Of a stretch of 36,792 nt of DNA, positions 1 to 36,792 are shown piece after piece; within the stretch, counting starts at the first letter, position 1; every line of letters begins with the position of its first letter. Source of the DNA: Asanoa hainanensis (GTDB taxonomy: Bacteria; Actinomycetota; Actinomycetes; Mycobacteriales; Micromonosporaceae); the NCBI RefSeq assembly GCF_900188485.1, contig NZ_FZPH01000036.1:1-36792 (forward strand), given 5' to 3'. The notes beneath the pieces were generated by a model. That model was not told where the DNA came from, made no database searches, and saw only the letters and a list, made by a program, of their open reading frames with translations. Made by a program: the position numbers and the translations under genes.

Positions 1-1
1 T

Positions 2-76
2 ACGTATGAACCGAAGGCTTATGTCGGTACTAACGGCATTCTTTATGGCGATGTCCTGGAGATCGAGGACGCCTGA
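2..76 (+). CDS. C-terminal end of an unknown gene cut by the window edge
   Basis: Frame 2 is open from the first base to TGA at 74-76 and gives 24 residues ending GILYGDVLEIEDA. The residue mix (Tyr, Glu, Asp, Val, with no run of Arg/Pro/Ala) looks like real protein and not an out-of-frame shadow. No domain can be named from so short a piece. The gene lies in the same direction as the one at 765, but a spacer of almost 700 bp separates them, so they are probably independently transcribed. Confidence 0.5.
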   Translation, partial: TYEPKAYVGTNGILYGDVLEIEDA

Positions 77-637
77 GCTTGAGATAAGCAACTCGGACGC
101 GGGTGGCGCTGACCGTCCGGCAACCACCGCTCGTGGGGCATCCAATTAACCGAGCACCTTTCACGCCGGGGGTTGGTCGGTTGCGCGCTAGCACGGGGGC
201 GTTGGCTGGTTAGCGTCTCGAGTGCTGACGTGCCAGCTCGCATAACACGCCTTAATCCGAAAGGCTGCAGCAGCTGTCGCGGCTGAGTACCTAGGACTCT
301 GCTGGGCGTGTCCGTCGGCTGAGCCCAACGAGCTCGCCGCCGAGCTGCCAGCGCCCGCCTCCGCGCCCCCAGCCAGCGCCCGCCCTGGCACTCGGATTCG
401 ATACCAAGCCGGTCGGAGACAGGCATCGTTGACAACGCTGAGATATCGAGGTCCGCGTGGGGCCAGCGATTTTCGCGAACCGGTGTTGCCGGCCAGGAAT
501 CGACGGGGGGCGTGAGGCCTTCGGCATTTCGCCGCTGCGTGAACACTGACCCCGGGCGCCCTAGAACCCAGGGGCACCGCAGGGTCAGTGGCAGAGCGTT
601 GGCATGGCGAGACACCGCGCCGACGACCCGCGATACT

Positions 638-654
638 GCTACCTGTGTAGTAGC
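638..654. promoter_or_regulatory. Palindromic operator-like site, copy 1
   Basis: The site is GCTAC, seven bases, GTAGC. The reverse complement of the surrounding 21 bp is identical to the 21 bp around 18391-18407, in front of the XRE regulator. It lies 110 bp upstream of the gene at 765, whose paralogue sits at 10240-11085 next to the operon that the second copy faces. Inference: both sites bind the same regulator, most simply the product of 18433-19665. Confidence 0.7.
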
Positions 655-688
655 GGGCGACTTGAGCAAATCTATAGCTTGCTTGGCG

Positions 689-702
689 TGACGGTTCCGT
701 CA
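689..702. promoter_or_regulatory. Short palindrome upstream of gene 765
   Basis: TGACGG, TT, CCGTCA is a perfect 6-bp inverted repeat. It sits between the 638-654 site and the start codon at 765. It could be a second operator or a leader hairpin. Short palindromes like this occur by chance in GC-rich DNA, so confidence is low. Confidence 0.3.
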
Positions 703-764
703 TCAATTGCGGCAGGAGCGGGCGCAAGCTACGCCATCGCGTTCACCGGAGAAGGGTGGGAAGT

Positions 765-1616
765 TTGACCACCTACGGTGTGAGTGAGGGCGCTCTCAAC
801 GCAGTTCGCGCTCTGTATGGCCGATCCTGCTACCAGCATGCGGCACTTCGAGCTGCGCGTTGCCTTTCGCAGTTTGATCCGACCACCGTTGGTCCGGACC
901 CGGTTCTAATGGAACTCGCGCTTCTCTACGCCGCCAGCGCCGTACACGCGGCGCCAGCGAAACGCACCTCGTACGAGCTTCAGCTCGTGAACACATGGAC
1001 ATGGGGACGCCCCGCCTGCAGCAGGTGGGCGCCGACCCTTCGAAGGGTTGATCTGGAGGCGGCCTTGCATTGGGCTCGCTACGCGCAAAACAGTGCCTGG
1101 CTAGTCGATCCGCCCGGAGCGCCGCGGCGAGCTGCCGCCCTACAAGCAGTCGCCGCGCTCGCCCACCAACTCGGCTTTCATCACGAAGCCATTGTCTTCG
1201 CCGCCAGGCTGCTCACCATCCAGCGCGAGACCCGCAAGGTCGACGGTCTCGTGCATGCTGAACTGACCCTCGGCATTTACCTGCACGCGAGCGGTAGTTG
1301 CACAGACGGGACCATGACGGCCACAGGCGCCTGGCGGAGGTGGAAGAACCACTACGGCAGCCCTCGTGAGAATACAGCCGCGCTGATCGTCAACGTGCAC
1401 GTCGCCTCGCTGCTCATGGCCTGCGGTCGAGCCACGGACGGCCAGACCCTGATGGAAGAGGTGGTTGAGCCAACTGATCTGCTTGCCCGGCACCGCACCG
1501 CGATGTGCCGGAATGTGCTCGACCGCCTCGAAGGCGCACGCCTGTCCCACGCGGCTGTGCACCACAATCGCTTTGCCGTTGCCGTCGATCTGGCCGAACG
1601 GCCGAGACCAACATGA
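765..1616 (+). CDS. Helical-repeat (TPR-like) protein, paralogue of 10240-11085
   Basis: The 283-aa product is all-helical in appearance, rich in Ala, Leu and Arg, and has repeated pairs of helices as in TPR proteins. It aligns along most of its length with the product of 10240-11085: both share ELALLY.SAVHA, WARYA, HEAI.FA.RLL, Y.HA.GSC and a VSLLMACGRA-type segment. I place the start at TTG 765 and not GTG 756 because it gives MTTYGV, matching MTTDLV of the paralogue, and has a GGAGAAGGG purine run at good spacing. No catalytic motif is visible. The palindrome at 638-654 suggests shared control with the 18433 regulator. A scaffold, sensor or regulatory partner is possible; the role is unknown. 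Confidence 0.85.
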   Translation: MTTYGVSEGALNAVRALYGRSCYQHAALRAARCLSQFDPTTVGPDPVLMELALLYAASAVHAAPAKRTSYELQLVNTWTWGRPACSRWAPTLRRVDLEAALHWARYAQNSAWLVDPPGAPRRAAALQAVAALAHQLGFHHEAIVFAARLLTIQRETRKVDGLVHAELTLGIYLHASGSCTDGTMTATGAWRRWKNHYGSPRENTAALIVNVHVASLLMACGRATDGQTLMEEVVEPTDLLARHRTAMCRNVLDRLEGARLSHAAVHHNRFAVAVDLAERPRPT

Positions 1617-1893
1617 CCCATCCCATACACGCGCTGGCAGTTGGGCTCCCAAATTTCTGCAGATCCTCCCTGCGGGACCCCAACCGCGGCCCACCACGCA
1701 GTTCGCTCGACGCAAGGCACGGCCCTCCTCGAGTGCTTTGACCGTCTTCGAGCCTGGCGTGGGTGTAGTTGCCGCCGCATTTGGCGACCCGAACCCGGCG
1801 ACCCCATGGACTTCAGTGACACCCCTGCCCATAGCATCGGCCTGGCAGGCGTCGGGCAAAGGCCCTGACCCTGGCCAAACCTGGGGGATGTGA

Positions 1894-2742
1894 ATGGCTG
1901 GTGGCGCATCGATCAGCGGGCCTGCATCGTCACCATGCCCAGCCTGCCCATACCGGCGCGATGTGCCCTCCGGGGTGTGGTCTCGACACGAGTACGTGCG
2001 GTTGACCGCGTACGACCTGGACACCGCTCTGCAGCCCAGCACGGTGCTTGTCTGCTATGGCAGCGAGCCGCGGCGGGTGTGCGCAGGATGGGCAGGCTGC
2101 CACGACACGCGCGAGCTGCTGGCACTACGGCTGGCCGCACCGTGGGGAACCATGGCTGCCGACGATCTCGCTGCCACCCACCGCTACGTCAGCCCGGCCC
2201 CGTTGTTCTCCTCGGGCCGGGAAGCAGCCGTGCACGGCGCCGCGAGCCTGGCCGACCCGAGCCCCGCGGCGCGTGCCCTGATCGCGCAGGTCGCACCGAG
2301 GATCGAGGTCCCGTTGCTCGGGCCGCTGGTCGCGACTCTTCCTGTTCCAGAGCCCGTGCCCGTCGACGGTGACTGCCTGATCTGGGCGCCGGCCACCGCG
2401 CGCCGTCTGGCGGCATCGGGTGTGACGGCGGCCCCTGTCAGTATCACCGGCTGGGCGGATCCCGCGCAGGTCACCATCGCGTTTGTGCATTGCGCCGTGG
2501 CCGTGGACCTGGAAGAAGAGAACCCCGCTCACCGTCGCGGCCCGTACATCGTTGATGTGACCGCTCGGCAGTTCGCCGGCGACCTGCCCGAACGGTGGGT
2601 GGCTGACTGGTCGAACTATGCTGCGTGCCTCGCGCGGGCTACGGGTGCGTTCGTCGTGACGTCCAGTCTGGACTCCTCGCAGCTGCGGCGAGAACGCTGG
2701 AACGACATACGAGACCGGCGCCGCATCTGGCACTGGGCGTAA
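1894..2742 (+). CDS. DUF6283-like protein with possible Cys/His/Asp C-terminal domain
   Basis: The 282-aa product starts with a Cys-rich module (CPACPYRRDVPSGVW at about residues 15-29, then C54, C63 and C69-H70) that matches what I know of DUF6283 proteins of actinobacteria, probably a metal-binding fold. The second half has Cys161 followed by LIWA, His199 in a hydrophobic strand, and Asp221 in YIVDVTARQF. That order (Cys, then His, then Asp before a TxRQF-like motif) recalls papain-like or transglutaminase-like peptidase folds. Assigning it is inference. The ATG is preceded by a GGGGGA run. The gene stands alone, 277 bp after the previous stop. Confidence 0.85.
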   Translation: MAGGASISGPASSPCPACPYRRDVPSGVWSRHEYVRLTAYDLDTALQPSTVLVCYGSEPRRVCAGWAGCHDTRELLALRLAAPWGTMAADDLAATHRYVSPAPLFSSGREAAVHGAASLADPSPAARALIAQVAPRIEVPLLGPLVATLPVPEPVPVDGDCLIWAPATARRLAASGVTAAPVSITGWADPAQVTIAFVHCAVAVDLEEENPAHRRGPYIVDVTARQFAGDLPERWVADWSNYAACLARATGAFVVTSSLDSSQLRRERWNDIRDRRRIWHWA

Positions 2743-3024
2743 CCCCTGAGCGACGACCGTACGCATGTTCCACCCGGCCGTCGTGCCTGACGCCCTCCGC
2801 CCTCCAGACGCCTGCGTATGCCCGCGTACTGGCCGCCGCGAATGCGATCGGCCGGGACAGCGGCGTGGTCGACGTCGTCTAATTCGACGATTCCGCCGCG
2901 GTCGGGGCCTCGCCAGGCCGGCTTCGCGTCGCCTGGCTCAGGCAAGCTTTGGATAGGCGGCAACGCGCAGCCGCCTCGACGAGATCGCCGCGCACGGCGC
3001 CGAGGCGTGCATGCTTCCCGATAC
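2743..3024. other. Spacer with possible gene remnant
   Basis: This is the region between a plus-strand gene and the convergent gene at 3025-3744. One plus frame reads AYARVLAAANAIGRDSG at about 2817-2867 and then stops; the following bases in the same frame read RVAWLRQALDRRQRAA. Both stretches look protein-like, so a decayed gene is possible. No intact ORF with a plausible start was found. Confidence 0.25.
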
Positions 3025-3744
3025 TCAAGACCTTACGTCGGCTGAGACACCGGCCATACGTCCGCGGTCGCCTGCCAGCGCGATCGCGTGGGCCAGGTCC
3101 TGGTCGGTGCCGTGAGCCACGATCAGCTTCAACCCGGCGCGGCTGACGACGTAAACGCCGCAGCGGCCTCCGTGCCGCTGGGCGAGCTCGGGCCAGCCGT
3201 CCGGCACGGCGGCCATGGGGGCCCAAAAAGGTCTACCCCCGGGCTCGACCACTACGCCCGGCCGCCGGGTGCTCGGCAGGATGACCCTCCACCCCGGGAC
3301 GTGAGGCGGGATGTGGGAGAGGCCCCCGACGGGCTGCATCCCCTGCCGGATGCAGGCGGCGATGGCCAGGTCGACGGGCTCGGGTCCCTCGATGCTTGAG
3401 GCGGCGACCGCCGTCTCGATCAAAACGAATGGCCACCCGGTGTCAACGCTGCTGCCGATGAGGCCAAATGCTTCACCGGCTCTAAGCTCGCTTGGCGCGG
3501 GGATGCCCGGCACCAAGTCTGGTAGGACGCCTTCCTTGGAACACGCGAGGTGCGCGAAGAACACCAGGGCGGGCGGTCCGAGCCTGACACCCGCGACAGC
3601 AGGACGCGCGTCATCGAAGATGTCTTCATGGCCGCAGTAGGGACAGCGAAATCCAGGCGGCCACGGACCTTCGAGAATCTCGGCTGCCTGTTGCGCTCCA
3701 ACGATGTCGCGCACCTCGTCGGGTATCAAAATGTTCCGGGTCAC
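3025..3744 (-). CDS. Unknown zinc-ribbon protein
   Basis: The 239-aa product has an N-terminal CPYCGHE knuckle at about residues 34-40 and a later HLAC (about 69-72), a CxxC plus H/C set that can bind one zinc ion. The rest is a mixed alpha/beta sequence with PGWRVILP and GGRPFW segments and no motif I recognise. The GTG at 3744 is preferred over the longer open frame because a GAGAGGG ribosome site precedes it and the extra upstream residues are Arg-rich. It converges on 1894-2742 and is not obviously in an operon. Function unknown. Confidence 0.75.
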   Translation of the reverse strand: MTRNILIPDEVRDIVGAQQAAEILEGPWPPGFRCPYCGHEDIFDDARPAVAGVRLGPPALVFFAHLACSKEGVLPDLVPGIPAPSELRAGEAFGLIGSSVDTGWPFVLIETAVAASSIEGPEPVDLAIAACIRQGMQPVGGLSHIPPHVPGWRVILPSTRRPGVVVEPGGRPFWAPMAAVPDGWPELAQRHGGRCGVYVVSRAGLKLIVAHGTDQDLAHAIALAGDRGRMAGVSADVRS

Positions 3745-3869
3745 AGATGTCGCCCTCTCATCGCGGCCGCGTGGCGCGCGCGAATCCATAGGTGATGGCG
3801 ACCAATGATTCTATTGCCGGGATGACGGCCCCGTCTGGGCCCAATTGCGGGGCGATTGTGTGGCCGGCG

Positions 3870-4260
3870 TCAGGGCCACGGCTGATCGGCCTGAAGTTGC
3901 GGCGGCCGGACGGGCCGGCAGTCATCGGCGATGCCCGGCTCGGCGCGAATGTCGCCGCACCCGTCGACCAGGCAGATCCAGACGTGGTGGCCCCCGCACG
4001 GGCACATCGCCCAGTCGGCCCGCGTCCAGGTGGGGGACCCAGTACCTGTGCTTGTTGCGACAATGAGTTGACGCGTCGCCGTCGAGGACACGGATCGAAC
4101 GTTGGCTGTAGGAGGCAAGCGGGTCGGCGCGGGCCGCCATGACCAGGGTGCGCAGTTCGGCGGCGGTTCGCGCCTGCTCGACGAGTTTGGTTGTTCCGTG
4201 GGGAGAGTCCAGGGCGCGGTGCCAGGTGGTGGTGACCTCCCAGACCCGGACCCACTCCAC
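3870..4260 (-). pseudogene. Zinc-binding ORF interrupted by a one-base frameshift, under a LexA box
   Basis: The minus strand from GTG 4260 reads about 80 residues with strong actinobacterial codon use, ending CRNKHRYWVPHLDA. From about 4020 this frame turns Arg/Pro/Gly-rich. The next frame continues ADWAMCPCGGHHVWICLVDG, then CGDIRAEPG, and stops at 3870. Removing one G from the GGG run near 4020-4022 joins the halves into a protein of about 130 aa with Cys/His clusters typical of a zinc-binding domain. The cause may be a true mutation, programmed slippage or a sequence error. The LexA box at 4273-4288 is only 12 bp upstream, so SOS induction is likely. Confidence 0.6.
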
Positions 4261-4272
4261 CCCCGGATTCTA

Positions 4273-4288
4273 TCGAACGTGCGTTCGA
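4273..4288. promoter_or_regulatory. LexA (SOS) box
   Basis: TCGAAC, four bases, GTTCGA matches the actinobacterial LexA operator exactly, and the palindrome extends to 8-bp arms over 4272-4289. It lies 12 bp upstream of the minus-strand start at 4260 and about 150 bp upstream of the plus-strand start at 4440. Position favours control of the minus-strand gene. Confidence 0.75.
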
Positions 4289-4439
4289 TTGCTTCGAGGC
4301 CGCTGGACGGCAGTGGCCGGTGCCCACGGACCGCGGGCGCTGGACACGACTAAGGAGGAGGTCGAAGATCGGTGTGTGGTTCCGCTCTGAGGGTCCTGGC
4401 AACGTACGAGGCCAGCGCCGCGGGGACGAACGGAAGCGA

Positions 4440-4805
4440 GTGAGCACGGCGAGTTTGATCAACACGTTCCTGACGACAGGGCGCGAAGCCCTCGCCCTGG
4501 AGCAGCGGCTGTCCTTGATGGCCCTGGGCGATCCGCTGCGAGCGCGGCTTGGGCGTAAGCACCAGGAGGTGCTGCGGCGTCAACAGGCCGAGATCGTGGC
4601 CGCGGTTCGCGCCGGTGTGGAGTGGTCCACCGTGGAGTTCGCGTTGCGGCTACATGGCCAGCACGCCGACCGGGAGGCAGGGTCGGCCGTGTCGACTCCG
4701 GCCGAGGCCTTCCTGGAATTGCTGGAGCGCAGCCTCGCCGGCGTAGCTCCGACAGCCGCGGCGGGGATGGTGCCGGGATCCGCCTCTGTGGTTTCATTTC
4801 AATGA
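4440..4805 (+). CDS. Small unknown helical protein
   Basis: The product from GTG 4440 is 121 aa and predicted helical (SLINTFLTTGREALALEQRL, then alternating Arg/Glu/Leu stretches). No known domain is visible. The frame stays open upstream to 4320, but that part is Arg-rich and starts without a ribosome site; GGAAGCGA lies just before GTG 4440. The TGA stop is inside the left arm of the terminator stem at 4801-4844. It is divergent from the LexA-box gene and might share its control region. Confidence 0.65.
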   Translation: MSTASLINTFLTTGREALALEQRLSLMALGDPLRARLGRKHQEVLRRQQAEIVAAVRAGVEWSTVEFALRLHGQHADREAGSAVSTPAEAFLELLERSLAGVAPTAAAGMVPGSASVVSFQ

Positions 4806-4844
4806 AGGCCGGACATCTTCCCCCGTGGATGTCCGGCCTTCATT
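4801..4844. terminator. Bidirectional intrinsic-type terminator
   Basis: A perfect 17-bp inverted repeat (4801-4817 with 4828-4844) encloses a 10-base loop. It sits between the convergent genes at 4440-4805 and 4870-5763, and its left arm contains the stop codon of the former. There is no long T tract, as is common in GC-rich actinobacteria. Confidence 0.85.
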
Positions 4845-4869
4845 GCTCAGCTGCCGGCGCCGCCCCGGA

Positions 4870-5763
4870 TCACGCTGTCGGTGGAGGCCGGGACGCCGGG
4901 AAATCAAGGCGGGCTTGGGTAGCGTCACGGCAGCCAACATACGGACTTTCGGTGTCGGCCACCCGCTCGCTGGCGATGATGACGATGTAGCCGCCGCTGG
5001 GTGACCAAGGCTGCGGGTTGCCGGCCGCGTCTACGGCTTGTTCGTGCCAGGCGAGGATCTGACCGGTTGCCGGGTGGACGATCAGGGTTGCCTTGAGCCC
5101 GTCGCTGGCGAGGTCGGGTCGGATGTGGGTGATCGCGATTCCGGCGCGGCCTGCCCGATCCGTGACGTCGTAGTGGAGCGACAGGTTCGGGATCGTGGCC
5201 AGCAGCCGAAGCGATGCCGCTCGCACCGGTTGCGGGAGGTGCTGCTCGCGAGCCAACGCGAAGATAACGGCGATGAGGTCGCGCGCCTGGGCGGAGGGAT
5301 CGCGGAGCAACTGGTGCCGGAGAGTTTCGGGATCGCTCGAGGGCTGGTCGACACCGAGCATCGTCGTCGGCATGCCGGCGGTCCATCGCTGCTCAGGTTC
5401 CTCAGGCGTGCATCCGGCGGTTTCGTTCCAGGTCAGCAGGCGCCCGCTGCCCCCGGGACCGCGCCAAGACTGCTCGACAAGGATCCGACGCTGGTAAGCC
5501 CAGGGACCATTGGTGGGCAGGTCGGGCCAACTGCGCGTGGTCACGTACGAGAAGCTGCCATGGCTGACGTCACCAGGTGCCGGCTGCAGGCGGTCGGCCA
5601 GTTCCTCGAGCTCATCGTTGGCTGAAGCAGCGGGGACGCTGGCCCTGGTCTGCCCTGGAGAGCCTGGTGCGATGGCCCTCTGCCCGGCGCTGCAACTGGC
5701 AGCCAAAGCTACGGCGATTCCAAGCGCGGCGGCGGCCGCGCAGCGGCGTAAAACGGGGATCAT
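4870..5763 (-). CDS. Secreted lipoprotein, CU044_5270-like
   Basis: The 297-aa product starts with a lipoprotein signal: basic MIPVLRR, a hydrophobic Ala/Leu stretch, and the lipobox LAASC, so lipid would be attached at about Cys24. The mature part has a low-complexity linker, then a beta-rich domain with YVTTRSWPDL, ILVEQSWRG, WNETAGC and, near the end, a GGYIVIIASERV strand. This layout recalls the CU044_5270 family of actinobacterial lipoproteins, whose role is unknown. ATG 5763 is chosen because TTGGAG lies 6 bases upstream. It is at the left end of the minus-strand gene series, with an 88-bp gap to its upstream neighbour. Confidence 0.85.
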   Translation of the reverse strand: MIPVLRRCAAAAALGIAVALAASCSAGQRAIAPGSPGQTRASVPAASANDELEELADRLQPAPGDVSHGSFSYVTTRSWPDLPTNGPWAYQRRILVEQSWRGPGGSGRLLTWNETAGCTPEEPEQRWTAGMPTTMLGVDQPSSDPETLRHQLLRDPSAQARDLIAVIFALAREQHLPQPVRAASLRLLATIPNLSLHYDVTDRAGRAGIAITHIRPDLASDGLKATLIVHPATGQILAWHEQAVDAAGNPQPWSPSGGYIVIIASERVADTESPYVGCRDATQARLDFPASRPPPTA

Positions 5764-5851
5764 GAACGTCTCCAAGTCCACGAACTGCGCGATGATCGGC
5801 GTCGCCGGTCACCGAAGGCGTCCGCAGCGGCGTCGTTGGCAGGGTGAGCGG

Positions 5852-6418
5852 TCATCGCGCTGGGATGCGGATGCGCCAGGCGAGGTGCAGGTCAGACACC
5901 CGTGCGCCAACCGTGATGCGGTGGAAGACGGTGGTGGCGGCGTAGTCGAGTGCCGCGTCGATGGGGTGAAGGCCATGAAGGGTCGCGTAGCCAGTGACCA
6001 GGCGTGGCGTGTGGCGGAGGATGGCGTCCGTAACGGCCTGGTGCAGCGCCCCGCCGGGAATCATCCGGCAGCGGTTGGCGCAGATGTACACGCAGCGGCC
6101 CGCGCCATCGGCGGAGGCGGCCAGCGGCTGGTGACACAAACCGCATCGGGTGAGCGCGGGATCCAGATAGTTGCCCGGACGTGGCGGGCGGACCGCAGAG
6201 TATGCATCCGGGTCCAGGCCGCCGGCGTCGGTAACCCACCGCTTGGCGCGCCGTAGCGGTACACCGAGCTCGCGGGCCGTTTCCGAGATCGCCGCGTGCG
6301 GGTTGCGCGTGGCCCGCAGGCGCGCAGTCGCGACCACGGCCTGGCGGACGTCCGCGGAGTATTTAGTGCCCTTGCGCTGTCTCGGTTTAGCGGCCAACGT
6401 GGTTTGCGTTGCTGTCAT
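5852..6418 (-). CDS. HTH plus zinc-ribbon protein
   Basis: The 188-aa product has an N-terminal helix-turn-helix-like part (SADVRQAVVATARL then ISETARELGVPLRRAKRWV, about residues 20-65) as in transposase OrfA-type or merR-like DNA binders. A Cys cluster follows (RCGLCHQPL, then CVYICANRC, about 93-120), resembling the zinc ribbon of serine recombinases but without any recombinase domain. ATG 6418 is preferred over the upstream in-frame start at 6481, because GAAGAAGAA precedes it. It follows the methyltransferase gene by 52 bp in the same direction. A DNA-binding regulator is likely; the target is unknown. Confidence 0.75.
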   Translation of the reverse strand: MTATQTTLAAKPRQRKGTKYSADVRQAVVATARLRATRNPHAAISETARELGVPLRRAKRWVTDAGGLDPDAYSAVRPPRPGNYLDPALTRCGLCHQPLAASADGAGRCVYICANRCRMIPGGALHQAVTDAILRHTPRLVTGYATLHGLHPIDAALDYAATTVFHRITVGARVSDLHLAWRIRIPAR

Positions 6419-6470
6419 CGTCGGTTCTTCTTCGTAGGTGGGGCGGCCGGGTTGGCCGCGCTCGAGCCGG

Positions 6471-7493
6471 TCACTGGTCATGCTTTCGGTGGCGGTGCGG
6501 ACTGTGGGTGGTAGGCCCGGTCCCAGGGATGGCAGGAGTTGGGGGCCTCGGGCGCCGTCGCCGGTGCTGAGCTTCGGCGGGGCGCGGCCGGCGGGCAGGC
6601 CACGGGTTCCAGGCAGGTGTTCCGCGTTCGGGGATGCGCCCGACCACGGCGGTCATCGCATCGATGGAGTGCCCGACGGGTTCGCCGATGTCCGGCCGCC
6701 AGGCGTGCAGCGGGACGGGCTGCTGAGCGGTCCGGGTCCAGTCGGCAGGCTCGATCTGCCAGCCGTCGAACAGCGCGGCGACCTGGTCGGCGCTACGCAG
6801 GTGTAGTGGGCTGCCGATGCTGGCGTAGATCGCCTTGACGGCATCGCACCCGGAGCGGTCTGCAGCGCCGGGGACGGCATGCGATATCGCGAGCAGGCTG
6901 CCCGACGGTAGTCGGCGGCGCAGGGTCGCGGTGACCAGGTCGAGTCCTTCGGCGACGAAATGGCCGACGCCGAGCATCAGGACACAGACACGCGCGCCGC
7001 CGGCGAGCAGAGCCCGGGTGGTCGGGTGACCGAGGATGGCATCGATGTCGCGGATGTCGCCGCGGACCGCGGCCGCCCCCGAGTCATCGCCGAGCAGATG
7101 CCGAGCATGGTGGACGACCTGTAGGTCGCGGTCGACGTAAAGGGTGCGGGCGCGGGACCGCCAGCTACGCGCGACCCGATGTGTGGGAGACAGGGTTGGT
7201 AGGCCGCACCCGAGGTCGAGGAAGCGCTGTATACCGTGCGCGGCGGCGCTGCCAATCACGCGGTGCGCGAACGAACGGTTCGCCGCGGCCGCATCCACGA
7301 TGTGTGGTGCGGCAGCGATCACCAACCGGGCGGCCTTACGGTCGGCGTCGTAGTTGTCGCACCCGCCGAGGTAGAAGTCCCACATCCGGGCCACCGCGGC
7401 CACGCTGGGATCAACCCCTGAGAGGCCGGTCACGCCGGTCCTCCGGGCCGGGGCGCGACGATGGTTTGGCCGTGGAAGCGCCTCATCTCGCAC
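6471..7493 (-). CDS. SAM-dependent methyltransferase, Methyltransf_19 (DUF574) type
   Basis: The 340-aa product carries the family's RMWDFYLGG signature near residue 36, FLDLGCGLPT as the SAM-binding glycine loop (about 91-100), LYVDRD as the acidic residue after strand 2, VLMLGVGHF and LLAISHA. Members methylate small molecules, but substrates are mostly unknown. About 50 C-terminal residues are Arg/Pro-rich low complexity and exceed the usual length of about 270-290, which could reflect a late frameshift. The GTG start overlaps the end of the second methyltransferase by 11 bases, so the two are co-translated. Confidence 0.88.
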   Translation of the reverse strand: MRDEALPRPNHRRAPARRTGVTGLSGVDPSVAAVARMWDFYLGGCDNYDADRKAARLVIAAAPHIVDAAAANRSFAHRVIGSAAAHGIQRFLDLGCGLPTLSPTHRVARSWRSRARTLYVDRDLQVVHHARHLLGDDSGAAAVRGDIRDIDAILGHPTTRALLAGGARVCVLMLGVGHFVAEGLDLVTATLRRRLPSGSLLAISHAVPGAADRSGCDAVKAIYASIGSPLHLRSADQVAALFDGWQIEPADWTRTAQQPVPLHAWRPDIGEPVGHSIDAMTAVVGRIPERGTPAWNPWPARRPRPAEAQHRRRRPRPPTPAIPGTGPTTHSPHRHRKHDQ

Positions 7494-8364
7494 CGCCTGT
7501 CTGAGCGACGGCGCCCCATTCGCCGCCGGGACAAATGCCTTCGCCGGGAGCGGCTGCGGGTGGGGTGGCGTCGGGGTGCCAGTGGGTGATGCCGACGACG
7601 CCGGGCTCGATGAGGGTCAGCCCGGTGAGGAAATCGTGGACTTCGAGGCGGGTGCGTGCCTTGGCAGGGGTGGCGGTCTGCTGGGCGTAGACGTCGCCCA
7701 CGGCGACCGACGCGGAGAGCGTAGGTTGGAACACCTCCGCTGCCCCGTGGGAGATCGCCACGAAGCTGCCGGGCGGCAGCGCCGCCACGAGTCGGCGCAC
7801 CGCAGCATGGGCTTGGTCATCGGGGAGGAAATGGAGCACCGCGGCCAGCACCAGCCCGACCGGCTGGTCGAAGTAGAGATGCCGCCGGGCGGCGTCGAGG
7901 ATCCCGTCAGGCGAGCGCAGGTCGCCGCGGACTGCAGTGGCGTATTCGTTGCCCCTTAGAAGGTCGAGGCTTTCCGACACGGCCACGGGGTCGATGTCGA
8001 CGTAGAGGACGCGGGCCTTGCTGTCTACCTGCTGTGCCACCTCATGGACATTGCCTTCGGTGGGGATTCCGGAGCCGATGTCGAGAAACTGCCGGACCCC
8101 GGCGTCGACGAGGTAGCGGATGACACGGCCGAGCCAGGCCCGGTTCGCCCGCGCGACGGCCGGTACGTCGGGCCAGGCGTTCGCGATGGCCAAGGCAGCG
8201 GCCCGGTCCGCGGGGAAATGGGTGACGCCGCCGAGGAAATAGTCATAGATCCGGGCGGCGGTCGCCGGCCGCTGACTCCGGTCGCCCGTCGACGCAGGCG
8301 TGGCCGCGGTGTCGGCGGGCAGTGATTCAGGCGTTGATGGGTCCGATGGAGGCGTGAGGGTCAC
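7483..8364 (-). CDS. SAM-dependent methyltransferase, Methyltransf_19 (DUF574) type
   Basis: The 293-aa product has RIYDYFLGG (about residue 38-46), FLDIGSGIPTEGN as the SAM loop, LYVDIDPVAV, AVLHFLPD and FVAISH, the full motif order of this family. It is a clear paralogue of the downstream gene at 6471-7493 but has no basic tail. The GTG start has AAGGA eight bases upstream. The N-terminus (first 30 residues) is a Ser/Thr/Pro-rich linker. Two tandem copies suggest related substrates or a heterodimer. Neither can be assigned a product. Confidence 0.92.
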   Translation of the reverse strand: MTLTPPSDPSTPESLPADTAATPASTGDRSQRPATAARIYDYFLGGVTHFPADRAAALAIANAWPDVPAVARANRAWLGRVIRYLVDAGVRQFLDIGSGIPTEGNVHEVAQQVDSKARVLYVDIDPVAVSESLDLLRGNEYATAVRGDLRSPDGILDAARRHLYFDQPVGLVLAAVLHFLPDDQAHAAVRRLVAALPPGSFVAISHGAAEVFQPTLSASVAVGDVYAQQTATPAKARTRLEVHDFLTGLTLIEPGVVGITHWHPDATPPAAAPGEGICPGGEWGAVAQTGGAR

Positions 8365-8496
8365 GTTGGGATTCCTTTGTGGATGGGATGGTCAGGTCGA
8401 GTCGCACCTGTTGGGGCGGCGCCTTCACCTGCCGCCTACGTAGGAGGGGATCGAAGCCGTGGTGTAAGAGGTGGCCAGGCAAGGGTTTGATGGCCG

Positions 8497-10173
8497 TCAC
8501 CGGTTCTGCCGGGGGAAGTGAGGGAGACGAATTGGGTCTTGTTTCACGCCCGGGACTCCGACGCTCCCGAGTGGCGAAACCAGGGTGCGGCGCTGAGGTA
8601 GCACCTCGATGAGGCCGCGCCGGCTGAGGTGCCGGATGGCGCGGCTGGTTGTCGCTAGGGATACGCCGTAGTGGGCTGCGATACGTTCACCGGTGGGCAT
8701 TTGCGTGCCGGGCGGGTAGTGGCCGGCGGTAATGGCGTCGGCCAGTTGGTCAGCGATCCGTAACGGCAGCGGGCGGAGGTCGTCGGCCAGCGGTTGGAGT
8801 ACGTCGACCGGCGGAACCGGTGTGGGGCGCCGGGGTCGAAGATGTGGCGGGCAGGCGGCCAGCTCGAAGAACCGGGTGCGCTGGTCGGGCGGTAGCGCGG
8901 CGAGCACCTGGTCGAGCGCCTGCTGGTGCGCCGTCTCGGGTTGGTGAAGGCTGTTCTCCCAGCGGCTCACGGTGGGTTGGGAGACGCTTATGAGCGCGCC
9001 GAGCCCTGCGCAAGTGAGTTCGAGGACCTGCCGCAGTGCGCTGATGGCCTCGGCATTCCAGGACATGCCGGGCGGGCGCGGCGCAGCCGCGCGGTCGGCG
9101 CCCCCGTCCGTACCGGATTGGCGCGGCGGGTACAGCAGCGTGGCGAAGGCGTGCCGGTCGGCGGGGCCGAGCGCGCGGAGTAGCCGTGTCAGCGCGACTC
9201 GAGCCAGGCGTGAGGGTTGTATTGAGCCACGTTCCCAATGGGAAACTTGGCGGCGAGTGAAGCCGATGCATGCGGCGAGCTCGGCTCGGCTCATCTTTGT
9301 GGTTGCGCGCAGTGCGGCCACCGCGTGCGGTGGCCACGGCAGCACCTCACCGTTGCGGACAGTTCCGGCCAGGGTGATTGGACCGCCGGTTTCGCGGCTG
9401 TAGCTGGGTCTTCTACCGCGCCGCGGCGTGCCGCCGGCGATCGCGATCGCGATTCTACTGTGGACATGCTCTTTTCGTATCGTTCTATTGTCTCCCGACG
9501 TCGGGGTGGCCGCTGCCGGCAGAGGGTTCGTCTCCACCGCTTCAGCGGTCGCGTCCTTTCGCCCGCGCGGTGGCGCGGCTGACCACCGTGTCCTCCGCGG
9601 CTGATATTGAGCGCGCATCGGTGGTGCGGGACGCCAGGCTCGGCGATTTCCGGGATGGCCGGCGGGCGCCAGACGGATCCCGTCGAGCTGAACCCAGATC
9701 GTCCGGCGCAGAACGACCTCGCCGCTGTCGTCGAGTTGATCCCCATCGAGCCAGATCCAGCCGTCGTATGTGCTCCAATTGCTGTGGATCTGCAACAACC
9801 AGAACGGGAACGGCTCAAGCGCGAACTGAACACTCGCGGCACGACCAATCCACAACAGCTGTCCCACCGTCGGTCGGGGCCGGTCGTCACAGAGCCCGCT
9901 GTGAGCGGTGTACCAGGCCAGGTAGGCGGTGCCGTCGCCGGGCGAGGGGCCATCGTCGGGCGTGCCGTGCTCGTTCGCGCCGGGTGTGCCGTTGCAGGAG
10001 GCGGCGGGTCGGGGATCGACCACCACCGCCGCTCCTTGCCCGCCGGCCGGTCGGCGGTCTCGCGCCGACGGCGGGGTGGTGCGGCTGGTGTAGGTCGGGT
10101 TGAAGGGCGGGTGGGCCGCGGCCGGAGCCGGCGGCTCACGTGGCGGCCGCCCTGGAGGCAACGGCAACCCCAC
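8497..10173 (-). CDS. Multi-domain regulator: N-terminal unknown domain, two XRE HTHs, one GntR HTH
   Basis: This 558-aa open frame has four parts. Residues about 84-170 form a conserved-looking domain (YLAWYTAHSGLCDD, EPFPFWLLQIHSNW, DGWIWLDGDQ). Residues 284-335 are an XRE helix-turn-helix (SRAELAACIGFTRRQVSHWE). Residues 374-427 are a second XRE unit (LGALISVSQPTVSRWEN). Residues 468-534 are a GntR-type winged helix (PTGERIAAHYGVSLATTSRA, then RGLIEVLPQRRTLV). An AT-rich dip at about 9460-9500 could be an internal promoter, with GTG 9345 as the start of a separate 282-aa regulator, so this may be two genes without a stop between them. It starts 66 bp after the paralogue at 10240. Confidence 0.75.
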   Translation of the reverse strand: MGLPLPPGRPPREPPAPAAAHPPFNPTYTSRTTPPSARDRRPAGGQGAAVVVDPRPAASCNGTPGANEHGTPDDGPSPGDGTAYLAWYTAHSGLCDDRPRPTVGQLLWIGRAASVQFALEPFPFWLLQIHSNWSTYDGWIWLDGDQLDDSGEVVLRRTIWVQLDGIRLAPAGHPGNRRAWRPAPPMRAQYQPRRTRWSAAPPRGRKDATAEAVETNPLPAAATPTSGDNRTIRKEHVHSRIAIAIAGGTPRRGRRPSYSRETGGPITLAGTVRNGEVLPWPPHAVAALRATTKMSRAELAACIGFTRRQVSHWERGSIQPSRLARVALTRLLRALGPADRHAFATLLYPPRQSGTDGGADRAAAPRPPGMSWNAEAISALRQVLELTCAGLGALISVSQPTVSRWENSLHQPETAHQQALDQVLAALPPDQRTRFFELAACPPHLRPRRPTPVPPVDVLQPLADDLRPLPLRIADQLADAITAGHYPPGTQMPTGERIAAHYGVSLATTSRAIRHLSRRGLIEVLPQRRTLVSPLGSVGVPGVKQDPIRLPHFPRQNR

Positions 10174-10239
10174 CGCCGCCTGGGCACAATGCCGGGAGTC
10201 GATGGGCGACCAGTCGAGGTGTGCTGACGGTCCACGGGT

Positions 10240-11085
10240 CTAGCGGCCATCTGGTTCGCGGCCGGCGGCGATGGCCACGGTTGCGGCATCGTGGTGGACG
10301 GACGCGTGCCGCAGCCGCAAGGGTTCGAGCCGGTCCAGAAAGTTCCGGACATGCGCGATGTACCGCCAGTCCACCGCGTCGGCGGGTTCAGTGACCTCTC
10401 GAAGCGCGCTCATCGCGTCCGCGGCTCGGCCGCACGCCATGAGCAGAGACACCAGCTGGACGGCGACCGTCAGGGCCGCGACGTTCTCGCGGGGGTCACC
10501 GTACGTGTCTTTCCAGGATTGCCAGGCGTCGGTGGCTAACGTGGTGCCTTCGGCGCAGCTGCCGTCGGCGTGCAGGTAGGCACCGAGGAGTAGCCGCGCG
10601 CGTATCACGTCGTCGACGTCGCCGTGTTCGCGCTGGAATGCAAGGAGCCGGCCCGCGAAGGTGATTGCCTCGTGGTGACGGTCGAGGCGGTGCGCAAGTA
10701 CGGCGACCGCCTCGGTCGCGGCTGCCAGCTGGGCCGGACCGGCCACCTCGGACCGTAGCGCGGTGGCGTGGGCGTAGCGTGCCCATTCCAGAGCAGCTTG
10801 TGTATCGATAGCGGGGACGGGGCGGCCTGCGTCGCCGATGCTGTGGGGCAGCCGGCGCCCGGACCGTGGTGATCGCCGTCGCGGTGGATCGGTGGGTGTC
10901 GCGTGTACCGCACTGTCTGTGTAGAGGAGTGCGAGTTCGAGGAGACCGGCGTCAGCTTGCACGGTGGCGGGGTCGAGGTGGGAGAGGGATTGCGCTGCGC
11001 GCAGTGCGGCCTTGTGGTATCGGCGGTGGTGGTGGAGGGCGCGGACGTCGCGGATGATGCGGGCGTGCACGAGGTCAGTGGTCAC
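10240..11085 (-). CDS. Helical-repeat (TPR-like) protein, paralogue of 765-1616
   Basis: The 281-aa product is an Ala/Leu/Arg-rich helical-repeat protein. It shares with the product of 765-1616 the N-terminal RALHHHRRYHKAALRAAQSL region, ELALLYTDSAVHA, WARYAHATA, HHEAITFAGRLL and VSLLMACGRAAD, plus the same overall length. The GTG start at 11085 follows GGGGAACC. It lies 117 bp downstream of the second ABC-like gene, so it may be read with the operon or from its own promoter. No catalytic residues stand out. Function unknown. Confidence 0.88.
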   Translation of the reverse strand: MTTDLVHARIIRDVRALHHHRRYHKAALRAAQSLSHLDPATVQADAGLLELALLYTDSAVHATPTDPPRRRSPRSGRRLPHSIGDAGRPVPAIDTQAALEWARYAHATALRSEVAGPAQLAAATEAVAVLAHRLDRHHEAITFAGRLLAFQREHGDVDDVIRARLLLGAYLHADGSCAEGTTLATDAWQSWKDTYGDPRENVAALTVAVQLVSLLMACGRAADAMSALREVTEPADAVDWRYIAHVRNFLDRLEPLRLRHASVHHDAATVAIAAGREPDGR

Positions 11086-11202
11086 GGTTCCCCGTCGTCG
11101 GTTCTGTTATCGGTGGGTGTCGGTGTGGTGCGCCGCTTCGGGAGGGCTGCGGCGCACCACACCGCGGCGCCCTGTTACTGAGCCCGGGCCGCCCGGCGAG
11201 GC

Positions 11203-11988
11203 TCAGGGTCGTGTCGGGGCGCCGGGTCCCTGCCCCCGGCGGGGGGCGCGGCCGGGCCGCCGCGTCACGAGGGCAGGGACGTCGCATCGGTAGGCGGGTC
11301 GGCGTGCCCGGGCAGGGGTCTCCTGTGGGTGTGGCTGCCGCTGGCGGGGTTGAAGAGTTGTGGTGATCCAGCCGAGAGCAAGCCCGTCGTGGGGGTGGTC
11401 GACGGTGGCGATGGCAGCGACGTGTTCAGGCAGGTCGGCGAGCGCGTCGAGTAGACGCCGTTGACCCCACGTCGAGAGAGTCGCGGCCGGTCGCTCGAGC
11501 AGCAGCACCGCAGGGCGATGCAGCAATGCCCCGGCAAGATCGAGCAGGTAGCGGCGCTGGCGCGAGAGGGTCTGCGGCGGTTGGTCCGCGGCGCCGCGCA
11601 GTCCGACGCGGACCAGCGCGTCGTCGACGAGATCCTCGATGCTCAGGCCGCCGCCAGCTACCTGTCGCAGGTGTGTCCTGGCCCGCCGGGCCGCCGGATG
11701 GAGGGTTGCCGCGACGGTGGCGGCCCTAAGCGGCCGCGGCGTCTCACCAACGGTCTGGATCCGGGCCAGAGCCTGCGCCGGACCGGTCGGTGCGAGCGGA
11801 GTCTCACCGACCACGATGCGGCCGGTGTCCGGGCGCTGGATACCGGCGAACACCTCGAGCAGCAGTCGACCAGCCGGCGGCTCGCACACCACCGCCATCC
11901 GAGCGCCGAGAGGCAGCGTGAGGTTGACGTCGGCCAGGTGAGGTAGGACGGACAGGGAGGTCACGGCGAGTGCCGGGGTCCTGGTCAT
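11203..11988 (-). CDS. Degenerate ABC-type ATPase B (no intact Walker A)
   Basis: The 261-aa product has the ABC ATPase layout: an early beta subdomain (LADVNLTLPLGARMAVV), a Walker A position, a QTLSRQRRYLLDLAGAL stretch in place of the LSGGQ signature, and a Walker B position AVLLLERP followed by AATLS. Key residues are changed. The P-loop reads CEPPAGRLLL where GxxGxGKS/T is expected, so the lysine is missing, and the Walker B Asp-Glu pair is Glu-Arg. The switch His (TVDHPHD) is present. ATP hydrolysis by the usual mechanism is unlikely. The last 50 residues are Arg/Pro-rich. ATG 11988 overlaps the previous stop as ATGA, so the pair is translationally coupled. No membrane-domain partner is encoded nearby. 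Confidence 0.85.
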   Translation of the reverse strand: MTRTPALAVTSLSVLPHLADVNLTLPLGARMAVVCEPPAGRLLLEVFAGIQRPDTGRIVVGETPLAPTGPAQALARIQTVGETPRPLRAATVAATLHPAARRARTHLRQVAGGGLSIEDLVDDALVRVGLRGAADQPPQTLSRQRRYLLDLAGALLHRPAVLLLERPAATLSTWGQRRLLDALADLPEHVAAIATVDHPHDGLALGWITTTLQPRQRQPHPQETPARARRPAYRCDVPALVTRRPGRAPRRGQGPGAPTRP

Positions 11989-13019
11989 GGCGCCGTCCGA
12001 CGCGCCGCGCCGCGAATCTTGTTCCACGTCGCGGGGAGCCCGGAGGTGTCTCGGCTGAGTTCGGCGAGGACGGCCGCCACGACGGTGGAGGAATCGGCCC
12101 TGACGGTGCTGCCAGCACCGGGATCGGGGTATAGGCGCGGGAACCGGCCACCGCGGGTCAGGCGCCTGACCCGGGTGCCGTTGGTCACCGGAACGATCGC
12201 GACTTGCTCGGGTTCATGATTGCCGTCCCGCGGTGCGGCGATGTCGTCGCTGTCCGGCTCCCTCCGGAACACGATCGCGTCGCCGCATGCGGCTAACGCG
12301 TTCAGTTCGCGGACGGCCCCGGGGTAGGCGGTGGGATCGACCGTGATCCGGATGGCCGGCTCGGCACGGCGGATAGCCGCGGTGAGGTCGGTAACCGCCG
12401 CGCCCGCCGCCACGTCGGCCGGCAGGACGATGTGGACCAGCCGGTAACGGGCGAGGTACGCGATCAGGTCAGCTCGGCGGCTGGTCAGCAGGTCGATAAG
12501 CGGGTGCTGGTCCGGCCGGTGTCGGATGGTGGCCAGGGTCCGCCCTTCGGGGATGATGACCCTGACGCCGGCCACCCCGGACAGCGCGAGGTGCTGGCGG
12601 TCGACGCCTGGCCACAGCGGGAGCAGACTTCCGGGCAGGGTAGAGGCCGGTGCCGACGGGGCCGTTCCCGCAGCGGCCAGGCGAAGTTGGGGCCGGGTGC
12701 GGGCAAGCTGGTGCAGGGTGCGCACCGTGGCGAGCTCATCGCCGCCGCGCAGCAGATACGGGCTCAGCGCGGTGAGCAATGCCGCCATTGTGTCGGCGTC
12801 GACGTCGACTCTTTGGTCTGGCTCGAGATCGGTGTGCGCGATCAGGGTGCTGGCGAGGCGGCGCAGACCGGCGGGCCCGCCGACCTCGTGGGTGGGGTCG
12901 GAGGCGAGGAATCCGTGAGAGAAGTCGGCGAGCATGGCGACATCACCCGAACTGGTGGCCGAGGACCGCGCGGCGCCGGCCTGCAGTGCCGGGGGTTGGC
13001 GGTGGGCAAGGCGGTTCAT
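11985..13019 (-). CDS. Unknown 344-aa protein between two ABC-like genes
   Basis: The product begins MNRLAHRQPP and has alpha/beta composition in its middle (GVRVIIPEGRTLATIRH, RLVHIVLPADVAA, IRITVDPTAYPGAVREL). Near the C-terminus, PDPGAGSTVRAD followed by a helix vaguely resembles the GAGD region of PfkB-type sugar kinases, but the catalytic Asp is not in place and I do not assign it. Both ends are ATGA overlaps, with the ABC-like gene upstream and the second ABC-like gene downstream, so the three are made together. Function unknown. Confidence 0.85.
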   Translation of the reverse strand: MNRLAHRQPPALQAGAARSSATSSGDVAMLADFSHGFLASDPTHEVGGPAGLRRLASTLIAHTDLEPDQRVDVDADTMAALLTALSPYLLRGGDELATVRTLHQLARTRPQLRLAAAGTAPSAPASTLPGSLLPLWPGVDRQHLALSGVAGVRVIIPEGRTLATIRHRPDQHPLIDLLTSRRADLIAYLARYRLVHIVLPADVAAGAAVTDLTAAIRRAEPAIRITVDPTAYPGAVRELNALAACGDAIVFRREPDSDDIAAPRDGNHEPEQVAIVPVTNGTRVRRLTRGGRFPRLYPDPGAGSTVRADSSTVVAAVLAELSRDTSGLPATWNKIRGAARRTAP

Positions 13020-13780
13020 CGGCGGCCTCGCCCGGTCAGGGACAGCACGGCCGGGTCGTCGGTTCCTACGGGCAGGTCCGCGACCGCGATCGGCTTCTGC
13101 GGGCGGCCGTCGTTGACGGCTCTGACGTGGGTCGCGATTGCCGCGATGTCGGCGACCGCGGGCGCCAGGGACAGCACAGCGGTGTCTTGAGGCAGCTGTG
13201 TAAGCGCGTAGGTGAGGTGCTGGACCTCGCTGCTGGTCATTGAGGCGGCAGGGTCGTCGATGACGATGGCGGCCGGGTGTTGGGTCCAGGCAATCGCGAG
13301 ATCGAGGAGCCGGCGGCTGCCGACAGTCAGGCTGTTCACGCTGTGCGTCGCGTGGTCCCGCAGGCCACACGCTGCCAGGATGCGGGTCGTTGCCTCGTGG
13401 CCGTCCCGCCCGCCCGGCGTCAGCGGGGACCAAGCGGTCACGGCGCCGGCCACGGTGCCTGCTGCCACAGTGGCAGGCTCGCGGCGTACCAGGGCCAACG
13501 GCGCCGCCCGCCGGGTCCGCCCGGTGAGCGTCACACCGGCGACCGTCACTGCGCCGACGTGCGGCACGGATCCTTGGAGGATGCCGACGATAGCCGCGGA
13601 GACGTCGGTCGAGCAGATGATCGCTTCCCTGGCTCCGCGGCAGAGACGCAGTGTCAGCCCGTAGAGGGGCGGAACGTGGAGGCTGACATCGCTAAGGCAC
13701 AGCATCGAAGGCGCCGGGAGGGCGGGCCCGGCCGTGGCATCGAGAGACCGGCGAAGCTCTGTAGCGGTCGGGGTTCTCAT
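13016..13780 (-). CDS. Degenerate ABC-type ATPase A (no intact Walker A)
   Basis: The 254-aa product follows the ABC ATPase plan: LSDVSLHVPPLYGLTLRL, the P-loop position, GSVPHVGAVTVAGVTLTGRT, a NSLTVGSRRLLDLAIAW signature-like helix, and AAIVIDDPAASM as Walker B. The P-loop reads ICSTDVSAAIVG, without the glycines or the lysine. Walker B keeps Asp-Asp where Asp-Glu is usual. No switch His is obvious. It is therefore probably a non-hydrolysing, ABC-derived partner protein. ATG 13780 overlaps the upstream stop as ATGA; the in-frame start at 13795 is also possible. It is a distant relative of the second ABC-like gene at 11203, and the two may pair as NBDs do. Confidence 0.85.
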   Translation of the reverse strand: MRTPTATELRRSLDATAGPALPAPSMLCLSDVSLHVPPLYGLTLRLCRGAREAIICSTDVSAAIVGILQGSVPHVGAVTVAGVTLTGRTRRAAPLALVRREPATVAAGTVAGAVTAWSPLTPGGRDGHEATTRILAACGLRDHATHSVNSLTVGSRRLLDLAIAWTQHPAAIVIDDPAASMTSSEVQHLTYALTQLPQDTAVLSLAPAVADIAAIATHVRAVNDGRPQKPIAVADLPVGTDDPAVLSLTGRGRR

Positions 13781-14328
13781 CGGCACACCTGGCATGTGGA
13801 CGCGTCCGTTGGGATTCGCAGGCGGTAGGTGGTCCAGTCGGCGTCCCCGTCCTCGACCGTGAGTAGCCCGCTGGTGACGAGTGTGTGAAGGATGGTGCGT
13901 ATGCCGATCTCGCGGGCGTGCACGGCTCGCGCGAGGCGCTGCGTGTCATGTGCGGTGAGGCGGATGGCGAGCGAGCCGGGAGTGCGCAGGGCGCTGTCTT
14001 CGACGAGAGCGCGGGCCAACGTCGAGGTGTGGCCGCCGGGCGCGGTGGTGGACACGACGGCGAGCCAGCCCATGGCGTAGCCATCCGGGTCACGTACTGG
14101 GTCCACGTCCATCGTTGGGCTGCCAGCTGCCAGCTCGGCGTCGGTGATCGTGATCCGTCCGGGTCCGCCGCAAGGCTGCTGGGCGATGACGTTGCAGCGC
14201 CAGCCGTTGCCGCTGCGGCTCTGGACGGCAACGATTGCCGTGCCCCCTCGGATGGCCAGGACGCGACGCCGCGGGTCATCTCCGGTCGGAGGAGGTCCGA
14301 CGTGGCCGAGTTTCACGTTGGTGGTCAT
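13777..14328 (-). CDS. Unknown 183-aa protein with winged-helix-like C-terminus
   Basis: The product starts MTTNVKLGHV and has an N-terminal beta-rich part (RRRVLAIRGGTAIVAVQSRS, then CNVIAQQPCGGPGRITITD). The C-terminal part (EIGIRTILHTLVTSGLLTVE, then DADWTTYRLRIP) looks like the recognition helix plus wing of a winged helix. It ends with a CQVC pair. The start overlaps the decarboxylase stop as TGATG, and its stop overlaps the next ATG as ATGA. Possible roles include an accessory or regulatory subunit. No family is recognised. Confidence 0.82.
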   Translation of the reverse strand: MTTNVKLGHVGPPPTGDDPRRRVLAIRGGTAIVAVQSRSGNGWRCNVIAQQPCGGPGRITITDAELAAGSPTMDVDPVRDPDGYAMGWLAVVSTTAPGGHTSTLARALVEDSALRTPGSLAIRLTAHDTQRLARAVHAREIGIRTILHTLVTSGLLTVEDGDADWTTYRLRIPTDASTCQVCR

Positions 14329-15629
14329 CAGGGCCGTCCTGTCGTGACGTCGTCGGGTGGGGGTACGGCCCGGCGCATCTGCCGAGGTAGGCCGCTGGCC
14401 GCGCGCGCAGGGCTTGCTGCTTTCAACGCGGCGAGGTCCGCGCACAGCGCGTCGATCTGGGTCCGGGTGATCCCCGGCATGCACATGAGGTGGCTGATTT
14501 GGCCGCTGGCCGCGAGATGCCATTTGGTCGTCAGCTCGTCGGTAGGGCGGTCGATCACGACGGTCATTCCGTGCAGGTGCCGCCACGCTGGCCAGCCGAT
14601 GTCCTTGAGCCGGTCAACGGCATAGATCGCGGTTTCCCGTGCCTCGTGTGCGCGTTGACGGTGCCGGTCCAGGCCGAGGACGTCGAGCGCCCACCACAAA
14701 TGCAGGGGGGCGTGGCCGGATCGCGAGTTGGCCAGGGTGACCGAGGTGTCGAGGTAGTCGACCCAATGTCCAGGGATGCGTGCGCTGGCTCGCACGATCA
14801 GGACGCCACAGGGCATCGGGGTGCCGAGGAACTTGTGGCCGCTGGCGGAGATGGAATCGGCGCCGTCGGCCATGTCGAATCCTGGTCTCGCGTCCGGTGG
14901 CAGCAGGGCCAGCGTGAAGCCGCTGAGGGCGGCATCCGCATGGATATACGCGCGGTAGATTCGCGCCTCCCGCAGCACGGTGCGGATGCCGGGGATGTCG
15001 TCGACGGCCTCGGTCATCGTGGTGCCGACGGTGGCGACCACGATGGCTGGCCTGTCGCGGTAACCGTGGACCGCGGCGGCGAGGTCGCGTGGGTCGAGGG
15101 CGCCGCGCTGGTCGGCGGCTACCGCGACGCCAGTCATGCCGAGTTGGTCCAGTACCGCGGGAACTGATGCGTGGGCGGCGTCGGAGTAGTAGACGATCCC
15201 CTTGGGATAGATGCGCTGGCCGTTGAGGAGGCCGTATTCGATGCCGGCGTACCCGCCGCTGGTGACAAACCCCCACCGATCGCCGGGCGGTGCGCGGAAA
15301 AGGTCCGCACAGAGTTCGACGACTCTGCGTTCGAAGAGCTTGGAATGCGCGGGGAACGCCGAGCCAGAGAATGGATCGCCGAGGTTGTTGAGCAGCCGCG
15401 GGGCCAGTGCCGAGAGTCCGCTGTAGTCGATGTCGAAGGCGGCGGGGAACCCGAGGTTGTTGGCACGATGCCCGTCGAGCTCAGCAGCGAAAGCGTTGAC
15501 GACGTCCTCCGCACGGCGAATCCGCTCATCGCTATCGGTGCTGCCTCCCGCTTGGTGAATCAGGTCAGCGAGCGGCTGGCCGGCATCGTTGCTGTCCTCA
15601 AGGGCGGGCGCGGGGAGTGTCGTGGTCAC
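14328..15629 (-). CDS. PLP-dependent amino-acid decarboxylase, histidine-decarboxylase-like
   Basis: The 433-aa product is a fold-type I, group II decarboxylase. It has SASGHKFLGTPMPCGVLIV, whose Lys266 should bind PLP and whose wording is closest to bacterial histidine decarboxylases. It also has His153 in SDAAHASV (stacks on PLP), and Asp232 in IHADAALSGF (pairs with the PLP nitrogen). The usual TSGGTEGN segment reads TSGGYAGI, a difference that could affect cofactor or substrate contacts. Expected reaction: removal of CO2 from histidine or a similar amino acid to give an amine. The GTG start overlaps the upstream stop as GTGA. An APC-type permease two genes upstream fits substrate uptake or amine exchange. 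The substrate is inferred, not shown. Confidence 0.9.
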   Translation of the reverse strand: MTTTLPAPALEDSNDAGQPLADLIHQAGGSTDSDERIRRAEDVVNAFAAELDGHRANNLGFPAAFDIDYSGLSALAPRLLNNLGDPFSGSAFPAHSKLFERRVVELCADLFRAPPGDRWGFVTSGGYAGIEYGLLNGQRIYPKGIVYYSDAAHASVPAVLDQLGMTGVAVAADQRGALDPRDLAAAVHGYRDRPAIVVATVGTTMTEAVDDIPGIRTVLREARIYRAYIHADAALSGFTLALLPPDARPGFDMADGADSISASGHKFLGTPMPCGVLIVRASARIPGHWVDYLDTSVTLANSRSGHAPLHLWWALDVLGLDRHRQRAHEARETAIYAVDRLKDIGWPAWRHLHGMTVVIDRPTDELTTKWHLAASGQISHLMCMPGITRTQIDALCADLAALKAASPARAASGLPRQMRRAVPPPDDVTTGRP

Positions 15630-16390
15630 AGTCTCGGCTCCTCGTTCAGCAGCAGGGTGTGGAGAGCGTGAAGGCGATTCCAGAAGGCCGACATGTCGTG
15701 CCAGTGGACGCCGGCTGGTCGTTGAACGCGTTCCCAGTCGGCGGTGAACACGCTCGCGAGACCCGCGCCGACGACGGCGTTGCTGTAGACGGTCATCTCG
15801 TTGAAGCCATCGGCGCCGAGACGATCGATCTGCATCACCGTGTTGTCACGGAGCCAGGCGTAGCAGGTTCCTGGCACGTCCTTTTGAGCGCCGACGGTTT
15901 CGGGATCCCACGGTTGGCGGCGATGGTCCAGTGTGGACAGGGCAATGCCGAGGTAGAACGCCTGGCCGGAGGACTCGTCGTAGCGATTGGCCAGTTGCGT
16001 AGCGGGGTCGAACGACCCAGCGGCGATGTAGTCGCGAGCGTTGGACTCGACCCGGAACAACAACTGCTTCGGATCGCTGAGGTCCGGCTCGTCATCGACC
16101 ATCAGCGTTGCCGCCACGACGGCGAACGATGAACCCGGCAAGGGCCGCAGTGGTGCGGGGTCGACGAACAGGATCGCGACGGCGTGCGGGCACACCGGTT
16201 GAGCCCTGCGTTGCTGCCACGCGTAGTGGCCCTGGCGTACGTTCATCGCCCGCAGACGGTTCGCTGCTGCTCCCCGAGCCGCCGCCGCGTCGAGGGTGCC
16301 AAGCGGGTCGGGCCCAGGGTCGGAGCGATAAGCGGCGTAGGACTCGTCGGCTTGCTGGTTCCAGGCGCCCAGGTGCGAGTGAGTGGGCAT
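15626..16390 (-). CDS. Unknown 254-aa protein of the decarboxylase operon
   Basis: The product starts MPTHSHLGAWNQQADESYAA and is a well-mixed soluble sequence with HAVAILFVDPAPLR, SSFAVVAATLMVDDEPDLSD, and a C-terminal WHDMSAFWNRLHALHTLLL helix. No known motif or membrane segment is seen. A strong GGGGAGG ribosome site lies nine bases before ATG 16390, suggesting high translation. The stop overlaps the decarboxylase start as GTGA, so the two are coupled and probably work together. Function unknown. Confidence 0.85.
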   Translation of the reverse strand: MPTHSHLGAWNQQADESYAAYRSDPGPDPLGTLDAAAARGAAANRLRAMNVRQGHYAWQQRRAQPVCPHAVAILFVDPAPLRPLPGSSFAVVAATLMVDDEPDLSDPKQLLFRVESNARDYIAAGSFDPATQLANRYDESSGQAFYLGIALSTLDHRRQPWDPETVGAQKDVPGTCYAWLRDNTVMQIDRLGADGFNEMTVYSNAVVGAGLASVFTADWERVQRPAGVHWHDMSAFWNRLHALHTLLLNEEPRL

Positions 16391-16416
16391 GACGCGACAC
16401 CTCCCCTGCGGCGCGG

Positions 16417-17883
16417 TCAGATCTCGACGCTGGAGTAGCGGTTGTGGACCTCTCGCAGCGGGTCACGGGCTTTCCCGAGAGCCCCCGCGACGTCGGGATG
16501 GCGTTTCTGCAGCCACCACCCGCGGACCAATCCGGCGATCGCCACGGCCGCGATCACCGAGATCAAGATCCATCCCATTGGCGCCTGGGCGGGGTCGTCG
16601 CTCGGTCCGAGGACGAGCGCGTCGGCGTTGGTCAGCATCACCACGAAGATCACGGCCATGGCGAGACCACCCAAAATGGGCGCGACCTTAGCGGGCCACA
16701 TCCCGACCCGGCCACCCTCGACTTTGCCCTTGCGGTGGAAGGCGATGATGCCGACGCAGGTCAGCCCCATCACAGAGATCAGGCAAAGTGCGGCACCAGC
16801 AGCGCCCACCGAGAAGAGCTGATTCGCGTCGACCCCGGCCACGGCGCAGCCGACGATTACCATGAGCCCGACGGCGTTTTGTCCCCGCGACCCGCCGATC
16901 GGGACACCGATGCCTCTGACTGCGGCCAGCGCCGGTGGCAAGGCGCCCTCACGCGCCAGTGCGAAGGTGTAGCGCGCGACCGCCTGGTGGAAGGACAGTC
17001 CAGCGGCGAGGATGCTGGTAACCAGTAGGATGCGGGACAGGCCAGATACGACCGGTCCGAATGCTTGGTCGAGAACCTGGTAGACCACCTCAGGCCCGGC
17101 ATCGGATGTCCGGGGCCCAACCGCGTTGACCATGGCGACCGACGCGACCGTGAGCATCCCACCCAGTGCCAGCAGCGCGGTGAAAGTCGCGGCTGCGGTC
17201 AGCCGTGGAGTGCGGGCTTCCTCTGCGTAGGCTGCCGCGGTCTCGAACCCGGTGAAGCTGGCGATGACAAGCGCGATGACGAAGCCGGCGCCCGGACCTG
17301 CGACGTTGGACGGTGACAGCGGGGACAGATCCAAAGACCCGCGTGCGGGGTTGGCCAGGGCGGCGACGCAGAAGGCGATCACGACGAACATTTCCACGCC
17401 GAGGAACCACTTCAGGACCAGCGCGGCGTCCCGCACGTGGAGACGCCCCAGAACTCCGATCAGCGCCCACGCCAGCAGCGCCCAGACCCACCACTCGACA
17501 CCGAACGGCATCGCCGCGAGCTGCAAGCCCAACAGGCCGTACAAACACACCTGGATTCCGTTGTAACCGACCAGCACCACGAACGCGGCCGCGAGTCCGC
17601 GTGCGGGTCCGAGCCCCTGCGCAACAAACGCATACAGGGGGGCGGTGTGCGGAAGATGGGGAGCCATCGACGTGTAGGCGGCCGCGAAGAGCAGAAGCCC
17701 GACGGTCGCGCCGACGAACGCCAGAGCGATTCCCGTGATGCCGGTAGCAGCCAGCGCGCCACCGATGCCGCCGACTACCGCCGTCAACGGAGCCGCGGCG
17801 GTCAAAGCAAACGACGTCAGCTCAGGGCCGGACAGGGTCTTGCGGTCAAGACCCCGCGCAACGCCAACAATCGACCGGGTCAT
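16417..17883 (-). CDS. APC-family amino-acid/amine permease
   Basis: The 488-aa product has about twelve hydrophobic segments and APC-superfamily features. The first helix region (LTSFALTAAAPLTAVVGG) corresponds to the substrate-binding unwound helix, FTGFETAAAYAEEARTPR is the typical motif in the middle, and SFHQAVARYTFALAREGALP is the loop after helix 8. The usual length is 450-500 aa. It sits in the inner membrane. Its place directly before the decarboxylase pair suggests import of the amino acid, export of the amine, or exchange of the two. The ATG overlaps the previous stop as ATGA. The gap to the next gene is 26 bp. Confidence 0.93.
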   Translation of the reverse strand: MTRSIVGVARGLDRKTLSGPELTSFALTAAAPLTAVVGGIGGALAATGITGIALAFVGATVGLLLFAAAYTSMAPHLPHTAPLYAFVAQGLGPARGLAAAFVVLVGYNGIQVCLYGLLGLQLAAMPFGVEWWVWALLAWALIGVLGRLHVRDAALVLKWFLGVEMFVVIAFCVAALANPARGSLDLSPLSPSNVAGPGAGFVIALVIASFTGFETAAAYAEEARTPRLTAAATFTALLALGGMLTVASVAMVNAVGPRTSDAGPEVVYQVLDQAFGPVVSGLSRILLVTSILAAGLSFHQAVARYTFALAREGALPPALAAVRGIGVPIGGSRGQNAVGLMVIVGCAVAGVDANQLFSVGAAGAALCLISVMGLTCVGIIAFHRKGKVEGGRVGMWPAKVAPILGGLAMAVIFVVMLTNADALVLGPSDDPAQAPMGWILISVIAAVAIAGLVRGWWLQKRHPDVAGALGKARDPLREVHNRYSSVEI

Positions 17884-18248
17884 CGGTCTGCAGCCCTGAG
17901 GATCTCAGCCGCAGTGGACGGCTTCGGGCAACTCGGCGACCGGCAAAGGTCCCGGCGCAGATGAAGATCGAGGTCGTTGAGGCTGATCTCGACGACGCCG
18001 ATGTCCGCGACACTCAGCGGACCACGCTGATAGAAGGTCAGCACTCCACCAAGCAGAGGCCGGACCTCCGCAGCAGTGGCCCTCGGCGAGCCGAAGACGT
18101 GCGTGCCATCACGGAAATCGATACGGACGGCTGCCATGGCCGCAGACCTCGCCGGCGGCCTGGACACGAGTCTGCGCCCTCGTCCCCGTAGGAAGCCGTA
18201 CCAACCGGTGCCAGCCAACAAGTCCACAACTTTCCTCTCCCAGGGCAT
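17880..18248 (-). CDS. Small unknown protein, first gene of the decarboxylase operon
   Basis: The product from ATG 18248 is 122 aa and contains a basic N-terminus, a strand-rich part (MAAVRIDFRDGTHVFGSPRA, GVLTFYQRGPLSVADIGVVE) and a C-terminal Cys pair (CRSPSC). No family is recognised. The frame stays open up to a TTG at 18362, but that extension is low in charge pattern and would run through the operator region, so the shorter form is preferred. Its stop overlaps the permease start as ATGA. It is divergent from the regulator gene at 18433. Confidence 0.7.
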   Translation of the reverse strand: MPWERKVVDLLAGTGWYGFLRGRGRRLVSRPPARSAAMAAVRIDFRDGTHVFGSPRATAAEVRPLLGGVLTFYQRGPLSVADIGVVEISLNDLDLHLRRDLCRSPSCPKPSTAAEILRAADR

Positions 18249-18329
18249 GACGGGATGGCGCGACGACCCGGCGGTCGCCTGCGGAGGTGCGGGGTTACCG
18301 GTCGCCGTCAGCGCGGGCCAAGGAGATCC

Positions 18330-18449
18330 ATGGTGACCAGCGATGACGGCAGCGCTACGCAAAGCACGCTATTGATTGCGATCATCACTCGCTACTACAC
18401 AGGTAGCAGTCTCGGCAGCTACCCTCGCTGGCATGGAGCAAGTAGCTGA
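18330..18449 (+). CDS. Possible 39-aa small ORF overlapping the regulator start
   Basis: ATG 18330 is preceded by AAGGAG with a four-base gap, the best ribosome site in this spacer. The frame gives 39 residues, with a hydrophobic stretch STLLIAIITRYY, and stops at 18449, overlapping the regulator's first 17 bases in another frame. It could be a leader peptide coupled to regulator translation. The palindrome at 18391-18407 lies inside it, so the sequence is under another constraint and coding is uncertain. Confidence 0.35.
   Translation: MVTSDDGSATQSTLLIAIITRYYTGSSLGSYPRWHGASS
18391..18407. promoter_or_regulatory. Palindromic operator-like site, copy 2
   Basis: GCTAC, TACACAG, GTAGC: perfect 5-bp arms and a 7-bp spacer. 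With its flanks it is 21 bp identical to the inverted copy at 638-654. It lies 25 bp upstream of the regulator ATG at 18433 and about 140 bp upstream of the operon's first start at 18248 on the other strand. A TACCCT hexamer at 18420-18425 could be the -10 of a leaderless regulator transcript, which would put the operator over the -35 region. Autoregulation is inferred. Confidence 0.72.
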
Positions 18450-19665
18450 ACCGACCATCCTGCGCGGAATCGGCGCCAACATCGCCACCCACCGACGCGC
18501 TGCTTCCGTAACGCAGTCTGACCTTGCTGCCCGGATCGGAAAGTCCGTGCAATGGGTTTCCGCAGTCGAGCAAGGGCGCCGCCACGCAGATCGTCTGACC
18601 GACCTTATTCGCATCGCCCAGGTAGTGGGTTGCGCAGTCGAGGACCTCATCGGGCGTCCCGTAGAGACGCTCGCTCGTGGTGGCCACCCGCGCGCCGACG
18701 CGGTGTCTGCCGTACGGGAAGTCATCATGCGTGCCGCCGTACCGATCCCCAGGGCGGAACTTGTGCCGGATCTAGAGGACGTCAGTACGCGCGTTGCGGA
18801 CGCGTGGACCGTCTGGCACCAGTCACCGACCGCTCACTCAATCCTCGGCGGCGTCCTTCCCAGCCTGATTCGAGATGCCAATGCGGCATATCGTCACGGA
18901 TCAGACCCAAGGGCTGCAGCTCGAAACCTCTCCGGCGCCTACCAAATTACCCGTCAATGGCTGCACCACGTTCCCGACGGTGACCTGGCTTGGGTAGCTG
19001 CGGAACGGGCGATGAGTGCAGCCCGCGAGGCCGACGACCCGCATCTCATCGCACTCGGCGCCTGGGCGCTATCAGCGTCCTACCGTCGTGCTGGCCAGCA
19101 GGACGAGGCAACGCGGCTCTGCCTCGCCGCAGCCGACGAGCTGAGGACGCGCCTAAACGACGATGACCCTCAAACGGATCTGTTGGCGGACTATGGGATG
19201 CTTCATCTCGCGGCAGCTGTAAGCGCGGCGCAGTCGGACGAGGATGGGCGCGCCTGGGCACTTCACCGCGTCGCAGACGACGCCGCGCGTGCTTTGGGAG
19301 CCCGTTACGATCCGTGGACCGCGTTCGGCAGAGGCAATGTGGACATCCACGGCCTAGCGATCAGCGCCGAACTCGGCAAAGCCGACAGCGTAGTGGATTA
19401 TGCGTCCCGATTGGAGATCGACAACGTGCCGAGCGTAGAACGGCGCGCTGCTGCGCTGATTAATACGGCTCGAGGATACGTCCGGCGTCGTGAAGATGAG
19501 TCTGCGGCCCTCGTATTGCTCGACGCTGAGAACATTTCGCGCGACGAAGTTCATGACTCAACGCTGGTCCGCGAGCTTCTTCTGGAACTTCTGCATCGAG
19601 ATCGCGCTCGCGCCCGCGCACACATCCGGGGACTTGCTCAACGCTGCGGACTTATCGCCGCGTAA
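18433..19665 (+). CDS. XRE-family regulator with helical-repeat C-terminal domain
   Basis: The 410-aa product begins MEQVAEPTIL. Residues about 9-70 form an XRE helix-turn-helix (THRRAASVTQSDLAARIGKS, then QWVSAVEQGRR). The remaining 330 residues are helical with TPR-like repeats (YRRAGQQDEATRLCLAAADE, GYVRRREDESAALVLLDAEN), as in signal-sensing actinomycete regulators. ATG 18433 is chosen because the HTH spacing is normal and the upstream frame reads through the palindrome; no ribosome site precedes it, so the mRNA may be leaderless. It is divergent from the decarboxylase operon with the shared site between them, so it probably controls both. A strong terminator follows at 19673. Confidence 0.9.
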   Translation: MEQVAEPTILRGIGANIATHRRAASVTQSDLAARIGKSVQWVSAVEQGRRHADRLTDLIRIAQVVGCAVEDLIGRPVETLARGGHPRADAVSAVREVIMRAAVPIPRAELVPDLEDVSTRVADAWTVWHQSPTAHSILGGVLPSLIRDANAAYRHGSDPRAAARNLSGAYQITRQWLHHVPDGDLAWVAAERAMSAAREADDPHLIALGAWALSASYRRAGQQDEATRLCLAAADELRTRLNDDDPQTDLLADYGMLHLAAAVSAAQSDEDGRAWALHRVADDAARALGARYDPWTAFGRGNVDIHGLAISAELGKADSVVDYASRLEIDNVPSVERRAAALINTARGYVRRREDESAALVLLDAENISRDEVHDSTLVRELLLELLHRDRARARAHIRGLAQRCGLIAA

Positions 19666-19672
19666 AGTGCAA

Positions 19673-19709
19673 GGCCGGCCAGGCGCGCGATTGCGGCCCC
19701 TGGCCGGCC
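19673..19709. terminator. Terminator hairpin after the regulator gene
   Basis: A perfect 11-bp inverted repeat (GGCCGGCCAGG at 19673-19683 with CCTGGCCGGCC at 19699-19709) encloses a 15-base loop just after the stop codon at 19665. An AT-rich run follows. The next gene, at 19860, is convergent, so the hairpin may serve both. A weaker 6-bp hairpin (19731-19757) lies further on. Confidence 0.75.
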
Positions 19710-19859
19710 AATTGTAAAAAGCGCTCTCGCGGACCGGCGCAGCGTTGCGGGCGGTCCTGGCCGGAGTTGCCAAGAGGAGCCGAATGCACCTCTGCGGTCC
19801 TCGCATAGCGCGGTGGTGCTGAGCGTCGCACCTTCCCGCGCATGTGCTCGTCGCCGCGC

Positions 19860-21383
19860 CTAGTGATGCAGGAGCTCGGCTACGACTCCTGGGATGGCAT
19901 CCGCCATCGCGCTGGCGCTCACAGGACCCCCGTTCGAGGCATGGTTACCCGCCACCCCGTGCACGAGTGCAGCCATCGCGCCGGCGTCCGGTGCTTTGAT
20001 CCCTGCTGCCATTAGCGCACCTGCGACGCCAGCCAGTACGTCGCCCGATCCGGCGGTCGCCATCCACGACGTTCCGTCGCTTTGGCTATACATCCACCCG
20101 CTGGGACTGGCGATAAGCGTCGTGGAACCCTTAAGGAGGACCGTCGCTTCGGTCTCTGCCGCTAGCCATGCAGCATGATGCATCGGTCGAGACTCGACAT
20201 CGGCCCTGCTGACGTGGTGTCCAAGAAGACCGAGCATTCGGGCCAGCTCGCCGGCGTGAGGTGTCATCAGAATGCCATCGGCTCCGATCGGCCTCGTCCC
20301 CGCCGACCGCCGTCGGACACACTCTTCTAGTGCCCCAGCGTCAACGACACATGGCAACCCAGAATCAAGCGCTTGGGCGATACCCCGATCTTGGGTCTCG
20401 TCGGATTCCACGCCTGATCCGAGCAACCAGGCCTGCACTCTGCCGAGACCGGGGACCGCTTCGGGCACTGCCAGGATGACGTGGTCGGTGACCCGCGGTG
20501 GCCCTACGTAGCGGACAACGCCAACGCCTGCGCGAACCGCGCCGCGTGCAGCGAGAACGGCGGCGCCAGGGTAGGTGTCGGATCCGGCGATGACTCCGAG
20601 AACTCCACGCGTGTACTTATGATCCGGCCGTGCGGGCACCGGCCAGCGGGCAGCTACGCCCGTCCTCGTCAGCCGCCGCAGCGGAGCTCTCTCCGGGAGA
20701 TCGTTTCCCAACCCAACGTCGACGAGTACGGTTCGGCCTGCGGCATGCGCCGCCGGGGGAGCAAAGAGGCAGGGCTTGAACGTGCCAAACGTGACGGTGA
20801 CATCCGCTGTGACGTGAGATCCTACGATCTCGCCGGTGTCTGGATCGACGCCGCTCGGAAGGTCAACGGCTATGACGGGCACCCCTCTGGGGATGGCGTC
20901 AACCAACGCGTCTGCTGGGCTTCGGAGCCCGCCATTGCCACGATCCCCAACTATGCCGTCGACGATGAGGTCTGCAGCGGACAACGCATCGAACGCCGCC
21001 TTGCTGCCTTCGTCCGAGAGCGCGTCGAGGAAGCTTCCACCTAGTCGTCTTAGCTCAGAGAGTCCGGGCACGTAGGCATCAGTGCCCACTAGCACCGCAT
21101 CCACGTGCGCTCCGCGACCACGGAGGCGGGCACCTGCGACAAGGGCGTCGGCGCCGTTTTTTCCTACGCCTACCAAGAGAAGTACGCGACAGCCATAGAC
21201 CCTCCGGTGACGTTCGATCAGTATCCGCGTACATTCAGCCGCGAGGCCGGCGGCTGCTCTCTGGATCAGTACGTCGTCCATTCTGGAACGAGCTAGCACC
21301 CGAGACACCGCACCCCGAACGTCGGCGCTGCGGTGTGCCTCCAAGACTTCAGCCGATTTCACCGGTACAGGTTTCCACACCAC
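19860..21383 (-). CDS. nnr: Bifunctional NAD(P)H-hydrate epimerase / ADP-dependent dehydratase
   Basis: The 507-aa product repairs damaged NADHX and NADPHX. The N-terminal YjeF_N-type epimerase domain (about residues 10-220) has LLLVGVGKNGADALVAGARL, a variant of the NNGGDG loop, and VIAVDLPSGVDPDTGE. The C-terminal kinase-like dehydratase domain (about 230-500) has HKYTRGVLGVIAGSDTYPGA, GILMTPHAGELARML, VLLKGSTTLIASP and the catalytic TAGSGDVLAGVAG. Length is typical of the fused form. GTG 21383 is the furthest start; a second GTG follows immediately. In many genomes this gene is chromosomal housekeeping, which suggests this part of the window is chromosomal. Confidence 0.93.
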   Translation of the reverse strand: MVWKPVPVKSAEVLEAHRSADVRGAVSRVLARSRMDDVLIQRAAAGLAAECTRILIERHRRVYGCRVLLLVGVGKNGADALVAGARLRGRGAHVDAVLVGTDAYVPGLSELRRLGGSFLDALSDEGSKAAFDALSAADLIVDGIVGDRGNGGLRSPADALVDAIPRGVPVIAVDLPSGVDPDTGEIVGSHVTADVTVTFGTFKPCLFAPPAAHAAGRTVLVDVGLGNDLPERAPLRRLTRTGVAARWPVPARPDHKYTRGVLGVIAGSDTYPGAAVLAARGAVRAGVGVVRYVGPPRVTDHVILAVPEAVPGLGRVQAWLLGSGVESDETQDRGIAQALDSGLPCVVDAGALEECVRRRSAGTRPIGADGILMTPHAGELARMLGLLGHHVSRADVESRPMHHAAWLAAETEATVLLKGSTTLIASPSGWMYSQSDGTSWMATAGSGDVLAGVAGALMAAGIKAPDAGAMAALVHGVAGNHASNGGPVSASAMADAIPGVVAELLHH

Positions 21384-21421
21384 GCTTGGGAAGGCCGTAC
21401 CCGAGGCAGCGACGGCAACCA

Positions 21422-21445
21422 GTTGACATAAGACAAGTTATCAAC
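21422..21445. promoter_or_regulatory. AT-rich inverted repeat upstream of nnr
   Basis: GTTGA at 21422-21426 and TCAAC at 21441-21445 flank an AT-rich core containing ATAA and TTAT. It is one of the most AT-rich spots in the region and lies about 40 bp upstream of the nnr start and just downstream of the degenerate ORF at 21456. It could be an operator or promoter. No regulator can be assigned. Confidence 0.35.
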
Positions 21446-21455
21446 CACCTAGGCC

Positions 21456-21747
21456 TCACCGTGGGGCTCGGCACCGTACCGGGTTGAAAAGCGTCCATCG
21501 CCAGTCCCGGTCGTCGCGGATGAACAGCAGGCCGCACCCGTGTCGCGCTGCGCAACGGACGGCGCCAGTGCCTGCTCGGCTGCGAGCTGCTCGAGCAGCT
21601 GCTCGACCTGGGCGCGCTGAGCCGTTCGGCGGCGGCCGCCGACCAGCGCCCGCCGGCGACGTCCGGCGCCGGCAGCAGCCGCAGCTCGCGGGCGCGGTCG
21701 ATCTCGAGCGGGCCGAAATCCGTTCGGCCTGCGGTCGGCTGGGACAC
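21456..21747 (-). pseudogene. Frameshifted small ORF
   Basis: The minus strand from GTG 21747 (GGAG six bases upstream) reads MSQPTAGRTDFGPLEIDRAR and about 20 more plausible residues. The protein-like signal then moves to a second frame (QVEQLLEQLAAEQALAPSVA) and again to a third (HGCGLLFIRDDRDWRWTLFN), stopping at 21456. Two frameshifts in 290 bp suggest a decayed gene or sequence errors. It follows the gene at 21768 by 20 bp. Function unknown. Confidence 0.45.
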
Positions 21748-21767
21748 CAGATTCTCCGTCGCGCTGG

Positions 21768-22445
21768 TCAGGCGGGAACGGGTGCGTCGCTGTCGGCGGG
21801 AATGAAAGAGGTAGCGCGGTAGGCGGCCGCGCGGACCAGGTCACCGGTGGAGACGATCGGACCCGGGCGGCTCCGGGCGCGCCGCTGCACCGTGGCGGTG
21901 AGGTCGTCGGCCGGCAACGTGTAGAGCTCGACGGCCAGTGCGCCCATCTCGCGCAACAGGTCGAGCGGGAAGAAGGCGGTTGTCTCGTCGGACAGCCGCT
22001 GCAGGTGGGTGGTGGCGCGCAGGCTCACCCAGTAAGAGACCCGGCGGACGTGCTCGCCGAGCTCGTCGGGCAGCAGGATCGTCAAGCGGCCTTCCCCGCC
22101 GCGGTGGTGCGCATACCCGGACGTGCCCCACCGCCGGCCCGGCATCCGATCCTGCCCATCGGGCACTGGCCGGAAGGTCCGGCCAGCCCAGCCAGTCGCG
22201 CCCATCAGCCTGGACAAGTGCGCGCTGACCAGCGCGGACCGGGATGCGAGGACTTCGTGTCGGCGGCGCCGGTCGTCACGCTCGGCGTACAACCTCGCGA
22301 CCGCCGCTCGGCGCTGCGCCGCCGTCAGATCCCGCTGGCGGATCTCCAGCCGTTGCTCACCCAGCCAGCCGCGCTCCCGGATGAGGTCAGCGCCTACCAG
22401 TTCCGCCAGCCGATCGGGGACCGCCGGATCGACTGCCACAACCAT
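21768..22445 (-). CDS. Unknown 225-aa protein
   Basis: The product starts MVVAVDPAVPDRLAEL and has a charged helical first half rich in Arg and Glu (EIRQRDLTAAQRRAAVARLY, ERDDRRRRHEVLASRSAL). A middle segment follows with SGYAHHRGGEGRLTILLPDE, then LGEHVRRVSYWVSLRATTHL, and a final helix. The residues after ILLPDE recall ribbon-helix-helix or MobC-type mobilisation proteins only loosely. ATG 22445 follows a GGGGGG run and lies three bases after the stop of the SARP remnant, so it may once have been coupled to it. No firm family assignment. Confidence 0.65.
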   Translation of the reverse strand: MVVAVDPAVPDRLAELVGADLIRERGWLGEQRLEIRQRDLTAAQRRAAVARLYAERDDRRRRHEVLASRSALVSAHLSRLMGATGWAGRTFRPVPDGQDRMPGRRWGTSGYAHHRGGEGRLTILLPDELGEHVRRVSYWVSLRATTHLQRLSDETTAFFPLDLLREMGALAVELYTLPADDLTATVQRRARSRPGPIVSTGDLVRAAAYRATSFIPADSDAPVPA

Positions 22446-22447
22446 CT

Positions 22448-23520
22448 TCACGCCCCCCACCGTAGGGGAATCTCGCACGCCTCCGGCAGGTCGAGCCGCC
22501 GGGCCGCCGCACCGGCCGTGAGGTGGTCGTCGGGCAGCGCGCCGAGGCGGCGCAGGAAGAGCCGGCCGGCCGGGCTCAGGCCGCGGTAGCTCGCCACGAC
22601 GCTGTCGCGCACCGATAGCTGCCCGACCGCGAGCTCGTCGAGGCGGTGCTCCTCGTCGAGCAGGCGGTCGGCGAGGTCGCGAAGCGAATGGGTGGGGCGG
22701 GCGTTGAGTTGCGCGCCGGCGACGCGGATGGCCAGCGGGTGACCGGAGCACGCGACGACGATGTCGTGCGCCGCCTCGGCCTCGGCCTCGACCCGGTCGA
22801 AGCCGACGTGCCGGGCGAGGATGGCCAGGCCGGACGACGGATCGACGACGTCCAACGTGAAGTGGTCGTCCGCGCCCAGCTGCGTGAGCGAGTGCCGGCT
22901 GGTGACCAGGGTGAACGACCCCGAGCCGGGCAGGAGGTCGCGCACCTGCGACGCGCTGCTGGCGTCGTCGAGCACCACCACGAACTGCCGCCCGGCCAGC
23001 TCCGGCCCCACGTCGAGGCCGGCGAGCGGATGCCCGCGCCAGAACCGGATGGCGGCATTGGCGTCGCGCGACACCGACCGGTGGTCGCCCTCGTGCATCG
23101 CCCGGTCGGCCCGGCGCGCCAAGGTGTGGAACTGCAGGAGGTCGAGCTCGTCGCGGGCGAACACGAGCCGGTACGCGCCCGGCCGGCTGACCAGCCGCGA
23201 CGCCTTGTCACCGGCCGGTCAGCAGGCGCCGCAGGCCCGAGACGTAGGCGCGGATGTTGTCGACGGCCGACGCCGGAGGTTCGCCGCTCCAGATGCCGCT
23301 GACCAGGTCGCCGACGGGCACCCGCTGGTCGGCCCGCAGGGAGCAGCATGCCCGCCATTCCGGCCCGCCGTATGCCCGCGATCGGCACCGCACCGGCCGA
23401 GCCGACGATCTCCAGCTGGCCCAGAACAGCGAACCTGGCACCGAGGGCGTCTAACGCCGTGAGGTCCTCGCGGACCTTGTCTATCGGGGGCGATCGTGCT
23501 TCCCCGGTCGAGGTGGAGGG
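22448..23520 (-). pseudogene. SARP/AfsR-type regulator remnant with frameshifts and an internal deletion
   Basis: Pieces in different frames spell a SARP regulator. RFAVLGQLEIVGSAGAVPIA begins the winged helix, RADQRVPVGDLVSGIWSGEP then SAVDNIRAYVSGLRRLL completes it in another frame, and DELDLLQFHTLARRADRAMH then WRGHPLAGL is the start of the BTAD domain. The sequence then jumps straight to FVVVLDDASSASQVRDLLPG and LVTSRHSLTQLGA, which belong to the far side of an NB-ARC ATPase, then GHPLAIRVAGAQLNARP and YRGLSPAGRLFLRRLGALP. The rest of BTAD and the P-loop (some 200 residues) are missing. At least two frameshifts plus the deletion mean it is not functional as a SARP. Such regulators usually control antibiotic clusters; no cluster is seen here. 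Confidence 0.75.
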
Positions 23521-23528
23521 CAGGCACA

Positions 23529-23732
23529 ATGGACGACGAATCGCAGCCGCCGCGGAGGCGACGGACTGGCCGGCTGTCGCCGCAGGGCGTGGTCGTAGTG
23601 GTCGAGGCCGTGGTCGCCGGGATCGCCGGCGTGTTCCTGACTACAGACTCGATTCCGGCCACTGCGATCGCCGCTGTGGCGGCCGTGCTGGTGGCCGGCG
23701 CGTTGGGCGTGCCGGTGCGTCACCGTCGCTGA
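23529..23732 (+). CDS. Small membrane protein
   Basis: The 67-aa product has a basic N-terminus (MDDESQPPRRRRTGR) followed by two hydrophobic stretches (GVVVVVEAVVAGIAGVFLTT and ATAIAAVAAVLVAGALGVPV) and a basic end, so it probably crosses the membrane twice with both ends inside. GGAGG lies upstream of ATG 23529 at a usable distance. It is divergent from the SARP remnant. Function unknown. Confidence 0.65.
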   Translation: MDDESQPPRRRRTGRLSPQGVVVVVEAVVAGIAGVFLTTDSIPATAIAAVAAVLVAGALGVPVRHRR

Positions 23733-23838
23733 AATCTGAAGATCTTGTGGTGCGCGTCTAACGAACGCCGGCGCTCGTGGACCTTGTCATAGGGAGCCGG
23801 TGTTGTCCTGGACCGCGCACGAGGGAGGTTCGTCTTCT

Positions 23839-24441
23839 GTGGATCCCGATTGGCGTGTGGCGCCTGCGGCCGCCGCCCCCGACGTCGGGCAGCAGCTTGT
23901 CGCTGCTCCCGAGCAGATCAAGTTCTATGAAGATCATTTCGGTCGCCTGGTCAGCCTTGGCGTGCTCATCGGAGCCAGCCCGTACGAGGCCGAAGAGGTG
24001 GCGGCAGCCGTGCTGCTCGAGATCGTGCAGCGATGGGGGCTGCTGCGGGAGCCGTTGGCGTACGCGGTCCACGCCGTCAGGAGCGGTGTCGCCAAGCTCC
24101 GCGGCCGGGAAGGGCTGGCACGGGCGAGGCAGCTGGTCGCCGCCGGCGAGTTCGTGGACGCCGACGAAGGCGTCGTCGACCTCGCGCTGCTCGTATGGGA
24201 GGACCGCGAGTGGTTGATGCAGTACCTGGAAACGCTGCCGGAGGGGCAGCGCCAGGTCATGGCGCTGCTGGTCGACGGCTACGAGCCCGGTGAGATCGCG
24301 GCCGTGCTCGGGATCACGCCGGAGGCGGCGCGCAACCGGGCGTTCCACGCCCGGCTGCGGTTGCGCCGCCGATACAACGACGAGCGCGTCGAGACCGCCG
24401 CGCAGGCGCCCACCGGATCGACGCGGGAGGAGGCCCTGTGA
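23839..24441 (+). CDS. RNA polymerase sigma-factor-like protein (sigma-70 family, ECF type)
   Basis: The 200-aa product has a region-2-like N-terminal half (EQIKFYEDHFGRLVSLGVLI, ASPYEAEEVAAAVLLEIVQR) and a clear region 4 (YLETLPEGQRQVMALLVDGY, EIAAVLGITPEAARNRAFHA, RLRLRRRY). Region 2 is weak, so its affinity for core polymerase is uncertain. GTG 23839 is chosen for the GGGAGG ten bases upstream; a TTG at 23800 is an alternative. It overlaps the next ORF as GTGA, the arrangement expected of a sigma factor and its partner, although the partner is not a recognisable anti-sigma factor. Confidence 0.8.
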   Translation: MDPDWRVAPAAAAPDVGQQLVAAPEQIKFYEDHFGRLVSLGVLIGASPYEAEEVAAAVLLEIVQRWGLLREPLAYAVHAVRSGVAKLRGREGLARARQLVAAGEFVDADEGVVDLALLVWEDREWLMQYLETLPEGQRQVMALLVDGYEPGEIAAVLGITPEAARNRAFHARLRLRRRYNDERVETAAQAPTGSTREEAL

Positions 24442-25772
24442 CCAACATCGACGATCGGGACCGTATGCGGGTCGAGCTCGCCTCGGCCCTTCGCGACCTT
24501 GCCGGCGCCGCGGCGGCGGCCGGCGCAGCGGTTCCCCGGCAGCGCATCCAGGATCACCTGCGGGCCGCGCTCGCGGCCAGCGGGCTTGCACACCCCGACG
24601 ATGTTGCCGCCTCTGCGGCGCCAGTCCGGGTGAGCGTCACGCCGGCGCAGACGGCATCGGCGTGGCTGGCGAGCTGCAGCGATGATCCGCACCTACGCGC
24701 GTTGAGCGCGGCACAGTCAACGCTTCGACTATCCCACGCCCGTGCCGAGGCGGCGCACGCCCGGGCGGTGGACTACGAAGAGCTGGCCGACCGGCTGATG
24801 GTGCGCGTGCGAGACCTCGCTGCGGCGGCAGACGACTATGTGGATCAGTCCTTGGACCGAGCGAACGCGATCGAGGAGCGCGCCGAAGAAAATGCCGCCG
24901 CGGTCTTGGCCTCGGCGGAGAAGCGGGCGGCCGCGGTCTTGGCCTCGGCGGAGAAGCGGGCCGCCGCGATCGTGGCGGCCGCGCACCGCCGCGCCACCGA
25001 GATCGAGAACGAGGCCACCGCCGCGGCTGTCAACGCGAGGCGGGCCGCGCCCCACACTCCGGTCGCGCAACTCGCCGTTCCCAATTTCTTCGTTAAGGCT
25101 GTGACCGCTGGGTCCCCGTCCTTTGGCGCGGTCTTCGAGGCCGTGAGCCGCCACTCGCCCGTGACCGAACCCATGATCTTCCGGGCGGCTGGCGCCGGGT
25201 TCAAGCTGTACGGCAGTCCCTCCGCGCCGGCGCTCGTGCAGAGCTTTTGCCCCTCCGGCGAGCGGGGATCCCCGCAAGGACAGGAGATCGTGGCACAGGC
25301 CAAGTCGTATGCGCAGAGATCCGCGACGGCGGGTCCGGGACAGCAGAATCCGGAGCGGCCCCTCCTGCGGTGGCTCGTGGTGGTGTCCGCCTGCCTTGGC
25401 GGGGCCGACCTACCCGATCTCTCCCGCGAGGGACTGCTGTTGACCGGCGCCGGAGGTGTAGGTGTCGACGGCGCCGCTGAACGGGTGTGGCTGAGCCGCG
25501 TTCGGCTGTGGGAACTGGCCACGCTGGATCAGCCAGCTCCCCCTGCGGGTCGGCACGGCCACCGTGTCGAGATCGCCGGCGAATCCAGCCAGGCGGGAGG
25601 CGAGGTAGCGGTGTACGACCTGGGCGGCGGCACGTTCGACGCCGCTGTGGTGCGGCCAAGCCGTGCTGCGGCGGGCGGCGACGCGGATGCGCCGCCAGGC
25701 GGCGAGGGCGGCCGATGCGTCGTCGCATTTCTGCATCAGCAAGAGGACGCTGAAACAACGCGCCGAGGCTGA
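24438..25772 (+). CDS. Chimeric-looking ORF: hendecad coiled coil plus stray Hsp70 motif
   Basis: The 444-aa frame opens with an Ala-rich helical domain (about residues 1-120). It continues into a coiled coil whose 11-residue unit AAAVLASAEKR is repeated exactly and then in variant form (about residues 153-185), as in DivIVA-like or stalk-forming proteins. From about residue 205 the sequence changes character (VPNFFVKAVTAGSPSFGAVF and so on) with no match. At about residue 393 it carries GEVAVYDLGGGTFDAAVVRP, the phosphate-1/connect motif of Hsp70 ATPase domains, with nothing else of Hsp70 around it. Inference: a rearrangement fused the coiled-coil gene to gene debris. The start overlaps the sigma-like gene as GTGA. 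Confidence 0.6.
   Translation: MTNIDDRDRMRVELASALRDLAGAAAAAGAAVPRQRIQDHLRAALAASGLAHPDDVAASAAPVRVSVTPAQTASAWLASCSDDPHLRALSAAQSTLRLSHARAEAAHARAVDYEELADRLMVRVRDLAAAADDYVDQSLDRANAIEERAEENAAAVLASAEKRAAAVLASAEKRAAAIVAAAHRRATEIENEATAAAVNARRAAPHTPVAQLAVPNFFVKAVTAGSPSFGAVFEAVSRHSPVTEPMIFRAAGAGFKLYGSPSAPALVQSFCPSGERGSPQGQEIVAQAKSYAQRSATAGPGQQNPERPLLRWLVVVSACLGGADLPDLSREGLLLTGAGGVGVDGAAERVWLSRVRLWELATLDQPAPPAGRHGHRVEIAGESSQAGGEVAVYDLGGGTFDAAVVRPSRAAAGGDADAPPGGEGGRCVVAFLHQQEDAETTRRG
24894..24959 (+). repeat. Tandem 33-bp repeat coding for an 11-aa hendecad
   Basis: Two units, 24894-24926 and 24927-24959, encode the same 11 residues and differ at one synonymous base. A third, diverged unit follows (24960-24992). 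Eleven-residue periodicity fits a right-handed coiled coil. Near-identity at the DNA level suggests a recent duplication. Confidence 0.8.
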
Positions 25773-25870
25773 CACCGGCCGGGTGTGAGGAGCGCTCACG
25801 CGGGCGACTCGTACGGTCCCGGCCAGCGCGGTGTGCGCGCGGGCAGTGGCCTTCCGGCCGGGCGCCGCTG

Positions 25871-26818
25871 CTACGGCCGCGACGACCCGTCAAGGGCCGG
25901 CCGTTGGGTGAGCTCCCGGTAGGCGGCCAGCACGGCGGCGGTGTGGTCGGTGAGTTCGCCCGTGGCCGTCTCGCCCGGCTCGGCCGACGGGACGTTGCGG
26001 TGCTGGTCGGCGCTGCGCGTCGTCGCGTGCGCGCGAGCCAGCATTTCCTGCTCGGTTACGAACGCGTGGACGTGATCGGCCAGCCGCCACAGGTCCGCTT
26101 GGCGCTGGTCGATCGCGCGGTCCAGGCGAGCAACGGCCCGGTCGACCTGCGTCATCTGGTCGGTCAGCTCGAGCGCAACACGTGAGCCGGTGGGCACGTC
26201 CACCGCGGCGGCGCGCAGGTCCTGCCCTCGTTGCCGGGCGGTCGCCCGCTCGCTGACGCGCAGGGTGAGTTCCCAGAGCTGGTCGACCAGGGCCGGCGAC
26301 GGGTCGTCGAGGGCCACGTGGGTGCGCAGCCGCGGCCAGGAGGCGGCGATCGCCCGGACGTTCTGCGCGGCGCGGTTGATCACGTCGCGATCCTCGTGGC
26401 GGGTCAGCACCTGGTGGCCCTCGGCCCACCGGTGGGCGGTGCGGGTGTAGCGGCGCAGCGCCTGCCACGCGGTGACGGCGGCGCCCGCCACGATGAGCGC
26501 GGTGCCGGCCCAGGGGCCGGCGGCCCACGCCCCGCCGGCGGCGGCAGCCGCGGAGCCGGTGGTGCCGGCCCAGGCGAGGCGCGCGGCGCCGGTGCGCGGG
26601 GTGTGCAGCCCGACCGGGGCCGGTCGGGTCGGGTGCAGCCCACCGGCCCTGCGCACCGGGCACGGGGTGACGATGGTGACTGGGCCGGTCGTGTCGTGCC
26701 GGGCGGCGCCAGCGACCTCGGGCGCGAGCACGGACACGACGAGCTTGTCCTCGTCATCGGCAAGCCACAGGTGCTCCGGGGTGAGCCTGCCCGGTCGGGC
26801 CGTTGTCGTCATAAGCAT
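25871..26818 (-). CDS. Membrane protein with soluble helical C-terminus
   Basis: The 315-aa product has an N-terminal soluble part of about 75 residues, an Ala/Gly-rich hydrophobic region of about 35 residues (WAGTTGSAAAAAGGAWAAGP, then GTALIVAGAAVTAW) that may form one hairpin or two membrane helices, and a long charged helical tail (about residues 110-300) with coiled-coil character (QVDRAVARLDRAIDQRQADL). ATG 26818 and ATG 26812 are both possible; neither has a clear ribosome site, so it may be leaderless. It is divergent from the gene at 26971, with two palindromes between them. Function unknown. Confidence 0.75.
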   Translation of the reverse strand: MLMTTTARPGRLTPEHLWLADDEDKLVVSVLAPEVAGAARHDTTGPVTIVTPCPVRRAGGLHPTRPAPVGLHTPRTGAARLAWAGTTGSAAAAAGGAWAAGPWAGTALIVAGAAVTAWQALRRYTRTAHRWAEGHQVLTRHEDRDVINRAAQNVRAIAASWPRLRTHVALDDPSPALVDQLWELTLRVSERATARQRGQDLRAAAVDVPTGSRVALELTDQMTQVDRAVARLDRAIDQRQADLWRLADHVHAFVTEQEMLARAHATTRSADQHRNVPSAEPGETATGELTDHTAAVLAAYRELTQRPALDGSSRP

Positions 26819-26907
26819 CGATGGTGACGCATGGGTACGACAGTTTGCGAGGGGCGGTAGGCCAGCCCATCTCGGAGCGCCTCCCAACCGACGATTTTCA
26901 CAGGTGG

Positions 26908-26926
26908 ATGTAAGGCTGCTTTACAT
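26908..26926. promoter_or_regulatory. 19-bp palindromic operator, copy 1
   Basis: ATGTAA, seven bases, TTACAT. The core GTAA-N7-TTAC is shared with the second palindrome at 26940-26958. Their centres (26917 and 26949) are 32 bp apart, about three helical turns, so two dimers would bind one face of the DNA. It lies in the divergent spacer between 26818 and 26971. Confidence 0.72.
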
Positions 26927-26939
26927 CCCATCCGCCGCT

Positions 26940-26958
26940 GCGTAAAGTCGCTTTACGC
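26940..26958. promoter_or_regulatory. 19-bp palindromic operator, copy 2
   Basis: GCGTAA, seven bases, TTACGC, with the same GTAA-N7-TTAC core and spacer length as copy 1 at 26908-26926. It abuts the GGAGG ribosome site (26959-26963) of the gene at 26971, so a bound protein would sit on or just after the transcription start. Repression is the simplest reading. Confidence 0.72.
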
Positions 26959-26970
26959 GGAGGTGGCGTG

Positions 26971-28071
26971 ATGGCCCAGTACGAGATCCAACACGAGTGC
27001 GGCCACACCGAGTACCACCAGATCTCCGGTCCGAACACCCACGGCCAACGCGAGACCAAGGCGCGCCAGCTCGGCGAACAGCCGTGCACCACGTGTGTCG
27101 CCGCGACGCGCAAGCGGGTCTCCAAGCGCGCCGCCGAGGTCGCCGCCGCCGAACACTGGCCGACCCTCACGGGCAGCCCACGCCAGGTTGAATGGGCGCA
27201 GACCATCCGCGTCGATGCCATGACAGAGATCGCCGCTGGGGGCGCCCGCAACGCCGCACCCGCAGAGGCCGCCTCGTGGACGCCACAACAAGTAGCCGAT
27301 CTCGACACCCTCCTGACCCGGATCTGGCAGCGCGCCGTCCTGCGGCAGACCGCCGCGAAATGGTGGATCGACAACCAGTCCCGGATCCTGCACGCCGCCG
27401 CCGCCCTGCTCACCGACAACGACCGCGCCGAGTACAAGGCAGGTGTCGCCGAAATCGTCGCCGGGCTCAGCCCCGAAGCCGCCGCGCGTACCGCCCGCCG
27501 GCCGGAGGACCGCGACGCCGACGAGGTCGAAACGCCGTACACCCAGCTGGACATGCCGACCGCCGAATTCCGCGAGCGGCTCGTCGACGCGCTACGCGAT
27601 GCCGGCGAGCGCGCCGAGGCCGCCAACCTCGCCCGCCGGGCCGCGATCGCCGAGATCGGCGAGCTGTTACGCCGTGACCGTGCGGCCGGCGGACTCGTCG
27701 GAATCAACTACGCCCAAATGATCACCGGCCTGTCGCGGCCAACCCTGAACGATGCCCGCAGCGACGAGACCGCCTGGCAGGCCCTCGTCGAGATCGCGAG
27801 CCGGTCCGACGACGAAGCCGCCGCGCTTCACCAGCGCCTCCCACACCTCGCTGGCTGGCACAGCGCAGCTGGGCATCTTCTGCGTCAGCACATCGAGGCG
27901 TACTGGGCCGAGCGCGGGTTCGACCCGTGGTCCACAGAAGACCCTGGCGAACCAACGGGCTACGCCGAGCTGATGCGGGTCTATCAGCAGACTGTGGACG
28001 GGTACGCGGCCGGCGAGCCGGCATACCTGTACGAGCTGCACCAGCGCGAGGCCCGCGCCGGGCACGAGTAG
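26971..28071 (+). CDS. Unknown accessory protein with N-terminal zinc-finger-like motif
   Basis: The 366-aa product has ECGHTEYHQ (about residues 9-17) and CTTC (about 42-45), a likely zinc knuckle. GSPRQVEWAQTIRVDAMTEI follows, a segment I associate with hypothetical proteins of actinomycete plasmids and integrative elements. The middle (about 100-170) is helical. The C-terminal half has an HTH-like part (GINYAQMITGLSRPTLNDAR at about residues 230-250, resembling a KOW/sigma-like recognition helix in looks only). ATG 26971 has GGAGG seven bases upstream. Regulation by the two upstream palindromes is likely. No function is assigned. Confidence 0.78.
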   Translation: MAQYEIQHECGHTEYHQISGPNTHGQRETKARQLGEQPCTTCVAATRKRVSKRAAEVAAAEHWPTLTGSPRQVEWAQTIRVDAMTEIAAGGARNAAPAEAASWTPQQVADLDTLLTRIWQRAVLRQTAAKWWIDNQSRILHAAAALLTDNDRAEYKAGVAEIVAGLSPEAAARTARRPEDRDADEVETPYTQLDMPTAEFRERLVDALRDAGERAEAANLARRAAIAEIGELLRRDRAAGGLVGINYAQMITGLSRPTLNDARSDETAWQALVEIASRSDDEAAALHQRLPHLAGWHSAAGHLLRQHIEAYWAERGFDPWSTEDPGEPTGYAELMRVYQQTVDGYAAGEPAYLYELHQREARAGHE

Positions 28072-28152
28072 CGTGTGACGTACGGGTGCGACAAGTTTGA
28101 GCTGCGCTAGCCCGGCCGGCCGTCGCCATGGCAGGCAGATGGGGGAAAGTTT

Positions 28153-28177
28153 TGACGGCGCGCCGACGCGCGCGTCA
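28153..28177. terminator. Hairpin between convergent genes
   Basis: TGACG (28153-28157) pairs with CGTCA (28173-28177) around a GC-rich imperfect inner stem, in the 113-bp gap between the convergent genes 26971-28071 and 28185-29219. There is no T tract. A terminator is plausible by position. Confidence 0.35.
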
Positions 28178-28184
28178 GAGTCCT

Positions 28185-29219
28185 TCAGTCGTCGACGCCG
28201 ATGAGTGGCACGTCGTACACCGACAGGTCCCGCCGCGGCCGCACGAACCTGACACGGTGGCGATATCTCGCGTGCTCGAAAGCCGTGTCGACCAGCACTT
28301 CGGCCACCACGGCCGGCTCCACCTGTACGTAGCGCAGCGGCTCCGGCCGCTCCCACGACCCCGACCACGACGCCGGCAACGGCTGCGGCCACGGATGCCG
28401 CACAGGCACGCCGCGCCGCTGCGCCACCGGGCGCTCGAGCAACGGCCCGAGCTCGGCGCGCTGCTCATCCGTTAACGGTGTCGAGCGCCCGGTGTAGCGC
28501 AACCGGCCACGGGCGTCGAATTGCCCGACCAGGATCGTCTGCGGCGCTGACGTCCAGCCGGTCACCCCGCCGATGATCTGCTCAGCCGTGGTCCGCACCC
28601 GATATTTTCGCCAGCCGCCGCGGCCGAGCCGGTAGCCCTGGTCGAGGCGCTTGCAGACCAAACCCTCAATTCCTGTCGACGGCCACGTCTCAGCCCACTC
28701 GCGGGCGACCGCCAGGTCGTCGGTCTGCGGGCACAGAACGATCGGCGCGGGCGCGCCGGCGAGCAGCTGCTCGAGCAACGCGAACCGTTCGGCCAGCGGG
28801 GCGGGCAGCAGCGACTCGTCGGGGGTGGCGAGCAGGTCGAAGGCGACGAAGTGCGCCGGGTACTGCCGCGCCATCCGTAGGACGTGCCGGCCGGCCGCCG
28901 CGCGGCGCTGCAGAAGGGAGAAGCTGGACCGTTCCCTGGCCGAGTCCCACACCAGCAGTTCTCCGTCAACGACGACGCCGGGGGGCAGCGTGGCCCGCAG
29001 CGCCCGAGTGACGTCCGGGAACGCTGCGCCGATCGGCTTCCCGGCGCGGGTCTGGAGCTGAACGCGAGCCTCCCTCACCCACCCTAGGCAACGCCAGCCG
29101 TCCCATTTGGGCTGGTATGCCCAGCCCGGCCCAGTGGGGATCTCGTCGACGGCGGTCGCGATCATCGGCTCGACCGGGTAGTGCAAGTTGCCGCGGTCCC
29201 GCGCGGCCGGGCTGGTCAC
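28185..29219 (-). CDS. ligC: ATP-dependent DNA ligase, LigC type
   Basis: The 344-aa product has the nucleotidyltransferase motifs in order: YQPKWDGWR with Lys38 as the adenylated residue (motif I), VVDGELLVW (Ia/III region), HFVAFDLLAT, GIEGLVCKR (motif IV) and WRKYRVRT (motif V), then an OB-fold domain with ILVGQFDARGRLRYTGRS. The length matches small actinobacterial LigC-type ligases that join DNA nicks in repair; there is no polymerase or nuclease domain as in LigD. The GTG start lacks a strong ribosome site, and an in-frame TTG lies 11 codons further in. Here it sits among unknown accessory genes, not next to Ku. Confidence 0.93.
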   Translation of the reverse strand: MTSPAARDRGNLHYPVEPMIATAVDEIPTGPGWAYQPKWDGWRCLGWVREARVQLQTRAGKPIGAAFPDVTRALRATLPPGVVVDGELLVWDSARERSSFSLLQRRAAAGRHVLRMARQYPAHFVAFDLLATPDESLLPAPLAERFALLEQLLAGAPAPIVLCPQTDDLAVAREWAETWPSTGIEGLVCKRLDQGYRLGRGGWRKYRVRTTAEQIIGGVTGWTSAPQTILVGQFDARGRLRYTGRSTPLTDEQRAELGPLLERPVAQRRGVPVRHPWPQPLPASWSGSWERPEPLRYVQVEPAVVAEVLVDTAFEHARYRHRVRFVRPRRDLSVYDVPLIGVDD

Positions 29220-29316
29220 GGCGACGATGTGGCGGATCCGGTTTGTGCCACGCCTTGATCGTCAGCCGGGCAGCCGGCGACGCGCAGGAAGATTCGTCAG
29301 CGTGAGTGGCGGATCC

Positions 29317-30000
29317 TCAGCGCTCGTGGAGCACGCCACCGACCCAGCGGGCCAGGACCTTCTCGTCGAGGACAAGGCGCCCGTCCACCTTGCGGTAAGG
29401 CCAGCCGCGCATGAACCCGTTGCGGGGCTGCAGCTCGGGTTCCTGGTCGACGAGGGTAACCATCGCGTCGAGCAACTCCCGTGCGTCGGGGTTGACGCGG
29501 ACGAGCTCGGAGAGCGTCTTGTCCTCCAGCCTGCTGCCGACGGTGCCGAGCCGCTCGACGACGTTGTGGCGGGCGCGGACCAGCTGCACGATGACCGCCC
29601 GGTGGTCGTCGACCTCGACGTTGGTGGAGAAGTCGACGTAGACGACCGGGACGCCCCCGCGCTCGAGGTGCCAGGCCGACGTCCGGTCGCGGACCGTCGC
29701 CCAGCCGCGTGCCCACATCGCCCGGTCGACGCGGTCCCAGGTGTCGTCGTCGACGCCGGCGCCGCGCAGGTAGATCGTCGGGGTGAGCGGGGGCGGGCTG
29801 GGTTCGGCGGGCTCGCGCTTGAGGATGTTGTGGACACGTTCGCGGCCGGTGGTGCCGAGGCCGTGGCGGGCGATCGCCGAGGCCTCGGCGCCGTCGGCGT
29901 GGACGTCGCGGATCGTCTGCTCCTCGACCGCGGCCGCGCGTGCGACCGCGGCGTGGGCGGCCTGGACGCGGGTGATCCGGGGGTCTGTCGAGCTGGTCAT
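29317..30000 (-). CDS. Unknown 227-aa protein
   Basis: The product starts MTSSTDPRITRVQAAHAAVA, with a helical N-terminal 60 residues (a possible HTH around AEASAIARHGLGTTGRERVH). A mixed alpha/beta domain follows (TIYLRGAGVDDDTWDRVDRA, VPVVYVDFSTNVEVDDHRAV, RNGFMRGWPYRKVDGRLVLD). ATG 30000 is preferred to the longer frame because CAGGAG lies ten bases upstream. It is 32 bp downstream of the next minus-strand gene, and the two are probably one operon read from the GTAC-box promoter. Function unknown. Confidence 0.75.
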   Translation of the reverse strand: MTSSTDPRITRVQAAHAAVARAAAVEEQTIRDVHADGAEASAIARHGLGTTGRERVHNILKREPAEPSPPPLTPTIYLRGAGVDDDTWDRVDRAMWARGWATVRDRTSAWHLERGGVPVVYVDFSTNVEVDDHRAVIVQLVRARHNVVERLGTVGSRLEDKTLSELVRVNPDARELLDAMVTLVDQEPELQPRNGFMRGWPYRKVDGRLVLDEKVLARWVGGVLHER

Positions 30001-30032
30001 GTTGGTTGAACTCCTGACTGTGGCACGGCGGG

Positions 30033-30458
30033 TCACACGCACTCGTCGCAGTTGCCGTTGCGGTCAAGCTCGAGGCCGCAGTAGTGGCAGTAGCCGCGGG
30101 CCGTGCTGCTGTCGCGTCCGAGCATGCCGCCGACGGCGGCGGCCTGGCGGTCGACCACGTTGTACGCGGGGCGCGGCGGGTCGACGTGGGCCGGGGCCGC
30201 CGCAGCGGCGGCGGGATTGCGGAACGTGGCGGTGCGAGTGGCGACGCCATGGACGGTGCGTTCGGCCATGACCTTGACGACGATGACTTCGGTGGTGTCG
30301 CCGGCGGCCTTGGTGACGGTGACGGTCTGGCCTGGCTCAATGTCGGCGGCGGGGCCGATGATGTCCCATCCGCCGCCGGCCTTGAAAAAGATCGTCTTAC
30401 CCTCTTTGACCTGGTCGAGCAGCCGCTGTGAGCGGGCGACCGCAGCGTCGTCGGTCAT
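30033..30458 (-). CDS. Small beta-domain protein with C-terminal zinc ribbon
   Basis: The 141-aa product has a short helical start, a beta-rich domain (KTIFFKAGGGWDIIGPAADI, QTVTVTKAAGDTTEVIVVKV; about residues 22-85), an Ala/Pro linker and a four-Cys ribbon at the end (YCHYCGLELDRNGNCDECV). ATG 30458 has GGAGGAG three bases upstream, a strong site. It is the first minus-strand gene after the divergent promoter with five GTAC boxes. It may bind nucleic acid or a protein partner through the ribbon. No family is recognised. Confidence 0.78.
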   Translation of the reverse strand: MTDDAAVARSQRLLDQVKEGKTIFFKAGGGWDIIGPAADIEPGQTVTVTKAAGDTTEVIVVKVMAERTVHGVATRTATFRNPAAAAAAPAHVDPPRPAYNVVDRQAAAVGGMLGRDSSTARGYCHYCGLELDRNGNCDECV

Positions 30459-30497
30459 CGTCTCCTCCTGCACGCGTCCGCTCGGTGCATGACCATC

Positions 30498-30543
30498 GTA
30501 CAGATGTGTACGACTGCCGTACGAACATGTACGATTAGCGTAC
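30498..30543. promoter_or_regulatory. Array of five GTAC boxes at helical spacing
   Basis: GTAC occurs at 30498, 30508, 30519, 30529 and 30540, i.e. steps of 10, 11, 10 and 11 bp, exactly the 10.5-bp repeat of DNA. Pairs form CGTAC-N6-GTACG palindromes (30497-30512 and 30518-30533), and TGTACGA recurs with a 21-bp period. The array fills the gap between the divergent starts at 30458 and 30570, so a protein bound along one face of the helix would cover both promoters. Confidence 0.8.
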
Positions 30544-30569
30544 ACAGTCGGAGGTCGTCACTGGAGACC

Positions 30570-30920
30570 ATGACCGGGACCGCCTACATCAAGGCCTACC
30601 GTGCCAGCGCGCGCCAGCTGGCCGCCATCGGCACCGGCGCCGAATGGTGGCGGATAGGCACTCCGCTTGCCAACGCGATCGCCTGGGCCGACCTCGGCTA
30701 CCTGCCCGACGGGGCCGCCCCGCTCATCGCCGCCGGGATTGCCCCGGACCTGGCCCGCGAGATGGACGCCCTCGCCAACCAGCTGGCCGGCGGATCCACC
30801 GGACACGCCGCGCACGTCATCGACCGTCTCGTGACCGACGGAGTGCTGGTCGACCCGAGGCTAGTCCGGCAGCACGTCGACCCGCGCGACCCGACGCACG
30901 CGCTCAACGGGCCCGCCTGA
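30570..30920 (+). CDS. Small unknown helical protein
   Basis: The product from ATG 30570 is 116 aa: MTGTAYIKAYRASARQLAAI, then GAEWWRIGTPLANAIAWADL, then helical segments with GIAPDLAREMDALANQLAGG. A GGAGG at 30550-30554 is rather far upstream (15 bases), and GGAG at 30563 is too near, so the start is uncertain. The stop TGA overlaps the next ATG (TGATG), so the two are coupled. It is the first plus-strand gene after the GTAC array. Function unknown. Confidence 0.68.
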   Translation: MTGTAYIKAYRASARQLAAIGTGAEWWRIGTPLANAIAWADLGYLPDGAAPLIAAGIAPDLAREMDALANQLAGGSTGHAAHVIDRLVTDGVLVDPRLVRQHVDPRDPTHALNGPA

Positions 30921-31417
30921 TGGCCGCTACCCGCGCGGAGATCGTCGTCATCCGCCCCGGCGACAACCGCTACGAGCGCGTGATGAGCACGCTGCGCGCC
31001 GACCGCCCGCTGCTGCGCCGGATGTGGCGCGAGGCCGAGTCCCGGCTCGACGAGCACCGCCGCAAGACTTGGGTCGTGGCCGTGGGCGCCGGGGACCGCG
31101 CGCTCGCCTGGTGCGCGTACGAGCCGTTCGCCCGCGGCTGCGTCAAGGCGGTCAACAGCTTCGAACGCCCCGAGGTATGGGGCCAGGGGCTCTACGAACG
31201 GGTCTACAACGTCCGCCACCAGCTCATCCGATACCGGCGGGCGCTGACGTTCATTTTCGACCAGCCACTCCCGCTGCACCTTCGTGACGGCTGGGTGCCC
31301 GTTGCGGATGGGTGGAGCAGCGAACCAGACGCGCCGTCGCACCACTGGAACGAGCTGCGGCGGCCCGCCGATCAGTCACACCGTGGTGTCGGTGATGCGG
31401 CCTTGGTGCTCGCGTAG
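30920..31417 (+). CDS. Unknown 165-aa protein, GNAT-like in places
   Basis: The product starts MAATRAEIVVIRPGDNRYER and continues with TWVVAVGAGDRALAWCAYEP, VNSFERPEVWGQGLYERVYN and YRRALTFIFDQPLPLHLRDG. The order of a strand with AWCAY, an xWGQGLY turn and a final strand-loop resembles a GNAT acetyltransferase fold, but the RxxGxG/A acetyl-CoA loop is not present in canonical form, so this is tentative. The start overlaps the previous stop. Its last 42 bases overlap the end of the convergent gene at 31376. Confidence 0.72.
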   Translation: MAATRAEIVVIRPGDNRYERVMSTLRADRPLLRRMWREAESRLDEHRRKTWVVAVGAGDRALAWCAYEPFARGCVKAVNSFERPEVWGQGLYERVYNVRHQLIRYRRALTFIFDQPLPLHLRDGWVPVADGWSSEPDAPSHHWNELRRPADQSHRGVGDAALVLA

Positions 31418-31699
31418 CGCTCCCCAGTTCCAGCCGCCGCGGGTCCGGGCGCTGATTGACCACCGGCCGAGGTCCTTGTACTGCTCGTAGATCGCGTCGA
31501 GGATCGCCCACGCGTGAGCCTCGTCGGCCCACTCGCGCTCCTCGCGCCGGGTCGGCCGCCAGGTGCGCACGTAGACGCGCCACGGTTTCGGATCCCCGCG
31601 CCGCTCGTAGAGGTGGACATGGAGGATGTTGCGGCCGCGCTCGCCGTCCGCGTTGGGCGTCGGCTCGATCAACCACGCCGACTCGTGCAGAACCTCCAT
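31376..31699 (-). CDS. Small unknown protein
   Basis: The 107-aa product (MEVLHESAWLIEPTPNADGE, NILHVHLYERRGDPKPWRVY, ADEAHAWAILDAIYEQYKDL, RWSISARTRGGWNWGALREH) has alternating strand and helix composition with many aromatic residues, typical of a real folded protein. Its end overlaps the end of the convergent gene 30920-31417 by 42 bases. No clear ribosome site is seen before ATG 31699. Function unknown. Confidence 0.75.
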   Translation of the reverse strand: MEVLHESAWLIEPTPNADGERGRNILHVHLYERRGDPKPWRVYVRTWRPTRREEREWADEAHAWAILDAIYEQYKDLGRWSISARTRGGWNWGALREHQGRITDTTV

Positions 31700-31752
31700 G
31701 CAGTCAGCTTCGCACGCCTGTTCTAAATCGGCACTCGCGCCCCGCCATTTAT

Positions 31753-31793
31753 GCAGGTCGGCTGGCGAGCCACTTCGCTCGTTTCTGACCTGC
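31753..31793. terminator. Long-stem hairpin downstream of 31807-33063
   Basis: GCAGGTC (31753-31759) pairs with GACCTGC (31787-31793), and inside it CGAGC (31766-31770) pairs with GCTCG (31777-31781). The position just beyond the stop of the minus-strand gene at 31807 suits a terminator. Confidence 0.5.
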
Positions 31794-31806
31794 TCGTCCT
31801 GTCCCC

Positions 31807-33063
31807 TCAGCCCTGATCGTTGGCCCTGGCCTGTCCAGCCTGCGCTCCGCGCCGGCGACGCTGGGCCGGCGCGGGCCGGTGTGGCCCGCCTCGGGTGACG
31901 GTGCCCGCCGCGGCATTCTGCGTCTGAAGGAGCGGGCGGCTGGGCAGCGTGTTCGCCTCGGCGCGGATGGTGTCCAGTGCGTTGATCACCTGCCGCTGCA
32001 CGACGTCCCAGGCGCCGGCGTGGTCGGTGACCGGGTACGGCAATCCCAGCGCCCGCAGCGCGGTCGCCGCCTGGGGCGCGGCACCGACGTGTTGACCGGC
32101 GTTGCGGACGTGCGTCACGTGCTGCAGGGTGTCGACGGCGCCCAGGATCGCGGGTACGGATACGGCGGGCAACGCCCGGCGCAGGAATCGGCGCAGCCGG
32201 TCGAACGGTCCGCCGTTCGTGCCGGGCACGTCGAGGCCCTTGAACATCTCCCCCAGTGCGCTGAGCCGGCTGTCGAACTCGTCAGCGCCGGCCACCGGCA
32301 AGGTCAGCCGGACAAGGCGCTCGCCGCTGGGCACGTGGACCAGTTTGCGGTCGAACTTGAGCTGCCACACCACGTCGAGGTAGTCGAACGCGGCCACGAC
32401 ACCCAGCGGCGACACCGCCTCGAGGACGGGGGCCGGTGCCGGCGGCAACAGCCACGCGCGCATCCGGGTGAGGTAATCGTCGACGTCGGCCACCTCGCGG
32501 AAGCGGCGTAGGTGGCTGCTGGGCTGGTAGGTCCAGTCGTCGCCGCCCTGCTGCGAGCCGTGCCAGGTGGCCGGTTCGTTTCCCAGCAGCTCGGGCAGCA
32601 GCCCCACCCCGGGGTGGTGCTGCAGGCCGAGCTCGGCGACCAGCTGCGGGCCGGACACCTGCACGGCGACGACCCGGCCGGGTTCGAACGGTGCGGCCGC
32701 GCGCCGCTCGGCCAGCGCGTTGAGCACCCGCAGGAACATCGTCGCGGTGCCGGCGAACGCGTCCAGGTGCGCCATGCCGGCCACGCTGAGCCGCACCGGT
32801 TCCTCCTCGCGGACGCCGTGGCGGTCGCGGCGCACGAGGGAGTAATGCAACTGCGCGTGCGCGAAGTAGGGCAGGGTGGCCAGCACCTCTTCGATGTCCA
32901 GACCCTGCTCGTCGAGTTTCGCCTGCACGTACTGGTAGACCGGCCAACCGCCGGTGGTGGTGACCGCGTCGCCGACGACAGCCAGCAGATGCTGCTGTGC
33001 CGCGCCGAGCGGGCGCAGCAGCGGATCGGTGGCGTTAGTGGCGGTGGTGGCCTGGACGCTCAT
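31807..33063 (-). CDS. Unknown 418-aa protein
   Basis: The product starts MSVQATTATNATDPLLRPLG. Its first 90 residues look like a winged-helix-type domain (AQQHLLAVVGDAVTTTGGWP, VYQYVQAKLDEQGLDIEEVL, ATLPYFAHAQLHYSLVRRDR). The middle is a mixed alpha/beta region, and residues about 270-360 are helical (SRLSALGEMFKGLDVPGTNG, LGAVDTLQHVTHVRNAGQHV). The last 30 residues are Arg/Gln/Ala-rich and disordered. The HxxHVRNxxxH stretch could bind a metal or nucleic acid. ATG 33063 is chosen over 33075 since it gives the more usual start. A palindrome lies 16 bp upstream. Function unknown. Confidence 0.8.
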   Translation of the reverse strand: MSVQATTATNATDPLLRPLGAAQQHLLAVVGDAVTTTGGWPVYQYVQAKLDEQGLDIEEVLATLPYFAHAQLHYSLVRRDRHGVREEEPVRLSVAGMAHLDAFAGTATMFLRVLNALAERRAAAPFEPGRVVAVQVSGPQLVAELGLQHHPGVGLLPELLGNEPATWHGSQQGGDDWTYQPSSHLRRFREVADVDDYLTRMRAWLLPPAPAPVLEAVSPLGVVAAFDYLDVVWQLKFDRKLVHVPSGERLVRLTLPVAGADEFDSRLSALGEMFKGLDVPGTNGGPFDRLRRFLRRALPAVSVPAILGAVDTLQHVTHVRNAGQHVGAAPQAATALRALGLPYPVTDHAGAWDVVQRQVINALDTIRAEANTLPSRPLLQTQNAAAGTVTRGGPHRPAPAQRRRRGAQAGQARANDQG

Positions 33064-33078
33064 CGTATGCCTCACAAA

Positions 33079-33099
33079 GGATCGTCGGGATGACGATCC
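33079..33099. promoter_or_regulatory. Palindrome just upstream of the gene ending at 31807
   Basis: GGATCGTC (33079-33086), five bases, GACGATCC (33092-33099): perfect 8-bp arms. It begins 16 bp upstream of the ATG at 33063 on the minus strand, a good place for an operator; a leader hairpin is the alternative. Confidence 0.5.
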
Positions 33100-33159
33100 A
33101 CAGCGGGCAGCCGGTCTCGCCGCTACCTCCGGTCGGTGGGCAGCCCAACAGAATAGCGC

Positions 33160-33269
33160 CTCAGAGGTCGTGGCGACGGCAGCGCGGCCGCGATCGGAGG
33201 GTTCGCTACCTGCGGGACGACGTGGAAGCGACGCTCGGCCGGCGGCTGGTCATCGGCGCTCGCCGGTGA
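33160..33269 (+). pseudogene. Remnant of a small HTH (excisionase-like) gene
   Basis: A plus-strand frame ending at TGA 33267-33269 reads RVRYLRDDVEATLGRRLV, the typical C-terminal end of excisionase or MerR-type small HTH proteins, preceded by Arg-rich residues. No helix-turn-helix or start codon is found upstream in frame. The likely reading is a truncated xis-like gene left from a mobile element; chance similarity over 20 residues is possible. Confidence 0.35.
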
Positions 33270-33341
33270 GCCGACCAAACCTGATCACGAGCGGTCGTCA
33301 GTAGGTAACAGATTGTCGGTGCCGGTGGTTATCGTGCCGGT

Positions 33342-34217
33342 ATGCCGAAATCTCGTGGCCGCAAGTCCAAGCGTCCGTCGACCCCTGCGCAGCGGCGCCG
33401 TACGGCGCAGGGCCTCTACGATCCCGGAAAGCTGGCGGTCCACGACAGCAAACTCGGAATGCTGCTGGAACGAGCCCCAGGCGACGTGCTGCCGCTGGTG
33501 TTCCCGCCCATGCTGTGGGTGAAGCTGGCCGAGGGCAAGCACGCCAACGTGTGTGTAGACGCCTGTGCCACTCTGCGCCACACCTACGCCCAATTCGGGA
33601 TCGACGCCCAGCTGATGCCGGTCGGCCTGGCCGTAAAGGACGGAGCCGGCCGCAGCACCGGGTACGCCACCACCCGCCCGTACTGGGAGTCAGGCAAGGT
33701 GTACGTCGGGCACACCGTCCTCGTCCTCCCGAGCCTGGGCCGGCTGGTCGACCCGACGGTCGAGCAGGTCCCCGCGATCCGCAAGCTGGGGATGGGCCCG
33801 TTGGTCGGCCGCGTACCCGCCGAGGTCGCCAAGAACGTCCGGATGGGCAGCGACATCATCGGCGTGCCCCGCGGTGACCTGATCGTCGCGTACCTGCCGG
33901 TCGACCCGGACTGCTCCGACGTGCTCGACGGCGCGCCGGTGCTGGTCGACAACGCCGAGGGTCATCGGCGGGCCGGGATCAACTTGGCCACCCTGATCCT
34001 GGAGGCGTTTCGGGCGCCCGGGGTTGTCGAGCGGATCCGCCGAGCCCCCTACCCCAGGCTGCGGGCGCTGCTCGACGCGATCGGCGACGCGCCCATGGCA
34101 CCCGACCCTGCCCACGACATGCGGATCACCCTGGCAGGCGGCGCGGCCGTCCGACTGGACGAACTCGACCTTCCCGCCGGGCCGGCGCCGCGATCGTGGC
34201 TCGGCCGATGGCGTTGA
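33342..34217 (+). CDS. Unknown protein with possible Cys/His/Asp (transglutaminase-like) site
   Basis: The 291-aa product has a basic N-terminus (MPKSRGRKSKRPSTPAQRRR). Then come ANVCVDACATLRHTYAQFGI (Cys71/Cys75), YVGHTVLVLP with His124, and GRLVDPTVEQV with Asp137. Cys, then His in a strand, then Asp in a DPTxxQ motif is the order seen in transglutaminase-like and NlpC-type enzymes. The fold is inferred. The second half is alpha/beta with no motif. No ribosome site precedes ATG 33342, so it may be leaderless. It is divergent from 31807-33063. Confidence 0.82.
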   Translation: MPKSRGRKSKRPSTPAQRRRTAQGLYDPGKLAVHDSKLGMLLERAPGDVLPLVFPPMLWVKLAEGKHANVCVDACATLRHTYAQFGIDAQLMPVGLAVKDGAGRSTGYATTRPYWESGKVYVGHTVLVLPSLGRLVDPTVEQVPAIRKLGMGPLVGRVPAEVAKNVRMGSDIIGVPRGDLIVAYLPVDPDCSDVLDGAPVLVDNAEGHRRAGINLATLILEAFRAPGVVERIRRAPYPRLRALLDAIGDAPMAPDPAHDMRITLAGGAAVRLDELDLPAGPAPRSWLGRWR

Positions 34218-34418
34218 GCGCGCGGCCCGCGCCCGGCGTCGGTGCGCTCGCCGTGCGGCCGACATGATTTATGCTGGCGGTACATTTGGATACAAGCGCT
34301 AGACCGAGCAGGGCGTCTACCGGCACCGCGACATGCACCGCCGGGTCCCGACATGGGCAACGAGACGACGGGGCAGGTCGAACGGTGACCCAGGCGACAT
34401 GCCGATCCGAGCAGGAGC

Positions 34419-34436
34419 AGGCCCACGAGGGGGCCT
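34419..34436. promoter_or_regulatory. Small hairpin in the leader of 34476
   Basis: AGGCCC (34419-34424) pairs with GGGCCT (34431-34436) about 40 bp before the start at 34476, in an otherwise featureless 258-bp spacer. It could be an attenuator-like hairpin; support is weak. Confidence 0.25.
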
Positions 34437-34475
34437 CCTTCGACCTTGGATCCGTGAGCCGTCAAGGAGCACACC

Positions 34476-34709
34476 ATGCTTCGTCGACCGCCTGCGCTGT
34501 CGGCTTCTGCGCTGTCCTTCACCGGCGTTCCCCTGGTGGACGCCTTAACCGACCTGCCGACCTGGACTGTCGTCCTGCTCTTCGTCCTGGCAACCGGCTT
34601 AAGCGTCCTGCGGATCGTGTTCCCTCAGCAGTCCAAGGACCGGCTCGCCTGGTGGCAGGGGTGGTGGTCGCGTCCGTCGCGTCTCAGGCGTACGCCTCGC
34701 AAACGCTAA
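34476..34709 (+). CDS. Small single-pass membrane protein
   Basis: The 77-aa product has one hydrophobic segment (WTVVLLFVLATGLSVLRIVF, about residues 29-48) after a semi-polar N-terminus and a Trp/Arg-rich basic tail (AWWQGWWSRPSRLRRTPRKR), so the tail should be cytoplasmic by the positive-inside rule. AAGGAG lies six bases before ATG 34476. Two hairpins follow it. Such small membrane proteins are common in phage and plasmid regions; no function is assigned. Confidence 0.75.
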   Translation: MLRRPPALSASALSFTGVPLVDALTDLPTWTVVLLFVLATGLSVLRIVFPQQSKDRLAWWQGWWSRPSRLRRTPRKR

Positions 34710-34720
34710 GTCTGACACCG

Positions 34721-34768
34721 CCGACCGGTGGGGGACGTTCACCACCGGCCGGCGCCGTTAGGCGCCGG
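34721..34768. terminator. Tandem terminator hairpins
   Basis: First hairpin: CCGACCGGTGG (34721-34731) with CCACCGGCCGG (34742-34752), one mismatch. Second, overlapping: CCGGCGCC (34749-34756), loop GTTA, GGCGCCGG (34761-34768), perfect. They are alternatives to each other in part. They lie between the convergent genes 34476-34709 and 34893-36167. Confidence 0.7.
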
Positions 34769-34892
34769 CAGCCACGCTCGCGGGCGTGTTCGACCTCGCC
34801 GCGATATGAAGGTATCGCCCGGCATCCGTGGCAAGCTGATCCACGGTCGGCTCGCCCGTCCGCCGCTCTATCGCTTAGGCGGGTGCTCGAAA

Positions 34893-36167
34893 CTATGGCT
34901 GGCGCAATGGGTCGCCGTAGTCCATCGCTCGCAGCAGCTGGCCGAACAGTTGGTCGAGCAACGGCTGGAAAGGCCCGCGCAGGTCCGCGCCGGTCGCCAT
35001 GAGCGTCTGCCGGTAGCTATCGTCGCGGTACTTGGTCTTGTCCGGTACGTGCAGGCGGCGCTCCGCGGTCGAGGTGGTCGGCTCGCGTATGGCTCCGGCC
35101 AGGCCGCCCAGGTGCAGCCCGATGCCGTAGGTCCCGCGCAGACCGGCCTCCTCAGCCACCTCCGCGATCCATGCCAGGGCTTCACAGGTGAAGGACATTG
35201 CGTAGTCGAGGTAGAGCACTTTCGTCATGGCCTCGCTGTACCGGTCCTTGTGGACCTCGGTAATGAGGTCCGCGGCGAACCGTGCCCCGCCTGACTCCAG
35301 GACCTCGATCGTGAACGGTGTCGTGCCACCGGATCCGAACCGCAAGGCCATACCCCCAGGGATGCGACGCGCTCCCCACCCGTTCGCGCGGTCAGTCCAC
35401 CTCCAGGGCCTGAACAGGCGGGACATCGCCTCGCTGCCTGCACGCGCGGCGCTGGCGCGGGCGGATGCGGCCGTCATGCGGTCGTTGAACCAGCTCGCCG
35501 CGCCGGAGGCCGCGAGTTGATCGCGCAGCGCATCGCGGCGCAGCAGAGGGATCGGCGTCGCGGTGATGACCAGCCGGGCGGCCGACATCCCCTCCCCGTC
35601 CATCAGCGCGTCCGCCTCGTCGAGGTCCTTGTGCACCACCTCGGCGTCGAGGTCGTGGCGGGCCAGCAGACGTACTACCTCGGTGTGGTCGAGCGGCCGC
35701 GTTGTGCGGTTGTCCCGTCCGAGGTAGCGGTGATCGACCATATGGGGAACACCGGTTGCCGGCACGTCGATGATGATCACGCCAGTGGACAGGTCTGATG
35801 GGCTGCGTAGATCGTCGCGGATCGTCACCCGCAGAGGCGGTGAAATCCGGCTGGCGCAGATCTGGTCGATCCGCTCGATGACGCCCGCCAGGGCCACCGG
35901 CGACGCCTTGATCGCGACTCCTGTCGTCTTGTCCTCTTCCACCCCGATGACAAGGACGCCTCCGTCGAGGGCGAGCGCGGCGATGTCCTTGGCCTGCTCC
36001 TTCTTGCCGCTCTCGCCGTTGGAGTAGTCGTCGCGCTTGAGTTCGAGGGTGTGCGATTCGCGCAGCTCGCCTGACGCGACATGCTTCTCGAAATCTTCCC
36101 ATGTACGCCAGTGGCCCGCGCCATACCGATCTGTCACGTCGTGATGATCGCACCGGGGCCGATCCAC
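34893..36167 (-). CDS. Schlafen/AlbA_2-domain protein (predicted nucleic-acid or ATP binding)
   Basis: The 424-aa product has an N-terminal AlbA_2 domain (about residues 38-165): SHTLELKRDDYSNGE, KKEQAKDIAALALDGGVLVI, GVEEDKTTGVAIK and GVIIIDVPATGVPHMVD. This is the core of Schlafen-type proteins, often found in bacterial defence or regulation. The remaining 260 residues are helical with no recognised domain. GTG 36167 follows directly after an in-frame TGA and there is no strong ribosome site; GTG 36137 (VTDRYGAGHW) is an alternative. A coding-looking segment in another frame runs into its start. Confidence 0.82.
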   Translation of the reverse strand: MDRPRCDHHDVTDRYGAGHWRTWEDFEKHVASGELRESHTLELKRDDYSNGESGKKEQAKDIAALALDGGVLVIGVEEDKTTGVAIKASPVALAGVIERIDQICASRISPPLRVTIRDDLRSPSDLSTGVIIIDVPATGVPHMVDHRYLGRDNRTTRPLDHTEVVRLLARHDLDAEVVHKDLDEADALMDGEGMSAARLVITATPIPLLRRDALRDQLAASGAASWFNDRMTAASARASAARAGSEAMSRLFRPWRWTDRANGWGARRIPGGMALRFGSGGTTPFTIEVLESGGARFAADLITEVHKDRYSEAMTKVLYLDYAMSFTCEALAWIAEVAEEAGLRGTYGIGLHLGGLAGAIREPTTSTAERRLHVPDKTKYRDDSYRQTLMATGADLRGPFQPLLDQLFGQLLRAMDYGDPLRQP

Positions 36168-36170
36168 TCA

Positions 36171-36480
36171 CGAGGCTGGCGGTTCGTGCGCCGCCGACGA
36201 CATCACCGATCCGACGGATGCCGACACCAACCCCGCCGTTCTGGAACAGGATCTCGTACGAGCCGGGCTCGCGAATGTCGACGATCTCGAGGAGGTGCCA
36301 CTGTTGAATGACGCCTGCGGGGCCTTCCACCCACAAGGGCATTTCGCCAGGTCGTCGGGATCGGTAGCCGGTCCCGGACTCAAACCGATCAACGATGCGG
36401 TCTGCTTCGCCGCCCCCACCGCCAACCAGGATCTCGGCGAACTGGCGTAAGCGCCGTCGCGGGCGTGGGTCGCGCCGGTA
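36171..36480 (-). pseudogene. Coding-looking segment upstream of the AlbA_2 gene, no start or stop of its own
   Basis: A minus frame from about 36480 reads QFAEILVGGGGEADRIVDRF, ESGTGYRSRRPGEMPLWVEG, PAGVIQQWHLLEIVDIREPG and SYEILFQNGGVGVGIRRIGD with good codon use. It has no ATG, GTG or TTG before 36342 and no stop before it dissolves into the out-of-frame shadow of the AlbA_2 gene near 36170. A frameshift near there would fuse the two into one longer protein. Alternatively a short gene starting at ATG 36342 has lost its stop. Confidence 0.5.
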
Positions 36481-36500
36481 CGGTCAGACGGCTCCTACGC

Positions 36501-36746
36501 CTATCGGCTCGCGTCGCTGCGCGTCTCGCGCTGCCGCTCACGGAGCAGCCGCATCCCCGCAAAGTGGTAATAGACGATTAGCGCCGTAAAGCCACAAATA
36601 CTGGCGAGGCGAAAGGCGATGGACAGCGGGTCTTCGACCTCGCCGAGGACCAAGTGCAGCGAGGTCGCTATCAAGCCAACAGCGGTCCCGAGCAGCGCGA
36701 CGGCTAACCGACCCGCGGTCCATCGAAAGTGCGGCTTCTGTTCCAC
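36501..36746 (-). CDS. Small two-TM membrane protein
   Basis: The 81-aa product has two hydrophobic segments (LAVALLGTAVGLIATSLHLV and IAFRLASICGFTALIVYYHF) linked by a short acidic loop (GEVEDPLS), with basic ends, so both termini should be cytoplasmic. It starts with GTG 36746 (MEQKPHFRWT). It is read in the same direction as the following segment and the AlbA_2 gene. Function unknown. Confidence 0.7.
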   Translation of the reverse strand: MEQKPHFRWTAGRLAVALLGTAVGLIATSLHLVLGEVEDPLSIAFRLASICGFTALIVYYHFAGMRLLRERQRETRSDASR

Positions 36747-36792
36747 AGCTTTCAGTATGTCAGCAGGTCGCCATGCGCCGCGGGGCCGCCAT

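Follow-up and report, generated by a model that had tools for sequence, protein, structure and literature searches.

The minus-strand gene cluster at positions 11203-18248 of the window (the whole analysed stretch of 36,792 nucleotides from Asanoa hainanensis) is built on a triad of genes, g2-g3-g4, that recurs across one actinomycete family, the Micromonosporaceae, which is known for antibiotics. With a probability of about one half, the cluster represents an amino-acid decarboxylation and transport module, in which non-catalytic partners accompany the uptake and decarboxylation of an amino acid and the export of the resulting amine. In this module, the permease g2 would take up an amino acid, the decarboxylase g4 would remove CO2 from it to yield an amine, and g2 would probably export this amine in exchange, the direction being assumed by analogy with decarboxylase/antiporter pairs. 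The g3 protein would act as a soluble partner of the permease, and g5 and the pseudo-ABC proteins would side with the decarboxylase. In Asanoa, the enzyme side appears to have been extended by two pseudo-ABC proteins and one pseudo-PfkB protein (g6-g8), all three non-catalytic and of ATPase fold, which would most simply be scaffold or ligand-sensing subunits.

In decarboxylase/antiporter pairs of the HdcA-HdcP or GadB-GadC type, the decarboxylase gene lies next to a permease gene. The cluster resembles these pairs in that an APC-superfamily permease adjoins the decarboxylase, but differs from them in that g3, the optional g1 and g5 and the pseudo-enzymes are added.

Gene layout and junctions

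The features of the cluster and its flanks are as follows.

g1, 17880-18248, minus strand: small protein of 122 aa, optional, no Pfam match in 17 members
g2, 16417-17883, minus strand: APC-family amino-acid permease (PF13520, 1.9e-24), core
g3, 15626-16390, minus strand: protein of 254 aa, core, co-varies with the permease
g4, 14328-15629, minus strand: group II PLP decarboxylase of the histidine/serine/alanine decarboxylase clade (PF00282, 2.6e-19), core
g5, 13777-14328, minus strand: protein of 183 aa, overlaps the end of g4
g6, 13016-13780 (start ATG at 13780 or 13795), minus strand: ABC-ATPase-derived pseudo-ATPase, Walker A lysine absent
g7, 11985-13019, minus strand: PfkB-family pseudokinase of 344 aa
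g8, 11203-11988, minus strand: second ABC-derived pseudo-ATPase, paralogue of g6 at 28% identity
Inverted repeat, 11121-11164, minus strand: perfect 16-bp repeat after g8, hairpin without a U-run, possible terminator
g9, 10240-11085, minus strand: gene beyond the hairpin, TPR matches only at E 0.53
XRE-type regulator, 18376-19665, plus strand: divergent from g1-g8, strong relative directly beside g1 in locus L089 only

All eight open reading frames reported by the first-pass annotation, and the overlaps at six of their seven junctions, are present. ATGA overlaps are located at g1/g2, g5/g6, g6/g7 and g7/g8, a GTGA overlap at g3/g4 and a TGATG overlap at g4/g5, while g2/g3, with a gap of 26 bp, is the sole non-overlapping junction. 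Because 38% of all stop triplets in the window carry such motifs, six of seven junctions would carry them by motif alone with P ~ 0.014. Overlaps of 4 bp are also found in relatives, at g4/g5 in three loci (L015, L018 and L019) and at g1/g2 in L015, and these back translational coupling better than the motif count in the window does. An alternative in-frame TTG start would extend g1 to 18362. The operon plausibly ends at the hairpin at 11121-11164, because this perfect inverted repeat is located between g8 and the next gene; a consensus scan of the operon strand finds neither a terminator nor a promoter and misses this hairpin as well.

Distribution of the triad

The g3 gene is present in 58 of the 250 sampled Micromonosporaceae genomes, at 68 places, 67 of which were examined. 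Both g2 and g4 are located within 4 kb of g3 at 64 of these 67 places, so that an APC permease adjacent to the decarboxylase, as in an antiporter pair, is the rule. The three genes are collinear on one strand at 59 places, and at five loci (L056, L057, L058, L060 and L084) all three are present with g3 inverted. The triad is incomplete at the remaining three places. One of them (L120) starts at a contig edge, and the other two (L087 and L088), both from genus g192, contain no g2 match; L087 retains only a g4 fragment at the contig end and L088 has no g4. Outside the family, g3 gives no match among 394 genomes of the class and 298 genomes of the order, and a g4 search in 197 genomes of the class at 1e-40 gives matches only in two genomes (G000 and G008) of the same family. 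Beyond its own protein family, the triad marker g3 has no recognisable relatives. The absences from genomes are of lower confidence, because scoring in the searches with an alignment query was limited to the 6-10 top-ranked preliminary candidates of each genome (8 for g7).

The g1 gene accompanies g3 at 24 of the 67 places and g5 at only six. The expectation that all eight genes are conserved together is therefore not borne out: the core is g2-g3-g4, g1 and g5 are optional, and g6-g8 are a genus-level addition.

The decarboxylase, the permease and g3

The Pfam matches of g2 and g4 confirm the earlier assignments of an APC-type permease and of a PLP decarboxylase with an SGHKF lysine. The key residues of g4 are Lys266, Asp232, His153 and Tyr292. 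The PLP lysine, the aspartate, the histidine and the catalytic tyrosine of group II PLP decarboxylases, with residue roles as given in PMC11407765, are invariant in all 18 aligned g4 proteins, as are A234 and S263. These four residues are also kept in the bacterial PLP histidine decarboxylase (NF002748; PDB 7eru/7erv) and in the plant serine/alanine decarboxylases (PDB 8jij, 8jg7), to which g4 is related at 207-215 bits. This conservation suggests that g4 is probably an amine-forming enzyme, and a permease lies beside g4 at 64 of 67 places; these parts of the proposed amine-forming system stand.

The histidine label is weak. The score of g4 against NF002748, 314.3 bits, barely exceeds the cut-off of 305, and of four relatives scanned two pass (315.6 and 337.8) and two fail (284.3 and 280). 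The position that distinguishes serine from alanine decarboxylases, Tyr111 in AtSerDC and Phe106 in CsAlaDC according to PMC11407765, is occupied in the 18 g4 members by G (11), A (3), T (2), V (1) or N (1). The solved bacterial histidine decarboxylase has E at this position, within GYPE, and carries NNCGDW, whereas g4 has GFPA and NNLGDP. At the specificity position, g4 thus differs both from the plant enzymes and from the histidine decarboxylase of known structure. With its marginal score, failing relatives and different pocket position, the name histidine decarboxylase is unsupported as originally given, histidine is only weakly indicated as the substrate, and annotations of this kind in Micromonosporaceae genomes may be wrong. 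In three regions of Streptomyces plasmids that encode annotated histidine decarboxylases, no APC permease is listed within 7 kb in the PLSDB gene tables, which are incomplete.

The g2 sequence gives no match to PDB sequences at 0.001. Comparison of 44 g3 members one by one with Pfam and NCBIfam gives chance-level matches or none, the g3 profile has no credible match in PDB, and g3 is not related to g5 (hhalign probability 0.1). Single-sequence structure predictions yield no usable fold for g3 (pLDDT 32) or g5 (pLDDT 36). Across 41 loci, which as related loci are not independent, pairwise distances correlate with r of 0.92 for g2-g3 and 0.85 for g3-g4; the partial correlation is 0.68 for g2-g3 given g4 and 0.22 for g3-g4 given g2. 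Since the sequence distances of g3 follow those of g2 and not those of g4, g3 most probably acts as a soluble partner of the permease. In g1, four residues (A40, H96, C102 and C107) do not vary among 17 aligned members and H50 hardly does, and these residues possibly form a metal site.

A bolder extension of the module, which we regard as rather unlikely, is that g3 belongs to a novel class of subunits of APC permeases and that g5, together with both pseudo-ABC proteins and g7, serves as a non-catalytic scaffold for the assembly and gating of the PLP decarboxylase. If true, this would be a mobile complex for transport and decarboxylation, and its amino-acid decarboxylase would be regulated by dead ATPases of transporter and sugar-kinase origin.

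Pseudo-enzymes, neighbours and mobility

Loci L015 and L018 are 80% identical in g4, 59% in g5 and 71% in the pseudo-ABC protein, but only 39% in g2 and 24% in g3. The g5 and pseudo-ABC proteins probably belong with the decarboxylase, because g4, g5 and the pseudo-ABC gene are inherited as a block against different g1-g2-g3 sets; g5 also occurs with g4 where g1-g3 are absent (L019).

As first reported, g6 and g8 are ABC-like, and neither has a canonical Walker A motif. The match to PF00005 is clear for g8 (2.4e-9) and below the Pfam cut-off for g6. Unlike ABC transporter ATPases, both lack the lysine of GxxGxGKS/T, as do the L015 and L018 proteins, the signature and H-loop of g6 and g8 are altered, and the eight genes include no ABC membrane-protein gene. 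ATPases of this lysine-less type are found in three of 250 Micromonosporaceae genomes, all Asanoa. Other ABC-like matches were rejected as pseudo-ABC proteins: those in L126-L131, at a distance of 5-6 kb from the triad, resemble UvrA on visual inspection of four of them, that in L128 is a Pfam ABC_tran protein with intact motifs, and those in L064, L077, L086 and L090 keep the Walker A lysine.

The g7 protein, one of four for which no assignment had been possible, is now assigned as a PfkB-family pseudokinase, while g1 and g3 remain without a family match. Pfam alone does not call g7 PfkB, but its residues 69-331 align at 49 bits with a profile built from three relatives, each assigned to PfkB (PF00294) by Pfam, whereas none of 200 shuffles and no other gene of the window scores above 3.9 bits. 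Unlike PfkB carbohydrate kinases, g7 has VRADSST in place of the catalytic DATGAGD of its relatives, so that no DTGAGD-type active site is present, and lacks the conserved GGSAFN-type stretch.

It is very unlikely that g6-g8 have no function and are what is left of a transporter and a sugar kinase in the course of decay. The erosion of the Walker A, signature and H-loop regions in g6/g8 and of the PfkB motifs in g7 is consistent with decay, as are a rough g6/g8 dN/dS of 0.78, near saturation, and three substitutions in g7-g9 relative to an Asanoa siamensis contig, all non-synonymous. However, every frame is intact, the coupled junctions are kept, and lysine-less pseudo-ABC proteins are retained in three loci. 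Between L015 and L018, the rough dN/dS is 0.28 for the pseudo-ABC protein and 0.22 for g4, and the pseudo-ABC relative of g6/g8 is thus under purifying selection; the rough value for g2 is 0.69 at 40% identity, and that for g3 is not computable. For g7, which is represented only by one copy and a near-identical twin, decay may still apply. Alongside an intact PLP enzyme, the coupled operon encodes three ATPase-fold pseudo-enzymes, and at least one pseudo-ATPase type is under purifying selection.

The main rival to the transport module, possible but doubtful, is a biosynthetic role, in which a specialised metabolite would incorporate the amine, or else a peptide or precursor that has been decarboxylated, with the permease, acetyltransferases, deacetylases, methyltransferases and, at some loci, a lanthipeptide dehydratase for supply or tailoring. 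In four of 46 loci (L016, L059, L089 and L090), the cluster has a lantibiotic dehydratase gene (PF04738) at a distance of about 3-5 kb, which fits a biosynthetic cluster better than a transport module. However, this gene is on the opposite strand in three of these four and does not appear among the clustered neighbours in the other loci, and no neighbour family other than g1-g4 occurs in more than 10 of the 46 loci, as counted by a clustering that splits diverged families. Some copies of the cluster are bordered by acetyltransferase-like and deacetylase genes, an asparagine synthase gene lies near the g4-g5 paralogue in L019, and Methyltransf_19 genes are present inside the window; all of these would suit biosynthesis. 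A histone-deacetylase-fold gene, identified by Pfam, begins 46-172 bp after g4 in L061, L065 and L068, and such a gene is also present after g4 on a plasmid of Micromonospora zamorensis; these neighbours may represent amine-type accessory chemistry, which we count in favour of the module. In searches of an open-licence library, no match to a characterised biosynthetic cluster and no paper on such a gene set was found, in agreement with the initial view that the set is undescribed.

Amine-based signalling or competition on mobile elements, with the released amine acting on neighbours or host, is highly improbable. The M. zamorensis plasmid that carries a triad-type cluster is annotated with a relaxase and transfer-type genes, and the window is near-identical to the A. 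siamensis contig, though a chromosomal test locus is 88% identical. PLSDB nevertheless types this plasmid as non-mobilizable, and no receptor, toxin or immunity gene is recognised. A defence system was rejected, the library matches being weak only (SspA to g4 at 0.0011, helix-turn-helix to the regulator). Window bases 1-22000, compared with the plasmid collection for near-identical sequence, give no match.

The suggestion that the system has its own regulator is weakened, since relatives of the divergent XRE-type gene are found in only four of the other 45 loci scanned: a strong one in L089, one about 3 kb upstream in L074, and weak ones in L017 and L068. Other loci carry different XRE-type genes. 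The g9 gene is possibly linked to the system, because its relatives begin 62-266 bp after g4 in four loci (L053, L063, L083 and L085).

Gene coupling and identities of the products

The window constitutes the entire single contig G000:C10. As the first-pass annotation described, eight ORFs (g1 to g8) are arranged on the minus strand at 11203-18248, with overlaps of 4 or 1 bases at six of the seven junctions. This motif count alone is modest evidence for coupling, because the overlap motif is found at 38% of stop triplets in the window (P ~0.014 for 6/7 by motif alone). Stronger evidence is provided by 4-bp overlaps in relatives, which are located at g4/g5 in the loci L015, L018 and L019, and in L015 also at g1/g2. 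The gap after g8 contains the following feature.

11121-11164: perfect 16-bp inverted repeat

In folding, this gap ranks above 198 of 200 shuffled sequences. The repeat has no U-run and is not reported by a consensus terminator scan. The transcript plausibly ends at this repeat.

The proposed permease and PLP decarboxylase are both recognised. g2 is an APC permease according to the Pfam scan, and g4 belongs to the group II PLP decarboxylases, its best solved relatives being plant serine/alanine decarboxylases and one bacterial histidine decarboxylase. g6 and g8, the two pseudo-ATPases named earlier, are derived from ABC ATPases, but the Walker A lysine is missing and both the signature and the H-loop region are altered. 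Their relatives in L015 and L018 likewise lack the lysine and are altered in the signature and H-loop. Four further proteins had been regarded as unassignable. This remains the case for g1 (a small protein), g3 (254 aa) and g5 (183 aa), which match no Pfam family above the cut-off, but not for g7 (344 aa), which is now aligned with PfkB kinases. g7 shows 28% identity over 162 residues to a protein of L099 and scores 49 bits against a profile of three relatives; neither the other window genes nor any of 200 shuffles exceeds 3.9 bits. These three relatives are all PfkB in Pfam (5.9e-22, 8.4e-23 and 1.1e-26). g7 contains VRADSST at the position of the PfkB motif DATGAGD.

The dN/dS values between L015 and L018 are 0.22 for g4, 0.28 for pseudo-ABC and 0.46 for g5, and reach 0.69 for g2, which has diverged further. 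The value of 0.28 speaks against decay of the pseudo-ABC type. The value between g6 and g8 is 0.78, which is near saturation, and g7 has no diverged orthologue. Only three changes, all non-synonymous, are detected between the window and Asanoa siamensis over g1-g9 (g9 being the gene beyond the repeat), one each in g7, g8 and g9.

The histidine decarboxylase model NF002748 scores 314.3 bits against g4, barely above the cut-off of 305, and falls below 305 for two of the four g4 relatives scanned. Tyr111 of AtSerDC and Phe106 of CsAlaDC are described as specificity-setting residues, and the Y111A mutation abolishes the serine decarboxylase activity of AtSerDC (PMC11407765). The residue of g4 at this position is A63, and the 18 aligned members have G, A, T, V or N; none of them has Y, F or E. 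This position is E in the solved bacterial histidine decarboxylase. The earlier designation of g4 as histidine-decarboxylase-like is thus weak.

A conserved triad and its optional partners

When the 6 to 10 top-ranking candidates of each genome are scored, the g3 profile matches at least 58 of the 250 Micromonosporaceae genomes, at no fewer than 68 places. On the same basis, the matches among 394 class genomes are limited to the genome of the window and one same-family genome, and the 11 matching genomes among 298 order genomes all belong to this family. All places except a near-identical copy in A. siamensis were examined (67/68). Both g2 and g4 are located within 4 kb of g3 at 64 of these 67 places (43/45 and 21/22). 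The exceptions are L120, which begins at a contig edge, and L087 and L088 (both genus g192), which have no g2 match; L087 has a g4 fragment at the contig end and L088 has no g4. The triad is collinear on one strand at 59 places. g3 is inverted between g2 and g4 at five (L056, L057, L058, L060 and L084), and therefore the association persists without co-transcription.

g1 is nearby at 16/45 and 8/22 of the g3 places, and g5 at 6/45 and 0/22. With the same limit of 6 to 10 scored candidates in each genome, pseudo-ABC genes (E ≤1e-35) are found in at least 3 of the 250 genomes, all in the genus of the window, and strong g7 matches in at least two genomes, that of the window and that of its near-identical copy. 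At least 14 further genomes give weak g7 matches (E 3.9e-10 or worse), three of which were read and are PfkB kinases. Therefore, the triad is family-wide, and the eight-gene set extends it at the genus level. The expectation that all eight genes are conserved together is not borne out, because the neighbourhood check gives g2-g3-g4 across the family and the full set at the genus level. No paper on the gene set g1-g8 turned up in searches of an open-licence library, in agreement with the earlier statement that no described cluster with this set is known.

Two proposed sides of the cluster and its probable mobility

The pairwise distances across 41 loci are correlated with r of 0.92 for g2-g3, 0.85 for g3-g4 and 0.88 for g2-g4, and none of 1000 permutations is as high. 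The partial r is 0.68 for g2-g3 when g4 is controlled for, 0.48 for g2-g4 (controlling for g3) and 0.22 for g3-g4 (controlling for g2); the respective values are 0.65, 0.51 and 0.24 after L015 and L018 are dropped. Nearest neighbours agree in 31/41 loci for g2/g3 and in 23/41 for both g3/g4 and g2/g4. L015 and L018 are alike in the enzyme genes (g4 80%, g5 59% and pseudo-ABC 71% identity), but diverged in g2 (39%) and g3 (24%), and therefore the two halves have recombined. L019, a paralogue locus in the genome of the window, contains g4 and g5 without g1 and g3, and a diverged permease is 5 kb off. We infer that the set may fall into two parts, with g1-g2-g3 forming a transport side and g4, g5 and the pseudo-enzymes an enzyme side.

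The window is 99.96% identical to A. siamensis NZ_BONE01000028.1 at 1-6765 and 99.68% at 6765-22481; the chromosomes show 88% identity at a single 3-kb test locus. Within 6765-22481, 43 of the 50 differences are concentrated at 6984-8158, in two Methyltransf_19 genes, resembling a recombined tract (window 1-23854 compared with L013/L014, G005:C28). A. siamensis has an extra ~2.57 kb at window position 22480. The second-decarboxylase contig, which adjoins the window by this comparison, is 99.95% identical over 11.2 kb. These identities suggest recent transfer. A circular M. zamorensis plasmid of 203 kb also carries the triad; this plasmid is annotated with relaxase, ParA/ParB and transfer-type genes, but typed as non-mobilizable in PLSDB. 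A phage-type integrase gene is located ~1 kb beyond g4 in L081.

Neighbouring genes

Decarboxylase/antiporter pairs provide the analogy for a permease and decarboxylase system. Four of 46 loci carry a lantibiotic dehydratase gene at a distance of ~3-5 kb from the cluster, which counts against a simple export module.

Lantibiotic dehydratase genes near the cluster
L016: 17165-19501
L059: 2576-5617
L089: 1466-4531
L090: 504-3530

A histone-deacetylase-fold gene (Pfam) follows g4 in L061, L065, L068 and on the M. zamorensis plasmid. The genes before g1 in L061, L064, L065 and L068 resemble the GNAT acetyltransferase of L019 (31-36% identity, 1e-17 to 1e-24), which is confirmed by Pfam (5.2e-9); none of these four genes matches Pfam on its own. 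In L019 (G000:C9, 4641-9734 and 14036-16400), the second decarboxylase is accompanied by g5, a MarR gene, an asparagine synthase and, by eye, a lipoprotein-like gene, and the acetyltransferase lies beside the diverged permease, 5 kb from the decarboxylase.

A single long ORF at 8497-10173 of the window contains two XRE-type domains and one GntR domain; its N-terminal part resembles, by eye, the small protein that follows pseudo-ABC in L015 (12742-13170). The regions 765-1610 and 10240-11085 are paralogues of the g9 family; in four other loci, a relative begins 62-266 bp downstream of g4. A type II/IV secretion ATPase (Pfam) is encoded near two clusters (L019 41-2330 and L018 2516-4773), adjoined in both by a ParA-like protein named by eye without a Pfam match, and a prepilin peptidase is located near the M. 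zamorensis plasmid copy. Six genomes (L126-L131) have a UvrA-like gene at a distance of 5-6 kb from the triad; four of these genes were read and named by eye.
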